A stretch of DNA of 64,000 bases, taken from NCBI RefSeq assembly GCF_900230285.1, contig NZ_OCNK01000001.1, positions 372,001 through 436,000 of the forward strand, read 5' to 3'. The notes beneath the pieces were generated by a model, which saw only the letters and a list, made by a program, of their open reading frames with translations, searched no databases and was not told the DNA's origin. The DNA is from Blastococcus haudaquaticus. GTDB lineage: Bacteria > Actinomycetota > Actinomycetes > Mycobacteriales > Geodermatophilaceae. Position numbers and translations under genes: made by a program. Positions 1 to 64,000 of the stretch are shown here, in pieces (within the stretch, counting starts at the first letter, position 1; every line of letters starts with the position of its first letter).

Positions 1-577
1 CTACGTGCTCGATCTCGTGCCCCACGGCGACTCGCGCGGCCGCTTCACCGAGTGGTACCGCGCCGACGTCCTGTCCGAGGTCACCGGGGCCGGGCTGACG
101 CTGGCCCAGGCCAACCACAGCGTGTCCGCGCGTGGCGTGCTGCGGGGCGTCCACTTCGCCCTCGTGCCACCCGGTCAGGCCAAGTACGTCTACTGCCCGG
201 CCGGGAAGGTGCTCGACGTGGTCGTCGACGTCCGGGTCGGCTCCCCCACGTTCGGGGTGCACGACGCCGTCGTCCTGGACAGCGAGCAGCCGCGGGCGGT
301 CTACCTCTCGGAGGGGCTCGGGCACGCCTTCCTCTCGCTGGCCGACCACAGCTCGGTGACCTACCTCGTGTCGACCGGCTACTCCCCCGGCCGCGAGTTC
401 GGCGTCGACCCGATGGACCCGGAGCTCGACCTGCCGTGGCCGTCCGGTCTCGAGTTCGAGTTCTCGGCCAAGGACCGGGCCGCCCCGACGCTCGCCGAGG
501 CCCGGGAGAAGGGGCTGCTGCCCACCATGGAGCAGTGCGCGGCCCGGTACGCCGAACGCCGTACGCCGTCGCACTGA
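1..577 (+). CDS. rmlC: dTDP-4-dehydrorhamnose 3,5-epimerase (5' end outside window)
   Basis: This enzyme epimerises dTDP-4-keto-6-deoxyglucose at C3 and C5, the third step of dTDP-L-rhamnose synthesis in the cytoplasm. The frame is already open at the window edge. Family members carry a further 10 or so N-terminal residues, so the GTG at position 5 is internal and the gene is truncated by the window. Family blocks visible are HGDSRGRFTEWYR, QANHSVSARGVLRGVHF (which contains the conserved active-site His) and LGHAFLSL. rmlA follows 81 bp downstream on the same strand, so the two are probably co-transcribed. rmlB and rmlD are not in the window. The identity is secure; only the start is missing. 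Confidence 0.93.
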   Translation, partial: YVLDLVPHGDSRGRFTEWYRADVLSEVTGAGLTLAQANHSVSARGVLRGVHFALVPPGQAKYVYCPAGKVLDVVVDVRVGSPTFGVHDAVVLDSEQPRAVYLSEGLGHAFLSLADHSSVTYLVSTGYSPGREFGVDPMDPELDLPWPSGLEFEFSAKDRAAPTLAEAREKGLLPTMEQCAARYAERRTPSH

Positions 578-658
578 GGGCGGACGTCCGGTCCTCCCTT
601 GTGGGGAGGACCCCGCTCGGCGCCGGGTTCCGGGCGCGCGCACGGATACGGTGACGAG

Positions 659-1528
659 GTGCGAGGCATCATTCTGGCGGGCGGCACCGGCAGCCGGCTC
701 TTCCCCATCACGCAGGCCGTCAGCAAGCAGCTCATGCCGGTCTACGACAAGCCGATGATCTACTACCCGCTCTCCACGCTGATGATGGCCGGGGTGCGCG
801 AGGTGCTGGTCATCACCACGCCCGGGGACCAGGACGCCTTCCGGGACCTGCTCGGCGACGGCAGCCGGCTGGGCATGCGGCTCGAGTACGCCGTCCAGCC
901 CCGGCCCGAAGGACTCGCTCAGGCCTTCCTGATCGCCGCGGACTTCCTCGACGGCGAGGCGGCGGCGCTGGTGCTGGGCGACAACATCTTCTACGGCGCC
1001 GGGCTCGGAACGGCGCTGAGCCGCCTCCCCACGCCCGCCGGCGGGCACGTCTTCGCCTACCACGTCGCCAACCCCCGCGAGTACGGCGTCGTGGAGTTCG
1101 ACGCCGAGGGCCGGGTGCTCTCCATCGAGGAGAAGCCCGCCCGGCCCAAGAGCTCCTACGCGGTGCCGGGCCTCTACTTCTACGCGGGCGACGTCGTCGA
1201 GGTGGCCCGGGGCATCACGCCGAGCGCGCGGGGCGAGCTGGAGATCACGGCGGTCAACGAGCACTACCTGCGCGAAGGACGGCTGACCGTCACCGCCCTC
1301 GACCGGGGCACCGCCTGGCTGGACACCGGCACGTTCGCGTCCCTGCGACAGGCCACGGAGTTCGTCTCCGTCGTCGAGGAACGCCAGGGCCTCAAGATCG
1401 GCTGCATCGAGGAGGTCGCCTGGCGCAACGGCTGGCTGGACGACGACGGGCTGCGACGTGCCGCCGGACCGCTGGGCAAGAGCGGCTACGGCGACTACCT
1501 CCTCGCCCTGCTGAGCGAGCGCGTCTGA
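659..1528 (+). CDS. rmlA: Glucose-1-phosphate thymidylyltransferase
   Basis: It makes dTDP-glucose from dTTP and glucose-1-phosphate, the first step toward dTDP-L-rhamnose. The 289-residue product matches the usual family length. The N terminus [18 protein letters not shown] carries the nucleotide-binding loop, followed by [43 protein letters not shown] and WLDTGTF, all RmlA signatures. The GTG at 659 was chosen because the protein then starts exactly at the family N terminus. An upstream TTG in the same frame would add 20 unrelated residues. It sits just after rmlC and feeds the rhamnosyltransferase WbbL encoded at 4.5-5.4 kb. Confidence 0.95.
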
Positions 1529-1559
1529 CCCCCGCCCCTTCCCGGAGGGCGCGCGCCGC

Positions 1560-2477
1560 TCAGATCGACCGGTAGTCGGTGGGCGCGAAGCGCGGGCCGT
1601 GGCGGGGACGGCGAGCCCCGCCGACCAGCAGCAACCGGACCACCCGCTGCCGCTGACCGCGCCACGGCTCCAGCAGCTCGAGCATCTCCGCGTCATCGGT
1701 GTTCCGCTGCCCGGCGAGCGCGAAGCCGACGATGTTCTTCAGGTGGTAGTCGCCCACGCTGACGGTGTCGGGGCAGCCGAGGGCCCGCTGGACCACCTCC
1801 GCCGCCGTCCAGACGCCGATCCCGGGGACGGAGCACAGCCGCTTCCGCAGCGCCGCCGAGTCGCCCGCGACCTCCGGCTCGAACTTCGCGGCGACGGAGG
1901 CCACCGCGCGCAGCGCCCGCCGCCGGGCGCCGTCCAGACCGCAGCGGTGCCACTCCCAGTCGGTGACCTCGAGGACCCTCCGCGGCGACGGCGGCACGCG
2001 CATGCCCTCGGGGGCGGGCCCGGGCGCCGGTTCGCCGGCCAGGCGCAGCAGCTCGCGCCACACGCGGTTGGCCTCGACGGTGGTGACCTTCTGCTCGAGG
2101 ACGGCGGGGGCGAGCGCGTCCCAGGTGCGCCCGGTGCGGCCCAGCCGCAGCCACGGCGTGCGGCGGTGCAGGTCCCCGATCAGCGGGTGGCCCCCCGGGT
2201 CGAACTCGTCGCACCGGTCCGAGGCACCGAGCCATCCGGGCACCGCCGCGGCGGCCCAGCCGGCGCCCGGTCCCCACGCCGAGATCCGCACGGCGCCGAG
2301 GGACATCGAGATCCGCACCGTCGCCGGGCCCTCCGGCGTCGTGGTCGTCCGCCAGAGCCCGTCGTCCGCGATGCGGAACGTCGGGTCGCCGGTCCCCCGC
2401 CGGTTCGGCGACAGGCTCCGGACGACGTCCAGCGGCCAGTCCGGCCGGAACTCCGTCTCGACGGCGGCGGCCGGCAC
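1560..2477 (-). CDS. DNA-3-methyladenine glycosylase II-like (AlkA/HhH-GPD family)
   Basis: A probable base-excision repair glycosylase that removes alkylated purines. The 305-residue product has an AlkA-type N-terminal half and a helix-hairpin-helix region near residues 210-240 (LCSVPGIGVWTAAEV), followed by VSVGDYHLKN, where the Asp is the expected catalytic residue of the HhH-GPD superfamily. No C-terminal iron-sulfur Cys cluster is present, which argues for AlkA rather than Nth/MutY. It starts with GTG. The gene converges with rmlA, leaving about 30 bp between the stops. It may be read through from the polysaccharide cluster upstream but has no obvious link to it. Confidence 0.82.
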   Translation of the reverse strand: MPAAAVETEFRPDWPLDVVRSLSPNRRGTGDPTFRIADDGLWRTTTTPEGPATVRISMSLGAVRISAWGPGAGWAAAAVPGWLGASDRCDEFDPGGHPLIGDLHRRTPWLRLGRTGRTWDALAPAVLEQKVTTVEANRVWRELLRLAGEPAPGPAPEGMRVPPSPRRVLEVTDWEWHRCGLDGARRRALRAVASVAAKFEPEVAGDSAALRKRLCSVPGIGVWTAAEVVQRALGCPDTVSVGDYHLKNIVGFALAGQRNTDDAEMLELLEPWRGQRQRVVRLLLVGGARRPRHGPRFAPTDYRSI

Positions 2478-2530
2478 GGTGCTGGTCAGGACGTTCCCCC
2501 GGGGTGGTTCGGTCAGGTGGTGGCGGGCGG

Positions 2531-2579
2531 GGCCGTGCTCAGCGCCGGGCCATGCTCAGCGCCGGGCCATGCTCAGCGC
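2531..2579. repeat. 17-bp direct repeat, 2.5 copies
   Basis: The unit GCTCAGCGCCGGGCCAT occurs at 2537-2553 and 2554-2570, with a partial third copy at 2571-2579. The last copy contains the TGA stop of the minus-strand SDR gene. The array lies in the 95-bp gap between the SDR stop and the glycosylase start. It looks like replication slippage; no function is evident. Confidence 0.8.
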
Positions 2580-3343
2580 GGCGCCATCCGCAGCGCGCCG
2601 TCCATCCGGATGACCTCGCCGTTGAGGTAGCCGTGCTCGACGATCGCGAGCGCGAGCTCGGCGAAGTCGGTCGGGCGGCCGAGGCGCTTGGGAAAGGGTA
2701 TGCCCGCCGAGAGCGCCGTCCGGGCCTCCTCGGGCAGGCTGCCGAGCAGCGGCGTGTCGACCAGGCCCGGGGCGATGGTGCAGACCCGGACGCCGACGGC
2801 GGACAGGTCCCGCGCGGCGGGCAGGGTCAGGCCCACGATGCCGCCCTTGGACGCCGCGTACGCGACCTGGCCGATCTGACCGTCGTAGGCCGCGATCGAG
2901 GCGGTGTTGACGACCACACCCCGCTCGCCGTCCTCCTCCGGCTCGGTGGCGGCCATGGCCGCGGCGGCCAGCCGCAGGACGTTGAAGGTGCCGACCAGGT
3001 TGACCATGACGGTGCGGGTGAAGGCGCCCAGGTCGTGCGGTTCCCCGGCTCGGCCGACGGTGCGCTGGGCCCAGCCGATGCCGGCGCAGTTGATCGCGAT
3101 GCGCAACGGCCGGTCCTTGCCCGTCGCGTCGGCGATGCCCGCCTGCACCGACGCCTCGTCGGTGACGTCGGTGCGGACGAACGTCGCGTCCCCGCCCAGC
3201 TCCCCGGCCAGCGCGGCGCCCTTGTCCTCCTGCAGGTCCAGGATCGTGACGGCGACCCCGCGGGCGGCCAGGGCTCGGCTGGTGGCCTCGCCGAGCCCGG
3301 AGGCCCCACCCGAGACCACGGCGGCGACGTCGAAGTTCTTCAT
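2573..3343 (-). CDS. Short-chain dehydrogenase/reductase
   Basis: An NAD(P)-dependent oxidoreductase of the classical SDR family, 256 residues. The Rossmann loop is [10 protein letters not shown], followed by a beta2 DLQE, which favours NAD(H). The NAG-type motif appears as NCAGIGWAQ. The catalytic Ser is in [11 protein letters not shown], and the YxxxK motif is YAASKGG. The ending [16 protein letters not shown] resembles type-2 3-hydroxyacyl-CoA dehydrogenases, so a role in fatty or branched acyl-CoA oxidation is possible, but the substrate cannot be read from sequence. ATG at 3343 is chosen because the family N terminus begins there. A -10-like TACCTT ends 7 nt before it, so a leaderless message is possible. 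Confidence 0.88.
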
Positions 3344-3350
3344 GCCCGGC

Positions 3351-3356
3351 AAGGTA
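3351..3356 (-). promoter_or_regulatory. Possible -10 box for a leaderless SDR transcript
   Basis: On the minus strand the hexamer TACCTT fits TANNNT and ends 7 nt before the ATG at 3343, which would place transcription start at or next to the start codon. No convincing -35 element is visible, and the gene could also be transcribed from manC, which ends 28 bp upstream. Confidence 0.35.
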
Positions 3357-3371
3357 TCCCGGCGCCCCGTG

Positions 3372-4472
3372 TCAGCCGAACCGCGACCCGTGCCGGCGCT
3401 CCACCTCGGCCAGCAGCTGCTTGACCCGTTCGGCGTCCCCGGCCGGGCAGACCATGGTGACGTCGGCCGTGTGCACCACGACGCTGTCCCGCACGCCGAC
3501 CAGGGCGACCAGGTGCTCGGGGTCGTCGCTGAAGACGATGTTCCCGGCCGCGTCGAGGGCGACGACCATCCCGGAGACGGCGTTGCCGGCCTCGTCGGTG
3601 CTGAGGGTGCTGGCCAGCGCCGGCCACGAGCCGACGTCGAGCCAGTCGACGTCGAGGTCGACGACGAGCACGCGCCCGGGCTCGGCCGCGGCCGGCTCGA
3701 GGACGGCGTAGTCGACGCTGATCTTCGGCAGGGTCGGGAAGACCTCGGCCAGGACGGCCTCACGGTCCGGCCCGGACGGCGCGGCCACGATGCGGGCGAG
3801 CCCGTCGGCCGACGCCGGCAGGTGCTCGCCGAGGGCGTCGAGGACGGTCCGGGCCCGCCAGACGAACATGCCGGAGTTCCACAGGTACTGACCCGAGTCG
3901 AGGTACTGCTGCGCCGTCGCGAGGTCCGGCTTCTCCCGGAAGGAGGCGGCCTCGGCCACCCCCGCCACCTCGGTGGCCGGGCCGCGCTGCACGTAGCCGA
4001 AACCGGTCGCCGGCGACGTCGGCGTGATGCCGAGGGTGACCAGCGCGCGCGGCCGGGCGGCCAGGGCGTCGTAGGCGGTCTCGAGGGCGGCCGCGAACCG
4101 CTCGACGGGCCGGATGACGTGGTCGGCGCTGACCACCGCCAGCTCCGCCTCGGGGTCGACGTCGGCGACCAGCGCGGCGGCGAGGCCGACGGCGTTGGCG
4201 GTGTCCCGCGCCACCGGCTCGAGGATCAGCCGGTCGGCCCGCAGCTCGGGCAGCGCGGCGGCGACCTGCTCGCCGTACCGGGCGGCGGTGCACACCCAGA
4301 TCTGCTCGGCCGGCAGCAGCGCCCGGAGCCGGGCGAAGGCCTCGGCCAGGAGGCTGTGCGCGCCGCCGGTCCCGTCGGCGACCACGTCGAGCAGCTGCTT
4401 GGGACGCTCGGCGCGGGACAGCGGCCACAGCCGAGTCCCCGAGCCTCCGGCCATGATCACCGCGTGCCTCAT
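3372..4472 (-). CDS. manC: Mannose-1-phosphate guanylyltransferase
   Basis: It makes GDP-mannose from GTP and mannose-1-phosphate. The 366-residue protein has the nucleotidyltransferase loop [14 protein letters not shown] at residues 7-20, then [34 protein letters not shown] and DWLDVGSW, all standard for this family. It has no C-terminal phosphomannose isomerase extension, so it is monofunctional. The ATG at 4472 lies 1 bp after the wbbL stop, so the two are almost certainly co-translated. The same wbbL-manB pair exists in Mycobacterium tuberculosis (Rv3265c-Rv3264c). It would supply mannose donor for the GT4 enzymes of this cluster. Confidence 0.95.
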
Positions 4473-4473
4473 G

Positions 4474-5397
4474 TCACCCCTTCTTCTGCAGCCGGCGCCC
4501 GCCGGCCGCCCGTCCGGTCCTCTGCAGCGCCGCCACCGTCCACCGCGGTCGGGCTCCGGCTGCCACGCGCCCGCTGATGTAGGCCAGCCCCATCCGGGCG
4601 CCCAGTCCGGCGCGCAGCGCGGCCCGGAGCGGCGCGTACCGCCGGCCGGGGTAGCGGCGGGACAGGTATCGCAGCGCGCTCGTGTGGTGCACCCGCTGCA
4701 TGCGGTGCGGTTCCCGCCGGGTGGAGTGACCGCCCTCGTGCACCACGACGGCCGAGGGCGCGTACACGTGCAGCCAGCCGGCCTGCGACATGCGGTCGGC
4801 CAGGTCGACGTCCTCGAAGTACATGAAGTAGCTCGGGTCGAAGCCGCCCACGGCGTCGAACGCCTCCAGGCGGACCAGGAGGCAGGAGCCCGACAGCCAG
4901 CCGGCGGGGCGCTCCCGCGGCGCCTCGCTCTCCCGCCGGTACCGCGCCGTCCACGGGTTGGCGGGCCAGGCCCAGCCGAGCAGGGCGTGCCCCGCACCGG
5001 TGGACAGCTGCGGCAGGTCGCGGGCGGAGGGGTACAGCTGACCGTCCGGGGTCCGGATGGCCGGGCCCGTCGTCGCCGCGCGCGGCCACCGCTCGGCGAC
5101 CGCGAGCAGCTCGTCGACGGACCCCGCCTCGAACCGGACGTCGGGGTTGGCGACCAGGGCGTAGGTGCCCTCGGCGCCGGCGAGCCCGGCGTTGGCGGCG
5201 GCGCCGTAGCCGATGTTCCCGCCGGTGCGCAGCAGGGTCACGTGCGGGAACCGCTCGGCCGCGGCCTCGGGCACGCCGTCGGTGGAGCCGTTGTCCGCGA
5301 GCACCACCTCGACCGGACGGGTCGTCGCCGTGGCCAGCGACTCCAGGAAGCCGTCGAGGGTCTCCCCCGGCGAGTACGTCACCGCCACCACGCGCAT
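4474..5397 (-). CDS. wbbL: Rhamnosyltransferase WbbL-type (GT2)
   Basis: A GT-A glycosyltransferase predicted to move L-rhamnose from dTDP-rhamnose onto a polyprenyl-diphosphate-GlcNAc acceptor at the inner membrane face. The product is 307 residues. Motifs are VVAVTYSPGETL at the N terminus, LADNGSTDG, NIGYGAAANAG, ALVANPDVRF (metal-binding region), WLSGSCLLVR and MYFEDVDLADR, where the ED pair is the expected catalytic base region. The ATG at 5397 gives MRVVAVTYSP, the typical family start, and GGGAACG lies just upstream. The next gene is manC, as in mycobacteria. Together with rmlA and rmlC it points to a rhamnose-containing wall linker or polymer. Confidence 0.9.
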   Translation of the reverse strand: MRVVAVTYSPGETLDGFLESLATATTRPVEVVLADNGSTDGVPEAAAERFPHVTLLRTGGNIGYGAAANAGLAGAEGTYALVANPDVRFEAGSVDELLAVAERWPRAATTGPAIRTPDGQLYPSARDLPQLSTGAGHALLGWAWPANPWTARYRRESEAPRERPAGWLSGSCLLVRLEAFDAVGGFDPSYFMYFEDVDLADRMSQAGWLHVYAPSAVVVHEGGHSTRREPHRMQRVHHTSALRYLSRRYPGRRYAPLRAALRAGLGARMGLAYISGRVAAGARPRWTVAALQRTGRAAGGRRLQKKG

Positions 5398-5491
5398 CGG
5401 CCGCGTTCCCGAGCGCTCGTCCACGACCTCGACCCTACGGTCCGCGCCCGTGGGCCGAAGTCCGACCCCCACTGGGTCGGCCCGCACCCGG

Positions 5492-6646
5492 TCAGCCCGC
5501 GGCGGCGCGCGCGAAGGTCCGCAGGTGGGCCTCCGCCGAGGCCGCCCAGGTGAACTCCGCCGCGCGGGTCACCGCCGCATCCGCCAGCTCCGCCCTCCGG
5601 GCCGGCTCCGTCAGCAGGCGCACCAGTCCGTCGGCCAGGTCTCCCGGCGTCGACTCCACGTACTCGACGGCGTCCCCGCCCACCTCCGGGATCGCCAGGT
5701 GGGGGCTGGTGAGCACCGCCGCACCGCAGGCCATCGCCTCCAGCACGGGCAGGCCGAAGCCCTCGCCCAGGCTGGGATAGGCGACCACCTCGGCGCCGCC
5801 CAGGAGCCCCGCGAGCTGCTCGAGCGGCAGGTACCCGGGGGCCAGCACCTCGAGGTCGTCGGGGACGGCGGCCAGCGCCGGGTCGACCCGGTCGTCCCAG
5901 CCGCGCCCGCCGGCCAGGACCAGCGCCGGCGGATCGTCGACCCGCCGGCAGGCCTGCTGCCAGCCGGCGATGAGCGCCGGCACGTTCTTGCGCGGCTCGA
6001 TCGTCCCCAGGAAGGCCACGTAGCGGCGCGCCGCCAGGCCCAGCGTGGCGCGTGCCTGCTCCCGCTCCTCCGGCGAGGGCAGGTGGAAGCTCACGGGGTC
6101 GACACCGTGGTGGGCGACGTCGACCCGCTCGCGCGTCGCGCCGGCCACCCGCGCCAGCTCGTCCAGGGTCGCCCGGGAGGGCACGACGCACCGGGCCGCC
6201 AGCCGCAGGGAGGCCCGCGTCCACGTGCGGAAGAACGTCCGCTTCACCGGCTGGTGCACCTCGGGCGAGGTGAAGAACGTCGCGTCGTGCAGCGTCGTCA
6301 CCACCGGCAGACCGGCGCGCAGCGGGAACGTGTAGTGCGGGCAGTGCAGCACCTGCGCACCCACGGCGCGGGCCACGCGGGGGAGCCCGACCTGCTCCCA
6401 GGCCAGCCGGGCGGGACGGCTCTCGATCGCCGGCGGAGCCGCCACCACGTCGGCCGAGGGCAGCAGCGTCCCGTACAGCTCGAGGTCGCGGGCCTGGCAG
6501 ACCACGGCCAGCGACGCGCCCACCTCCTGCAACGCAGGCAGCAACTGGTCCACGTAGCGGCCGACGCCCCCGCGGTCGGCCGGGACGGCGGTGGCGTCGA
6601 CGAGGACGCGCGTGCGGGCTCCGGCCCCCATGACCCCGCCCCCCAT
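5492..6646 (-). CDS. GT4-family glycosyltransferase
   Basis: A retaining GT-B glycosyltransferase of about 384 residues. The N-terminal half contains DRGGVGRYVDQLLPAL (acceptor-side loop) and TLHDATFF. The C-terminal half has FLGTIEPRKN and the GT4 nucleotide-sugar site GEGFGLPVLEAMACG with the EX7E spacing. I chose the ATG at 6646 because GGGAGG precedes it by 6 nt. A second in-frame ATG at 6631 would remove five residues. It lies 94 bp upstream of wbbL and 74 bp after the previous GT4. Donor and acceptor are unknown; with manC nearby a mannosyltransferase is plausible. Confidence 0.88.
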   Translation of the reverse strand: MGGGVMGAGARTRVLVDATAVPADRGGVGRYVDQLLPALQEVGASLAVVCQARDLELYGTLLPSADVVAAPPAIESRPARLAWEQVGLPRVARAVGAQVLHCPHYTFPLRAGLPVVTTLHDATFFTSPEVHQPVKRTFFRTWTRASLRLAARCVVPSRATLDELARVAGATRERVDVAHHGVDPVSFHLPSPEEREQARATLGLAARRYVAFLGTIEPRKNVPALIAGWQQACRRVDDPPALVLAGGRGWDDRVDPALAAVPDDLEVLAPGYLPLEQLAGLLGGAEVVAYPSLGEGFGLPVLEAMACGAAVLTSPHLAIPEVGGDAVEYVESTPGDLADGLVRLLTEPARRAELADAAVTRAAEFTWAASAEAHLRTFARAAAG

Positions 6647-6720
6647 GACCCGCCTCCCGCTCGTCCGTCGGTGGACGCAGCACACGATACGGGCGGCGCA
6701 CCGGGCGACCACCGGACCGG

Positions 6721-7818
6721 TCAGAGCCGGCCGTACAGCTCCCACATCCGCCGGGCGGTCGTGTCCCAGGAGAAGTCGGCCGCCCGTGCCGTGCCTCGGG
6801 CCGCGAGCGAGCTCCGCAGGCCGGCGTCGTCGACCACGCGGTGGATGGCCTCGGCCAGGGCACCCACCTCACCGACGGGAGTGAGCAGCGTCGCGCCGCC
6901 CCCGACCTCGGCCAGCGCGGGGTCGTCGGAGGAGACGACCGCCGTGCCGGCGGTCATCGCCTCGAGCACGGGGAGGCCGAAACCCTCGGCCCGGCTCGGC
7001 GCCACCAGGGCGGTCGCCCTCCGCAGGACCACCGCCAGGTCGGCGTCGGCGAGCCGGCCCAGGCTGCGCACGCGACCGGGCGGCAGCCCGGCCCGGGCGG
7101 CCAGCGCGTCCGGGGCGACGCCGCCCCACCCCGGCTGGCCGACGAGGAGCAGCGGCACGTCCGGGCCCGCGGGGTGGGCCAGTGCCTCGATCAGGACGTC
7201 GAGGCCCTTCCGGGGTTCCAGGGTCGCCAGGCTCAGCAGGAAGGGTTCCTCGGGCAGACCCAGGCGACGGGCGCGCTCCGCCGCGTCGTCCGGCTCGGCG
7301 AGACGACCGCTGGCCCCGAGGTGGGCCACCTCGATCGGCGCCCTCGGCTGCAGGTAGCGGGCCAGGTCGTCGGCGACCGCGTGGGTCGGGACGACGATCG
7401 CGTCCGCGTGCCGGGCCGCACGCTCGGCCATCGCCCGATGCCACCGCACGCCCCGCGCGGTGAGGGTCTCCGGATGCGTCCACGGCACCGCGTCGTGCAC
7501 GGTGACCACCAGCGCCCCCCGGCGGACGGGCGGGAGCAGCAGGGTCGGCGCGTGCACCACGTCGGCACCCGTCGGCCGCGGGCCGACCCCCCGCTCCCAG
7601 GCGGCCACGAGCGCGCGGCGCGGCAGCGGGAGCCGACGAGGCCCCGACACCCCCGGCAGCCGGGCGGCGGCGGTCCGGCGGTGCCAGGCCGTCCACCCGG
7701 TGACCGCCGCCCCATCCGGGGCCGTGGTGGCGAGGGCCCCGGCCAGCTCGGTCGAGTACCGGCCCGTCCCCGCGGGAACGGGCGCGAGCACCTGCTCCAG
7801 CAGGACCGCTACGCGCAC
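6721..7818 (-). CDS. GT4-family glycosyltransferase
   Basis: A 365-residue GT-B enzyme with the same architecture as its neighbour: PAGTGRYSTELAGAL near the N terminus, VTVHDAVPWTHPE, SLATLEPRKGLDVLIEAL, and the donor site AEGFGLPVLEAMTAG. It starts with GTG at 7818, giving MRVAVLLEQVLAP. The start lies 7 bp downstream of the WbdD-like gene stop, so the two are probably translated in sequence. The close resemblance to the enzymes at 5.5 and 14.6 kb suggests duplication within the cluster, with each copy making a different linkage of one polymer. Confidence 0.87.
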   Translation of the reverse strand: MRVAVLLEQVLAPVPAGTGRYSTELAGALATTAPDGAAVTGWTAWHRRTAAARLPGVSGPRRLPLPRRALVAAWERGVGPRPTGADVVHAPTLLLPPVRRGALVVTVHDAVPWTHPETLTARGVRWHRAMAERAARHADAIVVPTHAVADDLARYLQPRAPIEVAHLGASGRLAEPDDAAERARRLGLPEEPFLLSLATLEPRKGLDVLIEALAHPAGPDVPLLLVGQPGWGGVAPDALAARAGLPPGRVRSLGRLADADLAVVLRRATALVAPSRAEGFGLPVLEAMTAGTAVVSSDDPALAEVGGGATLLTPVGEVGALAEAIHRVVDDAGLRSSLAARGTARAADFSWDTTARRMWELYGRL

Positions 7819-7825
7819 GTCCCCG

Positions 7826-9289
7826 TCACTGCGCCAGCTCGGTGGCCCGGCGGATGCCGCCGGCCACCTGGTCGTAGAGCTCGTGGAAGCGCGGGTCGAG
7901 CGCCTCCCGCGGCGGGAGCTGGGACTTGCCCTGCTCGGTGGGCTCGCGGGTGCCGGTGGTCAGCGCGTGGACGAGCCAGAGCACCGACACGAGGTCGCCG
8001 TCGAAGTCCGTCGACGACGTGTCGGCGTAGTCGATCAACCGCGCCGTGGTGCCGTCCCAGAGGATGTTCCACGAGCGCACGTCGTTGTGGAACAGGCCCT
8101 CGCCGTGCAGCTCGCGCAGCGCCGCGAGGATCTCGCCGACGATGGCGTCGATCTGCTCCGCGGGCAGCGGCGCACCGGTCTCGAGCAGGTCGCCCGCGAC
8201 ACGGCCGTAGACCACGGTGGCGACGTCCCCGGAGACCTCGTAGTCGATCAGCCGCGGGGCCCGCGAGAGGTGCTGGATGCCGATCAGCGCGGAGATCTCG
8301 TGCGTGATGAGACGGGCGTTGGCCGAGGTCCGCTCCGCCAGCCGGTACTGCTTGATGAAGACGCCGTCGCCCCACATGTAGCGGCGGCTCTCGTGGTCCA
8401 CCACCGCGGCCGAGCCCGGGTATGCCTCCGCCCTGCTGCTCGTGACCGCGTACTCGCGGTCGTTGACCGAGACACGCTCCTTCCGGCTGACCACGTACAG
8501 CGGACGCGCCTTGTCGGACAGGTGCGTCCCGAACATGCCCAGCTGCACGATCTCCACCTCGTCGCGCACCAGCGCGAAGATGTCGAGCTCGTCCTCGGGA
8601 AGGCTGGCGTCCCAGAACAGGTCGGGGTCCTCGCCCTTGCGGGCCAGCTCCAGCACGAGCACGGGCACCCGCTGCAGCAGGTCGCGCATCAGCACCTGCG
8701 TCTGCTCGAGGCCCTGGTGGTAGACGACGTGGTGCAGGACGCTGAGCAACGTCACGACGTCGAACTGCCCGGGGCCGATCGTGGCCACGCTGTCGGCGTC
8801 GAACAGCTGGGTGCGGATGCGGCTCGGGACGCCGTTCAGCTCACCGATCAGCTGCGCGACCTCGGCGTTCGCCGGGTTGCCCTCCCAGCCCTCGGTGACC
8901 ATGCCCCGGTCGGCGAACCAGTAGCAGACGAAGCCCAGGGAGGAGCCCACGTCCAGGAGGCGCTTGCCGCGCACCCGGCCGCCGAAGTGGTTCTCGATCG
9001 CCCGGCACCGGTCCACGCTGTCGCGGGCCGGCTCGGCGATCACGCCGGGCAGGCCGTAGGCGGGCTGGTAGGGCTCGACCTGGGCGGCGAGCGACCGCAG
9101 CTTCTGCAGGCGGAAGTCGAACTGCTGGAAGTGGTTGACCCGCAGGTCGACCTGGCGCACCAGCTCGCTCAGCCCGGACAGGTCCTCGTCGATCCGGTCG
9201 AGCCGGTCAGGGAGCCCCTGGAGGTTCTGGACGCCATCGATCGCTTCCGGCGCCAGCCGGGCGATCGCCGCTCGAAGCTGCTTGCGCAT
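7826..9289 (-). CDS. WbdD-like methyltransferase-kinase fusion, candidate polysaccharide chain terminator
   Basis: The 487-residue protein joins three parts. Residues about 20-75 form a predicted amphipathic helix or coiled coil (heptads around DRIDEDLSGLSELVRQVDLR). Residues about 105-265 are a class I SAM methyltransferase: motif I LLDVGSSLGF at 111-120, acidic loop EGWEGNP, and FDVVTLLSVLHHV. Residues about 300-480 are a small protein-kinase-like fold: FIKQY with K313, E331, the catalytic loop HNDVRSWNIL (H401, D403, N408) and LIDYAD (D420). In E. coli O9a, WbdD phosphorylates and methylates the end of polymannose and so stops growth before ABC export. Here the gene sits among GT4s beside wzm/wzt with a cargo domain, which supports the same role. 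ATG at 9289 is preceded by AAAGGGA. The function is inferred. Confidence 0.7.
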   Translation of the reverse strand: MRKQLRAAIARLAPEAIDGVQNLQGLPDRLDRIDEDLSGLSELVRQVDLRVNHFQQFDFRLQKLRSLAAQVEPYQPAYGLPGVIAEPARDSVDRCRAIENHFGGRVRGKRLLDVGSSLGFVCYWFADRGMVTEGWEGNPANAEVAQLIGELNGVPSRIRTQLFDADSVATIGPGQFDVVTLLSVLHHVVYHQGLEQTQVLMRDLLQRVPVLVLELARKGEDPDLFWDASLPEDELDIFALVRDEVEIVQLGMFGTHLSDKARPLYVVSRKERVSVNDREYAVTSSRAEAYPGSAAVVDHESRRYMWGDGVFIKQYRLAERTSANARLITHEISALIGIQHLSRAPRLIDYEVSGDVATVVYGRVAGDLLETGAPLPAEQIDAIVGEILAALRELHGEGLFHNDVRSWNILWDGTTARLIDYADTSSTDFDGDLVSVLWLVHALTTGTREPTEQGKSQLPPREALDPRFHELYDQVAGGIRRATELAQ

Positions 9290-9367
9290 GCGTGTGGTCC
9301 CTTTCGCTGCTGTGCGCGTGTTCGGAGTGGGGCGCCGTTCGCGGCGCACCCCGTGGGGGGCTGGGCC

Positions 9368-10825
9368 TCAGGCCGTCGAGCCGCGGTCGGAGGAAGGGTC
9401 CGCCGGCGCCGGCGCGCCGGCCCCGTTCCCGCCGGTGCCGGGCCGGACCGCGCCTTCCACGGCGGCCAGGCGCTGCTCGAGCGTGTCGAGGCTGGCCACC
9501 ACCGCCTGCTGCAGCAGCAGTTCGTGGTGGACGACCGGGTCGACCTCCCACGAGATCAGCCGACGGACGGCGCGCTTGAGCTGGGACACGCCGGGCCGCA
9601 GCGAGGTCGCGGGCGGGCGGGAGAAGGGCGGCAGCCGCCGCACCGGCAGGGTCGCCGTACCGGGCGTCGGCGCGGTCTCGCGGGCGACCGCGGCGCCCGG
9701 CGTCGCGCCGGCGAACGCCACCTCGCCGCCACGCACCAGCCGGGCCCGCTCGCGCACCTGCGACTGCACGGCGGTGAACAGGTCGTCGCCGTCGAGGTTC
9801 CAGGCGCGTTCCTCGGCAGCCGAGTCGTCCACGCCGAGCACCTGCCGCATGGCGGCCGCCAGGCCGGCGTCGTCGTCGACCAGCGTCACGAGCCGGTCAC
9901 CGGCCTGCTCGGCCAGGCCGCCCACCCGGGTCGCGATGACCGGCCGCTCGTAGAGCGCCGCGCGCTCCATCACACCGGAGGACCAGATGTGCCGGTAGGG
10001 CAGGACGACGGCGTCGGACGCGACGATCCACCGGTCGAAGAGCTCGTCGGAGATGTAGCCGGCGTGCAGGGACGCCCCCGGCGTCGCGGCGCACAACCTG
10101 TCCAGCTCGTTGAGGTAGGCGACGAAGTCCGGCTCGTCCAGGCGGGTGGACCCGACGATGTCGAGTCGGGCCCCGTGGGCGGCGAGCCCGGAGAAGGCGT
10201 GCACCGCGCGGTCGAAGCCCTTGTGCTCCTGGATGAAGCCGATGCACAGGAAGACCGTGCTGTCGGGGTCGATGCCCAGCGAGGCGCGGGCCTCCTCCCG
10301 GGTGGCCGCGGACCGGCGGACGAAGGCCTCGCCGTGCTGGGCGAGGTGGGCCATGGCCGGATCGACGGGCACCACCTCGAGGAAGCGGTCGCGCTCGGTC
10401 TCGCTGTGGAAGAACAGCGCCGTCGCGCTGCGGAAGAGGAGGCGGCTGGCCTGGGCGCGCACCCCGCCGCCGCGGGCGTCCTCGTACTCGAACTCGTGGA
10501 CCCACACCTCGACCTGGGGGGCGATCTTGAACGCCACGGCCAGCGCCGCGTCCACCGCCGCCCGGTGCGTGGGGTCGCTGGAGCGGTAGAAGAACGCCGG
10601 GTGCCACTGCAGGACGATCTTGTCGTAGGCCCGGACGCGACGGGCGAGGGCAGCCCCGAAGCGGGGGCCGGCCTGGAAGTCGAGGTGGTGGTGGGCGGCG
10701 GAGGGCTCCGGCGACAGCACCTCCACCTGGTGCCCCTGGCGCTCGAGGTGGGCCACGGCCTGGGCCGCGTACGTCGCGATCCCGTCCCGCTTCGGCGGGT
10801 AGGGCGACACCATCAGGATGCGCAT
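9368..10825 (-). CDS. GT4 glycosyltransferase with C-terminal helical tail
   Basis: A 485-residue protein. The first 330 residues are a GT-B enzyme: MRILMVSPYPPKRDGIATYA, LQWHPAFFY, VWVHEFEYED, FIGFIQEHKG-type core (CIGFIQEHKGFDRAV) and SSGVMERAALYERPVIAT. The donor-site motif is diverged from the classical EX7E form. After a Pro/Ala-rich linker (about 385-425) comes a helix near residues 435-465 (EVDPVVHHELLLQQAVVASL) predicted to coil. Similar tails occur in polysaccharide GTs and methyltransferases and may dock onto the coiled part of the neighbouring WbdD-like protein. The ATG overlaps the preceding stop as TGATG, so translation is coupled. Confidence 0.85.
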   Translation of the reverse strand: MRILMVSPYPPKRDGIATYAAQAVAHLERQGHQVEVLSPEPSAAHHHLDFQAGPRFGAALARRVRAYDKIVLQWHPAFFYRSSDPTHRAAVDAALAVAFKIAPQVEVWVHEFEYEDARGGGVRAQASRLLFRSATALFFHSETERDRFLEVVPVDPAMAHLAQHGEAFVRRSAATREEARASLGIDPDSTVFLCIGFIQEHKGFDRAVHAFSGLAAHGARLDIVGSTRLDEPDFVAYLNELDRLCAATPGASLHAGYISDELFDRWIVASDAVVLPYRHIWSSGVMERAALYERPVIATRVGGLAEQAGDRLVTLVDDDAGLAAAMRQVLGVDDSAAEERAWNLDGDDLFTAVQSQVRERARLVRGGEVAFAGATPGAAVARETAPTPGTATLPVRRLPPFSRPPATSLRPGVSQLKRAVRRLISWEVDPVVHHELLLQQAVVASLDTLEQRLAAVEGAVRPGTGGNGAGAPAPADPSSDRGSTA

Positions 10826-12141
10826 CAGCCGGCCACCTCGACAGCCGGGGCGGCGGTCGCCGCAGCGGCGGGAGCCGGCGCGGTCGTCCACGAGGTCAGG
10901 GACTGCTCGACCCGGGTCAGCACGTCCTCCCACTGGTAGTGGTCGAGCACGTAGCGGCGACCCGAGGCGCCCAGCCGCTCGGCCGCCTCGGGGTGCGCGG
11001 CGAGGAACACCAGGGCCTCCTCGAACTCGTACCGGTCGTCGTAGACGATGCCGGCCCGGCTCCGCTCGATGTGGTACCGGACGACGCCGCCCTGCCCGAC
11101 GCCGACGACGGGGGTCTCGGCGAGCCAGGACTCCATGATCGTCCGGGAGAACGCCTCGTACCGGCTCGGCTGGACGTAGGCCGTGGCCGCCGCGTAGGCG
11201 TCGTTGCGGTCCTCCTCGGAGAGGAAGCCGAGGTCGTGCACCCGGTCGGCCACCGACGCCGGCGGGTTGACGTCACCGGCGCCCATCGTCACCAGGTGGA
11301 AGGGCAGCCCCCGGGCCACGACCGAGCGCGCGAACATCTCGAGCAGCTCGTCCCAGCCCTTGGCCCCTTCGCGGCGGCCCGCGTAGAGCAGGAACGGCTC
11401 GGTGATCCCGAACTTCTGACGGAATCGCTCGGGGTCGTAGCCCTCGGGCACCTCGACGCCGCAGCCGACGACGTCGTGCGGGGCCAGCTGCGGGAAGATC
11501 GAGTGCGCCAGCTCGTGCTCGGGCTCGGTCTGCAGGAACAGGCCGGCGACGCCGCTCAGGACCGGCGCGAAGATGCTCTGGTAGGCGTAGGGCTCGTCGT
11601 GCAGGCAGGTCCAGAGCACGGAACGGGTCGGGTGCACCTGGCTGCAGGCCACCGAGGGCCAGAAGAGGTAGGGCCCGAAGACGATGGCCCGGTACTCCTC
11701 GCCGCGGGTGAGCAGGTGCTGGTAGAGCCCGGGGATGCGCACGTCGTCGTTGAGCCAGCGCTCCTGCTCGACCAGCGGGATCTGCTCGCCGCCGAACATG
11801 CGCATGCCGATCTCGTCGCGGTCCCGCCCGGCGGTGGACTTGACCGCCTCGAAGCGACGGACGGTGAGCCCGTCCTCCACCGCGACACCGACCGGCAGCT
11901 CGTTCTTCCAGGTGAAGTAGTCCAGCGCCGCCGTGGTCAGGACCTCGACCTCCCAGCCCCGGTCCTGCAGACCCATCGCCAGGTGGCGGAGCACGATCTC
12001 CGCGCCGCCGATGATGTCGGGCCCGAATCGAGCCGGGACGAAGGCGATCTTGCCCGTCCGGTCCACAGGGGGCTGCACGTCGGATGCACTCCTCGCAGTC
12101 GTGTCGGGCCCGGTGTTCCCCGGGTCCCTGGAATCGGTCAT
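10825..12141 (-). CDS. GT4-family glycosyltransferase
   Basis: A GT-B glycosyltransferase of up to 438 residues. Recognisable parts are ARFGPDIIGGAEIVLRHLAM at the N-terminal domain, LHDEPYAY, FLLYAGRREGAKGWDELLEM, and the donor site PSRYEAFSRTIMESWLAETP. The ATG at 12141 is used, but no ribosome site precedes it. A GTG at 12078 has GAGGAG 10 nt upstream and would remove a low-complexity 21-residue leader, so the start is uncertain. The gene begins 10 bp after wzt and is probably part of the wzm-wzt operon. It belongs to a different GT4 subgroup from the three shorter enzymes nearby. Donor sugar unknown. Confidence 0.86.
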   Translation of the reverse strand: MTDSRDPGNTGPDTTARSASDVQPPVDRTGKIAFVPARFGPDIIGGAEIVLRHLAMGLQDRGWEVEVLTTAALDYFTWKNELPVGVAVEDGLTVRRFEAVKSTAGRDRDEIGMRMFGGEQIPLVEQERWLNDDVRIPGLYQHLLTRGEEYRAIVFGPYLFWPSVACSQVHPTRSVLWTCLHDEPYAYQSIFAPVLSGVAGLFLQTEPEHELAHSIFPQLAPHDVVGCGVEVPEGYDPERFRQKFGITEPFLLYAGRREGAKGWDELLEMFARSVVARGLPFHLVTMGAGDVNPPASVADRVHDLGFLSEEDRNDAYAAATAYVQPSRYEAFSRTIMESWLAETPVVGVGQGGVVRYHIERSRAGIVYDDRYEFEEALVFLAAHPEAAERLGASGRRYVLDHYQWEDVLTRVEQSLTSWTTAPAPAAAATAAPAVEVAG

Positions 12142-12151
12142 CGGGGGCCGG

Positions 12152-13402
12152 TCATCGGGTCTCGGCAGTCGCGGCGCGGGCCGCCCCGGCCTCGACCGGG
12201 CGCACCTGCACCTGGGCCGGCATCCGCACCAGCCCGTCCTGCCACTCGGAATCGACGATCTTGAAGTTCTTGATCCGCGCGGCCCGGGCGTAGTGCGGTC
12301 CGTTGACGCCGTGCGCGGCCAGGCTGACGTGGTAGCCGCCGTCGATCAACGGGATCGATCCGTAGCTGAAGGAGACCCGCCGGGAACCCTCGATCGGCTC
12401 GAGCTGCAGGTTCATCAGGTGCGTGTTGGACGCGTAGCAGTTCTGGTCCATGTGGTTCTCGATCTTGATGCCCACGGCCCAGTCGGTCACCCGCCGGTCG
12501 GAGGTGACGGTGCACTCCACCCCGAACGGTTCGCCCGGGCTGAAGGTGTCCTTCGGCTGCCCGGCGCCGTCGGTGATGACCACGTCGGAGATCCGCATCG
12601 GGGTGTAGGTCGCCGCACCGGTCACCGTGTCGTCCGCGCGGGCGGCGGCCTGCTCGGCCTCCACCTCGGCCTCCTCGTTCCACGCGTCCCGGATCATGCG
12701 GATCGCCTGCGTGGGGGCGCCGTCGTACTGCATGACGCCGTGGTCGAGCAGGACGGCTCGCGAGCAGAGGTCGCGCACGAGGTCGAGGGCGTGGGTGACG
12801 AAGATGATCGTGCGCCCCTCGCGCATGAACGACCGGATCTTGTCCAGGCACTTGCGCTGGAACGCCTCGTCGCCGACCGCGAGGACCTCGTCGATCAGCA
12901 GGATCTCGGGGTCGACGTGCACCGCGACGGAGAAGGCCAGCCGCACGTACATGCCGGACGAGTAGAACTTGACCTGGGTGTCGAGGAACTCCTCGATCCC
13001 GGAGAAGTCCACGATGCTGTCGAAGTACTTGTCCGTGTCGGCCCGGGACAGGCCCAGGATGGACGCGTTCAGGTAGACGTTCTCGCGACCGGTCAGGTCA
13101 CCGTGGAAGCCGGCCCCGAGCTCCAGGAGGGCCGCGAGCCGGCCGCGCCGCTCCACGTACCCGTCGGTCGGGCTCAGGATGCCCCCGATGACCTTGAGCA
13201 GGGTCGACTTGCCGGACCCGTTGTGGCCGATCAGGCCCATCGACGTCCCGGCCGCGATCTCCAGGTCGATGTCGCGCAACGCCCAGAACTCGGACTTGTT
13301 CTGCTTGGTCGTGCGCGCGTTGATCAGCCGCTCCTTGAGCGACTTGTTGGCGTTGATGGCGAACTTCTTGCTGACATCCGAGACGCGGATGACGGTGGTC
13401 AT
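12152..13402 (-). CDS. wzt: Polysaccharide ABC exporter ATPase with C-terminal cargo-binding domain
   Basis: The ATP-binding subunit of an ABC-2 polysaccharide exporter, 416 residues. Walker A is GHNGSGKST at 59-67, the signature is YSSGMYVRLAFS at 147-158, Walker B is ILLIDEVLAVGD at 167-178, and the switch His is H204. Residues about 265-400 form an extra beta-rich domain (TFSPGEPFGVECTV, GGYHVSLAAHGVNG) that matches the Wzt carbohydrate-binding C domain of O8/O9a systems, which reads the capped non-reducing end. Mycobacterial galactan exporters lack this part. The start ATG is 3 bp after the wzm stop. The combination with a WbdD-like gene implies cap-dependent export. Confidence 0.92.
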   Translation of the reverse strand: MTTVIRVSDVSKKFAINANKSLKERLINARTTKQNKSEFWALRDIDLEIAAGTSMGLIGHNGSGKSTLLKVIGGILSPTDGYVERRGRLAALLELGAGFHGDLTGRENVYLNASILGLSRADTDKYFDSIVDFSGIEEFLDTQVKFYSSGMYVRLAFSVAVHVDPEILLIDEVLAVGDEAFQRKCLDKIRSFMREGRTIIFVTHALDLVRDLCSRAVLLDHGVMQYDGAPTQAIRMIRDAWNEEAEVEAEQAAARADDTVTGAATYTPMRISDVVITDGAGQPKDTFSPGEPFGVECTVTSDRRVTDWAVGIKIENHMDQNCYASNTHLMNLQLEPIEGSRRVSFSYGSIPLIDGGYHVSLAAHGVNGPHYARAARIKNFKIVDSEWQDGLVRMPAQVQVRPVEAGAARAATAETR

Positions 13403-13405
13403 GGG

Positions 13406-14386
13406 TCAGAGCTCCTGGGCGAAGTCGCCCTGTGCGCGGGCGAAGTAGCGTTGCGCCAGCCAGAGGGCCCCGAGGCCGATCACCAGGAACACTCCGAGGC
13501 GGGCCCACAGGTTGGCGTCGAGCGTGTACTCCGGCCCCATCGTGTAGAAGGCCCGCTGGAATGCCGCGATGACGTTGAGCATCGGGTTGGCGAGGTAGAT
13601 CTCGAGCAGCAGGCTGTGCCCGTTCTCGGTGAAGTTCTTGATGGGCAGCACGACCGGGTAGACGATCGGCACGAGCCAGAACAGCAGCAGCGTCACGATC
13701 TCGATGAGGTGCTGCAGGTCGCGGAAGTAGACCGTCGCGGCGGCCAGGAAGAGCCCCATCGCCAGGCCCCACACCAGGCAGACCGCCAGGGCGAGCGGCA
13801 CCAGGGCCAGGTCGCTGGTGACGGCGACCCGGTTGTCGGTGAGGACGGCGGTGATCCCGATCGCGCCGATGAGCACGATCATCTGCAGGAAGAAGTTCAC
13901 CAGCGCCGCGCCGACGACCGAGAGCGGGAAGATCTCGCGGGGGAAGTACGTCTTCTTCAGCAGCCCGCCGTTGCCGACGATGGAGCCGGTGCAGCCGCCG
14001 AGGATGTCGGTGAACAACCCCCAGACCACCAGGCCCGAGAAGATGAAGACGGCGTAGGCCGGCTGCTGGTTGCCCAGGAAGATCGTGAACGCCAGGTAGT
14101 AGATGACCAGCTGGGCCATCGGCCGGACCAGGGTCCAGAAGAAGCCGAGGACGCTGTCCTTGTACTTGACCTTCAGTTCCTTGCGGACCAGCTGCCCGAG
14201 GAGCTCGCGGTAGCGCAGGATGTCGACCAGGTCGGTGAAGGACCCCCGGAAGAAGCTCCGCGGCGGGTTGACCCGTTCCATGGGGAGGGACTCGACCGCC
14301 TCCGCCCGGTTGATCGCCGGCGGTTCGCGGAACGCATCGGTCGCATCGCCGCCGGTACCCCGCACGTCGGTGCCCGTACTTGACAT
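13406..14386 (-). CDS. wzm: Polysaccharide ABC exporter permease
   Basis: The membrane subunit of the exporter, 326 residues, ABC-2 family. About 55 cytoplasmic residues are followed by an amphipathic stretch (RELLGQLVRKELKVKYKDSV) typical of Wzm/TagG, then roughly six hydrophobic segments (for example LVIYYLAFTIFLG, FSGLVVWGLFTDIL, FFLQMIVLIGAIGITAVL, LALAVCLVWGLAMGLFLAA, LIEIVTLLLFWLVPIVYPV and LGVFLVIGLGALWL). It would form a homodimer with two Wzt subunits and move lipid-linked glycan across the plasma membrane. It heads the minus-strand cluster and faces a divergent GT4, so its promoter lies in 14387-14569. Confidence 0.94.
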   Translation of the reverse strand: MSSTGTDVRGTGGDATDAFREPPAINRAEAVESLPMERVNPPRSFFRGSFTDLVDILRYRELLGQLVRKELKVKYKDSVLGFFWTLVRPMAQLVIYYLAFTIFLGNQQPAYAVFIFSGLVVWGLFTDILGGCTGSIVGNGGLLKKTYFPREIFPLSVVGAALVNFFLQMIVLIGAIGITAVLTDNRVAVTSDLALVPLALAVCLVWGLAMGLFLAAATVYFRDLQHLIEIVTLLLFWLVPIVYPVVLPIKNFTENGHSLLLEIYLANPMLNVIAAFQRAFYTMGPEYTLDANLWARLGVFLVIGLGALWLAQRYFARAQGDFAQEL

Positions 14387-14569
14387 GGTCGTTCCATCCT
14401 CATCGCTGACGTCGCTTCAGGGTAGGCGAGCCGCGCTGCACGCATGCTCCCGAGCGAAGGACCGACCAGTGGCCGGTTCGACCTCGGGCACCCGCTCGCC
14501 CCACACCCGGACACGTTCCTCGCGCACCCGCCGGGTCGTCCGGCGACTACCTCTATCGTCGGCCCCGTC

Positions 14570-15667
14570 ATGGACGTACTCCTCGACGGCACCCCAATGC
14601 TCGGGCACCGGACCGGGATCGGACAGTACGTGACGAACCTGTACCGAACACTGCACGACCGGCCGGATGTGACCCCACGGCTATACGCCTTCACCATCCG
14701 CCACGGGAGTCGCCCCCCGGACGTGCATCCCGGTGCGTGGACCCGCCGGATCCTGCCCGCCCGGCTGCTGCAGCAGCTCTGGCTGACGCAGGACCGGCCG
14801 AGCGCCGACGTCCTCCTCCCCCGGGCCGACGTCCTGCACGCGACGAACTTCACCTCGCCCCCGAGCCGCCGGGCGCGTCGCGTCGTCACGGTGCACGACC
14901 TGGCGTTCCTCCGGCTGCCGGAGACCGTCCACCCCCAGACCCGCCGGGCCGCCGAGCTGACGATCCGCCAGGCCCGCCGGGCGGACGCCGTCCTCACGCC
15001 CAGCGCGGCGGTCGCCGCGGAGATCCAGGAGCACCTCGGCATCGCCGGCGACCGGGTCCACGTCACGCCGCTCGGCGTGGACGACGCCTGGGCGGCGGCC
15101 GCGCCGCTGGCAGCGGCGGAGCGCCGCCGTCTCGGCCTGCCCGACCGCTACCTCCTGGCCGTGGGCACCCGCGAACCGCGGAAGAATCTCGGCGCCCTGG
15201 TCGCCGCGCACCGCGCTGCCGGCACCGGGCGGGTCCCACCGCTCGTCCTCGTCGGCCCGGCCGGATGGGGGCCGGAGATCACCGCCGATCCCGGCGTGCA
15301 CGTGCTCCCCTACCTCCCCGCCGAGGAGCTGCGCGGCCTGGTGGCGGGCGCCACCGCGCTGGTCTTCCCGTCCCGCTACGAGGGCTTCGGCCTGCCCGCG
15401 CTGGAGGCGATGGCCACCGGCACCCCCGTCCTCGCGAACGACATCCCGGTGCTGCGCGAGGTGCTCGGCGAGTGCGGGACGTTCGTGGACGCCGACGACC
15501 GGGACGCGCTCGTCGCCGCCCTGGAGGCGGTCGGATCGGGCCGGCTCGAGGACGGCGACGCCGAGTCCGCCCGTGCGGCCCGGCGGGAGCGGGCCCGCTC
15601 GTTCACCTGGGCCCGCTGCGCGGACGCCACCGTCGCCGCCTACCGCGCCGCCGGCGCCCCGGACTGA
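14570..15667 (+). CDS. GT4-family glycosyltransferase
   Basis: A 365-residue GT-B enzyme starting MDVLLDGTPMLGHRTGIGQY. It shows VVTVHDLAFLRLPE, LAVGTREPRKN, VPYL-like linker, and donor site YEGFGLPALEAMATGTP. ATG at 14570 is preferred over upstream in-frame starts because the protein then aligns with the family N terminus. TATCGT at 14554-14559 could be a -10 box giving a leader of only a few bases. It is transcribed divergently from wzm but is clearly part of the same polysaccharide locus, and it is most like the enzymes at 5.5 and 6.7 kb. Confidence 0.87.
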   Translation: MDVLLDGTPMLGHRTGIGQYVTNLYRTLHDRPDVTPRLYAFTIRHGSRPPDVHPGAWTRRILPARLLQQLWLTQDRPSADVLLPRADVLHATNFTSPPSRRARRVVTVHDLAFLRLPETVHPQTRRAAELTIRQARRADAVLTPSAAVAAEIQEHLGIAGDRVHVTPLGVDDAWAAAAPLAAAERRRLGLPDRYLLAVGTREPRKNLGALVAAHRAAGTGRVPPLVLVGPAGWGPEITADPGVHVLPYLPAEELRGLVAGATALVFPSRYEGFGLPALEAMATGTPVLANDIPVLREVLGECGTFVDADDRDALVAALEAVGSGRLEDGDAESARAARRERARSFTWARCADATVAAYRAAGAPD

Positions 15668-15883
15668 GGCCGACGTCGACCCGTGGGACCCGTTCGCACC
15701 GGCCGACACACCTGTCCCCGGACATGACAGGGAGCACACCGCGCCGGGTACCGTTCCCGGGAGCCACCTCCGGCCTCCGGGTGACGGGGAGAACGGGCAC
15801 CGCTGCTGCGCCTCGACCACTCCCTCGGGAGTCGTCCCGGAACCGCCGGCCGTGGCCGCAGGGACACAGATGAGGGAGCCTTC
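15668..15883. other. Intergenic, no gene seen
   Basis: A 216-bp gap between the GT4 and the acyltransferase. No good reading frame or strong hairpin is visible. GAGGGAG just before 15884 is the ribosome site of the acyltransferase. A promoter for that gene probably lies here but could not be singled out. Confidence 0.5.
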
Positions 15884-17266
15884 GTGACGACGACACCGGT
15901 GCAGAACGTCGCGCCAGAGACGCACGCCGGCGACCAGGTCCACGCGGCCCGGGCACGCAACGGCCGACTGGAGTTCCTCGACGCGCTGCGGGGCATCGCG
16001 GCGCTCGTCGTGGCCGTCCAGCACCTCGGCGAGGTCATCTGGCCCGAGCTCGTCGTGTTCTCGCACGTGTGGTGGCGGCCGGGCGAGTTCGGCGTCCTCG
16101 TCTTCTTCATCTGCAGCGGGTTCATCATCCCGGCGTCCATGGAGCGGCGCGGGAACCTGTCGGAGTTCTGGATCGGCCGGGTGTTCCGGCTCTTCCCGCT
16201 GTACCTGTCCGTCCTGCTCCTGGCGCTGATCGCCTTCGCGACCCCGTGGGCGGCCCCGGGAGGGGACTACCGCATCGTCAGCGACTCGCTGATCAACGCG
16301 ACGATGCTGCAGGTCTTCTTCGAGCGGCCGCTGGTCATCGGTGCCTCGTGGACGCTCGGCTACGAGATGGTCTTCTACCTGCTCATGACGGTGCTGTTCA
16401 TGCTGGGCTGGCACCGGCGGTCGGCCGGCATCGCCATGGGCCTGGTGACCGCCGCCCTGGTGCTCGGCGGATTCCTGGTGCCGTTCTACCTCATCCAGCC
16501 GCAGATCCGGCAGTGGCCCGCGGTCGTCATCGGCCTGATCGCCCTGGCCGTGGCGATCATCGCCCCCCGGCTGGCGGGACGGCAGCGCGTGGTCGCGCTG
16601 AGCATCACCCTGCTGATCCTGATGCTGTTCCTCAACCGGCCGAACGACCTCTGGTTCTCGCTGCTGCTCCTCGCCTCGATGTTCACGGGCACGGTGCTCT
16701 ACCGGTACGACATCGGGGAGCTGCCGAAGCGGACCGCCGCCGCGGTGTTCTGCTTCGCCGTCGTCGGCATCACCCTGGTCATGTACTGCTACCAGGTCGG
16801 CGCCCCGGACCCGGAGACCGGCGCGACCCCGCGCTGGTGGACCGAGGCGGGGACGTTCGTGTCGGCGTACCTGGTCTTCGGGGCACTGTTCCTGCTGCGG
16901 AGGTTCGCCTACCCCCGCGTGCTGGTCTACCTCGGCACGATCAGCTACTCCGTCTACCTGGTGCACGCCCTCGTGCTGCTGCTGCCGAACCCGCCGCTGC
17001 CCGACGTGCCCGCGTTCGCCGTCCTGCTGGGCGCCACGCTCGTCCTCTCGGTGCTGACCTACCACTTCATCGAGAAGCCGGGGCAGCTCGTCGGCCGTCG
17101 GATGATCGCGCTCTACCGCGAGCGACAGGGCGGCCGGGCGGCAGCAGTGCCGCCCGCGAAGCCCTCGGGAGAGCCACCGGCCGAGGAGCGGGCTCGGACC
17201 GCCGCGGCCCCGGGTCCCGAGGTCACCGACCAACCCGCCGACAACACGGCGTCGACCGCACGCTGA
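15884..17266 (+). CDS. Membrane acyltransferase (acyltransferase 3/OafA-like)
   Basis: A polytopic enzyme of 460 residues that would O-acylate a surface glycan using a cytoplasmic acyl donor. The family N-terminal signature is RLEFLDALRGIAALVVAVQH with the conserved H of VQHLG, followed by FFICSGFIIPASMERRG, FWIGRVFRLFPLYL and WTLGYEMVFYL. About ten hydrophobic segments run to residue 405. The last 50 residues are a charged Pro/Ala-rich cytoplasmic tail. GTG at 15884 is supported by GAGGGAG upstream. No SGNH domain is fused. Its place beside the export cluster suggests that it decorates the same polymer. Confidence 0.9.
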   Translation: MTTTPVQNVAPETHAGDQVHAARARNGRLEFLDALRGIAALVVAVQHLGEVIWPELVVFSHVWWRPGEFGVLVFFICSGFIIPASMERRGNLSEFWIGRVFRLFPLYLSVLLLALIAFATPWAAPGGDYRIVSDSLINATMLQVFFERPLVIGASWTLGYEMVFYLLMTVLFMLGWHRRSAGIAMGLVTAALVLGGFLVPFYLIQPQIRQWPAVVIGLIALAVAIIAPRLAGRQRVVALSITLLILMLFLNRPNDLWFSLLLLASMFTGTVLYRYDIGELPKRTAAAVFCFAVVGITLVMYCYQVGAPDPETGATPRWWTEAGTFVSAYLVFGALFLLRRFAYPRVLVYLGTISYSVYLVHALVLLLPNPPLPDVPAFAVLLGATLVLSVLTYHFIEKPGQLVGRRMIALYRERQGGRAAAVPPAKPSGEPPAEERARTAAAPGPEVTDQPADNTASTAR

Positions 17267-17671
17267 GCCGTCGGGCGAGCGTCCTCCCGCCCTCCCCGGG
17301 GAGCTCCCAGCGCCTGGCTGCGACGGGCCGACGGACGACGACGGTCCCCTGGCTCACGGCGACCTGCGCCGCACCCTCCCAGCGCCTGACCCCTGGGTGC
17401 CCGTGCGGCGTCACGGGGGCGGGCGGGACCGCGCACCGGCCCACCGCTGGTGGTCGACCAGCGCCACCACGGACCGGCGGGCAGCGACGGCGGCGGTGAG
17501 TAGGCCGCCCGGTGCGCGACTCCGCCGGGCGGCGCCGCCGAGGGGACGCGAGCGTTCCTGCCCCCGGGCGCACCGCTGCACGTCGCCGACCCCGCCGTCG
17601 GCCGACCGGTCACGTGCCGGGGACGCACCAGCGCCGGGCGCCGAACGCCTCGCTGACGGGACCTGCCGGTG
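17267..17671. other. Long intergenic region without a recognisable gene
   Basis: About 400 bp between the convergent acyltransferase and SpoIID genes. Open frames here are short, arginine-rich and lack ribosome sites or family motifs, so none is called. CTCCCAGCGCCTG occurs twice (near 17306 and 17379). The segment ends in the hairpin at 17672-17700. Confidence 0.5.
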
Positions 17672-17700
17672 GGGCCCCCGGTCACCTGGACCGGGGGCCC
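17672..17700 (-). terminator. Hairpin terminator after the SpoIID-LGFP gene
   Basis: A perfect 12-bp inverted repeat, GGGCCCCCGGTC and GACCGGGGGCCC, with a 5-nt loop. It starts 7 bp beyond the minus-strand stop codon at 17708. There is no clear U tract, as is common in high-GC actinobacteria. Confidence 0.75.
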
Positions 17701-17707
17701 GACCGGA

Positions 17708-20290
17708 TCAGGTGTAGGTGATGGTGGTGGTGTTGGTGGCGGCGGTCCAGGTGATCCGGCCGCCCTGGAAGTCCGCCCGCACGCCACCGGGAACGGCGTA
17801 CTCACCGCTGGTGGGCAGCCCCAGCCGCGACCACTCCGCGCCGACCGAGTCGTAGGCGGCACCGACCGCGCCGTAGACCACCTGCACGCCCGTGCCCGCC
17901 GAGGAGAACACCTTGCCCCGGGCGAACACCTGGAACGTCCCGGCACCGGTACCCAGCCGCGTCTCGTCGATGATCGGCAGACCCAGCCCGCTCACCCCGC
18001 CCCAGGCCGTCCACCGCCGGCCGATGTCACCGGCCACCAGGAACGCCTGCGCCGACCCGTTGGGCTGGTAGATCCCCGCACCCGACGCGAACGCCACGAA
18101 CTGGCCACGCCCGTCCGACGTCGCCCGCTGCACCGCCACCGGCAGCCCCAGCGACGAACCCAGCCCACCGGCCGCCGACCACCGGGCACCGATCGGCCCG
18201 GTCAGCGCCACCGCACCCGAGGACGCCGTCCACACCACCGTGCCGCCGGTGAACTCCACGTACCAGCCACCACCGGACGTCGGCGCCTCGTCATGAAGCG
18301 GCAGACCCAGCACCCCACGCGCCCCGCCCCGGGCCAGCCACACATCCCGGATACCACCCAGGACCAGCCGCGTCCCCGACGACGTCCACACCAGGGTGTA
18401 CCCCCGGGAGAAGTCCTGGGTGAACGCGCCACCAGGCACGCCCACCTCACCGGTGGTGGGCAGCCCCAACCGGGACGCCCCACCGGCAGCAGCCCACGCC
18501 TGAGCCAGCCCGCCCCGCAGATCGAAGGCACCCGTCGCCTCCGACCAGTACACCTCCCCGCGCTGGAACGTCTGCTTCCACGCACCGGCCACCCCCGCCA
18601 CCGGCACCTCACCACCGGTCGGGTAACCCAGACCCCACTCCGCGTTCGTCCTCAACCACCGATCCCGGATCGCGCCCCGCATCACCTGCGCCCCGGTCCC
18701 CGGCGACCAGTAGATCGACGTGCCCCGCGTGAAGTGGTTGAACGCACCCCCCGCGCCGGCCTGCCCCTCATCGGTGGACGGCACCCCCAGCACCTCAGCA
18801 CCACCGGACGCCAGGAACACCCGCAGGATCTCCCCCCGCACCACCCGCACATCCGTCGCGCCCGACCAGTACAACCGCCCGTTCGCATACTCCCGGAACG
18901 AGAACCCGGCCCCCCACCGCTCGCCACCCACCGGCGCACCCAACGACTGCCGCAACCCCGCATCCGAGGCATACCGGGCGTCGATGGCCGAGAGCGGCAC
19001 GTCGAAGGAGAACCAGTTGCTCTTCAGGGCTCCGGCGGAACGGATCTGGTTGCCGGTGACGGTGACCGCGGTCGCCCCTCCGCCGGAGGCCACGCCCCGC
19101 AGCACCACCTTCAGCACCCTGCCGCCCCACTCGCCGCGCCCGTCCCGATCGGTGATCTCGAGGGAACGCAACGTCCCCACGGCGGGGAACGCTGCCTGCA
19201 GCTCGCCCGCGGTGATCGTGTCCGACCAGCGGTGCGCGCTCGAGGAGACGATGCCGTCCCACGGGTCCTGCCGGGCCAGCGTGTACGACGTGCCGCCGTC
19301 GGCGGTCCATCCCCCGTTGGACGAGGAGAACTCCGCGTTGATGGTCGCTGCGCCACTGCGCCGGACGACGTTGTTCGTCGCGTCGATGGCCGCGTTGGTG
19401 GCGGGCTCCTCCGAGAGCGTGAGCCTGCCGTTGACCCAGGTGCGCGCACCGCCGTAGACCTGGCAGGCCGTCGTGTCGCAGATGTCCCACATCTGACCCG
19501 CGGGCTTCCGCTCGATCTTGTACAGCGCGTAGGTGCGGGCGGCGATGCTCTGCGCCTGCAGTGCCGCGGCCGGCCAGGAGGCCGGCATCTCCCGCGGCAC
19601 CACCCCGCGCAGGTAGTCCTGGAACGACAGGGCGTTCACGGTGGCCAGACCGCCACCGTCCGCGATCCCGATCAGCGAGCCCCGGAACCCACGCACGTCG
19701 CCGGGGCGGAACATGCGCACGATCTCCGGGCCGGAGAACTGCAGGGGGCCCTCGGTGATCTGCCGTCCCGCGAAGGTGAATGCCTGCCACGAGCCGTCGG
19801 CCACCTGGAAGTGGACGCCGTAGCCGACGGACCTGCCGGCGGAGTCGTACGCGCGCACGATCCGCCAGGCCGCCGGACCCGCGGGCAGCCCGGTGGTCGT
19901 CCCGTGCTTCAGGTCCTGCACGACCAGACCGGCGTCGGGCAGGACCGTCAGGGGGCCGTCGGAGGTGGTGATCCGCACCTTGACGCCCCACGGGGCATTG
20001 GACTGGCTGGTCGTCCCGGCGTAGTAGAAGTCCAGGATCTGCCCGGCCGACGCGCCGGTCGTGGCCGCTCCGTAGGCGCCGTACTGGGACATGCCACGCC
20101 CGTGGCCGTAGCCGTGGCCCACCAGGGGGATGACCCCGCCGGCCGGCACGACGGCCTTGTCCGACGCCGCCTGCGCCTCGGGCGACCGCACGACCGTGGT
20201 CGCCAGGGCGGCCGTGGTCAGGAACATGACGAGGCCGGCGGTCCCCCACCGTCGCCAGGGACGCGACCCGGCCTTCCCGGAGACGCTCAC
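17708..20290 (-). CDS. Secreted SpoIID-domain protein with LGFP repeats
   Basis: An 860-residue exported protein. Residues about 15-42 form a signal peptide ending at AQAAS. Residues 58-430 carry a SpoIID/LytB domain: GHGYGHGRGMSQYGA at 58-72, FQDYLRGVVPREMP with the probable catalytic E234, QSIAARTYAL, and CDTTACQVYGG with the conserved Cys pair 271/276. SpoIID proteins are lytic transglycosylases acting on peptidoglycan glycan strands. Residues about 440-860 are eight LGFP repeats (LGAP, LGVP, LGYP and LGLP variants), thought to bind the cell wall. The GTG start overlaps the amidase stop by GTGA, so the two are translated together. Bases 17719-18976 are an exact copy of 20298-21555. Confidence 0.9.
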   Translation of the reverse strand: MSVSGKAGSRPWRRWGTAGLVMFLTTAALATTVVRSPEAQAASDKAVVPAGGVIPLVGHGYGHGRGMSQYGAYGAATTGASAGQILDFYYAGTTSQSNAPWGVKVRITTSDGPLTVLPDAGLVVQDLKHGTTTGLPAGPAAWRIVRAYDSAGRSVGYGVHFQVADGSWQAFTFAGRQITEGPLQFSGPEIVRMFRPGDVRGFRGSLIGIADGGGLATVNALSFQDYLRGVVPREMPASWPAAALQAQSIAARTYALYKIERKPAGQMWDICDTTACQVYGGARTWVNGRLTLSEEPATNAAIDATNNVVRRSGAATINAEFSSSNGGWTADGGTSYTLARQDPWDGIVSSSAHRWSDTITAGELQAAFPAVGTLRSLEITDRDGRGEWGGRVLKVVLRGVASGGGATAVTVTGNQIRSAGALKSNWFSFDVPLSAIDARYASDAGLRQSLGAPVGGERWGAGFSFREYANGRLYWSGATDVRVVRGEILRVFLASGGAEVLGVPSTDEGQAGAGGAFNHFTRGTSIYWSPGTGAQVMRGAIRDRWLRTNAEWGLGYPTGGEVPVAGVAGAWKQTFQRGEVYWSEATGAFDLRGGLAQAWAAAGGASRLGLPTTGEVGVPGGAFTQDFSRGYTLVWTSSGTRLVLGGIRDVWLARGGARGVLGLPLHDEAPTSGGGWYVEFTGGTVVWTASSGAVALTGPIGARWSAAGGLGSSLGLPVAVQRATSDGRGQFVAFASGAGIYQPNGSAQAFLVAGDIGRRWTAWGGVSGLGLPIIDETRLGTGAGTFQVFARGKVFSSAGTGVQVVYGAVGAAYDSVGAEWSRLGLPTSGEYAVPGGVRADFQGGRITWTAATNTTTITYT
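17719..18976. repeat. Direct repeat copy A of LGFP-encoding block
   Basis: A 1258-bp block that I could not distinguish, base for base, from 20298-21555 (offset 2579). The lead-in 17708-17718 matches 20287-20297 except at two positions. Divergence begins abruptly at 18977. It encodes the eight LGFP repeats at the end of the SpoIID protein. The plus strand is strongly C-rich here. Confidence 0.92.
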
Positions 20291-22749
20291 GTGTAGCTGA
20301 TGGTGGTGGTGTTGGTGGCGGCGGTCCAGGTGATCCGGCCGCCCTGGAAGTCCGCCCGCACGCCACCGGGAACGGCGTACTCACCGCTGGTGGGCAGCCC
20401 CAGCCGCGACCACTCCGCGCCGACCGAGTCGTAGGCGGCACCGACCGCGCCGTAGACCACCTGCACGCCCGTGCCCGCCGAGGAGAACACCTTGCCCCGG
20501 GCGAACACCTGGAACGTCCCGGCACCGGTACCCAGCCGCGTCTCGTCGATGATCGGCAGACCCAGCCCGCTCACCCCGCCCCAGGCCGTCCACCGCCGGC
20601 CGATGTCACCGGCCACCAGGAACGCCTGCGCCGACCCGTTGGGCTGGTAGATCCCCGCACCCGACGCGAACGCCACGAACTGGCCACGCCCGTCCGACGT
20701 CGCCCGCTGCACCGCCACCGGCAGCCCCAGCGACGAACCCAGCCCACCGGCCGCCGACCACCGGGCACCGATCGGCCCGGTCAGCGCCACCGCACCCGAG
20801 GACGCCGTCCACACCACCGTGCCGCCGGTGAACTCCACGTACCAGCCACCACCGGACGTCGGCGCCTCGTCATGAAGCGGCAGACCCAGCACCCCACGCG
20901 CCCCGCCCCGGGCCAGCCACACATCCCGGATACCACCCAGGACCAGCCGCGTCCCCGACGACGTCCACACCAGGGTGTACCCCCGGGAGAAGTCCTGGGT
21001 GAACGCGCCACCAGGCACGCCCACCTCACCGGTGGTGGGCAGCCCCAACCGGGACGCCCCACCGGCAGCAGCCCACGCCTGAGCCAGCCCGCCCCGCAGA
21101 TCGAAGGCACCCGTCGCCTCCGACCAGTACACCTCCCCGCGCTGGAACGTCTGCTTCCACGCACCGGCCACCCCCGCCACCGGCACCTCACCACCGGTCG
21201 GGTAACCCAGACCCCACTCCGCGTTCGTCCTCAACCACCGATCCCGGATCGCGCCCCGCATCACCTGCGCCCCGGTCCCCGGCGACCAGTAGATCGACGT
21301 GCCCCGCGTGAAGTGGTTGAACGCACCCCCCGCGCCGGCCTGCCCCTCATCGGTGGACGGCACCCCCAGCACCTCAGCACCACCGGACGCCAGGAACACC
21401 CGCAGGATCTCCCCCCGCACCACCCGCACATCCGTCGCGCCCGACCAGTACAACCGCCCGTTCGCATACTCCCGGAACGAGAACCCGGCCCCCCACCGCT
21501 CGCCACCCACCGGCGCACCCAACGACTGCCGCAACCCCGCATCCGAGGCATACCGCCGCTCGATCGCGGACATCCCGCCGTCCACCTGGGCGGTGACGCG
21601 GCTGCGGATGTCGTCCATGCGGCTGAAGGCGTACTTCCCCGGACAGGCGGTGGAACCGACGTCGCGGTGGGCGAAGACCGTCGGCAGGTTGACGACGACG
21701 CCGGCCGCGTAGCGGGAGGTCCCGCCACCGCCGGAGGTCAGGTTCGTCCGCCCGCGGGGGTCCACGCCGTAGAGGGAGAGCTTCCAGGCGATGATGTCGG
21801 CGACTGCGTCGAGCATGCCCTGCGGCGGGACCGCGGTCTCGTAGTTGCCGAGCATCGAGACGCCGAAGGTGCCGGTGTTGAAGCCTCCGGCGTGAGCGCC
21901 GATGACCGTGCTGGCGAGCCCGCCGAAGCGGCCCTCCCACAGGCGTCCGTACTTGTCGGCGATCACGTTGTAGCCGATGTCGCCCCAGCCGCGGCTGACC
22001 GTGTGGTACCGGTAGATGGACCGCATGATCGCCGGGACGTCGTCGGCGGTGTAGTTGTTGCTGTCCGCGGTGTGGTGGATCGTCGCGGCCTTGATCGTCG
22101 GCGCGTACTGCGGGGCCCAGGTGCGGATGCGCTCGTCCGCCCCCCACTGCGCCCGCGAGAAGACCGGCGGCAGCGCGAGCGCGGCGTCGGCGGTGTCCTG
22201 GATGTCCGGGGTCTCGAGGTGGGCGTCGGCCACGCTCTCGCCCGGGTCGACCAGGTCGAGCTTGACGTCGGTGGGAGCGGCGCCCGACCGCGTCACCAGC
22301 TCGACCTCGACGCCGGTGCTCGGGCCGGTCCACAGCGGCGACGTGCCACCCCGCGTCTCCTGACCGGAGTCGGCGTTCTGCTCGGCGTCCTCGACGCCGA
22401 CCGTGGTCCACTCGCCCCAGGCGCCGTCGGCGCTCCGGGCGCGCACCTGCACCAGGGTGTCGACGACGGCCGGGTCGTGGGCCCAGGTCACGCCGACCAG
22501 GGAGAACTCGGTGTCGAGCTCCTGGACGGCGAGGACGGGTGCCTGGTCGGGAACACCCTGGACAGCGGCGGTGGTGCCCTCCTGGACGGCGGCAGCCTCT
22601 TCCGGCGCGGCCACCGACCCCAGCGGGATCTCCTCGGCCGCGGTCGTCACCGGCTCGGCCTCGGGCGTGGGCTCGGCGTAGACCGGCAGGACGAGGATCG
22701 TCCCGGACATGGCGAGAAAGGCGATGGAGCCCGCAAGGGTGCGGCGCAC
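20287..22749 (-). CDS. Secreted N-acetylmuramoyl-L-alanine amidase with LGFP repeats
   Basis: An 820-residue exported enzyme predicted to cut the bond between N-acetylmuramic acid and L-alanine in peptidoglycan. The signal peptide is residues 1-25 (ends LPVYA). Residues 26-195 form an acidic, possibly beta-rich region. Residues 197-385 are a type-2 amidase/PGRP domain: RAQWGADERIRTW, zinc ligands H225 or H226 in TIHHTAD, GYNVIADKYGRLWEGR, H361 in HRDVGS and C369 in TACPGKY. Residues 398-820 are eight LGFP repeats identical to those of the downstream SpoIID protein. GTG at 22749 follows GGAGGA. The domain order resembles corynebacterial and mycobacterial LGFP amidases. Confidence 0.93.
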   Translation of the reverse strand: MRRTLAGSIAFLAMSGTILVLPVYAEPTPEAEPVTTAAEEIPLGSVAAPEEAAAVQEGTTAAVQGVPDQAPVLAVQELDTEFSLVGVTWAHDPAVVDTLVQVRARSADGAWGEWTTVGVEDAEQNADSGQETRGGTSPLWTGPSTGVEVELVTRSGAAPTDVKLDLVDPGESVADAHLETPDIQDTADAALALPPVFSRAQWGADERIRTWAPQYAPTIKAATIHHTADSNNYTADDVPAIMRSIYRYHTVSRGWGDIGYNVIADKYGRLWEGRFGGLASTVIGAHAGGFNTGTFGVSMLGNYETAVPPQGMLDAVADIIAWKLSLYGVDPRGRTNLTSGGGGTSRYAAGVVVNLPTVFAHRDVGSTACPGKYAFSRMDDIRSRVTAQVDGGMSAIERRYASDAGLRQSLGAPVGGERWGAGFSFREYANGRLYWSGATDVRVVRGEILRVFLASGGAEVLGVPSTDEGQAGAGGAFNHFTRGTSIYWSPGTGAQVMRGAIRDRWLRTNAEWGLGYPTGGEVPVAGVAGAWKQTFQRGEVYWSEATGAFDLRGGLAQAWAAAGGASRLGLPTTGEVGVPGGAFTQDFSRGYTLVWTSSGTRLVLGGIRDVWLARGGARGVLGLPLHDEAPTSGGGWYVEFTGGTVVWTASSGAVALTGPIGARWSAAGGLGSSLGLPVAVQRATSDGRGQFVAFASGAGIYQPNGSAQAFLVAGDIGRRWTAWGGVSGLGLPIIDETRLGTGAGTFQVFARGKVFSSAGTGVQVVYGAVGAAYDSVGAEWSRLGLPTSGEYAVPGGVRADFQGGRITWTAATNTTTISYT
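20298..21555. repeat. Direct repeat copy B of LGFP-encoding block
   Basis: The partner of 17719-18976, encoding the C-terminal 420 residues of the amidase. No mismatches were seen on comparing the two copies, including silent positions. No terminal inverted repeats, transposase or target duplications flank either copy. Confidence 0.92.
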
Positions 22750-22941
22750 GGAAATCCTCCGGTAGAACGGTTCGCGTCGGTGCCCGCGGATGTCGAGCGG
22801 CCGGCTTCGCGCGCCTCCAGAAACGAGGCGCGCGCGCCGGCGTCGAGGCCCGCGGCATGGACGTGATCCAAGGTAGGTGACGACGCCGTCACGTAGCGTC
22901 TCCGACCCGCCGATTACGAACCCTTCGCCGGTGTGACCTTG

Positions 22942-24447
22942 CTAGGTCAGCGAGCCGACCGCAGGGCGCACCGGCGGTGGCTGCTCGGCCGCCGCAGGGG
23001 CCTCGGCTCCCCGGTCCCGCGACCAGGACCGGGAGGCCAGCGCGGCTGCCACTGGCAGCACCACCAGGAGCGGGAGCCCGTACCGGTGGTCGTACACCGC
23101 GGTCGCCGACGGGACCGCCACCAGCGCGACCCCGGCGACGACGCAGAACACTGCATCGAGGTTGTCCCGCCAGCGCGGCCGCCGGCGGTGCGGCACGAGG
23201 CCGGACAACCCCACGACGACGAGCCCGCCCAGCAGGAAGTCCGGCGTGTGGACCCAGTCCTGGTAGCGCGCCAGGACGTCGGCCGGCGCGGACCGCAGGA
23301 CCGGTTCCACCGGTTCGAGCTCGAAGCCCTGGCGCGACAGCTGTGCGGGGCAGTCGAGCGGGCCGGCCGCCTCATGGGTGTGCGAGGCGGGGAACCACCA
23401 GTAGGCGGCGCAGGAGTCGTGGGCACCGGCCGTGCGGCCGGGGAGGAAGTAGTCAGCCGTCCGCCCGGCCGTCCCGCCGAGGTACTCCATGGCCTGCCCG
23501 CGCAGGACGAGTTCGGAGAACTCCCGCAGGTCCTCGTCGGTGTACCGCCCGCTGTTGGCCGGGCTGTCCGGGTGCCACACGAAGAAGTCGGGATTGGGTC
23601 GCTCCTCCTCCGGACCGTCGGGGCAGAGGCCGCGCAGCCCGGCCGGGACGTCCACCTTCTCGCAGTCGGCGAACGGAGCGACCCGTCCGTAGAGGAAGTG
23701 GCCGGTGTAGTCGCTCAGTGCGTAGACGCCGGTGTGCCCGTGGAACCAGACGACGTAGGGCAGGACCACCGCGGCCATCCCGACGGCCGTCGCCGCGACG
23801 GCCGTCCAGCCGACGGTGCGCCGCACCAGCCGCACGAGGAGGTAGAGGCCGACGACACCGATGACTGCGAGCCCCACCGTGCGCGTCAGCAGCCCGAGTG
23901 CGAGGACGGCGCCGGCCGCGCCCGCCGCCCACCACGGCGGCCGCTCGTGCCACAGCACGAGCACAACGGCGATCGCGAGCAGCAGCACGTAGAGGGAGTC
24001 GGCCATCACGTAGTGCTCGAGCATCACGACGTAACCGTCGAGCAGCAGGGGCGCCACGGCCAGGCAGGACACCCACCGGCGCACCCCTCGGTGCTGCAGC
24101 AGGGCGTACACCAGGACGGCGGCGACGACCCCGAGGACGTGCTGGACGACGACGAGGTACCGGAAGCCCAGGAAACCGTCGACGAGCGCGAGGAAGCCGG
24201 AGTAGCCCCAGGTGCGGTGCACCTCGGCGTCGCCGGTGCGGGCCACCTCCAGGTAGGAGAACGAGTCCGCGAAGGAGAAGGCCGGCACGTAGGCGAGGGT
24301 CGCGAGCACCCGGAGCGCGACACCGAGACCGACCAGGGTCAGGAGACCGGCGTGCCGGACCGCGGCCCGACCGAGCCGGGTGACCACGCCGCGGCCGACC
24401 CGGCGGAGGCGGCCCGGTCCGGCGCCCTCCTCCGGGCTTCTCGGCAT
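22942..24447 (-). CDS. GT-C type membrane glycosyltransferase-like protein
   Basis: A polytopic membrane protein of 501 residues. About ten hydrophobic segments run from residue 30 to the C terminus. The first long external loop has FADSFSYLEVARTGD, the position where PMT/ArnT/GT39-like GT-C enzymes keep a catalytic Asp. Roughly 150 extracytoplasmic residues between TM segments contain four Cys. It would transfer a sugar from a polyprenyl-phosphate donor outside the membrane; donor and acceptor are unknown. The ATG at 24447 is chosen because the upstream frame is low-complexity and overlaps the LCP promoter region. It is divergent from the LCP gene. The exact family is uncertain. Confidence 0.75.
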   Translation of the reverse strand: MPRSPEEGAGPGRLRRVGRGVVTRLGRAAVRHAGLLTLVGLGVALRVLATLAYVPAFSFADSFSYLEVARTGDAEVHRTWGYSGFLALVDGFLGFRYLVVVQHVLGVVAAVLVYALLQHRGVRRWVSCLAVAPLLLDGYVVMLEHYVMADSLYVLLLAIAVVLVLWHERPPWWAAGAAGAVLALGLLTRTVGLAVIGVVGLYLLVRLVRRTVGWTAVAATAVGMAAVVLPYVVWFHGHTGVYALSDYTGHFLYGRVAPFADCEKVDVPAGLRGLCPDGPEEERPNPDFFVWHPDSPANSGRYTDEDLREFSELVLRGQAMEYLGGTAGRTADYFLPGRTAGAHDSCAAYWWFPASHTHEAAGPLDCPAQLSRQGFELEPVEPVLRSAPADVLARYQDWVHTPDFLLGGLVVVGLSGLVPHRRRPRWRDNLDAVFCVVAGVALVAVPSATAVYDHRYGLPLLVVLPVAAALASRSWSRDRGAEAPAAAEQPPPVRPAVGSLT

Positions 24448-24737
24448 GCCCGCGAGGCTAGCAACGCCCCGGCCCGGCCTGCCTGCGGAGCGGTGGTGAG
24501 CCGGTTCCGCCCCGGGCGATGTCACGGACCGGTCCCGCTGGGGCGGCTGGGTCCGATGTGAATACCCGTGCCCCAGGGGAGTTCCGTGGCGTCCGGCAGC
24601 GGGTGTCGGAAGGTCCCGGGGCGACGTCAGCATGCTTACCATCGGATCCAGCCGATCGGCCCAGCTCCATCGCGGCCGGCGAACGACACGGTCGGGCCAG
24701 ACCGATCCGATCCCAGTCCCCGAACGTGAGGAAGCCG
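24448..24737. other. Divergent promoter region between GT-C and LCP genes
   Basis: A 290-bp gap. TACCAT near 24640 fits a -10 hexamer for the LCP gene and would give a leader of about 90 nt. GAGGAAG just before 24738 is the likely ribosome site. No small gene was recognised. Confidence 0.4.
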
Positions 24738-26426
24738 GTGAGCCGACAGCGCGACCCGCAGGTGATGCCGGCCGGTGGCCCGGCACTCCCGCCGCGCCTG
24801 GACCCCCGCGCCGGCCGTCCGCCGCGCCCCAGGACCACGCGTCGCGGCGGCGAAGAGCTCCGGCGACCGGCAGCTGCCGGCGGGGCACGCCGTGGCGGAC
24901 GCGACGCGGCCACCACGCACGACCACCACGCCCGCGGCTTCGGTCAGACCCTCGGCCTGACCGTCCTGAACACGATCCTCCCCGGCACCGCCTTCCTGGC
25001 GGCCGGCTACAAGAGGACCGGCGCCCTCCTGCTCGCCGCGTTCGTCGCACTCGTCGCCATGGGCGCCTATCTCGCGACGGCCGGCCAGGAGCTCGCCGTG
25101 CGGCTGGCGGTCAGCCCCACCGGGCTGCTCCTGATCATCGCCGCGGTCGTGGGCCTCGCCATCGTGTGGTCCCTCACCGTCATCGCCGGCTACCGGGTCC
25201 TGGCCCCTGACTCCACGACCGGCGGCCAGCACGTCCTCGGCAGCGTGCTCGTCACCCTGCTGGCACTGGGCGTCGCGGCGCCGGCGTTCGAGGCCGCGCA
25301 CCTCGCGTCGGTCCAGCGCAACCTCATCACCGGCCTCTTCGGCGACGACGTGGAGTCCGCGACCGTCCCCGAGGCCAAGGCCGACCCGTGGGCCGACAAG
25401 GAGCGGGTCAACATCCTCCTGCTCGGCGGTGACGGCGGCGACGGCCGGACCGGCGTCCGCACGGACACGGTGATCGTCGCGAGCATCGACACGCAGACCG
25501 GCGCCACGACGACGTTCAGCCTGCCGCGCAACCTCGAGGAGCTGCCGTTCCCCGAGGACAGCCCGCTGCACGACGTCTACCCGGACGGGTTCGACGCGGG
25601 CAGCGAGAGCGAGAGCCTCCTCAACGCCGTCTACCGGAACGGCCCGGCCGCGCACCCGGACATCCTCGGCCCGACGGACAACCCCGGGGCGGACTTCCTC
25701 AAGCTGGGTGTCGGCGAGGCGCTGGGCCTGACGCTCGACTACTACGTCCTGGTCAACCTCGACGGTTTCAGCCAGCTGATCGACGCGCTCGGCGGCATCA
25801 CGGTGAACGTCAACTACTTCGTGCCGGTCGGTGGCGACCCGGGAACCGGCTCGCTGCCCGACGACTACATCGCGCCCGGACCGAACCAGCACATGGACGG
25901 CACGCGCGCTCTGCAGTACGCCCGCGGCCGGTTCGGTCTCTCGGACTACCAGCGGATGGACCGTCAGCGCTGCATGATCAACGCGATCGTCGGAGCCGCG
26001 GACCCCATGACCATGCTGAGCCGCTACCAGCAGATCGCGGCGACGACCCAGGACATCGTGAGCACCGACATCCCCCAGGCCGTCGTCGGTGACTTCGCGG
26101 ACCTGGCGCTGAAGGTGAAGGACGCCGGCATGCAGAGCGTCGTCTTCGACGACTCCGTCATCCGGCCCGCGTACCCCGACTTCGACCTGATCCGGTCGAC
26201 GGTCCAGGACGCCCTCGCCGCGACCCCGTCGCCCACGCCGACCCCTGCGGAGCCCGCCCCGGCGGGCGGGGCGACGACCGGGACCGGCGGCGCGCCGGCT
26301 CCGGCACCCACGGAGCCTGCTCCGGCCTCGGAGTCCCCGGTGACCAACGCCGCCGACGCCTGCGCCTACGACCCGGTGGCGGCCAGCGAGGCCCTCGAGG
26401 AGGGCGAGCCGCCCACCCGCCGCTGA
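24738..26426 (+). CDS. LytR-CpsA-Psr family glycopolymer attachment protein
   Basis: LCP enzymes move lipid-linked glycopolymers onto peptidoglycan outside the membrane. The product is about 562 residues: a Pro/Arg-rich cytoplasmic segment, three or four membrane helices (TVLNTILPGTAFLAAGY, LLLAAFVALVAMGAYLA, LLLIIAAVVGLAIVWSLTVI, VLGSVLVTLLALGVAAPAF), then the LCP domain with NILLLGGDGGDGRTGVRTDT, FSLPRNLEE, GITVNVNY and LQYARGRFGLSDYQRMDRQR, and a Pro/Thr/Ala-rich tail. The GTG at 24738 is preceded by GAGGAAG; a GTG at 24726 is possible. Its position next to TIGR03089 matches Rv3267-Rv3268 in M. tuberculosis. It is the natural candidate to anchor the glycan made by the upstream cluster. Confidence 0.92.
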   Translation: MSRQRDPQVMPAGGPALPPRLDPRAGRPPRPRTTRRGGEELRRPAAAGGARRGGRDAATTHDHHARGFGQTLGLTVLNTILPGTAFLAAGYKRTGALLLAAFVALVAMGAYLATAGQELAVRLAVSPTGLLLIIAAVVGLAIVWSLTVIAGYRVLAPDSTTGGQHVLGSVLVTLLALGVAAPAFEAAHLASVQRNLITGLFGDDVESATVPEAKADPWADKERVNILLLGGDGGDGRTGVRTDTVIVASIDTQTGATTTFSLPRNLEELPFPEDSPLHDVYPDGFDAGSESESLLNAVYRNGPAAHPDILGPTDNPGADFLKLGVGEALGLTLDYYVLVNLDGFSQLIDALGGITVNVNYFVPVGGDPGTGSLPDDYIAPGPNQHMDGTRALQYARGRFGLSDYQRMDRQRCMINAIVGAADPMTMLSRYQQIAATTQDIVSTDIPQAVVGDFADLALKVKDAGMQSVVFDDSVIRPAYPDFDLIRSTVQDALAATPSPTPTPAEPAPAGGATTGTGGAPAPAPTEPAPASESPVTNAADACAYDPVAASEALEEGEPPTRR

Positions 26427-26441
26427 GTCCACCCCGCCGCT

Positions 26442-26464
26442 GAGCCCGGCCGCGCGCCGGGCTC
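26442..26464 (+). terminator. Hairpin terminator after the LCP gene
   Basis: GAGCCCGGC and GCCGGGCTC pair as a 9-bp stem around a 5-nt loop, 15 bp past the LCP stop. No U tract follows. Confidence 0.65.
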
Positions 26465-26515
26465 GGCGCCCCCGCGGTCGGGCTCCGTCGCTCGCGACCT
26501 GGGATCCTGGGCGGC

Positions 26516-27319
26516 ATGCGTGTCGCCGGACCTGCCGCCCTGCTCGCGAACGCCCGGGACCGTGACCCGGCCCGGCCCCTGCTGACGCACTACGACGACG
26601 CGACGGGTGAACGGGTCGAGCTCTCGGCCTCGACCCTGGACAACTGGGTGGCCAAGACGGCGAACCTGCTGCAGGACGAGTTCGACATCGGCCCCGGCAG
26701 CACCGTCGCCGTCGCCCTCCCGGTGCACTGGCAGACCGCCGCGGTCCTCCTGGGGGCGTGGAGCTGCGGGGCCACCGTCGTCGACACCGCGGCCGAGGAC
26801 GACGGCCGGCTCACCGGCGTCGACGTCGTCCTCGCCGAGCGGGAGCGGCTCCCGGCGATCGAGGAGACCACCGACGCCGAGCTCCTCGGCCTCTCCCTGC
26901 ACCCGCTGGGGGCGGGGATGACCGGGTACGCCGGGCAGGCCCGCGACTTCGCGCTCGAGGTGCGGACCGCCGGCGACCGCTTCGTGCCCTACGGCGTGCT
27001 CGACCCGGCCGCCCCCGGCCTGGTGGCCGGAGCGCTGGAGCTGACCCTCGGCGGCCTCGTGGAGGCGGCCGGGGAGCTGGCGGGCCGGCTCGGGATCGTG
27101 GCCGGGGACCGGGTCATGGTCGACGAGCGGACCGCCGCGGAAGCAGGGCCGGTGGCCTGGCTCCTGGCACCGCTGGCCGCCGGCGCCTCGCTGGTCCTGT
27201 GCCGCCACGCGGTTCCGGAGGCGCTCCCGGGCCGTGCCGCGACGGAACGGGTCACCGCCACCCTGGGCTGCCGGGTGGACGGGGTCCGCGAGCTAGGCCG
27301 GCCGGCCGAGGCCGGCTGA
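26516..27319 (+). CDS. TIGR03089 family protein (AMP-binding enzyme-like)
   Basis: A 267-residue actinobacterial protein of unknown function. It resembles the N-terminal part of acyl-CoA or acyl-AMP synthetases (LDNWVAKTANLLQDEFDIGPGSTVAVALP and GAWSCGATVV-type stretches) but lacks the phosphate-binding loop and the C-terminal domain, so adenylation activity is unlikely. It starts with ATG at 26516. It follows the LCP gene as Rv3268 follows Rv3267 in M. tuberculosis, which suggests a conserved but unexplained link to wall assembly. A hairpin between the two genes suggests separate transcription. Confidence 0.85.
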   Translation: MRVAGPAALLANARDRDPARPLLTHYDDATGERVELSASTLDNWVAKTANLLQDEFDIGPGSTVAVALPVHWQTAAVLLGAWSCGATVVDTAAEDDGRLTGVDVVLAERERLPAIEETTDAELLGLSLHPLGAGMTGYAGQARDFALEVRTAGDRFVPYGVLDPAAPGLVAGALELTLGGLVEAAGELAGRLGIVAGDRVMVDERTAAEAGPVAWLLAPLAAGASLVLCRHAVPEALPGRAATERVTATLGCRVDGVRELGRPAEAG

Positions 27320-27373
27320 CCCGTTGCGCCCCGGGCGCGCGGCCTGCGACGGCCCGGCCGGGGGTGCGCGGCG

Positions 27374-28591
27374 TCAGCCGCGGTGCGCGCCCACCGGGCG
27401 TGCGCCGACCGCCCGCGGGGACGGGAGGGCGCCACCGGCGAATGTGGCCGGGACGTCAGCCTGCGGGGCGACCGGCGGCGTGGCCGGCGCCATGGCCGGC
27501 GGCACCACCGGGGACCTGCGCCGCCCGGGTCGCGACACGAAGCGGCGGCCCAGCTCGATACCGGGCTGCTCCACCCACCGGTGCACGAGGTCGGCCATGA
27601 CCGCGGAGCACAGCACCACGGCGACGGCGGAGAGGAGCCGCGGGGTGCCGAAGACGGGCACCAGGGTCGCGAGGGCCCAGCCGGCCACCTGCTGAACCAG
27701 GTACAGGGAGTAGGAACGCTCCCCCCACCACCGCATCACGCGCCCGCCGAAGACCCGGGTCAGGGCGGGCAGGGCGACCAACGAGGGCAGGATCAGGCCG
27801 ACCATGACGCCGTAGCCCATGATCACCAGCGGCTCGCCGCCGGCCGCGCGCACGAGCGACGGGACCGCCAGGTGGTAGACGGCGAAGGCCGCCCAGCACA
27901 GGGCCGCGGGCAGCGGGCGGGCCAGCGCGGCGACGCCCGGGAAGGTCCGGCGGTCGTGCATGAGGACGGCGACGAGGCAGCCGACGGCGATGACCAGGTA
28001 GTGCACCGCGTAGTGCCCGACGACTCCCCAGAGGGCGGCGCCGACGAGGAAGATCGCGGCCAGGAGGCCGAGGCGGTGGCGGCGCACGGCCGGGATCCAG
28101 GGGAGGAAGGCCAGCAGGGGCCAGACCAGGTAGAACCGCTGCTCGATGGCGATGGTCCAGGTGTGGCCGTAGAAGATGTCGCCCAGGTGCAGGTCGCTGT
28201 TGAACGTCAGGTACCAGGGCAGCGTCTCGGCCACCTCGCGGGAGGCGAACTCGCCGCGGGCGACGAAGAGGGCCACCAGCAGCGCCAGGACGAACAGGTA
28301 CGCGGGCCAGATGCGGAAGATGCGCCGGACGTAGAAGTTCCGCAGGCTGATCCGCCCGTTCCGCTCCTCCTCGCGCAGCGCCAGGGTGGTGATGATGAAG
28401 CCGGACAGCACGAAGAAGACGTGCACGCCGAGCCAGCCCGACGCCCAGGCGAACGACGGCCCGCCGAAGTGGAACATGACGACGGCGACCGCAGCGATGC
28501 CCCGCACCCCGTCGAGGGACGCGAACCGCCGCGCCTCCCGGAACTGGTCGTAGTCGAAGGGCAAGCCCGCACTCCCGCCGTCAGGGTTCAC
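27374..28591 (-). CDS. Membrane acyltransferase (acyltransferase 3 family)
   Basis: A 405-residue polytopic acyltransferase. The signature ARRFASLDGVRGIAAVAVVM is followed by the conserved His in MFHFGG, WLGVHVFFVLSGFIITTLAL, YVRRIFRIWPAYLF and WTIAIEQRFYLVWPLL, all diagnostic. About ten membrane segments run to residue 345, and the final 60 residues are a Pro/Ala/Arg-rich tail. GTG at 28591 is chosen as the first start before the signature. A TAGGGT box lies about 50 bp upstream. It is separate in sequence from the acyltransferase at 15.9 kb. The substrate is probably a surface glycan or lipid. Confidence 0.9.
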   Translation of the reverse strand: MNPDGGSAGLPFDYDQFREARRFASLDGVRGIAAVAVVMFHFGGPSFAWASGWLGVHVFFVLSGFIITTLALREEERNGRISLRNFYVRRIFRIWPAYLFVLALLVALFVARGEFASREVAETLPWYLTFNSDLHLGDIFYGHTWTIAIEQRFYLVWPLLAFLPWIPAVRRHRLGLLAAIFLVGAALWGVVGHYAVHYLVIAVGCLVAVLMHDRRTFPGVAALARPLPAALCWAAFAVYHLAVPSLVRAAGGEPLVIMGYGVMVGLILPSLVALPALTRVFGGRVMRWWGERSYSLYLVQQVAGWALATLVPVFGTPRLLSAVAVVLCSAVMADLVHRWVEQPGIELGRRFVSRPGRRRSPVVPPAMAPATPPVAPQADVPATFAGGALPSPRAVGARPVGAHRG

Positions 28592-28639
28592 CGCGCGCGG
28601 CGACTCTCCGTGGTCGAACCGAACCGGTCCGTCGCGGTC

Positions 28640-28645
28640 ACCCTA
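28640..28645 (-). promoter_or_regulatory. -10 box (TAGGGT) for the acyltransferase
   Basis: The minus-strand hexamer TAGGGT in CCGTTAGGGTGACC is a good actinobacterial -10. It would start transcription about 40 nt before the GTG at 28591. Confidence 0.5.
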
Positions 28646-28746
28646 ACGGCGGGTCGGCGGAAAGGCGTCCGGAGCGGGGCGCACCGACCTCCGGTCACCC
28701 TCCTGTCACACGAGCCCCACCGGATGGTCGGAGCCCGTGCCCACGG

Positions 28747-29901
28747 TCAGCGCAGCAGCGAGCGGGCGATCACCATGCGCTGCACCTGGTTGGTGCCCTC
28801 GTAGATCTGGGTGATCTTGGCGTCGCGCATCATCCGCTCGACCGGGAAGTCCTGGGTGTAGCCGGCGCCTCCGAAGAGCTGCACGGCGTCGGTGGTCACC
28901 TGCATCGCGACGTCGGAGGCGAAGGCCTTGGCCGAGGCGGACACCCGGGTGACGTCGGGCCGGCCGGCCTCACCGGCGGCGGCAGCGACGTACACGAGGT
29001 GCCGCGCCGCCTCGATCTTCATCTCCATGTCGGCGAGCATGAACTGCACGCCCTGGAAGCTGCCGATGCTCGTGCCGAACTGCTTGCGCTCCTTGACGTA
29101 GGCCACCGATGCGTCCAGGGCGCCCTGGGCGACGCCGACCGCTTGCGCCCCGATGGTGGGCCGGGTGAAGTCCAGGGTCCGCAGCGCGGTCTTGAAGCCG
29201 GTGCCGGGCGCGCCGATGATCCGGTCGGCCGGGATCGTGCAGTCGGTGAAGTACAGCTCGCAGGTGGGCGAGCCCTTGATGCCCATCTTGCGTTCCTTCG
29301 GGCCGACGGCGAAGCCCGGGTCGTCGCGGTGGACGGCGAAGGCGGAGATGCCGTTGGCCTTCTTCTCGGGGTCGGTGACCGCCATGACCGTGTACCACTC
29401 GGAGATGCCCGAGTTGGTGATCCACGCCTTGGTGCCGTTGAGGACCCAGGAGTCGCCGTCGAGACGGGCACGGGTCGTCATCGCGGCGGCGTCGGAGCCG
29501 GCCTCCCGCTCCGACAGGCCGTAGCTGATCATCGCGTCGCCGGCGGCGATCGGCGGCAGGACCAGCTGCTTCACGGCCTCCGAGGCCGACAGGATGATCG
29601 GCATCGAGCCCAGCTTGTTCACGGCCGGGATCAGCGAGGCGCTGACGTCGACCCGCGCGACCTCCTCGATCACGATGCAGGTCGCGATCGCGTCGGCACC
29701 CTCGCCGCCGTACTGCTCCGGGATGTGGGTGGCGTGGAAGCCGGCGGCCGTCAGTGCCTTCTGCGCCTCGACGGGGAAGCGGGAGTCCGCGTCCACCTCG
29801 GCGGCGAACGGCGCGATCTCCCGCTCGGCGATGTCGCGGACGGCCGCCCGGATCGCCTCGTGCTCCTCGGTCAGGGCGTAGAGCCCAGCGTTGTTACCCA
29901 C
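28747..29901 (-). CDS. acdA: Acyl-CoA dehydrogenase
   Basis: A flavin enzyme that introduces the alpha-beta double bond in acyl-CoA, 384 residues, the standard family length. Motifs are [13 protein letters not shown] (FAD-binding), [51 protein letters not shown] and [11 protein letters not shown], where the Glu is the usual catalytic base. The GTG at 29901 overlaps the purE 3' end by 8 bp. The purK-purE-acyl-CoA dehydrogenase order matches Rv3276c-Rv3274c (fadE25) of M. tuberculosis. The chain length of the substrate cannot be told from sequence, but short or branched chains fit the FadE25/AcdA group. Confidence 0.93.
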
Positions 29902-30442
29902 CGGTAGATCGTAAGCCCGCGGACGCCTGGTCCGAAGCGAGACGCTCCTGCAAGGTGAGGTCCCGCGCCGCCACCTGGTCGGCCAGGTCCGCCTGGAAGC
30001 GCTCGACCGCCGTCCGCAGCGTGTCATCGGACGCCGCGAGCATGCGGACGGCGAGCAGGCCGGCGTTGCGCCCGCCGTCGATGCCCACCGTCGCGACCGG
30101 CACCCCGGCCGGCATCTGCACGATCGACAGCAGGCTGTCCATGCCGTCCAGCCGGCCCAGCGCCCGGGGGACGCCGATGACGGGCAGCGGCGTCGCGGCG
30201 GCGACCATGCCGGGCAGGTGGGCCGCTCCCCCGGCGCCGGCGATGATCACGCGGATGCCGCGCCCGGCCGCCGTCTCCGCGTAGTCGAGCATCCGGCGCG
30301 GGGTCCGGTGGGCCGAGACGACGTGCGCCTCGTACGGCACGCCGAACTCCTCCAGCGCCTGGGCCGCCGGCTCCATGACGGGCCAGTCGGAGTCGCTCCC
30401 CATGACGATGCCGACCACGGGGTCCCCACTCGGGCCGGTCAC
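29894..30442 (-). CDS. purE: 5-(carboxyamino)imidazole ribonucleotide mutase
   Basis: PurE moves the carboxylate of N5-CAIR to form CAIR in purine synthesis. The 182-residue protein has [25 protein letters not shown] (with the conserved His) and [38 protein letters not shown]. It starts with GTG at 30442, overlapping the purK stop by GTGA. The C-terminal 15-20 residues are specific to this lineage. Co-translation with purK is expected because PurK makes its substrate. Confidence 0.97.
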
Positions 30443-31701
30443 GTCTCTCCCCTGCGCTCGATGACTCGGTGCTCCTGATCGACGGCGTCGTGGTCGAAAG
30501 CGTCGTGGTCGAAGGCGAACGCCTCGTCGACGACGCCGTCCGCGAGGTAGCGGGCGGCGGCGACGGCCCGCGACCGGACCTCCGCGACGTCGTCGCCGAG
30601 AGCCGTGACATGGCCGAGCTTGCGGCCCCGCCGCTGTCCCTTGCCGTACCAGTGCAGCTTGACGCCGGGCCAGTGCGCCATGAAGTGGTGGATGCGCTCG
30701 TCGAGCGGCGGCCCGGACCAGCTCTCCTCGGCTGCGGCCCCGCCCAGCACGTTGGCCATCACGACCACGGGGGCGGTCATGGCCGTCTCGCCCAGGGGGT
30801 AGTCGAGGACGGCGCGCAGGTGCTGCTCGAACTGGCTGGTGCGCGCACCCTCGATGGTCCAGTGCCCGGAGTTGTGCGGCCGCATCGCGAGCTCGTTGAC
30901 CAGCACGCCGTCAGCGGTCTCGAACAGCTCCACGGCGAGCATGCCGACGACACCCAGCCGGTCGGCGATCCGGATGGCCAGCTCCTGCGCCGCCGTGGCC
31001 CGGTGCTCGGCGAGGCCGGGGGCCGGGGCCACCACCTCGGCACAGACCCCGTCGCGCTGGACCGTCTCGACGACGGGCCACACCGCCACCTGGCCGAAGG
31101 GCGAGCGGGCCACCTGTGCGGAGAGCTCGCGGACCATCGCGACCCGCTCCTCGACCAGGAGGACGCCGTGGCGCTCGAGGAGGTCCGCCGCCTCGTCGGG
31201 CCCGCGGACGACGAACACGCCCTTGCCGTCGTACCCGCCCCGCGGGGTCTTGAGGACGACCGGCCAGCCGACCTCGTCGGCGAAGGCGGCCACGTCGTGC
31301 ACGGTGCGCGCCTCGGCCCAGGCCGGCTGCGGCTCGCCGGCCGCGGCGAGCGCCCGCCGGAGCACCAGCTTGTCCTGTGCGTGGACCAGTGCCGCCGGCC
31401 CCGGGGCGACGCGGTGGCCGGCCGCCTCGAGCGCGCGCAGGTGCTCGGTCGGCACGTGCTCGTGGTCGAAGGTGAGCACCGTCGCGCCGTCGGCGAGGCG
31501 CTGGAGCGCGGCGAGATCGCGGTGGTCCCCCAGCTGCACGTCCGCGGCGACGAGGGCGGCGGACTCCGCCGGGTCGGTGGCCAGCACCCGCAGCGACTGG
31601 CCGAGCGCGATGGCTGCCTGGTGCGTCATCCGCGACAGCTGTCCCCCGCCCACCATCGCCACCACCGGCAGGGCGATCGGCGGGAGCGGCTGGTCGACCA
31701 T
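30439..31701 (-). CDS. purK: N5-carboxyaminoimidazole ribonucleotide synthase
   Basis: An ATP-grasp ligase that makes N5-CAIR from AIR, ATP and bicarbonate. The product is 420 residues. [13 protein letters not shown] near the N terminus, [17 protein letters not shown] (ATP-binding loop), [33 protein letters not shown] and NVLGG are family hallmarks. The C-terminal extension contains a short duplicated motif ([13 protein letters not shown]) that mirrors a DNA repeat of about 15 bp near 30490. It is the first gene of the purK-purE-acyl-CoA dehydrogenase operon and is divergent from gtrA. Confidence 0.97.
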
Positions 31702-31769
31702 GGCGCACCCAGGTTACGGGGCGGCCCCTCACCGGTCCGCGCCAGCCGGTGTCCGACCGGTGCACCTCG

Positions 31770-31775
31770 TAGGGT
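31770..31775 (+). promoter_or_regulatory. -10 box (TAGGGT) for leaderless gtrA
   Basis: TAGGGT ends 6 nt before the GTG at 31782, so transcription should begin at the start codon. No ribosome-binding site lies upstream of that GTG, which agrees with a leaderless message. Confidence 0.6.
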
Positions 31776-31781
31776 CGTGGT

Positions 31782-32315
31782 GTGTCCGCCCCCGCCCCAC
31801 GGCCGCCCCTGCACACCCGAGGGCGCCTCCTCGTCAAGGAGCTCGGCGCCTTCGGGGTGGTCGGCGCCGTCAGCTTCCTGATCGACGTCGGCCTCTTCCA
31901 CGTGTTCTACGCCAACGCCGGGCTGGGCGCGGTGACCGCGAAGCTGCTGGCGACGGCCGTGGCCATGACGGTCGCGTTCGCGGGCCACCGCTACTGGTCG
32001 TTCTCCCATCGCGCCCGCACGGGCCTGCGCGGTGAGTACCTCCGCTTCTCGGTGATCAACGGGGGCACCCTGCTGCTCGGGGTGCTGACGATCGCGGTGG
32101 TGCGGCACCCGCTGCAGCAGGAGAGCGCCCTGGTGCTCCAGGCGGCGAACATCGGTTCCATCGTCGTCGGCACGGTCATCCGCTACCTCGGCTACCGGGC
32201 GTGGGTCTTCCCGGCCGGGGACGACGTCCCGGCCGTCCCCCGGACGGGCGAACCTGTCAGCGCCGGCGGGGATCCGCCTGGCGTCCGCCCGGCGCCGCCT
32301 AGCATGACCAGCTGA
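31782..32315 (+). CDS. gtrA: GtrA-like membrane protein
   Basis: A 177-residue protein with four membrane helices (FGVVGAVSFLIDVGLFHVFY, LGAVTAKLLATAVAMTVAFA, FSVINGGTLLLGVLTIAVV, ALVLQAANIGSIVVGTVIRY) and the family mark HRYWSFS after the second. GtrA proteins are proposed flippases for polyprenyl-phosphate sugars. It lies divergent from purK, as Rv3277 does in M. tuberculosis. The Pro/Gly-rich tail of about 30 residues is not conserved. Downstream are a methyltransferase and a polyprenyl-phosphate-type GT2, so the three may handle one lipid-linked sugar. Confidence 0.9.
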   Translation: MSAPAPRPPLHTRGRLLVKELGAFGVVGAVSFLIDVGLFHVFYANAGLGAVTAKLLATAVAMTVAFAGHRYWSFSHRARTGLRGEYLRFSVINGGTLLLGVLTIAVVRHPLQQESALVLQAANIGSIVVGTVIRYLGYRAWVFPAGDDVPAVPRTGEPVSAGGDPPGVRPAPPSMTS

Positions 32316-32331
32316 CGGCGAAGGGATATCC

Positions 32332-33078
32332 ATGACCGGACACGGCCCGACTCCCGACCTCGGACGCCCGCTGGGCGACTCCGCGCTGCAGAGCCGCACG
32401 CTCGAGTCCGTCGCCTCCGCGGTGAACTACCACACGTGGCTGACCGATCTGGCCCGCCCGCACCTCGGGGACCACCCCGTCGAGATCGGGAGCGGGCTGG
32501 GCGACTACGCGTGCCGGTGGCTCGACGCCGGGCTGCCGGAGATCACCGTGACCGAGGCCGATCCCGACCGACTGGCGGTGCTGCGCTCGCGGTTCGCCGG
32601 CCGCGACGACGTGCACGTCCGGGCGATGAACGTGCTGGCCCCGCAGCCGGCCGCGCACTCGGCCCTGGTCGCCGCCAACGTGCTCGAGCACATCCCGGAC
32701 GACGTCCGGGCCCTGCGCGCCGCGCACGAGGTGCTGCGGCCCGGGGGCTCGGTGGTGTTGATCGTCCCGGCGTTCCAGTTGGCGATGTCGCGGTTCGACA
32801 GGGAGGTTGGACACGTGCGCCGGTACACCAGGAAGAGTCTGCGGACGGCCTTGACGGCGGCCGGGCTGGTCGTCGACGAGGTCCGCTACATCGACGTCCC
32901 CGGCCTGTTCGCGTGGTTCGTGGGCATGCGCCTGCTGCGGATGCGCCCGGGTGACGGCGCCCTGCTGACGGTGTGGGACCGGATGGTCGTGCCCGCCACC
33001 CGCTGGGTGGAGGAGCGGGTCGGCGCTCCCTTCGGCAAGTCCGTGTTCGCGGTGGCCCATGTGCCGGAGGTGGCCTGA
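32332..33078 (+). CDS. SAM-dependent methyltransferase
   Basis: A 248-residue class I methyltransferase. SAM-binding motif I is VEIGSGLGDYACRWL near residue 50, the acidic residue is in VTEADPD, followed by VLEHIPDDVRALRAAHEVLRPG and the post-motif FDREVGHVRRYTRKSL, which is common in methyltransferases linked to polyprenol-sugar GT2 genes. AAGGGA sits 5 nt before the ATG, and TAGCAT at 32300-32305 could be its own -10 inside the gtrA 3' end. The start codon of the next GT2 follows the stop by 1 bp, so the pair is coupled. The acceptor is unknown. Confidence 0.85.
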   Translation: MTGHGPTPDLGRPLGDSALQSRTLESVASAVNYHTWLTDLARPHLGDHPVEIGSGLGDYACRWLDAGLPEITVTEADPDRLAVLRSRFAGRDDVHVRAMNVLAPQPAAHSALVAANVLEHIPDDVRALRAAHEVLRPGGSVVLIVPAFQLAMSRFDREVGHVRRYTRKSLRTALTAAGLVVDEVRYIDVPGLFAWFVGMRLLRMRPGDGALLTVWDRMVVPATRWVEERVGAPFGKSVFAVAHVPEVA

Positions 33079-33079
33079 G

Positions 33080-34429
33080 ATGACGCTGTCCGATCGACGA
33101 CCGGAGATCGACCCGCAGGCGGCAGGTGCGTACCGGATCGAGGGCAACCGGGTCGCGGACCCTGAGCAACTCGAGCTGACCGTCGTCCTCCCCTGCCTGA
33201 ACGAGGCCGAGACCCTCGAGGTCTGCGTCCGGAAGGCCCGCCGCTCGATGCAGCAGCTGGGCATCCGCGGGGAGGTCGTGGTCGCCGACAACGGCTCCAC
33301 CGACGGGTCGCAGGCGATCGCCGAGGCGGCCGGAGCGCGCGTGGTCGCGGTGCCGCGGCGTGGCTACGGCGCCGCCATCCGAGGCGGGATCGAGGCCGCG
33401 CGCGGCCGCTACGTGCTCATGGCCGATGCCGACGACAGCTACGCCCTCGACGACCTCGAGCCCTTCATCCGTGAACTGCGCGCCGGCGCCCAGCTGGTCA
33501 TGGGCAACCGCTTCCGGGGCGGGATCGCGCCCGGTGCCATGCCCTTCCTGCACCGCTACCTCGGCAACCCGGTGCTCTCCTGGGCCGGCCGGCACTTCTT
33601 CCGCGTCCCGATCGGCGACTTCCACTGCGGCATGCGCGCCTTCGACCGCGAGGCCATCCGCGCGCTGGGGATGCAGACCGACGGCATGGAGTTCGCCAGC
33701 GAGACGGTCGTCCGCAGTGCGCTCGCCGGGCTGCGGATCACGGAGGTGCCGACCACTCTCCGGCCCGACGGGCGCAGCCGCGCCCCGCACCTCCGGACGT
33801 GGGTCGACGGCTGGCGCCACCTGCGCTTCCTCCTGGCGTTCAGCCCGCGCTGGCTCTTCCTGTACCCGGCCGTGACGATGCTGGTCGGCGGCCTGCTGGG
33901 GCTCGCCCTGCTCTCGGCGGGGACCGTCGTGGTGGGCGGCGTCGCCTTCGGCATCCACACCATGCTCGCCTGCGCCACGCTGGTCGTCCTCGGCCTCCAG
34001 GTCGGTGGCCTTGCTCTGGTTTCCCGGGCCTACGCGTGGCGGCTGGGGCTGCTCCCCCGCAGTCCACGGCTGGAGAAGTGGTTGGAACGGGTCACTCTGG
34101 AGCGGGGTCTGGTCCTCGGGTTCGTCTCGGTGCTGCTGGGCATCGCGGCGTTCGTCGTGGCGCTGGCGACGTGGGGCTCGCAGGGGTTCGGGCAGCTGGA
34201 TCCGGTCCAGACGATGCGGCTGCCCATCATCGGGATGGTCCTGGTGGTCGGCGGCACGCAGATCGCGGTCTCCGCCTTCGCCGTCAGCCTGACCGGCGTC
34301 GGGCAGGCTTCGTCGGACGTCGCGCCGCCGGCTCCCGGAAGGACCGTGGTCATGGAGGGCAACACGGTCGCGACGACGGAGGCCTTCGCCGCCGACGACG
34401 TCACCGGTCGGGCGACCGCCGCGCGCTGA
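33080..34429 (+). CDS. GT2 glycosyltransferase, polyprenyl-phosphate sugar synthase-like, with membrane tail
   Basis: A 449-residue protein. Residues about 30-260 form a GT-A domain of the DPM1 type: LTVVLPCLNEAETLEVCVRK, VVADNGSTDGSQ, RRGYGAAIRGG, LMADADDSYALDDLEPF (the metal-binding DAD) and GDFHCGMRAFDREA. Residues about 275-430 hold four membrane segments (LFLYPAVTMLVGGLLGLALL and others). Such enzymes put a sugar on polyprenyl phosphate at the cytoplasmic face, for use by GT-C enzymes outside. ATG at 33080 follows the methyltransferase stop by one base. The GT-C proteins at 22.9 and 59.0 kb are possible users. Confidence 0.88.
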   Translation: MTLSDRRPEIDPQAAGAYRIEGNRVADPEQLELTVVLPCLNEAETLEVCVRKARRSMQQLGIRGEVVVADNGSTDGSQAIAEAAGARVVAVPRRGYGAAIRGGIEAARGRYVLMADADDSYALDDLEPFIRELRAGAQLVMGNRFRGGIAPGAMPFLHRYLGNPVLSWAGRHFFRVPIGDFHCGMRAFDREAIRALGMQTDGMEFASETVVRSALAGLRITEVPTTLRPDGRSRAPHLRTWVDGWRHLRFLLAFSPRWLFLYPAVTMLVGGLLGLALLSAGTVVVGGVAFGIHTMLACATLVVLGLQVGGLALVSRAYAWRLGLLPRSPRLEKWLERVTLERGLVLGFVSVLLGIAAFVVALATWGSQGFGQLDPVQTMRLPIIGMVLVVGGTQIAVSAFAVSLTGVGQASSDVAPPAPGRTVVMEGNTVATTEAFAADDVTGRATAAR

Positions 34430-34474
34430 GCAGCGCCGGCCCCGGCCGGACGGCTCCCTCGGGACGGCTGGGGG

Positions 34475-37435
34475 TCAGCCCGCGAGCCGCGATCCGTGGC
34501 GGCCCGCGATCACCTCGATCCGCGTCGGGATCCGGGTGCGCAGCTCCTCGAGGTGGCTGATGACTCCGACGGTCCGGCCTCCGCGCCGCAGCTCGTCCAG
34601 CACCGACATCACCGCGTCGAGCGCCTGCGCGTCGAGCGTGCCGAAGCCCTCGTCGACGAACAGGGTGTCGATCTGGACGCCGCCCGTCTCCGCGGTCACG
34701 ACGTCGGCCAGGCCGAGCGCCAGCGCCAGGGAGGCCATGAAGCTCTCGCCGCCGGACAGGGTCTTGGTGGCCCGTCGGCAGCCGGTGTACTCGTCGAGCA
34801 CGTCGAGGCCGAGGCCGCCGCGGGCACCGTGCCGGCCCTGCGCGTCGCTGTGCCGGAACGTGTAGCGCCCGCCGGACATGTCCTGCAGCCGCTCGCTGGC
34901 CGCCTCGGCCACCTGTTCCAGCCGGGCCGCCAGGACGAAGGACTGCAGCCGCATGCGAAGGACGTTCGCGCCGCGTCCGTTGACCAGGTCGGCGAGCTCG
35001 CTCACCTGGTCGAACGCCGACCGTCGTTCGTCCAGCTCGACCTGCAGCGCCGTCACGTCGCCCGCGAGGGACCGCAGCCCCCCGGCACTGCGACGGGCGC
35101 GGTCGAGCTCGGCCGCGGCGTCGTCCCGCAGGCGGGCTGCCTCCGCGCACCGCTCCCCCAGCACGTCCAGGTCCGGGCGCGGTCCCAGGTCGGCGAGGTC
35201 GGGGGCGGCCACGGCCGCCTGGGCCACCGAGAGGGCGCGGTCGTGCCCGTCGATGCGGCGGTCGAGAGCGGCCAGCCGGCCGGTGTCGAGCAGGGCCTCC
35301 GCGGCGGCCAGCACGTCGGCGAAGCCGGCCTCGACCACCCGTTGCCCGGCCGCCGTCCGCGCCACCTCCTCGGCGGTCCGCGCCCGGAGCTCGTCGGCCT
35401 CGGCGGCGACGACCGCCTCGCACCGCTCGGCCTCGGTGGTCAGCCGGGCGATCCGGGAGGGCAGATCGGCGTCGTCGCCCCGAGCGGCGGCCAGCTCGGC
35501 CGTCAGCTCGTCGCGCGCCGTAGCAGCGGCGGCGAGCTCGGCCGACCGGGCCTGCACCTCCTCGCGGTCGGCGGCCAGCGCCGCAGCGGCCGCGTCGCGC
35601 TCGGACACCAGCGAGGCCAGCCGGGCGCGCGCCGCCGGGAGTCCGGCGGCGGCGGCCTCGGCCTCGCGCACAGTCCCGGTCAGCTCCTCGACCAGTGCCG
35701 CCTGCTCGGCGATCGGCCGGTCGCCGGCGCGTGCCCGCAGGGCGGCCAGCTCGCGCTCCTGGCGCTCCACCACGTCGGCCGCCCGGGTTGCGGCGGTCTC
35801 GGCGACGTCGACGGCCGCGCGTGCCACCTGCTCGTCGGCCGCCGTGACGACCGGTCCGCCGGGCTCCGCGGGCCGCGGGTGCTCGGTGGCCCCGCAGACG
35901 GGGCAGTCGGCTCCGTCGGCCAGGCCGGCCGCCAGCTCCGCGGCCATGCCGTCCAGCCGCTGGGCGCGGAGGGTCACCCAGTGCTCGCGGGCGTCGACCC
36001 ACGCCTCGCGCTGGCGGGCGGCGGCCCCTCGCGCGTCCACCACCGAGCGCTCCAGCCGCTCCGCGGACCGCGCCGCGGTCAGGGCCGACGTGGCCGCCGT
36101 CAGCCGGTCGTGCAGCCCCGGCAGGCGAGCGGCGGCGTCCTGGGCCGCGACGACGGCTGCCTCCTGCTCGCTGATCCGGGCGGGCCGGCCGGCCAGGGCC
36201 TCGGCGGCCTGCGCGCAGCGCGCGTGCAGCCGGGTGAGGTCGCCCTCGAGCCGCCGCACGCGCCGGGCGAGACCCGCCGCGCGCTCCACCTCCGGCAGCA
36301 GGGAACGCACCGCCGCCGCCTCGTCGCGCAGTTCGCGGGCGAGCAGGCCGTCGGCCTCCCTGCCCCGGGACACCGCGGCCCAGGCGGCACGGGCGGTTTT
36401 CAACGACTCGAGTGCCTGCTCGGCCTCGAGTGCACGCCGGCCGGCGGACTCCAGGACGTCGCGCAACGGCTCGGCCCGGCGGCCGGCGTCCCGCTGGGCC
36501 CGGAGCGGCGTCAGCGCGGGCTCCTCGGCGGTCAGTCGCTCCAGTTCCGCCCGCGCCCGGTCGCGGCGCACGTGCCGCTCGGCCAGCGCCCGGGCGGCGC
36601 TGATCTCGGCGTCGACCGCGGCGGTCCGCGCCTCGGCCTCCTCGGCCGCCCGGACGGCGGACGCCAGGCGGCTCTCCGCGGCGGCGCGCAACTGGGCCAC
36701 CCAGCGGTCGATGCCGGTGCCGGGGCCCGCCCCGGCGAGCTCGGGCGCCAGCTCCTCGGGCACCTCGTCGTCGGCGACCTGGGCCAGCCGCGCGAGGAGG
36801 GCGCCCATCCGGTGCCGCACGGTGTCCAGCCGCTCGCGGGCCGCCGAGCGCTCACCGGCCAGCCAGTCCTCGACCTTCGCGAAGCGGCCGACGTCGAAGA
36901 GCGTGCGCAGCAGCCGTCCGCGGTCCTCCGGCTCCGCCCGCAGGAACCGCGCGAAGTCGCCCTGCGGCAGCAGGACGACCTGGCAGAACTGCTCCGCGGA
37001 CAGCCCCAGCCGGATCCGGAGGTGCTCCGAGCCCTCGTCGATGCGGGTGCTGACCGGAGCCCACTCCCCGCCGGTCCAGCGCTGCACCGTGAGCTTGGCC
37101 TGCTCCGTCGTCCAGCCCGTGCCGCGCTTCTTGGGGCGCTGCTGCTCGGGCCGCCGGATGACGCGCAGCCGCTCCCCGGCCAGAGTCACCTCGCAGGAGA
37201 CCTCCGTGCGGGTCGCCGCATCGGCGTGGTCGCTGCGCAGCCGCTTCTCCTCGCCGCGCGCCCCGGGCACGGTGCCGTACAGCGCGTAGACCACGGCGTC
37301 CAGCAGCGTCGTCTTGCCCGCGCCGGTCGGCCCCCAGAGGAGGAACAGACCGTCGCCCGCGGCCTCGTCGAGGTCGACCTCGACCGTCCCGGGGAACGGC
37401 CCGAACGCGGTGAGGGAGAGCGTGTGCAGCCTCAT
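34475..37435 (-). CDS. sbcC: Exonuclease SbcC (Rad50-like ATPase)
   Basis: The large SMC-like subunit of the SbcCD nuclease that opens hairpins and processes double-strand ends. The 986-residue protein has Walker A GPTGAGKTT at 35-43, long Ala/Arg/Glu-rich coiled-coil arms, a zinc hook CPVC at 511-514, the ABC signature TLSGGESFMASLALALGL and Walker B TLFVDEGFGTLD near the C terminus. The ATG at 37435 overlaps the sbcD stop by ATGA; the longer upstream frame is only an extension inside sbcD. A very long antisense frame covers this gene and is judged to be a codon-bias artefact. Confidence 0.95.
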   Translation of the reverse strand: MRLHTLSLTAFGPFPGTVEVDLDEAAGDGLFLLWGPTGAGKTTLLDAVVYALYGTVPGARGEEKRLRSDHADAATRTEVSCEVTLAGERLRVIRRPEQQRPKKRGTGWTTEQAKLTVQRWTGGEWAPVSTRIDEGSEHLRIRLGLSAEQFCQVVLLPQGDFARFLRAEPEDRGRLLRTLFDVGRFAKVEDWLAGERSAARERLDTVRHRMGALLARLAQVADDEVPEELAPELAGAGPGTGIDRWVAQLRAAAESRLASAVRAAEEAEARTAAVDAEISAARALAERHVRRDRARAELERLTAEEPALTPLRAQRDAGRRAEPLRDVLESAGRRALEAEQALESLKTARAAWAAVSRGREADGLLARELRDEAAAVRSLLPEVERAAGLARRVRRLEGDLTRLHARCAQAAEALAGRPARISEQEAAVVAAQDAAARLPGLHDRLTAATSALTAARSAERLERSVVDARGAAARQREAWVDAREHWVTLRAQRLDGMAAELAAGLADGADCPVCGATEHPRPAEPGGPVVTAADEQVARAAVDVAETAATRAADVVERQERELAALRARAGDRPIAEQAALVEELTGTVREAEAAAAGLPAARARLASLVSERDAAAAALAADREEVQARSAELAAAATARDELTAELAAARGDDADLPSRIARLTTEAERCEAVVAAEADELRARTAEEVARTAAGQRVVEAGFADVLAAAEALLDTGRLAALDRRIDGHDRALSVAQAAVAAPDLADLGPRPDLDVLGERCAEAARLRDDAAAELDRARRSAGGLRSLAGDVTALQVELDERRSAFDQVSELADLVNGRGANVLRMRLQSFVLAARLEQVAEAASERLQDMSGGRYTFRHSDAQGRHGARGGLGLDVLDEYTGCRRATKTLSGGESFMASLALALGLADVVTAETGGVQIDTLFVDEGFGTLDAQALDAVMSVLDELRRGGRTVGVISHLEELRTRIPTRIEVIAGRHGSRLAG

Positions 37436-38580
37436 CCGTCCGCCTCCGCCCGGGCGGCGGCCACCAGGGCCCGGCCCAGCAGGTCGCGCTCGGCCGGCGT
37501 GGCCCGGACCGCTCGGACGTGGCTGACGAACTCCCCCACGACATCGAGGTCGCTGCGCCCCCGCAGGCGCTCCTGGTAGCTGCGGGCATCCACGGCAGCA
37601 CCGGAACCGGTCCACTCCAGGTGCACGCAGTGCGGGAACCTGGTCTGCAACCGGCGCATCGGGTCGGTGGGACGGACGGGATCGGTCAGCCGCGCGGAGA
37701 CGAAGTGGCCGACGGCGTCGTCGTGCGCCGGATCCTGCAGCAGCGCGTCCAGCTCACCGGTCAGCATGGTCAGCGGCCGCGGCGTGGGCAGCGGCACCGG
37801 GCGGACGTCGGCCAGGCCGGCGGCGTCGAGGTCGACCAGCCACGCCTGCTTCTGCTGCCCTGCCTCGCCGAAGGAGTAGGCGAGCGGCGAGCCGCTGTAG
37901 CGGAGTCTCGGGCTGAGGGTCTGCGGCCGGTGCAGGTGGCCCAGGGCCACGTAGTCGACCCCGTCGAAGACGCCGGCGGGGACGAGGTCCACCCCTCCGA
38001 CGCTGATGTCGCGCTCGCTGTCGCTGGGCTGACCACCGCCGACGAAGGCGTGCGCGAGCACCACCGACCGCGCGCCCGGGCGCAGGAAGAGGTCGGACCG
38101 CACCCGATCCATCGCCTCGGCGAGCACCGCCTCGTGGCTGCGGGCCGCCGGCAGACCCAGCTCGAAGCGGGCCACCTCCGGCTCCAGGAAGGGCAGCCCG
38201 TAGATCGCCACGTCACCGTGCTCGTCGGCCAGGAGGACCGGCTCGTCCAGCATCGGGATCTCCGACCTGACGTGCAGCCCACCGGCGGCCAGCAGCTCGG
38301 AGAAGGCCCCGAGGCGGCGCGCGGAGTCATGGTTGCCCGGCGTCAGCACCACGACGGCACCCGCCCGGCGGAGCCTGGCCACCACACGGCTGAGCACGGC
38401 CGTCGCGTCCGCCGACGGGACGGCGCGGTCGTACACGTCACCCGCGACGAGCACCACGTCGACCCGCTCGGCCGCGACCACCTCGGCCAGGGCGCCGAGG
38501 ACCTGCTCCTGCTCGGCGAGCAGCTCGGTGCCGTGCAGGGAGCGCCCGATGTGCCAGTCGGAGGTGTGCAGCAGGCGCAT
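37432..38580 (-). CDS. sbcD: Exonuclease SbcD (Mre11-like nuclease)
   Basis: The metallophosphoesterase subunit of SbcCD, 382 residues. Metal-binding motifs are HTSDWHIGRSL, VAGDVYDRAVPS, LTPGNHDSARRL, LAHAFVGGG and GHLHRPQ in the expected order. The C-terminal third holds the cap region. ATG at 38580 begins MRLLHTSDW, the usual N terminus; the in-frame extension upstream lacks support. It precedes and overlaps sbcC. The pair does not fit the carboxylase or envelope theme and is probably an insertion between the gtrA and PH-protein segments of the conserved backbone. Confidence 0.95.
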   Translation of the reverse strand: MRLLHTSDWHIGRSLHGTELLAEQEQVLGALAEVVAAERVDVVLVAGDVYDRAVPSADATAVLSRVVARLRRAGAVVVLTPGNHDSARRLGAFSELLAAGGLHVRSEIPMLDEPVLLADEHGDVAIYGLPFLEPEVARFELGLPAARSHEAVLAEAMDRVRSDLFLRPGARSVVLAHAFVGGGQPSDSERDISVGGVDLVPAGVFDGVDYVALGHLHRPQTLSPRLRYSGSPLAYSFGEAGQQKQAWLVDLDAAGLADVRPVPLPTPRPLTMLTGELDALLQDPAHDDAVGHFVSARLTDPVRPTDPMRRLQTRFPHCVHLEWTGSGAAVDARSYQERLRGRSDLDVVGEFVSHVRAVRATPAERDLLGRALVAAARAEADG

Positions 38581-38710
38581 GCCAGGGACGGTAGGCGGAG
38601 CCACCGACAGAAGCGCTGCGGACTCGCCGTGACGGACCGGTCCCGGACCGTCGTCCCGAGGCCGGTGCGCCCCTCGGGACGCACGGGTCACGGGTGCCGA
38701 GCCGCCCCGG

Positions 38711-38743
38711 CCGTCACCGTCACCGTCACCGTCACCGTCACCG
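38711..38743. repeat. Hexanucleotide repeat (CCGTCA)x5
   Basis: Five and a half perfect tandem copies of CCGTCA. On the minus strand each unit reads TGACGG, and the TGA stop codon of the PH-domain gene is the last unit read. The units are in frame, so several stop codons follow one another. It occupies the end of that gene and the start of the gap before sbcD. Confidence 0.9.
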
Positions 38744-39289
38744 GGCGGACGGTCCGCCGTAGTACTCGCCGACGTACCCCGCGCTCTCCTGCGCCCGGCG
38801 GTCGGCGTCCTCCTCGATCATGTGGTTGAGCAGTTGCTGGACGCCGTCGCTGTCGGGGATCTGGCGCAGGACGGTGGGGCCACTGTCACCCGCCGACTCG
38901 ATCGTGAGCGTGCCGGAGTTGATGATGCGGTCCCAGAGCGTCTGCGTGTAAGCCACGTCGGTGATCCGGGAGAGCCCGATGTCCCGGCCCCTGCGCGCGA
39001 GGATCCCCTCCCGGAAGAGCAGCCGGTGCGTGGTGACGACGTAGTGCGTCGTCCGCCACCGCAGCAGCGGGACGAGGACGGTGACCAGCAGCAGGACGAC
39101 GGCGACCGCCAGCACAAGCATCCGGAGCAGGCCCTGCTGGCGCCCGACCGGGATCGCGGCCGTACCGAAGGACGCCGCACCGACGATCAGCAGCAGCCGC
39201 AGGACCGGCCAGAAGACGGTCAGCCAGTGCGGATGGAGGTGCCGGACGACCTCTTCGTCCTCGGCGAGCAGCTTGTCGGGATAGGACAT
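38738..39289 (-). CDS. PH-domain (bPH2-like) membrane protein
   Basis: A 183-residue membrane protein. Two hydrophobic helices (VFWPVLRLLLIVGAASFG and LLRMLVLAVAVVLLLVTVLV) form a hairpin, followed by a bacterial PH domain, YVVTTHRLLFREGILARRGR, IGLSRITDVAYTQTLWDRI and TLTIESAGDSGPTVLRQI. Proteins of this YdbS/YdbT type have no settled function. Its place beside birA matches Rv3278c-Rv3279c in M. tuberculosis. ATG at 39289 gives the family N terminus MSYPDKLLAEDEEV. The stop codon lies inside the CCGTCA repeat. Confidence 0.88.
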   Translation of the reverse strand: MSYPDKLLAEDEEVVRHLHPHWLTVFWPVLRLLLIVGAASFGTAAIPVGRQQGLLRMLVLAVAVVLLLVTVLVPLLRWRTTHYVVTTHRLLFREGILARRGRDIGLSRITDVAYTQTLWDRIINSGTLTIESAGDSGPTVLRQIPDSDGVQQLLNHMIEEDADRRAQESAGYVGEYYGGPSAR

Positions 39290-39363
39290 GCCGCCAGGAT
39301 GACCCAGGGCGCACGCGTCGTCGGCCATTCCGGTCGCCCGGGGCCGGGAACGGCTCTCCGCCG

Positions 39364-40206
39364 TCACACGCGACGCACGTGCCGCACGTCGCCCGCCGCC
39401 AGCTCGACCTGCCCCTCGGCCGTGTCGACGACGAGCCGGCCGTCCCAGTCGACCGCCGTCGCGGTCCCCTGGAGGGAGGAGCCGTCCGGGAGGCTGACGG
39501 CCACCTCGGTGCCGACCGTCGACGACCACGCGAGGTAGTCCGCCGCCAGCCCGGAGGAGACGGGGTCGCCGAGCGCCGCCGTCCACCTCCGGTAGCGCCG
39601 TTCGACCGCCCGCAGGAACGCGAGGAGGACGGGCGCGCGGTCGACGGTCGAACCGGTGACGCCGGACAGCGACGTCCCCGTCCCGGGCAGCTCGTCCGCC
39701 GTCGTGGACACGTTCAGCCCGACCCCGACCACCACCGCCGTCGGGCGGGTGGGCGAGCCGGAGCTCTCCGCCAGGATCCCCGCGAGCTTGCGGCCGTCCA
39801 GGGCCAGCAGGTCGTTGGGCCACTTCAGCGACGCACGGACCCCGGTCACCTCCCCGACCGCCTCACCCAGTGCGACGCCGGTCAGCAACGGGAGCCAGCC
39901 CCTCCGTGCGGCGGGCACGTCGGGCCGCAGCAGGAAGGACACGGTCAGCCCCGCACGCGGCGGGGAGGTCCAGATCCGGTCGAGACGGCCGCGGCCGGCG
40001 ACCTGGTGCTCGGCGACGAGCACCAGCCCCTCGGGCTCGTCGGCGGAGGCGCGGGCGATGAGGGCCGCGTTCGTGGACCCGATCTCCGGGACCACCTCGA
40101 GGGACCGCCACAGGCCGCCGTCCCGCGTGAGGGCAGCGGACAGGGCGGGGCCGTCGAGCGGCGGCCGCTCCAGATCCGACCATCGAGGTGAGGGCGTGTC
40201 GGGCAC
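39364..40206 (-). CDS. birA: Biotin-[acetyl-CoA carboxylase] ligase
   Basis: It attaches biotin to the carrier lysine of acyl-CoA carboxylase (here AccA, K547, at 45.1 kb). The 280-residue protein lacks an N-terminal helix-turn-helix, so it is a ligase without repressor function. Signature motifs are [26 protein letters not shown] (the biotinoyl-AMP loop), LKWPNDLL and KLAGILAE, with a C-terminal SH3-like part. It begins with GTG at 40206 and is divergent from accD. The two start codons are only about 70 bp apart, so their promoters share the space. Confidence 0.95.
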
Positions 40207-40211
40207 TCCCT

Positions 40212-40217
40212 TACGCT
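40212..40217 (+). promoter_or_regulatory. Putative -10 box upstream of accD leader ORF
   Basis: TACGCT fits TANNNT and ends 7 nt before a GTG at 40225. This would start the accD transcript at the first base of a short reading frame rather than before a ribosome site. Confidence 0.45.
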
Positions 40218-40224
40218 ACGGGCC

Positions 40225-40281
40225 GTGATCGCGCCCGCGAGGGCGCGTACGAGCGCCAGCGAGGAGACCGAGACCGCGTGA
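40225..40281 (+). CDS. Putative leaderless 18-codon leader peptide coupled to accD
   Basis: A short frame, GTG ATC GCG ... ACC GCG TGA, encoding [18 protein letters not shown]. It starts just after a TANNNT box and its TGA overlaps the accD GTG as GTGA, the same coupling used between accD, accE and maf. It contains the GAGGAG that could also serve accD directly, so it may only be a chance frame. There is no run of biotin-, amino-acid- or codon-type signal that would make it a classical attenuator. I see the geometry; translation is inference. Confidence 0.35.
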
Positions 40282-41906
40282 GTGCCGCCGAACTGGAGAG
40301 CGCCGGGGAGAACGTGCCCGCCGACATCGACATCCACACGACCGCCGGGAAGCTGGCCGACTTCGAGCGCCGCGTGCAGGAGGCCACCCACGCCGGCTCC
40401 GAGCGCGCCGTCGAGAAGCAGCACGCCGCGGGCAAGATGACGGCGCGCGAGCGCATCGAGGCGCTGCTCGACCCGGGCTCGTTCACCGAGTTCGACGAGT
40501 TCGCACGCCACCGCTCGACGAACTTCGGCATGGACGCCAAGCGCCCCTTCGGCGACGGCGTCGTCACCGGCTACGGCACGGTCGACGGCCGCCCCGTCGC
40601 GATCTTCTCCCAGGACGTCACGGTGTTCGGCGGCAGCCTGGGCGAGGTCTACGGCGAGAAGATCGTGAAGATCCTGGACTTCGCCGTGACGAACGGCTGC
40701 CCGGTGGTCGGCATCAACGAGGGCGGCGGTGCCCGGATCCAGGAGGGCGTGGTCTCCCTCGGTCTCTACGGCGAGATCTTCCGGCGCAACGTGCACGCCT
40801 CGGGCGTCATCCCGCAGATCTCGCTGGTCATGGGCCCCGCGGCCGGCGGGCACGTCTACTCCCCCGCCCTGACCGACTTCGTGGTGATGGTCGACAAGAC
40901 CAGCCAGATGTTCATCACCGGTCCCGACGTGGTGAAGACCGTGACCGGCGAGGACGTCACGCTCGAGGAGCTGGGCGGCGCCCGCACGCACAACACGAAG
41001 TCCGGCGTCGCGCACTACCTGGCCGAGGACGAGACCGACGCCCTCGACTACGTCAAGGCGCTGCTGTCCTACCTGCCGAGCAACAACCTCGACCCGCTGC
41101 CGGCGCTGGAGGTGGCGCCCGTCGACACCGTCCTGCCAGACGCGCTCACCGACTCCGACCTCGAGCTGGACACGTTCATCCCCGACTCGACCAACACGCC
41201 CTACGACATGCACACCGTCATCGAGCACGTCGTCGACGACGGCGAGTTCCTCGAGGTGCAGCCGCTGTTCGCGCCCAACATCCTCATCGGGTTCGGCCGC
41301 GTCGAGGGTCGCCCGGTGGGCATCGTCGCCAACCAGCCCACCCAGTTCGCCGGCACGCTCGACATCGACGCCAGCGAGAAGGCAGCGCGGTTCGTGCGCA
41401 CCTGCGACGCCTTCAACATCCCGGTGCTCACCTTCGTCGACGTCCCCGGCTTCCTGCCCGGCACGTCGCAGGAGTGGGAGGGCATCATCCGGCGCGGGGC
41501 GAAACTGATCTACGCCTACGCCGAGGCGACCGTCCCCAAGGTCACGGTGATCACCCGCAAGGCCTACGGCGGCGCCTACGACGTCATGGGCTCCAAGCAC
41601 CTCGGCGCCGACGTCAACCTCGCCTGGCCCAGTGCGCAGATCGCTGTCGTCGGGGCGCAGGGCGCGGTCGGCATCCTCTACCGCAAGGAGCTGGCGGCGG
41701 CCGAGGACCCCGACGCCCGCCGCGCCGAGCTCATCGCGGAGTACGAGGACACCCTCGCCAACCCCTACATCGCCGCCGACCGCGGTTACGTCGACGCCGT
41801 CATCGCGCCGTCCACGACGCGGGTGCAGGTGACCAAGGCGCTGCGGGTGCTGGCCAACAAGCGGCAGACGCTGCCGCCGAAGAAGCACGGGAACATCCCG
41901 CTGTGA
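40278..41906 (+). CDS. accD: Acyl-CoA carboxylase carboxyltransferase (beta) subunit
   Basis: It transfers carboxyl from biotin to acetyl- or propionyl-CoA, giving malonyl- or methylmalonyl-CoA. The 542-residue length and sequence fit the AccD5/PccB group: [92 protein letters not shown] and [19 protein letters not shown], which hold the two oxyanion sites. GTG at 40278 follows GAGGAG. accE and maf follow with GTGA overlaps. The epsilon subunit and gene order match Rv3280-Rv3282, favouring propionyl/acetyl-CoA carboxylase. Confidence 0.96.
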
Positions 41907-42121
41907 GTGACGACCAGCGACCCCTCCTGCGCGTCCTCCGTGGCGAACCCACCGCCGAGGAGCTCGCCGCCCTGGCCGTCGTCGTCGCTGCCCTGTCGCA
42001 GCGGCGGGAACGACACCGGCCGACGCCGGTGGGCGCCTGGGCCTCCTACGCCGACGGCCACCGTCGTGCGCTGCAGGTTGGTGCCGGCGGCTGGCGCGCG
42101 TCCGGCAGGTTCGCCCAGTGA
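41903..42121 (+). CDS. accE: Acyl-CoA carboxylase epsilon subunit
   Basis: A small 72-residue protein that starts [20 protein letters not shown] and continues [15 protein letters not shown], the usual epsilon-subunit helix, ending [13 protein letters not shown] (the conserved W-RASG block). AccE helps AccA and AccD assemble in actinobacteria. The GTG at 41903 overlaps the accD stop, and its own TGA overlaps the maf GTG at 42118. Being so short it is easily missed, but position, motifs and both overlaps agree. It matches Rv3281 in place, although it is shorter than some homologs. Confidence 0.9.
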
Positions 42122-42726
42122 CCAGCGACCGCAGGCTCGTCCTCGCGTCCGCCTCCCCCGCCCGGCTGTCCCTGCTCCGTCAGGCCGGTCTCGCGCCGGA
42201 GGTGGTCGTCAGCCACGTCGACGAGTCCACCGTGACGGCCCCGCGCGTCGCCGAGCAGGTGGCCCTGCTCGCCGCGGCGAAGGCGACGGCGGTCGCCAAG
42301 CAGGAGAAGGACGCCCTGGTCATCGGCGCGGACTCGCTGCTGGAGTTCCACGGCAGGCCGCTGGGCAAGCCGGCCGACGCCGCCGAGGCCCGCGACCGCT
42401 GGCAGCGGATGGCCGGACGCTCCGGCATCCTGCACACCGGGCAGGCCCTCTTCGACGTCCAGGACGGCGTCGTGGTCGGCCGGGACATCGCCGTGGCGTC
42501 CACGGTCGTCTACTTCGCGACGCCGACGCCACCGGAGATCGAGGCGTACCTCGCCAGCGGGGAGCCGCTGGCCGTGGCCGGCGCCTTCACCCTCGACGGC
42601 CTCGGGGCACCGTTCGTCCGCCGCGTGGAGGGGGATCCGGCCGCGGTCGTCGGCCTGTCGCTGACCGTGCTGCGGACCCAGCTCGCCAAGCGCGGACTCG
42701 CGATCACCGACCTCTGGCGCCGCTGA
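42118..42726 (+). CDS. maf: Maf-like nucleotide pyrophosphatase
   Basis: A 202-residue house-cleaning pyrophosphatase for non-canonical nucleotides, sometimes linked to septum control. It shows LVLASASPARLSLLRQAGL (the phosphate loop with S-S-P-R spacing), HVDESTV, AAAKATAVAK, VIGADSLLEF, LGKPADAAEA and GAFTLDGLGAPFVRRVEGD. GTG at 42118 overlaps the accE stop. It ends the accD-accE-maf unit. The function in nucleotide cleansing is family knowledge; the exact substrate is not shown. Confidence 0.94.
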   Translation: MTSDRRLVLASASPARLSLLRQAGLAPEVVVSHVDESTVTAPRVAEQVALLAAAKATAVAKQEKDALVIGADSLLEFHGRPLGKPADAAEARDRWQRMAGRSGILHTGQALFDVQDGVVVGRDIAVASTVVYFATPTPPEIEAYLASGEPLAVAGAFTLDGLGAPFVRRVEGDPAAVVGLSLTVLRTQLAKRGLAITDLWRR

Positions 42727-42805
42727 CGCCCCCTGCGTCACACCGGCCCCAGTCGCGCGGCCGCACGGTCCGGCGCCGTGTGACAGTGGGGCGACGGGGG
42801 TGGGC

Positions 42806-44500
42806 ATGTCCATGCGTTTGATCAGGTCGTTCGTCGCGCTCGCGGCGGGCGTGGCCATGGTTGCGGGCGGCACGGGGGTGGCTCAGGCCGATCCCGGCTT
42901 CACGGTCGTGGTCGAGGGCCACGCCGAGGCCGGCGCCCGGGGGACGACGGCCGGCATCGCCCTGCTGGACCGCGCCACCGGCAGCTACGCAGACAACGGC
43001 GCCAACGCCCGCCTCCGGTTCGGCTCCGCGTCACTGGTGAAGCTGTTCATCGCCGACAGCATGCTGCGCCGGGCCGCGCACGGCCAGATCGCGTTGAGCC
43101 AGGCGGACCGGAACTCCATGGCCGTGATGCTCCGGTCGTCGGACGACCCGATCGCCAGCAGTTTCTGGAGTCGCTTCGGCGGATCCAGCATGGTCAGCGA
43201 CGTCGTCGGCCGCTACCAGCTCACCGAGACGACGCCTCCCACCAACCCCCGTTACTGGGGGATGACGCAGATCTCCGCGCACGACATCGCCATGTACTAC
43301 CGCGGGCTGCTGGACGGGACCGGCGGGCTGTCCCCGAGCGACCGCGACTTCATCGTGGCCTGCCTCCGCCAGGCCACCTCACACGGCACCGACGGCGTCT
43401 ACCAGTGGTTCGGGCTGCACGACGGGCTTCCCCGTGAGTCCGCGGTGGGTGTGAAGCAGGGCTGGATGTCCGGCGTCGACAGCCACATCTACCGGCATTC
43501 CGCCGGCATCGTCGGAGCCGACTCCCGGTACGTCGTCGTGGTCCTCGGCCGCGATCCCGCCGGAGCCGGCTCGGCGCACACCGTGGCCGCGGTGAACGGC
43601 GTGGTCCAGAAGATGTTCCCCGGCGGCCTCATCCCCCGCGTGCAGGGCGGGATCGGCGACACCTACTACGCGACGGGGGGCCCGCGCGGCGGCCTGGGCC
43701 TGCCACGCAGCGAGGAACTCCCGGCGACCGGCGGCGCCTGGCAGTTGTTCGACAAGGGCCGCATCTACTGGTCACCGGCCACGGGAGCGCACTTCGTGTG
43801 GGGCTCCATCCTGACCGCCTGGGAAGCCCAGCGGTTCGAGAACGGACGCCTCGGCTACCCGACGACCGACGAGCGGTACGCCGCCGGCGGCGGGGCGTGG
43901 ACCGCGTTCCAGGGCGGCCGCATCTACTGGTCGCCCGCCACCGGGGCGCAGTGGATCAGGGGCGGGATCCTCGACGTCTGGGCAGGTCAGGGCGCCGAAC
44001 GCGGCCCGCTCGGCTTTCCCGTGACCGGCGAACTGCCCGCGTCCGGCGGCGCGTGGCACGCCTTCCAGAACGGCCGCATCTACTGGTCGGCGGCCACCGG
44101 GGCCCACTGGCTCAACGGGCCCATCCTGGGGGCCTGGCAGGCCCAGCGGATGGAGAACGGCCCGCTCGGTTACCCGACCAGCGACCCGCGGCAGGTGGCC
44201 GCGGGTACGCGCGTCGACTTCCAGCACGGCAGCCTCACGCTGAGGCCCGACGGGCGGGTGGTCGAGGAGCGCGCCGTGAGCGCCACCTCGCGCGCGGCGG
44301 AGGACACGGCGGCATCCGCGACGACGCCGGCTCCGTCCACTCCGTCCACCGGCGCCCCGTCCACCGCCGCCCCCTCCACCGGGGCCCCCTCCACCGGTGC
44401 CCCCTCCACCGGTGCACCGTCCACCGGGGCTCCGTCCACCGGGGCTCCGTCCACCGCGAGGCCGGTGCCGACCGGCACGGACGGCGACGGGACCCCGTGA
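42806..44500 (+). CDS. Secreted serine hydrolase (beta-lactamase-like) with LGFP repeats
   Basis: A 564-residue exported protein. Residues 1-28 are a signal peptide ending AQA. Residues about 35-275 resemble class A beta-lactamase or PBP-type folds: SLVK at 76-79 supplies the SxxK motif, while the SDN position reads SSDD at 111-114 and the KTG position reads KQG at 217-219. Both are degenerate, so beta-lactam hydrolysis is doubtful. Residues about 285-465 hold four LGFP repeats (LGLPRSEEL, LGYPTTDER, LGFPVTGEL, LGYPTSDPR). The tail is a Pro-Ser-Thr-Gly-Ala repeat made of 15-bp units. ATG at 42806 is preferred; a GTG at 42800 is also possible. It is coupled to the lipoprotein by GTGA. Confidence 0.85.
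   Translation: MSMRLIRSFVALAAGVAMVAGGTGVAQADPGFTVVVEGHAEAGARGTTAGIALLDRATGSYADNGANARLRFGSASLVKLFIADSMLRRAAHGQIALSQADRNSMAVMLRSSDDPIASSFWSRFGGSSMVSDVVGRYQLTETTPPTNPRYWGMTQISAHDIAMYYRGLLDGTGGLSPSDRDFIVACLRQATSHGTDGVYQWFGLHDGLPRESAVGVKQGWMSGVDSHIYRHSAGIVGADSRYVVVVLGRDPAGAGSAHTVAAVNGVVQKMFPGGLIPRVQGGIGDTYYATGGPRGGLGLPRSEELPATGGAWQLFDKGRIYWSPATGAHFVWGSILTAWEAQRFENGRLGYPTTDERYAAGGGAWTAFQGGRIYWSPATGAQWIRGGILDVWAGQGAERGPLGFPVTGELPASGGAWHAFQNGRIYWSAATGAHWLNGPILGAWQAQRMENGPLGYPTSDPRQVAAGTRVDFQHGSLTLRPDGRVVEERAVSATSRAAEDTAASATTPAPSTPSTGAPSTAAPSTGAPSTGAPSTGAPSTGAPSTGAPSTARPVPTGTDGDGTP
44342..44456. repeat. 15-bp tandem repeat encoding an APSTG linker
   Basis: About seven to eight imperfect copies of a CCGTCCACCGGGGCT-type unit, encoding repeated Ala-Pro-Ser-Thr-Gly. 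It forms the low-complexity C-terminal tail of the serine hydrolase. A related linker occurs near the N terminus of the metzincin at 49.9-50.0 kb. Confidence 0.85.
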
Positions 44501-44997
44501 CGCCGCTGCGCTCGACGGCTGCCGCGGCCGCCGTGGCCCTCGGACTACTGGGCATCTCCGGCTGCACGGACTCCGGTGACGACGCGGATGCCGGCCCGGC
44601 GTCGGCCACCCTCACCGCACCCGTGACCCCTCCGGCGCCGTCCCTCGCCGGAGAGGAGGAGGCAGGCGCGCTGTCCAGGCTCCCGGAGGGGACGGCGACG
44701 GGCACGGCCGTGATCGCCTACTCCGGCCTGGGCGAGCTGCGGGCACCGTTCAGCGGGACCTGCTCGCACGCAGGCGACGCCACCGTGGTCGAGGGCTCCG
44801 CCGACACCGCGCGCATCCGCCTCGAGGCGGAACCGGAGGGCGTGCAGCTCACGCTGGACGACGTCGACCTCTCCACGTCGTCGGACCTGGCGACCGGCCG
44901 GTACGACGTCTCGGGCGCCCACCTCACGCTTGACGCACCCCTCGCGCACGACGCCCAGACGGTCGGCTCGGTGCAGCTGGAGGTCGACTGCGGCTGA
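44497..44997 (+). CDS. Lipoprotein of unknown function
   Basis: A 166-residue protein with a short signal sequence ending in the lipobox ISGC (Cys near residue 23), so it should be anchored in the outer leaflet of the plasma membrane. A Thr/Pro/Ala-rich spacer leads to a mature domain of about 110 residues with two Cys, CSHAGDATVVEG and the terminal VQLEVDCG, and alternating beta-type sequence. The shape is reminiscent of mycobacterial LpqH (19-kDa antigen), but similarity is too weak to claim. Its GTG overlaps the upstream stop, so it is made with the LGFP serine hydrolase. Confidence 0.75.
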   Translation: MTPLRSTAAAAAVALGLLGISGCTDSGDDADAGPASATLTAPVTPPAPSLAGEEEAGALSRLPEGTATGTAVIAYSGLGELRAPFSGTCSHAGDATVVEGSADTARIRLEAEPEGVQLTLDDVDLSTSSDLATGRYDVSGAHLTLDAPLAHDAQTVGSVQLEVDCG

Positions 44998-45050
44998 CCC
45001 GGCCCGATCCGTCCCCCGCACCTGGCGCGGTCGGCCGCCGGCGCACTGGC

Positions 45051-45056
45051 TAGGCT
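45051..45056 (+). promoter_or_regulatory. -10 box for accA
   Basis: TAGGCT lies 31 nt before the accA GTG. GAGGGAG at 45073-45079, with an 8-nt spacer, is the ribosome-binding site, so unlike its neighbours this gene has a normal leader. Confidence 0.5.
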
Positions 45057-45087
45057 GCGGCTCGGTCGAGTCGAGGGAGTTGCACCG

Positions 45088-46845
45088 GTGCAGAAGGTCC
45101 TGATCGCCAACCGCGGTGAGATCGCGGTGCGCGTGGCGCGTGCCTGCAAGGACGAGGGTCTGACCAGCGTCGCCGTCTACGCCGACCCCGACCGGGACGC
45201 GCTGCACGTGCGGGTGGCCGACGAGGCCTTCGCCCTGGGCGGCACCACGCCCGGCGACTCCTACCTGGTGATCGACAAGATCCTCGACGCCGCGAAGCAG
45301 GCCGGCGCGGACGCCATCCACCCCGGCTACGGGTTCCTCTCCGAGAACGCCGACTTCGCCCAGGCCGTCATCGACGCCGGGCTGACCTGGATCGGCCCCT
45401 CCCCGGACGCCATCATCGCCCTCGGCGACAAGGTGAAGGCCCGCCACATCGCCACCAAGGCCGGCGCGCCGCTGGTGCCCGGCACCAAGGACCCAGTGGG
45501 CGGCGCCGACGAGGTGGTCGCCTTCGCCGAGGAGCACGGCCTCCCGGTCGCGATCAAGGCGGCGTTCGGCGGCGGTGGCCGCGGGCTGAAGGTGGCCCGC
45601 ACGATCGAGGAGATCCCCGAGCTCTTCGACTCCGCCGTCCGGGAGGCGGTCTCCGCCTTCGGCCGCGGGGAGTGCTTCGTCGAGCGGTTCCTGGACAAGC
45701 CCCGGCACGTCGAGGCCCAGGTGCTGGCCGACACCCACGGCAACGTGATCGTCGTCGGCACCCGCGACTGCTCACTGCAGCGGCGCAACCAGAAGCTGGT
45801 CGAGGAGGCCCCGGCGCCCTTCCTCACCGACGAGCAGCGGGAGCGCATCCACTCCTCCGCCAAGGCGATCTGCGCGGAGGCCGGCTACCACGGCGCCGGC
45901 ACCGTCGAGTACCTGGTCGGGGTCGACGGCTCCATCTCCTTCCTCGAGGTCAACACCCGCCTGCAGGTCGAGCACCCGGTCAGCGAGGAGACCTCCGGCC
46001 TCGACCTGGTCCGCCAGCAGTTCCGCATCGCCCGCGGCGAGGCCCTCGAGATCACCGAGGACCCCACCCCGCGCGGGCACAGCATCGAGTTCCGGATCAA
46101 CGCCGAGGACGCCGGCCGCAACTTCATGCCGGCGCCCGGCCCGGTGGACCGCCTGGAGATCCCGCAGGGCCCCGGCGTGCGGTGGGACTCCGGTGTGGAG
46201 ACCGGCGGTGAGGTGGCCGGCGCCTTCGACTCCATGCTGGCGAAGCTGATCGTCACCGGTGCCACCCGCACGGAGGCACTCCAGCGCGCCCGCCGCGCCC
46301 TGGACGAGCTGGTGGTCGAGGGCATGCCGACGGTCATCCCGTTCCACCGGGCGGTCGTCCGCGACGAGGCGTTCACCAGTGAGCCGTTCACGGTGCACAC
46401 CCGGTGGATCGAGACCGAGTGGGACAACCAGGTGCCGCCCTACGACGCCGCGCCGTCCGAGAAGGACGAGGAGGCGCCCCGCCAGACCGTCGTCGTCGAG
46501 GTCGGCGGACGGCGGCTCGAAGTCTCCCTGCCCGCGGGCCTGGCTGCCGGTGGCGCCGCTCCCGGGGCTGCCGCCAAGCCCCGCAAGCGTGGAGGTGGCG
46601 GCAGCGGCTCCGGCGCGTCCGGCGACTCTCTCACCGCACCCATGCAGGGGACGATCGTGAAGGTCGCCGTCGAGGACGGCGCGACCGTCGAGGCGGGCGA
46701 CCTCGTCGTCGTGCTGGAGGCGATGAAGATGGAGCAGCCCATCACCGCGCACAAGGCCGGCACGATCTCCGGCCTGTCTGCGGAGGTGGGCGCCGCCGTC
46801 ACCAGCGGCGCCGTCCTCTGCACCATCGCGGACGCCGCCGAGTAG
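45088..46845 (+). CDS. accA: Acyl-CoA carboxylase alpha subunit (biotin carboxylase + biotin carrier)
   Basis: The biotin-bearing subunit shared by acyl-CoA carboxylases, 585 residues. Biotin carboxylase domain: [20 protein letters not shown] at the N terminus, [26 protein letters not shown] (ATP loop), [17 protein letters not shown] and [14 protein letters not shown]. After a Gly/Ser-rich linker, the carrier domain ends with EAMKMEQPI, where K547 is the biotinylation site. BirA at 39.4 kb would modify it, and AccD/AccE at 40-42 kb are its partners. It corresponds to AccA3 (Rv3285). A hairpin ends the transcript. Confidence 0.97.
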
Positions 46846-46848
46846 CGC

Positions 46849-46882
46849 CGGGGTGGGCGGGACCACGGTCGCGCCCACCCCG
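46849..46882. terminator. Bidirectional hairpin between accA and metzincin gene
   Basis: CGGGGTGGGCG and CGCCCACCCCG form an 11-bp stem with a 12-nt loop. The hairpin lies 3 bp past the accA stop and 8 bp past the minus-strand metzincin stop, so it could end both convergent transcripts. Confidence 0.7.
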
Positions 46883-46890
46883 CGCCACGG

Positions 46891-49800
46891 TCAGGACCGT
46901 GTCACCACGCCCGTCGAGGCCGACCGCGTGAGCGTGCCCCCGGTGAAGCGCTGGCTCGACCCTCCGGGGATGGTCCGCTCGTCCTCGCGCGGGTAGCCCA
47001 GGCTCCCCTGCTCGGCGTCGGCAGCGGCCCACGCCTCACCGATCGCACCGCGGACAGAGTGCGCCCCGGTTCCCGGAGACCAGTAGACCGATCCTCCGGC
47101 GAAGGCCTGCGCGCAGCCCTCGGACGCCAGCCCGCACCGCTGGTCGGCCGTCGGGTAGCCCAGCACGCCCCACTCCGCGCCGGTCGCCGCCCACTTGTCC
47201 CGGATCCGGCCGACGACGAAGGCCGCGTCGGTTCCGGAGCTCACGTAACCCATGCCGCGTTCGAAGACCTGGTGGCAACCGGCGTTCCGCCCGCCGCAGA
47301 CGGTGTCGGACACCGGATAGCCGACGGCCTGTACCCCGCCCGGCGCGGCCCAGTGCGCCGCGATCGGCCCGCGCATCACCCGCCCCCCCTGCGTCGGCGA
47401 CCACACGATGGACCCGCCGCTGAACGCCTGCGAACAGCCCCCACCGGCGATGCCGCAGCGCTCACCGGCCGTCGGATAGCCCAGCACGCCCCACTCCGCG
47501 CCCGTCGCCGCCCACTTCTCCCGGATCCCACCGAAGACGAACGTGGCAGGCGTGCCCGAGCTCACGAAGGCCATGCCGCGCTCGAAGACCTGGTGGCAGC
47601 CGGCGTTCCGGCCGCCGCAGACGGTGTCGGACACCGGATAGCCGATGGTCCGTGCGCCGCCCGTGGAGGCCCAGTGCGCCGCGATCGGCCCGCGCATCAG
47701 CCGCGCCCCCTGGACCGGCGACCACACGACCGAGCCGCCGCTGAACGCCTGCGAACACCCACCACCCGGCAACCCGCACCGCTCACCGGCCGTGGGGTAG
47801 CCCAGCACGCCCCACTCCGCGCCGGTCGCCGCCCACTTCTCCCGGATCCCACCGAAGACGAACGTGGCGGGGGTCCCCGAGCTCACGAAGGCCATGCCGC
47901 GCTCGAAGACCTGGTGGCAGCCGGCGTCCCGGCCGCCGCAGACGGTGTCGGACACCGGATAGCCGATCGACTGCACGCCGCCCGTGGCGGCCCAGTGCGC
48001 CGCGATCGGCCCACGCATCGCCCGGGCCCCCTGGACCGGCGACCACACGACCGAGCCGCCGCTGAACGCCTGCGAACACCCACCACCCGGCAACCCGCAC
48101 CGCTCACCGGCCGTCGGGTAGCCCAGCACGCCCCACTCCGCGCCGGTCGCCGCCCACTTCACCCGGAGCCCACCCCGGACCACGGTCGCATCGGTGCCGG
48201 CGCTGTCGTACATCCACGCGCGCTGGAAGATCTGGTGGCAGCCGGCGTCCCGGCCACCGCAGATCGTGTCGGTGACGGGGTAGCCGACGGTTCCCCGCTC
48301 GGCTCCGGCGGCGGCCCAGGCGGCGTGGATCGGCCCGTGGAGCACGCGCGCCCCGGTCGCCGGGCTGTAGCTGATCGCACCGTGGTCGTAGCTGCGCATG
48401 CAGCCGCCGTCCTGCAGCCCGCAGATCTCGCTCGTGGTCGGATAGCCGAGCGGGCCGTCCAACCCTCCGGACCTGTCGTAGGCGGAGGTGATGGCGGTGA
48501 TCGCCCCGGGGGTGACGCCCCGCGCGATGGTCACCTCCGCAGTGGTCGGACTGACGCTCTCGACGCGCACGGCGAAGTCGCCCCCGGCGACGGTGATCGT
48601 GCGGTCCACCGGGAACGAGGCCCGCGTGTCGACCGACCAGTCACCCGACGGCGACGGGCTGCCGTCCAGCAGGATCGACGTGTCGGGCGACCCGGAGCTG
48701 CGTCGCAGCTGCACCCCGGCGTCCAGGCCGTACCGGTTCGCGGCGGTCCCGAGCCAGGAATCGCGCCCCGACGCGGAGCGGTACTCCAGCCACCAGACGC
48801 TCCCGGATCGATCGGTCAGCCGGACCGCGCGGGTGCCGGTGCGGGTTCCCTGCGCGTTGAGCGTGACCGTCGTCGGCGCGGACACCGGGGCAGCGACCGC
48901 CTGGACCGCCGCGCCGGACAGCAGGCCGATGCGCGCGGCCTGCGGAGCATTCAGCGACCCGACCTCGTCCCAGGAGATGCCCATGACGTCGTAGAAGTCG
49001 CGGTAGCTGACGGTCTGGCAGGTCCCGGTGTCGACCGCCCGGTCGCACTGCAGCCCCGACGAGTGGCCGAGGCCGAAGTTGTGTCCCAGCTCGTGGGCGA
49101 TGACCGACGTCGCCGTCCCGCGCACGTACGACCGCCCGCCGGTCGCCGGCGACGAACCCACCTCTGCCAGCCCGTAGTGGCAGCGGGTCTGGCTCGCCGG
49201 GAGATTGCTGATGTAGAGGAGCAGGTGCTTGCCCGGGCCGGAGACGAACCCGACGCGGCCGGCGATGTCGTTCCAGAGGAGGGAGGGGGTGCCGCAGCCG
49301 ACATCGGTGGTGATCCAGTCGTGCTGGGCGGTGACGTCGATGTCGACCGCCCCGTCGCTCTGCTCCAGCCAGAAGTCCCGCACCGGGCCGTCGACCGCGG
49401 CCACGACGTCGGCCAGGCCCGTGCCGTCCCGTCCGGTGCCGGCGAGCTCGACCATCACGACGGTGACCTGGTTGGTGACGCCGGCAGGGAGGGTCGGCGT
49501 CACCTCGGCCGGCGGGGCCTGGACGACCTCCGCCGCGATCACGTCCCGGGCAGGCATGAGCCCGTCCTCGACGGTGGCCTCGTCGGCGACCTCTCCCCCG
49601 AGCACGACCTCGACGGTCGCTCCGGCCGGGAGGGCGTCGGCGGTCTCGCCCTCCTCCGGGAGCTCGTCGGCGAGGTCCTGCGTGAGGGCGTCGACCGGCA
49701 CCCGGACGGCGTCCCCGTCCGGGGTCTCGATCCAGGTGAGGGGTCCGTGCTCGGCCCGCTCCTCCGCCTCCCGGTGGTCCTCGTGCTCCGGCCAGGCGAC

Positions 49801-50124
49801 GACCAGCTCGCCGACCACGGTCTCGGCGGCACCGGTCGTCGACCCGGAGGATGACGGGCCGGGGTTCGCCGGAGAGGGCGCCGCGTCGGTCGGCGCGTCG
49901 CCGGTGGGGACTGCCGGCGAGGGAGCTCCCGTCGAAGGAGCCGCCGTCGAAGGGACCGCTGTCGAAGGCGCCGCTGTCGAAGGCGCCGCGGTCGAAGGAG
50001 CCGCCGTCGCGGGACCGGGCGCCTCGGCGAGGGCGTCCGTCGGCGACCCCAGCGCGATCACCGTGGTCGCGCAGAGGGCGGCCCCGAGGAACCGCCAGGA
50101 CGGGAGGTGACGCGCGACGAGCAC
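46891..50124 (-). CDS. Secreted metzincin metalloprotease (gametolysin/M11-like) with Cys-paired LGFP repeats
   Basis: An exported protein of about 1077 residues. The signal peptide ends ALA at 33, then a PSTAA/PSTGA linker and an acidic pro-region. The protease domain carries HELGHNFGLGH with zinc ligands H344, H348 and H354 and the Met-turn YDVMG with M381, as in M11 gametolysins. A beta-rich domain follows to about 600. The rest is ten LGFP-type repeats; nine contain an inserted C-x6-C pair (for example ERCGLPGGGCSQAF and DTVCGGRDAGCHQVF), alternating in two types. GTG at 50124 has GGAG 7 nt upstream; the longer frame from 50160 has no ribosome site. Targets are unknown. Confidence 0.87.
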   Translation of the reverse strand: MLVARHLPSWRFLGAALCATTVIALGSPTDALAEAPGPATAAPSTAAPSTAAPSTAVPSTAAPSTGAPSPAVPTGDAPTDAAPSPANPGPSSSGSTTGAAETVVGELVVAWPEHEDHREAEERAEHGPLTWIETPDGDAVRVPVDALTQDLADELPEEGETADALPAGATVEVVLGGEVADEATVEDGLMPARDVIAAEVVQAPPAEVTPTLPAGVTNQVTVVMVELAGTGRDGTGLADVVAAVDGPVRDFWLEQSDGAVDIDVTAQHDWITTDVGCGTPSLLWNDIAGRVGFVSGPGKHLLLYISNLPASQTRCHYGLAEVGSSPATGGRSYVRGTATSVIAHELGHNFGLGHSSGLQCDRAVDTGTCQTVSYRDFYDVMGISWDEVGSLNAPQAARIGLLSGAAVQAVAAPVSAPTTVTLNAQGTRTGTRAVRLTDRSGSVWWLEYRSASGRDSWLGTAANRYGLDAGVQLRRSSGSPDTSILLDGSPSPSGDWSVDTRASFPVDRTITVAGGDFAVRVESVSPTTAEVTIARGVTPGAITAITSAYDRSGGLDGPLGYPTTSEICGLQDGGCMRSYDHGAISYSPATGARVLHGPIHAAWAAAGAERGTVGYPVTDTICGGRDAGCHQIFQRAWMYDSAGTDATVVRGGLRVKWAATGAEWGVLGYPTAGERCGLPGGGCSQAFSGGSVVWSPVQGARAMRGPIAAHWAATGGVQSIGYPVSDTVCGGRDAGCHQVFERGMAFVSSGTPATFVFGGIREKWAATGAEWGVLGYPTAGERCGLPGGGCSQAFSGGSVVWSPVQGARLMRGPIAAHWASTGGARTIGYPVSDTVCGGRNAGCHQVFERGMAFVSSGTPATFVFGGIREKWAATGAEWGVLGYPTAGERCGIAGGGCSQAFSGGSIVWSPTQGGRVMRGPIAAHWAAPGGVQAVGYPVSDTVCGGRNAGCHQVFERGMGYVSSGTDAAFVVGRIRDKWAATGAEWGVLGYPTADQRCGLASEGCAQAFAGGSVYWSPGTGAHSVRGAIGEAWAAADAEQGSLGYPREDERTIPGGSSQRFTGGTLTRSASTGVVTRS
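47164..48126. repeat. 321-bp tandem repeat encoding paired LGFP modules
   Basis: Three consecutive units of 321 bp (107 codons) at 48126-47806, 47805-47485 and 47484-47164, each encoding one A-type and one B-type Cys-containing LGFP module. A partial, more diverged unit follows at 47163. The units differ by scattered substitutions (for example RD or RN before AGC), unlike the exact duplication at 17.7-21.6 kb. Confidence 0.88.
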
Positions 50125-50187
50125 AGGAAGACTCCAGGATCGGACGAGGGGGTGCGGCACGGGGGGCCGGGGTGGTGCCCCGTGCGG

Positions 50188-51192
50188 TCAGACGATGCGG
50201 CAGCCGAGATGCGCGAACTGGCCGCGCTGGTCGACCAGGTCCAGGCAGACGGCGTGGCCCCGGTACTCCGCACCGAGCGAGTGGCCGAAAGCCTGTGCGG
50301 AGGCGGCATTCGCCCAGATGTCCCCCGTCGGCCTGTCGACCGGGAGGCGGGCGAAGTGCCGCCAGTCCACCCGCACGTTCACCTGCACGCCGTGCGCCGG
50401 GGTGGGCGCGTAGGCAGCCCCCCACCCGTTCAGCGCGACCCGCCCCGTCGTCCGGGAGTCCACGTACCAGAACCCGGTGGGCGAGGTCTTGCCAGGCACC
50501 GCGGGGGCGGCGTGCTGGATCAGCCGGTTGCGCGCCAGCTCGCAGCCCTCGCGGTAGTAGGCCAGGTGGACCCGGTCGGAGATGGTGACCTCGGGATGAG
50601 CCGAGGCGTAGCGCTCCCAGTCCATCAGCTTGAGATTGGGCCAACGGTCGGTGGCCAGGCGCAGCTCCGCGTTGAACAGGTCGACGTTGGCCTGGAACGG
50701 CGGGTTGTGGATGGTGAACCACTGCACCGGGCGCCCGCGCGCCTGGGTCATGAACCAGTCGACGTTGTCGCGCCACTCGGCGACGGTCACGAACTTGACG
50801 TCGTTGATCCCGAGGGCGATCACCAGCGACCCGGCGTCCCGGAACCACAGCCGCTCCTCCTGCACGGAGGACTCCGTCACGCTGTCCGCCGGCCAGCCGC
50901 TGCCGGTGCCGTCGAGCCGGCCGCGCATGTCGCTCGCCGTGGCCCCGCCCCAGCCGATGAAGCCCAGCGAGCGCCAGCCCATGCCGAACTGCTGGCCGCA
51001 CTGGGCGAGCACGGAGTCGCCGACCGCGAAGATGTACGGGTTGTTTCCCTCCCAGGCGATCTGTGGTGCGTCGCCCGCCTCCGCGCGGTCGGGGCGCACC
51101 ACCGATCCGGCCATGATCAGCAGGCTGCAGAGCAGCACGACCAGCGTTGCTCGTCGTGTCTGCGCTCGCCGAGGTCGGCGGCTGGTCCTCAT
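50188..51192 (-). CDS. Secreted SGNH/GDSL-type hydrolase
   Basis: A 334-residue exported esterase-like protein. The Arg-rich N terminus and LVVLLCSLLIMAGSVV form a signal sequence. SGNH blocks are in order: FAVGDSVLAQCG (block I Ser), the Gly of WGGATASD (block II), ALGINDVKF (block III Asn) and SDRVHLAYY (block V Asp and His). After about residue 230 comes an extra domain of around 100 residues ending LDLVDQRGQFAHLGCRIV, whose role I do not recognise. ATG at 51192 follows GGGGAG. It sits between two related metzincin genes. It may deacylate wall glycan or lipid; the substrate is not known. Confidence 0.82.
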   Translation of the reverse strand: MRTSRRPRRAQTRRATLVVLLCSLLIMAGSVVRPDRAEAGDAPQIAWEGNNPYIFAVGDSVLAQCGQQFGMGWRSLGFIGWGGATASDMRGRLDGTGSGWPADSVTESSVQEERLWFRDAGSLVIALGINDVKFVTVAEWRDNVDWFMTQARGRPVQWFTIHNPPFQANVDLFNAELRLATDRWPNLKLMDWERYASAHPEVTISDRVHLAYYREGCELARNRLIQHAAPAVPGKTSPTGFWYVDSRTTGRVALNGWGAAYAPTPAHGVQVNVRVDWRHFARLPVDRPTGDIWANAASAQAFGHSLGAEYRGHAVCLDLVDQRGQFAHLGCRIV

Positions 51193-51307
51193 CCGTGGTC
51201 TCCCCGTTCGTGGAACTCGGCGACCACCATCACCCGCCGTACCGGCGCGCTTCCCGCCGACACGCGGAGCCGCTACTGACGTGACGGATGGGATCACTCA
51301 CAGACAG

Positions 51308-53008
51308 TCATGCACGAGTCGGCACGGGCCTCGTGCGCAGGCGCCGGACGCCCAGCAGCGTCCCGGCGAGCAGCGCCAGAGCGCCCAGGAGGACGGCGCC
51401 GACGAGGACCACGGGGAACCCGGCACCGGCCGGCGTGCCGGACGCGCGGTCCTCCAGCTCGGCGCGCAGGAGCGCCGGAGCGGCCAGCTCCGCCGTCCCG
51501 GGTGCAGGTGCCGGGACGGCCGCGTCCGTCCCGGCCGGCAGCACCGCGACGTCGGAACCGGCCGGGCGCGGAGCTGCCGGCTCCGCGGACGAGGCGGTGC
51601 CCAGGGGTGCGGGGGTCACCCGCACGATCGCGCCGGTCGGGGACACTCCCTCGACGACGACGGTGAACGCCCCGCCGGCGACCGGCACCGCCGTACCCAC
51701 GGGCAGGGCCGCCTGGTGATCGGTGTTCCAGCCGGCGGACGGGCCGGGCGTGGCGTCGACGAGCACGGACGTGTCGGGGAGGTCGCCGCTCTCGCGGAGG
51801 AGGACGCCGGAGTCGAGGCGGTAGCGGTTCGCGGAGGTCCCGAGCCAGCTGTCGCGCCCCGCGGCCGGCCGGTACTCCAGCCAGTGGTCGGAGCCCTCGG
51901 CGTCGGTCAGGCGGACCGCCCGGGTGCCGCTGCGCCCGGAGATCGGGGACAGCGTGACGGTGACCGGTGCGGCCGGGACGGTCAGCGCCTGCTGAGCGGC
52001 CGCGGGCAGCACGCCCAGCCGGGCGGCCTGTGCGGCGTTGAGCGAGCCCAGCTGCGACCAGGAGACGCCCATGACGTCGTAGTAGTCGCGGTAGCCCACG
52101 GTGCGGCAGGACGCCGACTCCACGGCGCCGTCGCACTGGCGGGCCGAGGAGTGGCCCAGGCCGAAGTTGTGGCCGAGCTCGTGGGCGACGACGGAGGCGA
52201 TGGTGTCGCGGACGTACATCCGGCCGCCGCTTCCCGGGCCGGCACCGACCTCGGCCAGCGCGTAGGCGCAGTCGGTGGCCCGGCTGCTGACGTAGAGCAG
52301 GAGATGCTTGCCGGGGCCGGGGACGAAGCCCACGCTCGCGGCCGCCTCGTCCCACAGGGCCGTCGGTTCGGAGCAGCCTGCGGCGGTGGTGATCCAGTCC
52401 CGCGCGTCGGTGACGCCGACCGCGATGGCGCCGTCGGTCTGCTCGGACCAGAAGTCCGCCACCGGACCGTCGACGAGGTCGACGACCTGCTGGGCGGTGA
52501 CGCCGTCGCGGGCCGCTCCGGCCGGGGCGACCAGGGCCACGGTGACCTGGTTGGTCCGGCCCGCCTTCTCGGTCAGCAGCGGTGCGACCGGGAGCGCGAC
52601 CACCTCGGCGTCCGTGACCTCGTGCAGCGGGTCCTCGGTGTCGTCGCCGTCCGCCTGGCCGACCGTGAGCCCGACCGTCGCGCCGGCGGGGACGCCGGCG
52701 ACGTCCTCGGTACGGATTCGCAGGAACTCGCCGGCCGGGGTCTGGACCCAGCTCGTCAGCTCCTCGTCGGCGTGCCCGTCGGCGTGCCCGTCGCCATGCC
52801 CCTCGGCGCCCGGGTCGGCCTCCGACCACGCCTGCAGGAGCCGGCCGACGACCGGGGTGCCGGCCGGTTCCTCGGCCGAGGCGGCCGCGGGGACCATGAC
52901 GACGGCGAGGACGACGGAGGCGGCGACCGCGGAGCCGGCCACGAGCGAGCGCAGCAGGCCGCGACGACGGGCGGGGGCGAGACGGGCGGCAGACATCCAC
53001 CCCGACAT
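51308..53008 (-). CDS. Membrane-anchored metzincin metalloprotease (gametolysin/M11-like)
   Basis: A 566-residue paralog of the LGFP metzincin at 46.9-50.1 kb, without LGFP repeats. It has a signal peptide (residues 10-45, ending ASAEE), a His/Asp-rich stretch GHGDGHADGHADEE, the protease site HELGHNFGLGH with ligands H276, H280 and H286, and the Met-turn YDVMG. The later domain shares SGTRAVRLTD, LEYRPAAGRDSWLGTSANRY and LPDTSVLVD with its paralog. A Pro/Ala-rich spacer leads to one C-terminal membrane helix (VVLVGAVLLGALALLAGTLL) and a basic tail. It is thus exposed on the surface but kept on the membrane. Start at 53008; ATG at 52996 is an alternative. Confidence 0.87.
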   Translation of the reverse strand: MSGWMSAARLAPARRRGLLRSLVAGSAVAASVVLAVVMVPAAASAEEPAGTPVVGRLLQAWSEADPGAEGHGDGHADGHADEELTSWVQTPAGEFLRIRTEDVAGVPAGATVGLTVGQADGDDTEDPLHEVTDAEVVALPVAPLLTEKAGRTNQVTVALVAPAGAARDGVTAQQVVDLVDGPVADFWSEQTDGAIAVGVTDARDWITTAAGCSEPTALWDEAAASVGFVPGPGKHLLLYVSSRATDCAYALAEVGAGPGSGGRMYVRDTIASVVAHELGHNFGLGHSSARQCDGAVESASCRTVGYRDYYDVMGVSWSQLGSLNAAQAARLGVLPAAAQQALTVPAAPVTVTLSPISGRSGTRAVRLTDAEGSDHWLEYRPAAGRDSWLGTSANRYRLDSGVLLRESGDLPDTSVLVDATPGPSAGWNTDHQAALPVGTAVPVAGGAFTVVVEGVSPTGAIVRVTPAPLGTASSAEPAAPRPAGSDVAVLPAGTDAAVPAPAPGTAELAAPALLRAELEDRASGTPAGAGFPVVLVGAVLLGALALLAGTLLGVRRLRTRPVPTRA

Positions 53009-53114
53009 CGGCGGGGGCGGGCGCCATCGGCACCGAAGTCCGGATATCGAGCGGAAGAGCCGTCACATCCGACTCATCTGCCGCTCGTCCCCCGCCCGGC
53101 CCGGACGTCACCGG

Positions 53115-54521
53115 TCAGGCCAGGTGGTCCGCGCCCATCAGCCGACGGCCGGCCTCGGTGATCGACCCGGAGAGCGACGGGTAGATCGCGAAGGTCTGCG
53201 CGAGGTCGGCGACCGTGAGCCCCTTGGTGACGGCGAGCGCGATGGGCAGGACGAGCTCGGACGCACCAGGGGCGACCACGACCCCGCCCATGATCACGCC
53301 GGTGGAGCGCCGGGCGAAGAGCTTCACGAACCCGTCGTGCAGGTCGGCCATCTTGGCGCGGGCGTTCGTGGCCAGTGGCAGCCGCACGACCTCGATGTCG
53401 TCGTCGTCGGACAGGGACTTCTCCTGGACGCCGACGGTCGCGATCTCCGGGTGGGTGAAGACGTTCCCCGCGACGGTCTTGAGCCGGATCGGCGCTACCG
53501 CCTCGCCGAGGGCGTGCCACATGGCGATCCGGCCCTGCATGGCGGCGACGGAGGCGAGCTGGAAGACGCCGGTGACGTCGCCGGCGGCGTAGATGCCCGG
53601 GATCGACGTCCGCGAGACCCGGTCGACGACGACGTGCCCGGACTCCGTCACCTCGACGCCGCACTGCTCGAGGTTCAGGCCGGCGGTGTTCGGCACCGTG
53701 CCGACGGTCATGAGCGCGTGCGAGCCCTCGACGGTGCGTCCGTCGGTCAGCTCGACCAGGACGCCCTTCTCGGTGCGGCGCACCGAGGCGGCGCGTCCCT
53801 TCTCGGCGATCCGCCCGCCGCGGGACTGGAAGACCTTCTCGACCACGGCCGCGGCATCGGAGTCCTCGCCCGGCAGCACCTGGTCGCGGGAGGAGACGAG
53901 GGTGACCGGCACGCCCGCCTCCAGGTAGCCGGAGGCGAACTCCGCTCCGGTGACGCCGGAGCCCACGACCACGAGGTGCTCGGGCATCTCCTCGAGGTCG
54001 TAGACGTCGCGCCAGTCGAGGATGCGCTCTCCGTCGGGCTCCGCGCCGGGGAGGACGCGCGGGTCCGCCCCGGTGGCGATGAGCACGACGTCGCTCTCCA
54101 GCTCCTCGACCACGCCGCCGTCGGCGTCCACGACCTCGACCGTGTGCGCCGCGAGCCCGCGGATCTCGTCGGAGAGCCGGCCCTGTCCGGCGACGATCCG
54201 CACACCCTCGGCGGCGAGGCGGGCGTGGATGTCGGCCGACTGGGCCATCGCGAGCCCCTTGACCCGCTGGTTGACCGAGGCGAGGTCCAGGTTCACCGTC
54301 GCGAGCTCGGCGCCCTGCAGACCCAGGACGGCGGAGTCGCGGACCGACGTCATGGCTCCGGCGGCCGCGATGAGGGTCTTGGACGGGACGCAGTCGGTGA
54401 GCACGCTGGCGCCACCGATGCCGTCGCGCTCGATGACGGTGACCTCGGCACCGAGCTGAGCAGCGACCAGCGCGGCCTCGTAGCCGGCCGGTCCGCCGCC
54501 GATGATGACGATGCGGGTCAT
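53115..54521 (-). CDS. lpdA: NAD(P)H quinone reductase of the LpdA flavoprotein disulfide reductase family
   Basis: A 468-residue FAD enzyme resembling dihydrolipoamide dehydrogenase but without its redox disulfide. FAD-binding IIGGGPAGYEAALVAAQLG is at the N terminus, and the active-site region reads GGASVLTDCVPSKT, with only C44; the usual first Cys is Ser39. The C-terminal His-Glu dyad is also lost (IYPSLSGSITEAG). NAD-binding VVVGSGVTGAEFA and FAD-binding IYAAGDVTGVFQLASVA are intact. The same losses define M. tuberculosis LpdA (Rv3303c), a quinone reductase. It is divergent from the GGCT-fold gene. Confidence 0.9.
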   Translation of the reverse strand: MTRIVIIGGGPAGYEAALVAAQLGAEVTVIERDGIGGASVLTDCVPSKTLIAAAGAMTSVRDSAVLGLQGAELATVNLDLASVNQRVKGLAMAQSADIHARLAAEGVRIVAGQGRLSDEIRGLAAHTVEVVDADGGVVEELESDVVLIATGADPRVLPGAEPDGERILDWRDVYDLEEMPEHLVVVGSGVTGAEFASGYLEAGVPVTLVSSRDQVLPGEDSDAAAVVEKVFQSRGGRIAEKGRAASVRRTEKGVLVELTDGRTVEGSHALMTVGTVPNTAGLNLEQCGVEVTESGHVVVDRVSRTSIPGIYAAGDVTGVFQLASVAAMQGRIAMWHALGEAVAPIRLKTVAGNVFTHPEIATVGVQEKSLSDDDDIEVVRLPLATNARAKMADLHDGFVKLFARRSTGVIMGGVVVAPGASELVLPIALAVTKGLTVADLAQTFAIYPSLSGSITEAGRRLMGADHLA

Positions 54522-54647
54522 GAAGTGCCTTCTCCGGGTGCTCGGGCGTTCGTGTCGTGTCCTGTCGTGTGTCCTGTACGGCCATTCTCCCCGGTGCCGC
54601 CCCGGTCCGCTGTGACCGGCGTCCTTCGGACTGCCGCCCGCGGTGAT

Positions 54648-54653
54648 TAGGGT
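54648..54653 (+). promoter_or_regulatory. -10 box (TAGGGT) for leaderless GGCT-fold gene
   Basis: TAGGGT ends 7 nt before the ATG at 54661. TTCGGA at 54625-54630, 17 bp upstream, is a possible weak -35. No ribosome site precedes the ATG. Confidence 0.6.
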
Positions 54654-54660
54654 CGACCGA

Positions 54661-55131
54661 ATGGGCCTCTACGCCGCCTACGGGTCGAACATGGATCCCG
54701 CGCAGATGCTGCGCCGCTGCCCCTCGTCGCCGCACGCGGGCACCGGGTGGATCCAGGGCTGGCGCCTGACCTTCGGCGCCGAGGAGTTCGGCTGGGAGGG
54801 CTCGCTGGCCACGCTCGTCCCGGCGGAGCACGACCACGAGGCGCTGCACCCCGGCGTGTTCGTGGCGCTGTACGACCTGACCGAGGCCGACCAGGCGGCC
54901 CTGGACGCCTGGGAGGGCGCCGATCTCGGGCTCTACCGGAAGCTGCACCTGCAGGTGCGCACCCTCGCCGGCGACGTGGTGGCCTACGTCTACGTCCTCG
55001 ACGCCTTCGAGGGCGGCCTGCCCTCCGCCCGGTATCTCGGCGCGATCGCCGATGCGGCGGAGGCGGCCGGCGCCCCGGTGGACTACGTCACAGCCATGCG
55101 CTCGCGCGAGTGCCGGTCGACCGGCGCCTGA
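54661..55131 (+). CDS. Gamma-glutamylcyclotransferase-fold protein
   Basis: A 156-residue protein of the GGCT/AIG2-like superfamily. The substrate loop YAAYGSNMDPAQM is at the N terminus, and the conserved acidic residue that acts as catalytic base in GGCT enzymes is probably the Glu of LDAWEGADLGLYRK. The final KLHLQVRTLAGDVVAYVYVLD strand region fits the fold. ATG at 54661 is chosen because it begins the family motif and lies 7 nt after a -10 box; a GTG at 54643 would fall inside that promoter. It may cyclise a gamma-glutamyl amine or peptide. It lies divergent from lpdA, as a similar gene does in mycobacteria. Confidence 0.82.
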   Translation: MGLYAAYGSNMDPAQMLRRCPSSPHAGTGWIQGWRLTFGAEEFGWEGSLATLVPAEHDHEALHPGVFVALYDLTEADQAALDAWEGADLGLYRKLHLQVRTLAGDVVAYVYVLDAFEGGLPSARYLGAIADAAEAAGAPVDYVTAMRSRECRSTGA

Positions 55132-55181
55132 GCATCTCTTTTCGGTACGCATAAGTCTCGGTAAGGACCCGGCTGAGCGGT

Positions 55182-55187
55182 TAGCCT
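55182..55187 (+). promoter_or_regulatory. -10 box (TAGCCT) for leaderless sugar-dehydrogenase operon
   Basis: TAGCCT ends 6 nt before the GTG at 55194, and no ribosome site is present. It would drive the five-gene operon to 61055. Confidence 0.5.
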
Positions 55188-55193
55188 CGCGCG

Positions 55194-56459
55194 GTGACGA
55201 AAAGTCCGGGCCGGTCCAGGACTCCGCGCGGTGATCCGGGGGTCACGGCCCCGCCACCAGCTCCACCGGCGTTCACGCACGACGTCGTCGTCATCGGCGG
55301 CGCCGGCCACGTCGGCCTCCCCCTGGCCATCGCCCTGGCCGAGGCGGGTGCCTCCGTCGTCGTCTACGACGTCAGCGAGGAGGCGGTGAAACTCCTCGGG
55401 CGCGCGGTGCTGCCGTTCGAGGAGCCCGGCGCGGCCGCCGTCCTGGAGCGCGTCGTGGGCGAGGGACGACTCACCGCTACGACGGACCCGGCCGCGGTGG
55501 GCTGCGCGGAGAACGTCGTCGTGGTCATCGGCACGCCGGTCGACGAGCACCTCAATCCCGATCCGTACGCCATCCCGCAGGCGCTCGCGGCGGCCGCGGA
55601 GCACTTCTGCGACGGGCAGCTGCTCGTCCTCCGCAGCACGGTCTATCCCGGCGTGACGGCCCTGGTGGAGCGGCAGCTCGCCGAACTCGGCCGCGAGATC
55701 GACGTCGCCTTCTGCCCCGAGCGCATCGCGGAGGGCCGCGCCATGATCGAGCTGCACGCGCTGCCGCAGATCGTGGGCAGCCGGACCGACCGTGCCCGCG
55801 ACCGCGCCGCGGCGCTGTTCTCGCGGCTTACCGCCGAACTCGTGTTCGTCACGCCCGAGGAGGCCGAGCTCGCCAAGTTGTTCACCAACACCTGGCGCTA
55901 CATCAAGTTCGCCACGGCCAACCAGTTCTTCATGATGGCCAACGACCGCGGCCTCGACTTCGAGCGGATCCGTACGGCGATCACGGTGGGCTATCCGCGG
56001 GCGTCGGACATGCCCAGCGCGGGCTTCGCGGCCGGGCCCTGCCTCTTCAAGGACACGATGCAGCTGGCCGCTTTCAGCAACAACACCTTCGGGCTCGGTC
56101 ACGCGGCCATGCTCATCAACGAGGGGCTGCCGCTCTACCTGGTCGACCGCGCCGAACGACACTACGACCTGCAGCACATGACGGTCGGCATCCTGGGGAT
56201 GGCCTTCAAGGGCGGCAGCGACGACATCCGCGAGAGCCTGAGCTACAAACTGCGTCGCATCCTGCAGTTCAAGGCCCGCGACGTGCTGACGACCGACCCG
56301 AGGGTCACCGTCGACGACCGGCTCCTGCCGCTGGAGGAGGTGCTCCGGCGCTGCGACCTGCTCATCGTCGGCGCACCGCACGAGGAGTACCGCGGCCTCA
56401 GCACCGACACGCCGGTGATCGACGTGTGGAACGTGGTCGGCGACGGCGTGCGCGTGTGA
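55194..56459 (+). CDS. UDP-glucose/GDP-mannose dehydrogenase family protein
   Basis: An NAD-dependent nucleotide-sugar dehydrogenase, 421 residues, oxidising a sugar C6 alcohol to a carboxylate. VVVIGGAGHVGLPLAIALAE is the Rossmann loop; STVYPG, FCPERIAEGRAMIEL, EAELAKLFTNTWRYIKFA and AAGPCLFKDTMQL with the catalytic Cys follow in order. The C-terminal domain has GILGMAFKGGSDDIRESLS. The sequence is nearer the UDP-N-acetylhexosamine (WecC/WbpA) branch than Ugd, but the substrate is not certain. It is the first gene of an operon with an epimerase, a methyltransferase, a GT2 and a GT-C protein. The first 25 residues are Pro/Arg-rich and poorly conserved. Confidence 0.9.
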   Translation: MTKSPGRSRTPRGDPGVTAPPPAPPAFTHDVVVIGGAGHVGLPLAIALAEAGASVVVYDVSEEAVKLLGRAVLPFEEPGAAAVLERVVGEGRLTATTDPAAVGCAENVVVVIGTPVDEHLNPDPYAIPQALAAAAEHFCDGQLLVLRSTVYPGVTALVERQLAELGREIDVAFCPERIAEGRAMIELHALPQIVGSRTDRARDRAAALFSRLTAELVFVTPEEAELAKLFTNTWRYIKFATANQFFMMANDRGLDFERIRTAITVGYPRASDMPSAGFAAGPCLFKDTMQLAAFSNNTFGLGHAAMLINEGLPLYLVDRAERHYDLQHMTVGILGMAFKGGSDDIRESLSYKLRRILQFKARDVLTTDPRVTVDDRLLPLEEVLRRCDLLIVGAPHEEYRGLSTDTPVIDVWNVVGDGVRV

Positions 56460-56504
56460 CCCGTACCGGCCGTCCCTCCCTACTCCCGACCAGAACGGTG
56501 TCCC

Positions 56505-57530
56505 ATGCAGAAGGTGCTCGTCTCCGGCTCCGCCGGTTTCATCGGTGGCTACGTCGTCGAGGAGCTGCTGCGCCGCGGGTACTCGGTGATCGGGATCGAC
56601 GACCACTCGAAGTACGGCCCGGTGTCCAAGTCCTACGACGACCATCCCGACTACCGGCTGGTCGTCGGCGACGTCCGTGACGCAGGGCTGATCACCGACC
56701 TGCTCATGGACTGCGACCACTTCGTCGCCGGGGCCGCGCTCATCGGCGGCATCTCCTACTTCCACGCCTACGCCTACGACCTGCTCGCCGCCAACGAGCG
56801 GATCATGGCCTCCTCCTGCGACGCCGCACTGGCCGCGCACCGCGACGGCCGGCTGCAGAAGGTGACCTACATCAGCTCATCCATGGTCTTCGAGTCGGCC
56901 GAGGAGTGGCCGTCGGTCGAGGGCTCCGAGCGGAAGATCCCCCCGCCGCGGTCCTCCTACGGCTTCCAGAAGCTCGCCGTCGAGTACTTCGCCCGGGCCG
57001 CCTGGGACCAGTACCGGCTCCCCTACACGATCGTGCGCCCGTTCAACTGCGTCGGCATCGGCGAGGCCCGCGCCCTGGGCGACGTCGAGGTGAGCAGCGG
57101 CAACGTGAAGCTGGCGATGAGCCACGTCGTCCCCGACCTCGTGCAGAAGGTGCTGAAAGGGCAGGACCCGCTGCACGTCCTCGGCGACGGCACCCAGGTC
57201 CGGCACTACACCTATGGGGGCGACCTCGCGCGGGGCATCGTGACGGCGATGGAGCACCCGGCGGCCCACAACGAGGACTTCAACCTCTCCACCGACCAGG
57301 CGACGTCGGTCACCGAGCTCGGCGAGGTCATCTGGCGCAAGGTGAAGGGGCCGGGCGTGCCCCTGAGGCTGGTCTCGGACCCGGCATACGAGCACGACGT
57401 GCAGCGCCGCGTTCCGTCGACGGCGAAGGCCGAGAAGGTTCTCGGGTTCAGGGCGACGACCACGCTGGAGGAGATGCTCGACGAGGTCATCCCCTGGATC
57501 GAGAAGGCTCTCGCCGAGGGCACGATCTGA
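56505..57530 (+). CDS. NAD-dependent sugar epimerase/dehydratase
   Basis: An extended SDR enzyme of 341 residues that modifies a nucleotide sugar. The cofactor loop is VSGSAGFIGGYVVEEL, followed by IDDHSKYGP, SSSMVFES and the catalytic pair in SSYGFQKLAVEYF (YxxxK), then RPFNCVGIGE and RHYTYGGDLARGI. It resembles GalE/WbpP/RmlB-type proteins; which reaction it performs cannot be settled here. ATG at 56505 follows the dehydrogenase by 45 bp. Its stop overlaps the next start as TGATG. With the dehydrogenase it would make an unusual uronic-type or branched sugar donor. Confidence 0.88.
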   Translation: MQKVLVSGSAGFIGGYVVEELLRRGYSVIGIDDHSKYGPVSKSYDDHPDYRLVVGDVRDAGLITDLLMDCDHFVAGAALIGGISYFHAYAYDLLAANERIMASSCDAALAAHRDGRLQKVTYISSSMVFESAEEWPSVEGSERKIPPPRSSYGFQKLAVEYFARAAWDQYRLPYTIVRPFNCVGIGEARALGDVEVSSGNVKLAMSHVVPDLVQKVLKGQDPLHVLGDGTQVRHYTYGGDLARGIVTAMEHPAAHNEDFNLSTDQATSVTELGEVIWRKVKGPGVPLRLVSDPAYEHDVQRRVPSTAKAEKVLGFRATTTLEEMLDEVIPWIEKALAEGTI

Positions 57531-58231
57531 TGACGGCCGAGAGCCCCGCAGCCGGTGGGACGGGGAACAGAACGTCGGCCGGCGAGCAGATGAAGTGGCT
57601 CTACGCCGAGCGCTTCGCCGGCGACGTCGCGTTCCGCTCCGCGATGTGGCGCGAACTGTGCGCCGGGTTCTTCGACCGGTTCGTGGAGCCCGACGACACC
57701 GTCCTCGACGTCGCCGCCGGGGCGTGCGAGTTCATCAACGCCGTCCGGGCCGGCACCCGGATCGCCGTCGACATCAACCCTGCGGTCCGCGATGCGGCGG
57801 CCGGCGGGGTCACGGCGCTCGTGTCGCCGGCCGACGACCTCGCCGACGTAGCCGACGCCAGCGTCGACGTCGTGTTCGCGAGCAACTTCTTCGAGCACAT
57901 CGACCGGCCGACCATCCTGGCGGTGATGGCCGAGGCGCACCGGGTGCTCCGGCCAGGCGGGCGTTTCCTCGTGCTGCAGCCCAACATCCGCTTCTGCGCA
58001 CGCGACTACTGGATGTTCTTCGACCACATCACCCCGATCGACGACCGGGCGCTCGTCGAGGCCTTCGCGCTGTCCGGGTTCGCGGTCACCACCGTGGTGC
58101 CGAGGTTCCTGCCCTTCACGACGAAGAGCCGCCTCCCGAAGTCGCCACTGCTGGTGCGCGCCTACCTCGCCTTCCCGCCCGCGTGGCGCCTGTTCGGCAA
58201 GCAGTCATTCCTGCTGGCGGAGCGCCGGTGA
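57530..58231 (+). CDS. SAM-dependent methyltransferase
   Basis: A 233-residue class I methyltransferase. SAM motif VLDVAAGACEFINAV, acidic VDINPAV, and SNFFEHIDRPTILAVMAEAH with HRVLRPGGRFLVLQPN are clear. The region FFDHITPIDDRALVEAFALS is frequent in methyltransferases from glycan clusters. Its ATG shares a base with the preceding stop (TGATG), and its TGA overlaps the GT2 GTG (GTGA), so the three are made together. It may methylate the sugar made by the two genes before it. Confidence 0.87.
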   Translation: MTAESPAAGGTGNRTSAGEQMKWLYAERFAGDVAFRSAMWRELCAGFFDRFVEPDDTVLDVAAGACEFINAVRAGTRIAVDINPAVRDAAAGGVTALVSPADDLADVADASVDVVFASNFFEHIDRPTILAVMAEAHRVLRPGGRFLVLQPNIRFCARDYWMFFDHITPIDDRALVEAFALSGFAVTTVVPRFLPFTTKSRLPKSPLLVRAYLAFPPAWRLFGKQSFLLAERR

Positions 58232-58983
58232 GCGGTGACCCCCGCGTCTCGATCGTCATCCCGGCCTACCAGGAGGGCGAGCACATCCTCCCCGTCCTGG
58301 ACCGGCTGCGGGAGTCGGTGACGGTGCCGTGCGAAGTGCTGGTGGTCGTCGATTCCCCGGACGACGCGACTGCGTCGGTCCTGCGCGACAGCGACGACGG
58401 GTCGGGGCAGGTGCGCCTGCTGGTCAACGACTACGGCCGCGGGCCGGCCCACGCGATCCGCTACGGCGTGGAGCGGGTGCGGGCGCCGGTCACCGTCGTG
58501 ACCATGGCCGACGGCTGCGACGACGCGCGCCAGATCGACGACCTGACCCGGCTCGTCGAGCGCGGCGTGGTCATCGCCGCGGCCTCGCGCTACATGTCGG
58601 GTGGCCAGCAGGTGGGTGGCCCCTTGGTGAAGGGCATGCTCGCCCGGCTCGCCGGGATCTCCCTGCACCTGTTCGCGCGGGTCGGCACCCGTGACCCGAC
58701 CAACTCTTTCAAGGCGTACTCCACGCAGTTCCTCCGGGCGGTCGGCATCGACAGCCGGCACGGCTTCGAGATGGCCCTCGAGCTCACCGCCAAGGCCCGT
58801 CGGCTGCGGCTGCCCATCGCCGAGCTGCCCACGATCTGGCTCGACCGGCAGAACGGCGTCTCCAACTTCAAGCTCGCGCAGTGGATCCGGCACTACCTGC
58901 GCTGGTACCGCTTCGCCTTCGGCGGCCGGCTGACCCTCGACGAGCTCGTCCGCACGTCCCGGGAACACTCGGAGCAACCGTGA
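58228..58983 (+). CDS. GT2 glycosyltransferase
   Basis: A 251-residue GT-A enzyme without membrane segments. It shows VSIVIPAYQEGEHILPVLDR, VVVDSPDDATASVL, NDYGRGPAHAIRYGVERV, VVTMADGCDDARQID (metal site region) and GTRDPTNSFKAYSTQFL, similar to DPM1-like polyprenyl-phosphate sugar synthases. GTG at 58228 overlaps the methyltransferase stop, and its own stop overlaps the GT-C gene start at 58980. It would load the special sugar on polyprenyl phosphate for the GT-C protein encoded next. Confidence 0.87.
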   Translation: MSGDPRVSIVIPAYQEGEHILPVLDRLRESVTVPCEVLVVVDSPDDATASVLRDSDDGSGQVRLLVNDYGRGPAHAIRYGVERVRAPVTVVTMADGCDDARQIDDLTRLVERGVVIAAASRYMSGGQQVGGPLVKGMLARLAGISLHLFARVGTRDPTNSFKAYSTQFLRAVGIDSRHGFEMALELTAKARRLRLPIAELPTIWLDRQNGVSNFKLAQWIRHYLRWYRFAFGGRLTLDELVRTSREHSEQP

Positions 58984-61055
58984 CCCTCGCGCCGGTGCTC
59001 GGTTGCCTGGCCCTCGTCACCTGGAGCAGTTGGCGTTGGGCGGCGGTGGCCAGGCTTCCCCGGCCGGTCGACGTCCTCGTCGCCTGCGGTGTGCTGGTGT
59101 ACGGCATCCTGGTCGGCACGGTCCTGTTCGTCGGCGGCGTCCTGCACGCGCTGTCCGCCGGCCCGGTCGCGGCCGCTGCCGTCGCGACCGCCGTCCTCGC
59201 GGGCGCCACCACCGCCGGCCGGGCGAGCCGCGGCCGGGTCCGCGACGCCCGGCGATCGGTGGGCGCCGCACTCCGCCGGCTCGGCCCGGCCCTGCGCTCA
59301 CCGCTCGTGTCGATCCTGGCGCTGGGCGCCACTGCAGCGGCCGGCTACCGGGTGGCGATCGCCGTGATGTTCCCGCCGCTGGACTGGGACGGGCTGGCCT
59401 ACCACCTGCCGATGGCCGACTTCTGGCTCCAGGAGGAGCGGCTCCTTCCCAATCCGTTCAGCTTCTGGGCGCAGGTCCATCCCGGTGCGGCGGAGTCGGT
59501 GGTCACCTGGCTGGGCGCCCTCAGCGGATCGGTCCGGGCCGCGGCGGCCGTGCAGGTGGGTGCCGCGGCGCTGGGAGCGCTCGCCGTCGTCGCGCTGTGC
59601 CGGGGCGCGGGCTGCAGGCCCCGTTCTGCGCTCGTGGCCGGGCTGCTGTTCGTCACGGCTCCGCTGGTCCTGACGCAGTTGTCGACCGCCGAGGTCGACG
59701 TCGCCGCGGCGGCGATCCTGCTGGCCACCTGGCACCTGCTCCTGGTCGCGCTGCGCCGGGTCGAGAGCCTTCACGCCGGCGCCGCCGGATCCGGCGTCGC
59801 CCAGGCATCCGAGAGAGCCCTCGCCGGCAATGGTGCCCGTCCGGCCGGGTCGGTCGCGCTCGCGGAACGCCCCGCGGAGACGGTGGTGACCCCGCGCCAC
59901 CGGGCACTCGCTCCGGGCCGCAGCTCCGTTCTCCCGACGCTGGTCGTCGCGGGCGTCGGCGCCGGGGTCGCGGTCGGCGTCAAGTCCACCAACCTGATCG
60001 CCTTCGGCATGCTCGGTCTTGTGCTCGTCGGTACCGTGCTCGGCCGCGCCGTCGCAGCAGGCCGGCCGGGCCGCGGCCTCGGGCAGGCGGCCCTGCAGGC
60101 CGCCTGCTTCGGTCTGCCGGCCGCGCTGCTGGGCGCGTGGTGGTACGTGCGCAACGCCACCCTGTGGGGCAACCCCTTCTATCCGGTCGGCATCGCGGGA
60201 CTTCCCGGCAACCCGGACGTCATGGCGCTGCTCGGAGTCGATCCGCGACAGGTGGGGACCACGAACCCGTGGTGGGCCACGCTCGTCTCCTGGGCCGACG
60301 ACCTGGCGTGGCGGCCCTATTACTACGGCTCCCCGACCGGCGGCCTCGGCGCCTACTGGGTTCTCGTGCTGGCGCCGGCGATCCCGGTGGCGATCGCGCT
60401 CCTCGCGCGCTCGGGCCGGTCCCTGTACGCCTGGGGGCTGCTCGCCCCCGGCGTCCTCCTGCTGCTGGCCTACCCCGGCCACCACCACCCGCGGTACACG
60501 CTCTACCTGCTCGGGATCGGGGGCGTGGCCCTCGCCGTCGTGCTCGACCGACTGCCGCGCCTGCCCCGTTCCGCTGTGCTGGCGGTCGTCGTCGCAGCGG
60601 CGTTGTTCTCCGCCTCAGCCGCATCCTGGCAGGCGCTCGACATCTCCGGGTCCGACCGCGGACCGACCCCGCGGCAGGTGGCGGCGCTCATGCTGCAGCC
60701 TGCCCGCGAGCGCGACGCGGTGGGCCTGCGCGGCGCGTTCACCGACGTCGACCGCGCCGCGGCGGGATCGACCTTTGTGGTCCCGCCCGAGTTCGGCGAC
60801 TACGGCCAGCCGTGGATCCTGCCGCACTCGATGTGGGGCGACGACCTCGGCCGGCGGGTGGTCGAGTCCGACCAGCCGATCGCCGACGCCGACCAGGCGC
60901 TGCGGGCCCTCGACGAGTTCGGCGCGGAGTACCTCGTGGTTGCCAAGGGCAGCCCCCTGGAGGCCGGGCTGACGGCGGACGGTCGGCTGCTGCCGGCGTT
61001 CGAGGTGGGCTGGCTGGCGCGCGCGTGGACCGCGAGCTCCGGCACGGGCGGCTGA
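58980..61055 (+). CDS. GT-C type membrane glycosyltransferase-like protein
   Basis: A 691-residue polytopic protein with about 12 hydrophobic segments. The first long external loop has FPPLDWDGLAYHLPMADFWL, the acidic position expected of GT39-like GT-C enzymes, and PFSFWAQVHPGAAESVVTWL. WWYVRNATLWGNPFYPVGI is typical of membrane mannosyltransferase-like proteins. The last 130 residues are extracytoplasmic. GTG at 58980 overlaps the GT2 stop by GTGA. It probably transfers the polyprenyl-linked sugar made by the upstream genes to a surface polymer or protein. The acceptor is unknown. Confidence 0.82.
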   Translation: MTLAPVLGCLALVTWSSWRWAAVARLPRPVDVLVACGVLVYGILVGTVLFVGGVLHALSAGPVAAAAVATAVLAGATTAGRASRGRVRDARRSVGAALRRLGPALRSPLVSILALGATAAAGYRVAIAVMFPPLDWDGLAYHLPMADFWLQEERLLPNPFSFWAQVHPGAAESVVTWLGALSGSVRAAAAVQVGAAALGALAVVALCRGAGCRPRSALVAGLLFVTAPLVLTQLSTAEVDVAAAAILLATWHLLLVALRRVESLHAGAAGSGVAQASERALAGNGARPAGSVALAERPAETVVTPRHRALAPGRSSVLPTLVVAGVGAGVAVGVKSTNLIAFGMLGLVLVGTVLGRAVAAGRPGRGLGQAALQAACFGLPAALLGAWWYVRNATLWGNPFYPVGIAGLPGNPDVMALLGVDPRQVGTTNPWWATLVSWADDLAWRPYYYGSPTGGLGAYWVLVLAPAIPVAIALLARSGRSLYAWGLLAPGVLLLLAYPGHHHPRYTLYLLGIGGVALAVVLDRLPRLPRSAVLAVVVAAALFSASAASWQALDISGSDRGPTPRQVAALMLQPARERDAVGLRGAFTDVDRAAAGSTFVVPPEFGDYGQPWILPHSMWGDDLGRRVVESDQPIADADQALRALDEFGAEYLVVAKGSPLEAGLTADGRLLPAFEVGWLARAWTASSGTGG

Positions 61056-61107
61056 GCTCGACGCCGCCACCGATCACCCGTCCGACCACCCTGGTCGGGC
61101 AGTACTG

Positions 61108-61491
61108 CTAGACGTTGGCGACGGAGCCGTTGACCTTGAGTTTGCTCTCTTCCATGATCGCGATGCCCTCGTGCATCCGCGACACCTTGCGGCTGAGGTT
61201 GTTCAGCTTGTCGTAGAGCTGGACCATGATCAGCATCTGGAAGATCAGCCCGGACAGCAGCAGGATGTCGAACACGCTCAACGGCGGCGACGCGGTCAGG
61301 TTCTTCCGCACCAGCAGGTCGTAGAGCGGCTCGACGAAGAGCATGCCGATGCCGACCAGCAGCCAGAAGACGACGAGCACCGTGCACCGGCGCCTCGTCG
61401 ACCGGCCGGTCTTGTAGCTGGTCACGGCCATGAGAATGGCGAACATGATCAGTGGTGCATTGATGAGCACCAACAGGACGTACTTGTTCAC
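61108..61491 (-). CDS. DUF2304 membrane protein
   Basis: A small protein of 127 residues with three hydrophobic segments (VLLVLINAPLIMFAILMAV, CTVLVVFWLLVGIGMLFV, LSVFDILLLSGLIFQMLIMV) and a C-terminal helix QLYDKLNNLSRKVSRMHEGI that may coil. DUF2304 proteins usually accompany a GT2 polyprenyl-phosphate sugar synthase, as here, where the GT2 stop is 6 bp before its GTG. It may anchor or regulate that enzyme. It converges with the GT-C gene. Confidence 0.85.
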   Translation of the reverse strand: MNKYVLLVLINAPLIMFAILMAVTSYKTGRSTRRRCTVLVVFWLLVGIGMLFVEPLYDLLVRKNLTASPPLSVFDILLLSGLIFQMLIMVQLYDKLNNLSRKVSRMHEGIAIMEESKLKVNGSVANV

Positions 61492-61497
61492 GGGGCG

Positions 61498-62247
61498 CTA
61501 CCCAATCAGCCGGAGAGTGATGAGATCGGTGACGAGGTCGAACACTCCCCAGTTGCTCTGACCCTTGCCGAGCGTCTCTTCGGAGTACTTGACCCCGATC
61601 GGGACCTCCACCACCGTGAGATTCTTCTGCCGCGCGCGCCACAGGATCTCCGAGCAGAACCCGTACCTGTCGATCGTGAACCTGGAGATGGCGGGCAGCG
61701 CGTCGATGGTGACCATCCGGAGACCGCTCTGCGTGTCCTCCGTGGTGATGCCGAACAGCCCCCTGCTGATCAGCGAGAGCCCACGGTTGCCCAGCGTCCG
61801 GTGCCGCGGCATGTCGGCCTTGTTGCCCTCGTGCAGTCGGTTGCCGACGAGCATGTCCGCCTTGGTCGCCACCGCCTCGCGCAGCAGGTGGAGGAGGTCG
61901 CCGCTGGAGTGCTGACCGTCGGCGTCGATCGTGGCCACGTAGGCGACGCCCAGCCGCTCCGCGTTCTTCAGCACGTAGCTGAACCCGGTGCGGGTGGCCG
62001 CTCCGGCACCCGAGTTGATGAAGTGCCGGATGACGATCGCCCCCGCGTCGAGGGCGTTCTGGTAGGTGGCGTCCCGCGAGCAGTCCTCGACCACGATGAC
62101 CACCGTGCGGAACGTCTGGTCGTCGACGGTCAGCGTCGGGGGCACCGACCGGACGACCTCGGCGATCGCTCGCTCCTCGTTGTACGCCGGGATGATGACG
62201 GCGAGGACATCGCGCCGGCGGTCCCCGATCACGCCGCTACTCTCCAT
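61498..62247 (-). CDS. GT2 glycosyltransferase, polyprenyl-phosphate sugar synthase-like
   Basis: A 249-residue GT-A enzyme. It shows AVIIPAYNEERAIAEVVRSV, VVEDCSRDATYQNALDAG, NSGAGAATRTGFSYVL, TIDADGQHSSGDLLHLL (metal-binding DAD), MLVGNRLHEGN and QSGLRMVTIDAL, typical of DPM1/DPMS-like synthases. It has no membrane segment of its own and is followed by a DUF2304 protein. ATG at 62247 overlaps the 3' end of the large membrane protein gene by 11 bp. It is distinct from the GT2 at 58.2 kb. Confidence 0.9.
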   Translation of the reverse strand: MESSGVIGDRRRDVLAVIIPAYNEERAIAEVVRSVPPTLTVDDQTFRTVVIVVEDCSRDATYQNALDAGAIVIRHFINSGAGAATRTGFSYVLKNAERLGVAYVATIDADGQHSSGDLLHLLREAVATKADMLVGNRLHEGNKADMPRHRTLGNRGLSLISRGLFGITTEDTQSGLRMVTIDALPAISRFTIDRYGFCSEILWRARQKNLTVVEVPIGVKYSEETLGKGQSNWGVFDLVTDLITLRLIG

Positions 62248-64000
62248 CGTTCTCGATCCTCGTCTCATGGGTCACGATCGTGGCGACATCACCGAACTCG
62301 TCTCGGATGCGCTGCTCGGAAGCCGGGTCGGTCAGGATGATGTGCTCGCGTCCGAGGTCCTTGGAGACCTGAGCGCAGTCCTTGATCCCCTGGACCATTT
62401 CCCGCTGCATGTCCTCGCTGTCGTTGACGCTGCCGAAGCCGAACTTCGAGTACTGCATCACCTGGCAGTACAGGGCCAATCCGTCTTCGCGCCCGCCGTC
62501 GTACTGCATCATGTTCGCCCAGCGCGCCGTCTGCATGTGTGCGCCATATGTGTCGTTCAACGGGTTGTAGTGCAGCAGCGTGGTGTTGAATCCGTCGACC
62601 CGGCCCGCCTCCCCCAATCGCGCGTAGAGGGCCAGATCTGCGTCGTAGAAGTCCGGCTTGACCTGGTTCGCCTCCGTGCGGAACAGGTTCCGCAAATCCG
62701 ACAACGGATTCGCACCCACGGCGAAGAGCGCGAAGATGGCGACTGCCGGGGTGATGGCGGCCGCGAAGAAACGCCCCACGGCGCCGAGGTCCATCTGACT
62801 CAGCACGACCGCGACGACGCACGACAGGATCACGATGTTGACGGCCTCGAGCAGGAATGCGGTCTTGATGACGTAGTACCGCACCTCCCCCGTCAGGAAG
62901 AGCTGCATCACGGCGAGCAGGGCGATGAAGGTCAGGAGAGGCAGCACGAGCGCGATGCTCTTGTCCCGGCTGTCGCGGTCGATGTTCTTGTTGACCGCGA
63001 GGCCGAAGACGATCAACGCGCCGAGCAGGAGGCTGAGCGGGCGGAAGGTGGTCAGACCACCCAGGGCGTTGACGCCGTTGTCCGAACCGCCGTACCGGAG
63101 TTGCAGGCCGATCGGGATGAACTGGACGACGACGAGCACGGCCACGCCGAGCAGATGACGCTTCGGCATGGCGCGGAGCAGGTCCAGGTACGAGCGCTGA
63201 CACATCAGCACGAACGGGGTTGCCAGCAGCACCGGGATCAGCAGGGGCCACGACATCGCGGCCCCGAAGGTGAGCACCAGGTACAGCGACAGGGTCGAGA
63301 ACAGGCGCTCCTTCGACCCGGTCATCAGTGCGGTGAAGGCGAGCAGGATCGTCGCCATCACGTAGTAGTAGTTCAGGAATCCCTGGTGGACGAACGACCA
63401 CAGCAGGAAGGGCCCCGCCGCGGCGCCGACGGCGAGGCCGACTGCGGAGAGCAGGAGGCCGGGACGCGCGATCGGGTAGCGCTGGGCGACGGCGGCGAAG
63501 ACCGCCGAGGCGAAATACCCCAGTGCTCCCGCGAGGAGCACGCCGAACACCAGGTACTGCCCGATGTACACGAGGACCGCGCCGCGCCAGCTCATGCTGA
63601 TCTGCGGCACGAACAAGGCGTCCTGCAGGAATGCGGTGACGATGTGGAAGCTCTTGGGGTAGTAGTTCCCCACCGCATAGACCCAGTGCTGCCCCGACAT
63701 CATCTGCGCGATGTTGGCGAAGTGATTGGTGGAATCGACCGCTTGACCGCCGCCGATCTGGGCGACCCGGGCGACCGTGTCGTTGCCGATCAGGAAGGGG
63801 ACGAAAGGCACCAGGAAGATCGCGGCCACGACGGCACCGGGCACATCGTGCCGGCTGGCGAAGCGGGTGACCAGATCCCTGACGTCGTCCGTCGTGCGAT
63901 CCGTCAGCAGCGCGGCGACGAGATAGATGACCGTGGTGATGGCGGCCGATGCGGCGAAACCCGTCGAGGGGAATGCGAAGAACTGAATGGTCGCGGATGC
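62237..64000 (-). CDS. Large polytopic membrane protein, 5' end outside window
   Basis: At least 587 residues are visible. The frame stays open through 63844 to the edge (64000), with another hydrophobic segment in that stretch, so the GTG at 63844 is internal and the gene is cut by the window. About 12 hydrophobic segments are followed by a soluble domain of about 170 residues near the C terminus (from about 62.24 to 62.75 kb). DSTNHFANIAQMMSGQHWVY and YYPKSFHIVTAFLQ recall large actinobacterial membrane proteins of the DUF6541 or GT-C-like type, where such His/Tyr/Pro loops are extracellular. It precedes a GT2 and DUF2304. I infer a role in surface glycan transfer but cannot assign the enzyme. 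Confidence 0.72.
   Translation of the reverse strand, partial: ASATIQFFAFPSTGFAASAAITTVIYLVAALLTDRTTDDVRDLVTRFASRHDVPGAVVAAIFLVPFVPFLIGNDTVARVAQIGGGQAVDSTNHFANIAQMMSGQHWVYAVGNYYPKSFHIVTAFLQDALFVPQISMSWRGAVLVYIGQYLVFGVLLAGALGYFASAVFAAVAQRYPIARPGLLLSAVGLAVGAAAGPFLLWSFVHQGFLNYYYVMATILLAFTALMTGSKERLFSTLSLYLVLTFGAAMSWPLLIPVLLATPFVLMCQRSYLDLLRAMPKRHLLGVAVLVVVQFIPIGLQLRYGGSDNGVNALGGLTTFRPLSLLLGALIVFGLAVNKNIDRDSRDKSIALVLPLLTFIALLAVMQLFLTGEVRYYVIKTAFLLEAVNIVILSCVVAVVLSQMDLGAVGRFFAAAITPAVAIFALFAVGANPLSDLRNLFRTEANQVKPDFYDADLALYARLGEAGRVDGFNTTLLHYNPLNDTYGAHMQTARWANMMQYDGGREDGLALYCQVMQYSKFGFGSVNDSEDMQREMVQGIKDCAQVSKDLGREHIILTDPASEQRIRDEFGDVATIVTHETRIENDGE

Follow-up and report, generated by a model that had tools for sequence, protein, structure and literature searches.

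The product of the gene at positions 7826-9289 of the window (the whole 64,000-nucleotide stretch of the Blastococcus haudaquaticus genome analysed here) is, on sequence comparison, a homologue of the chain-terminating enzyme WbdD of E. coli O9a, and we put at roughly 70% the probability that a terminator of this kind ends a mannose-containing chain with a methyl-phosphate, which is read by Wzt before export. The terminator reading is based on homology, catalytic residues, domain layout, gene neighbourhood (Table 1) and one natural contrast between cargo domain and cap enzyme.

Table 1. Features of the cluster. Neighbourhood genes were called from codon usage and have approximate starts; E values for WbdB and WbdA are from a small search limited to the window's own genes.
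Feature	Positions	Strand	Evidence
ManC, mannose-1-phosphate guanylyltransferase	3372..4472	-	Profile and similarity
GT2 glycosyltransferase	4474..5397	-	Glycos_transf_2, 55.5 bits
GT4-type glycosyltransferase GTd	5492..6646	-	Pfam; similar to WbdB (E 4e-33) and WbdA (2e-20)
GT4-type glycosyltransferase GTc	6721..7818	-	Pfam; similar to WbdB (E 1e-29) and WbdA (9e-22)
WbdD-type methyltransferase-kinase, 487 aa, proposed chain terminator	7826..9289	-	phmmer, catalytic residues, Pfam
Kinase part, residues about 270-460	7910..8482	-	WbdD alignment, Pfam
SAM methyltransferase part, residues about 62-269	8483..9106	-	WbdD alignment, Pfam
N-terminal coiled-coil-like segment, residues 21-48	9146..9229	-	Heptad score
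GT4-type glycosyltransferase GTa	9368..10825	-	Pfam; gene call
GT4-type glycosyltransferase GTb	10825..12141	-	Pfam
Wzt ATPase with C-terminal cargo domain	12152..13402	-	Pfam; 8dku match
Wzt_C carbohydrate-binding domain, residues 270-394	12221..12595	-	Pfam
Wzm permease, start may be 14365	13406..14386	-	ABC2_membrane, 49.5 bits
GT4-type glycosyltransferase GTe	14444..15667	+	Pfam; most WbdB-like gene of the window (E 5.9e-38)
LCP-family glycopolymer transferase, candidate wall-attachment enzyme	24519..26426	+	TIGR00350, PF03816

Pfam and phmmer were run on a 507-aa reading of the WbdD-type protein, which is the 487-aa form plus 20 N-terminal residues. Methyltransf_11 was found at residues 132-211 of this reading (25.4 bits, cut-off 21.2), and the second half matched APH (31.2 bits, cut-off 23.2) and, slightly below the cut-off of 31.7, Pkinase (29.6 bits). 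Both the methyltransferase and the kinase were covered by a single colinear phmmer match to WbdD (PDB structure 4azw, E 1.9e-32), in which residues 82-450 (62-430 of the 487-aa form) align with 16-392 of 4azw; the top PDB matches were all WbdD, the next molecule reaching only 0.0021, and identity with E. coli HS WbdD was 29% over 421 aligned residues. The preliminary description had proposed a fusion of helix, methyltransferase and kinase with a likeness to WbdD; the Pfam and colinear matches and the heptad pattern described below bear out the fusion, and the likeness held in the search against WbdD, kinase half included. Recent transfer from enterobacteria found no support, since three actinobacterial proteins are only 28-31% identical to three enterobacterial WbdDs and the third-codon GC of the gene (0.96) is similar to that of its neighbours.

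Aligned on the 487-aa form, Y74, H186, H187 and R262 of the window protein correspond to Y16, H132, H133 and R203 of WbdD, and Y290, D403, N408 and D420 to Y230, D351, N356 and D369; all eight are kept in the four actinobacterial proteins, the window's included, as is W355 of WbdD in the window protein and its three actinobacterial homologues. The kinase residues singled out beforehand (H401, D403, N408 and D420) lie where they had been placed, with H401 aligned to WbdD H349. According to the available part of PMC3482155, mutants of WbdD in Y16, H132, H133 or R203 carry out phosphorylation but no methyl transfer, and those in Y230 and D351 are inactive. A decayed kinase or a chance fusion was rejected because the active-site residues are kept in homologues down to 42% identity. 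The kinase half might instead have lost phosphorylation, with sugar O-methylation alone ending the chains as in the E. coli O8 enzyme or the methyltransferase domain of Geobacillus WsaE. We regard this as very improbable: E274, which binds Mg in WbdD, is indeed altered, as is D350, but the equivalents of Y230, D351, W355, N356 and D369 persist across the same range of homologues, and R203, H132 and H133, which are reported in PMC3482155 to give WbdD its use of a phosphate and to be without equivalent in the methyl-only O8 enzyme, are kept here.

The residues of WbdD that recognise the second sugar, R270 and E274 (the same E274 that binds Mg), are not kept, being A/D and L/Q in the actinobacterial proteins, whereas both are present in all three enterobacterial WbdDs aligned, two of which are 91% identical to each other. 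Because these residues are not kept, the acceptor of the WbdD-type enzyme probably differs from that of WbdD. D350 of WbdD is N in the window protein, and the sulphate-pocket residues C33, N34, Q35 and D195 are changed; methyl transfer is reported at under 10% for a WbdD triple mutant that includes N34 and Q35 (PMC3482155).

In the N-terminal segment all eight a/d positions of the heptad pattern are hydrophobic, a result equalled by none of 500 shuffles, and the same script gave five of 500 shuffles as good for the WbdD 460-620 region used as comparison. Residues 21-48 are the best-scoring 28 by heptad, and by eye the coil-like stretch may reach about residue 72; in the Modestobacter homologue this region is longer by some 24 residues. 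The presumably helical part is thus N-terminal, as had been noted, rather than C-terminal as in WbdD, and the long C-terminal coil with its ruler and polymerase-recruiting region is absent, the protein ending shortly after the kinase. No counterpart of the WbdD bundle helix was evident in the protein; deletion of that helix is reported to lower WbdD kinase activity (PMC3482155). An N-terminal amphipathic membrane helix is not claimed for the window protein, its hydrophobic moment being matched by 824 of 2000 shuffles.

The window Wzt scored above the cut-off for ABC_tran (PF00005) and gave 61.7 bits for Wzt_C (PF14524; cut-off 30.4), the latter domain falling where the preliminary description had expected one (about residues 265-400). 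Residues 5-365 match Aquifex WzmWzt (8dku, E 1.6e-70), in an alignment that stops short of W362 and the trap loop, and N326 and H364 of the window protein occupy the positions of the Aquifex cap contacts N313 and H350. The methyl-pocket residue L300 of Aquifex is K313 in the window Wzt, and is also K in the related locus L012; to judge from the sequence, K313 could suit a charged cap. In E. coli O9 Wzt, for which the cap is methyl-phosphate, this position is L.

The enzyme had been placed next to Wzm/Wzt and in one operon with manC and several GT4 genes. The neighbourhood is indeed shared, but the WbdD-type gene lies three genes from wzt rather than adjacent to it; manC and GT4 genes are present, where 'operon' denotes close same-strand spacing of genes, but GTe is on the other strand and the gene at 4474-5397 is a GT2 enzyme. 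ManC, together with a phosphomannomutase gene about 6 kb outside the window, supports a predicted supply of GDP-mannose. The GT2 product is not claimed as the linker rhamnosyltransferase WbbL, an idea that came from the mycobacterial gene order; all its NCBIfam scores fell well below the respective cut-offs.

The candidate wall-attachment enzyme scored 68.9 bits for TIGR00350 (cut-off 62.3) and 75.9 bits for PF03816 (cut-off 24.6). The system may operate as proposed and yet deliver a glycan that is free, lipid-linked or protein-linked instead of wall-linked; this overlaps the preferred reading, from which it differs in the last step, and we take it seriously while leaning towards the wall. Two LGFP-repeat genes and the LCP gene, all located within some 12 kb on the side of wzm, argue for wall linkage. 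The pairing is loose, however, as about 10 kb separate the LCP gene from wzm and five LCP matches occur in the genome, and terminated, ABC-exported glycans of Geobacillus are reported to go to S-layer protein (PMC2943079).

In three of the four loci with a WbdD-type gene, wzm or wzt is close to it (at a distance of three genes in the window and directly beside it in L012 and L013), and in the fourth, L011, the contig stops before the wzm/wzt position; the genome searches scored two candidates per genome with the alignment and four with the protein, so that misses are possible. Among viral contigs, 67 stretches fitted a pattern and none was confirmed as a relative. Another locus, L063, carries a different methyltransferase gene and no WbdD-type enzyme, and resembles the window in GTa, GTb, GTc and GTd (57, 68, 76 and 71% identity) much as L012 does (53, 69, 65 and 66%). 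In this one natural case, the Wzt cargo domain is only 39% identical to that of the window, against 86% in L012, where the enzyme is shared, and the Wzt ATPase domains are 76% and 91% identical. Wzm (73% in L063 vs 80% in L012) and GTe (48 vs 63%) shift in the same direction, and the 20 kb examined of L063 yielded no manC, GT2 or rmlA. Cap type alone is not what sets cargo-domain identity, because the window and E. coli O9 have a common enzyme class and cargo domains only 18% identical, L072 has the same type of methyltransferase as L066 and L069 but a cargo domain only 20-21% identical to theirs, and three locus pairs assigned different cap classes (best-hit labels, as MTa, MTb and MTc are labels and not demonstrated families) retain 67-71%. 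The methyltransferase survey was uncontrolled, its queries coming from seven of the same 30 loci and from the window's own enzyme.

The cargo-domain contrast also bears on whether the enzyme might phosphorylate and methylate sugars within the chain or on side chains, decorating the glycan without terminating it or licensing its export. The altered second-sugar residues would agree with such a role, as would the Lani_1194 kinase-methyltransferase family, which is common in Micromonosporales and is linked to the decoration of secreted factors (PMC9758233), and the FkbM-type methyltransferases near wzt in some other loci, which could be decorators. Against this, the enzyme has the fused architecture and catalytic residues of a terminator whose role is proven, an exporter bearing a cargo domain is encoded three genes away, and the cargo domain differs where the enzyme is replaced; we therefore consider decoration unlikely and chain termination the preferred reading.

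For chain termination, a lipid-linked glycan containing mannose would be assembled in the cytoplasm by the cluster glycosyltransferases; the kinase would phosphorylate its non-reducing terminal sugar (at the 3-OH, by analogy), and the methyltransferase would esterify the terminal phosphate, after which elongation would stop. Like its C-terminal counterpart in WbdD, the coiled coil at the N-terminus may both keep the enzyme assembled and determine how long the chains become. Binding of the cap by the Wzt cargo domain would license the chain for export by way of Wzm, and its final attachment to peptidoglycan may be the work of an LCP enzyme. The cap-and-recognise idea of the preliminary description is strengthened by homology, by conservation of catalytic residues and by the single contrast; we infer the substrate, cap chemistry, chain-length control, export gating and dependence, and wall linkage of this scheme. 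Tentatively, and with more doubt than conviction, the Geodermatophilaceae may possess a cap-typed glycan system in which a shared glycosyltransferase core is combined with interchangeable modules, each made up of a cap enzyme and a Wzt cargo domain, and in which a rearranged WbdD carries an N-terminal ruler, so that length control would come in two topologies. Such modules would provide WbdD-type methyl-phosphate in a few loci and various methyltransferases in others, and would determine how long a peptidoglycan-linked glycan is as well as its identity.

To our knowledge, O antigens of Gram-negatives are the main setting in which export-coupled chain termination has been elucidated. The sequences suggest that tagging of finished chains and tag-reading export occur also in a Gram-positive surface-glycan pathway of a soil actinobacterium. 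A literature search, mostly at the level of titles and abstracts, returned no report of a WbdD homologue in an actinobacterium, and in a search on wall glycans of the Geodermatophilaceae the family name was absent from the 12 papers listed out of 514 matches. A WbdD homologue with its coil at the opposite end is a natural experiment for locating the chain-length ruler within the enzyme, and clusters with common glycosyltransferases but a different cap enzyme and Wzt cargo domain offer matched pairs for testing cap reading in the actinobacterial envelope.

Among known systems, WbdD of E. coli O9/O9a (K. pneumoniae O3) shares with the window a methyltransferase followed by a kinase in one chain, proximity to Wzm and an extended Wzt, and manC in the cluster; the window differs in its N-terminal coil-like segment without the long C-terminal part, in R270, E274, D350 and part of the sulphate pocket, and in an actinobacterial host with a different glycosyltransferase set. 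The Aquifex aeolicus WzmWzt (8dku; 3-O-methyl cap; PMC9445017) is matched by the window Wzt from the ATPase into the cargo domain, with K313 in place of the methyl-pocket L300. The earlier view that such a system, acting on a wall-linked actinobacterial glycan, is not described has to be amended, since terminal caps and ABC export are known for S-layer glycans of Firmicutes: WsaE of Geobacillus makes a 2-O-methyl cap for which recognition by Wzt is proposed (PMC2943079), a C. difficile S-layer glycan ends in a cyclic-phosphate rhamnose and is exported by an ABC transporter (PMC6254364), and comparable systems are said to serve O-linked glycans in Gram-positives (PMC3482155). The glycans of the Geobacillus WsaE/Wzt system and of C. 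difficile SLCT-11 are Gram-positive, ABC-exported and modified at the non-reducing end, as is proposed for that of the window, but in WsaE a methyltransferase is joined to glycosyltransferases, unlike in the window enzyme, the assignment for the SLCT-11 cap is a cyclic phosphate, unlike the one proposed here and with no enzyme named for it in the available text, and both glycans end on S-layer protein. A methyltransferase plus kinase is also described for K. pneumoniae O7 ORF6 (PMC11231755) and for Lcin_0519 and Lani_1194 of Legionella (PMC9758233), the first two being tied in addition to coiled coils and ABC glycan export; relatives of Lani_1194 are numerous in Micromonosporales, so that kinase-methyltransferase fusions have already been reported in actinobacteria (PMC9758233). 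O7 ORF6 and Lcin_0519, families known here by description, are called distinct from WbdD in the available parts of those papers, whereas the window protein matches WbdD itself.

The methyltransferase-kinase lies in a minus-strand run ordered wzm, wzt, GT4, GT4, methyltransferase-kinase, GT4, GT4, GT2, manC; the preliminary description had placed manC and several GT4 genes with the enzyme in a putative operon. A phosphomannomutase/phosphoglucomutase gene lies ~6 kb outside the window edge.

Coordinates of cluster and neighbouring genes in the window
Feature	Position	Strand
rmlC	2-577	opposite to cluster
rmlA	659-1528	opposite to cluster
manC	3372-4472	-
GT2 gene	4474-5397	-
GT4 gene (GTd)	5492-6646	-
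GT4 gene (GTc)	6721-7818	-
methyltransferase-kinase	7826-9289	-
GT4 gene (GTa)	9368-10825	-
GT4 gene (GTb)	10825-12141	-
wzt	12152-13402	-
wzm	13406-14386	-
LCP-family glycopolymer transferase gene	24519-26426	

The proposed likeness to WbdD held in a sequence search (phmmer, PDB sequences), where four WbdD sequences ranked first (E 1.9e-32 to 4.8e-32) and the next molecule was a eukaryotic kinase (E 0.0021). Mutants of WbdD at Y16, H132, H133 and R203 phosphorylate with no methyl transfer seen, Y230 and D351 mutants are inactive, and N356 and D369 are Mg ligands (PMC3482155); equivalents of all eight residues are retained in the window enzyme and in 3/3 actinobacterial homologues. The O8 enzyme, a hydroxyl methylator, lacks counterparts of R203, H132 and H133, which are credited with phosphate use (PMC3482155); their presence in the window enzyme argues for methylation of phosphate. 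Counted against this argument are the substitution of R270 and E274, two residues ascribed to second-sugar recognition, with a role in Mg binding as well for E274 (PMC3482155), and retained in 3/3 enterobacterial WbdDs (two of them 91% identical), the change of D350 to N, and changes in the sulphate-pocket residues C33, N34, Q35 and D195; a WbdD triple mutant including N34 and Q35 had methyl transfer below 10% (PMC3482155). Our reading is that the WbdD chemistry would be unchanged but would act on a different chain end.

The nearest homologue (95%) was in an uncultured Blastococcus, followed by those of Modestobacter (locus L012, 68%) and a Cellulomonas MAG (42%). In the latter, two GDP_Man_Dehyd-family genes (7901-9856 of the locus) adjoin the enzyme, and a deoxysugar made from GDP-mannose, for example rhamnose, may be part of its glycan. 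Wzt_C was detected in 45/112 Geodermatophilaceae genomes (39 above cut-off) and the enzyme in 3 of these 112 (E <= 1e-15). Few candidates were scored per genome, so genome counts are lower bounds: at least 1/394 in the class (the window's own, with alignment and protein queries alike); at least 4/396 in the phylum with the alignment query, three of them confined to the methyltransferase part (model positions 68-264), and at least 2/396 with the protein query, the second covering only residues 70-270; and at least 8/16 in the genus (E <= 0.001), full length in only two.

The putative helical part is N-terminal, as first described, at the opposite end from the coil of WbdD: at residues 21-48, a/d positions are hydrophobic in 8/8 cases and other positions in 1/20, a pattern matched by 0/500 shuffles. 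The same heptad script gave 5/500 for E. coli HS WbdD (460-620), 2/500 and 4/500 for the Modestobacter and Cellulomonas N-termini, and 5/500 for the C-terminus of GTa. From predicted starts, 98 residues precede the shared EPY motif in the Modestobacter protein and 74 in the window enzyme. Terminators in such pathways bear a coiled-coil ruler setting chain length (PMC11231755), and by analogy the N-terminal part may measure chain length. The C-terminal bundle helix of WbdD, removal of which lowered kinase activity (PMC3482155), is not evident in the window enzyme. A membrane-binding amphipathic helix was unsupported for the window enzyme (hydrophobic moment equalled by 824/2000 shuffles).

The C-terminal domain previously noted on Wzt was identified as Wzt_C (61.7 bits, cut-off 30.4). 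The match to Aquifex WzmWzt (E 1.6e-70) spans residues 5-365, beginning in the ATPase and extending into the cargo region; the cargo domain alone matches its Aquifex counterpart weakly (best E 0.0037). Cap contacts named in PMC9445017 include N313, H350, A348 and T346, with L300 in the methyl pocket (numbering taken as chain position minus one); N326, H364, A362 and S360 of the window protein align with the former, respectively, and K313 takes the place of L300. K313 could suit a phosphate cap, but is only a lead since Wzt of E. coli O9, which exports a methyl-phosphate-capped chain, has leucine there. K313 is common to both WbdD-type-enzyme clusters with Wzt sequence available.

Thirty Wzt_C stretches were compared (L077 duplicates L012). 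L012 shares the WbdD-type enzyme with the window, whereas it had no match in the genome of the contrast cluster L063, which carries a 399-aa methyltransferase on the other strand, two genes from wzt. L063 has much of the window's backbone gene set in common with it. Identities to the window for L063 and L012, respectively, were 57% and 53% (GTa), 68% and 69% (GTb), 76% and 65% (GTc), 71% and 66% (GTd), 77% and 69% (acyltransferase), 48% and 63% (GTe), 73% and 80% (wzm) and 76% and 91% (Wzt ATPase), and for the cargo domain 39% and 86%. The 20-kb L063 stretch yielded no manC, GT2 or rmlA, and a second ABC exporter pair there (18359-19989) has a 256-aa ATPase frame without a cargo domain in the stretch examined. 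Of 496 Wzt pairs, 463 were binned at ATPase identity >=40%, and 234 of these were omitted (locus without cap class). Cargo identity at 70-80% ATPase identity was 45-47% for same-class (2 pairs) against 22-39%, mean 29%, for different-class pairs (53), and at 80-90% it was 45-84% (19) against 23% (1). Classes were not separated at >=90% (63-92%, 9 pairs, against 67-71%, 3 pairs) or at 40-60% (4 same, 123 different), and the 60-70% bin held no same-class and 15 different-class pairs. The L072 cargo domain, 20-21% identical to those of L066 and L069 despite a common methyltransferase type, counts against the pattern. As pairs are non-independent and classes follow lineage, the data support, but do not prove, that the cargo domain goes with cap class.

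A methyltransferase gene lay within four genes of wzt in 20/30 non-window loci (a count without control), seven of which supplied queries; another was six genes away (L049), a further match was weak (L078, E 2e-4), and none was found near wzt in 8/30. Some of the contigs are cut. A Methyltransf_24-like gene, a candidate alternative cap enzyme, directly adjoins extended wzt in five related genomes (L052, L053, L055, L060, L064; Pfam on 2/5), and an FkbM-type methyltransferase, with a putative role in either cap or decoration, lies four genes away in six (L068, L070, L071, L073, L075, L067; Pfam on L071; L067 hit a fragment). The Wzt of L067 is in two overlapping open frames (9793-11003), possibly through frameshift or sequencing error. 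In L049, a 1135-aa GT2 and WsaF-like glycosyltransferase fusion beside wzt (6364-9771) resembles Geobacillus S-layer glycan enzymes.

Two LGFP-repeat genes (17708-22749) lie between the LCP gene and the cluster; linkage of the glycan to the wall is only plausible, because the genome has five LCP matches. The neighbouring products (17708-20227 and 20287-22749) are SpoIID-like and amidase-like with eight LGFP repeats each, and relatives of the amidase-like protein also occur near other extended-wzt loci.

No WbdD homologue in an actinobacterium was found described in literature on WbdD/Wzt with Actinobacteria, Gram-positives or termination, represented mostly by titles and abstract openings of non-subscription papers. 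The suggestion that a cap-and-recognise system on a wall-linked actinobacterial glycan was undescribed needs qualifying, terminal caps with ABC export being already known in Gram-positives (PMC2943079, PMC6254364). Lani_1194 is described as a different kinase-methyltransferase family, most numerous in Micromonosporales (PMC9758233).
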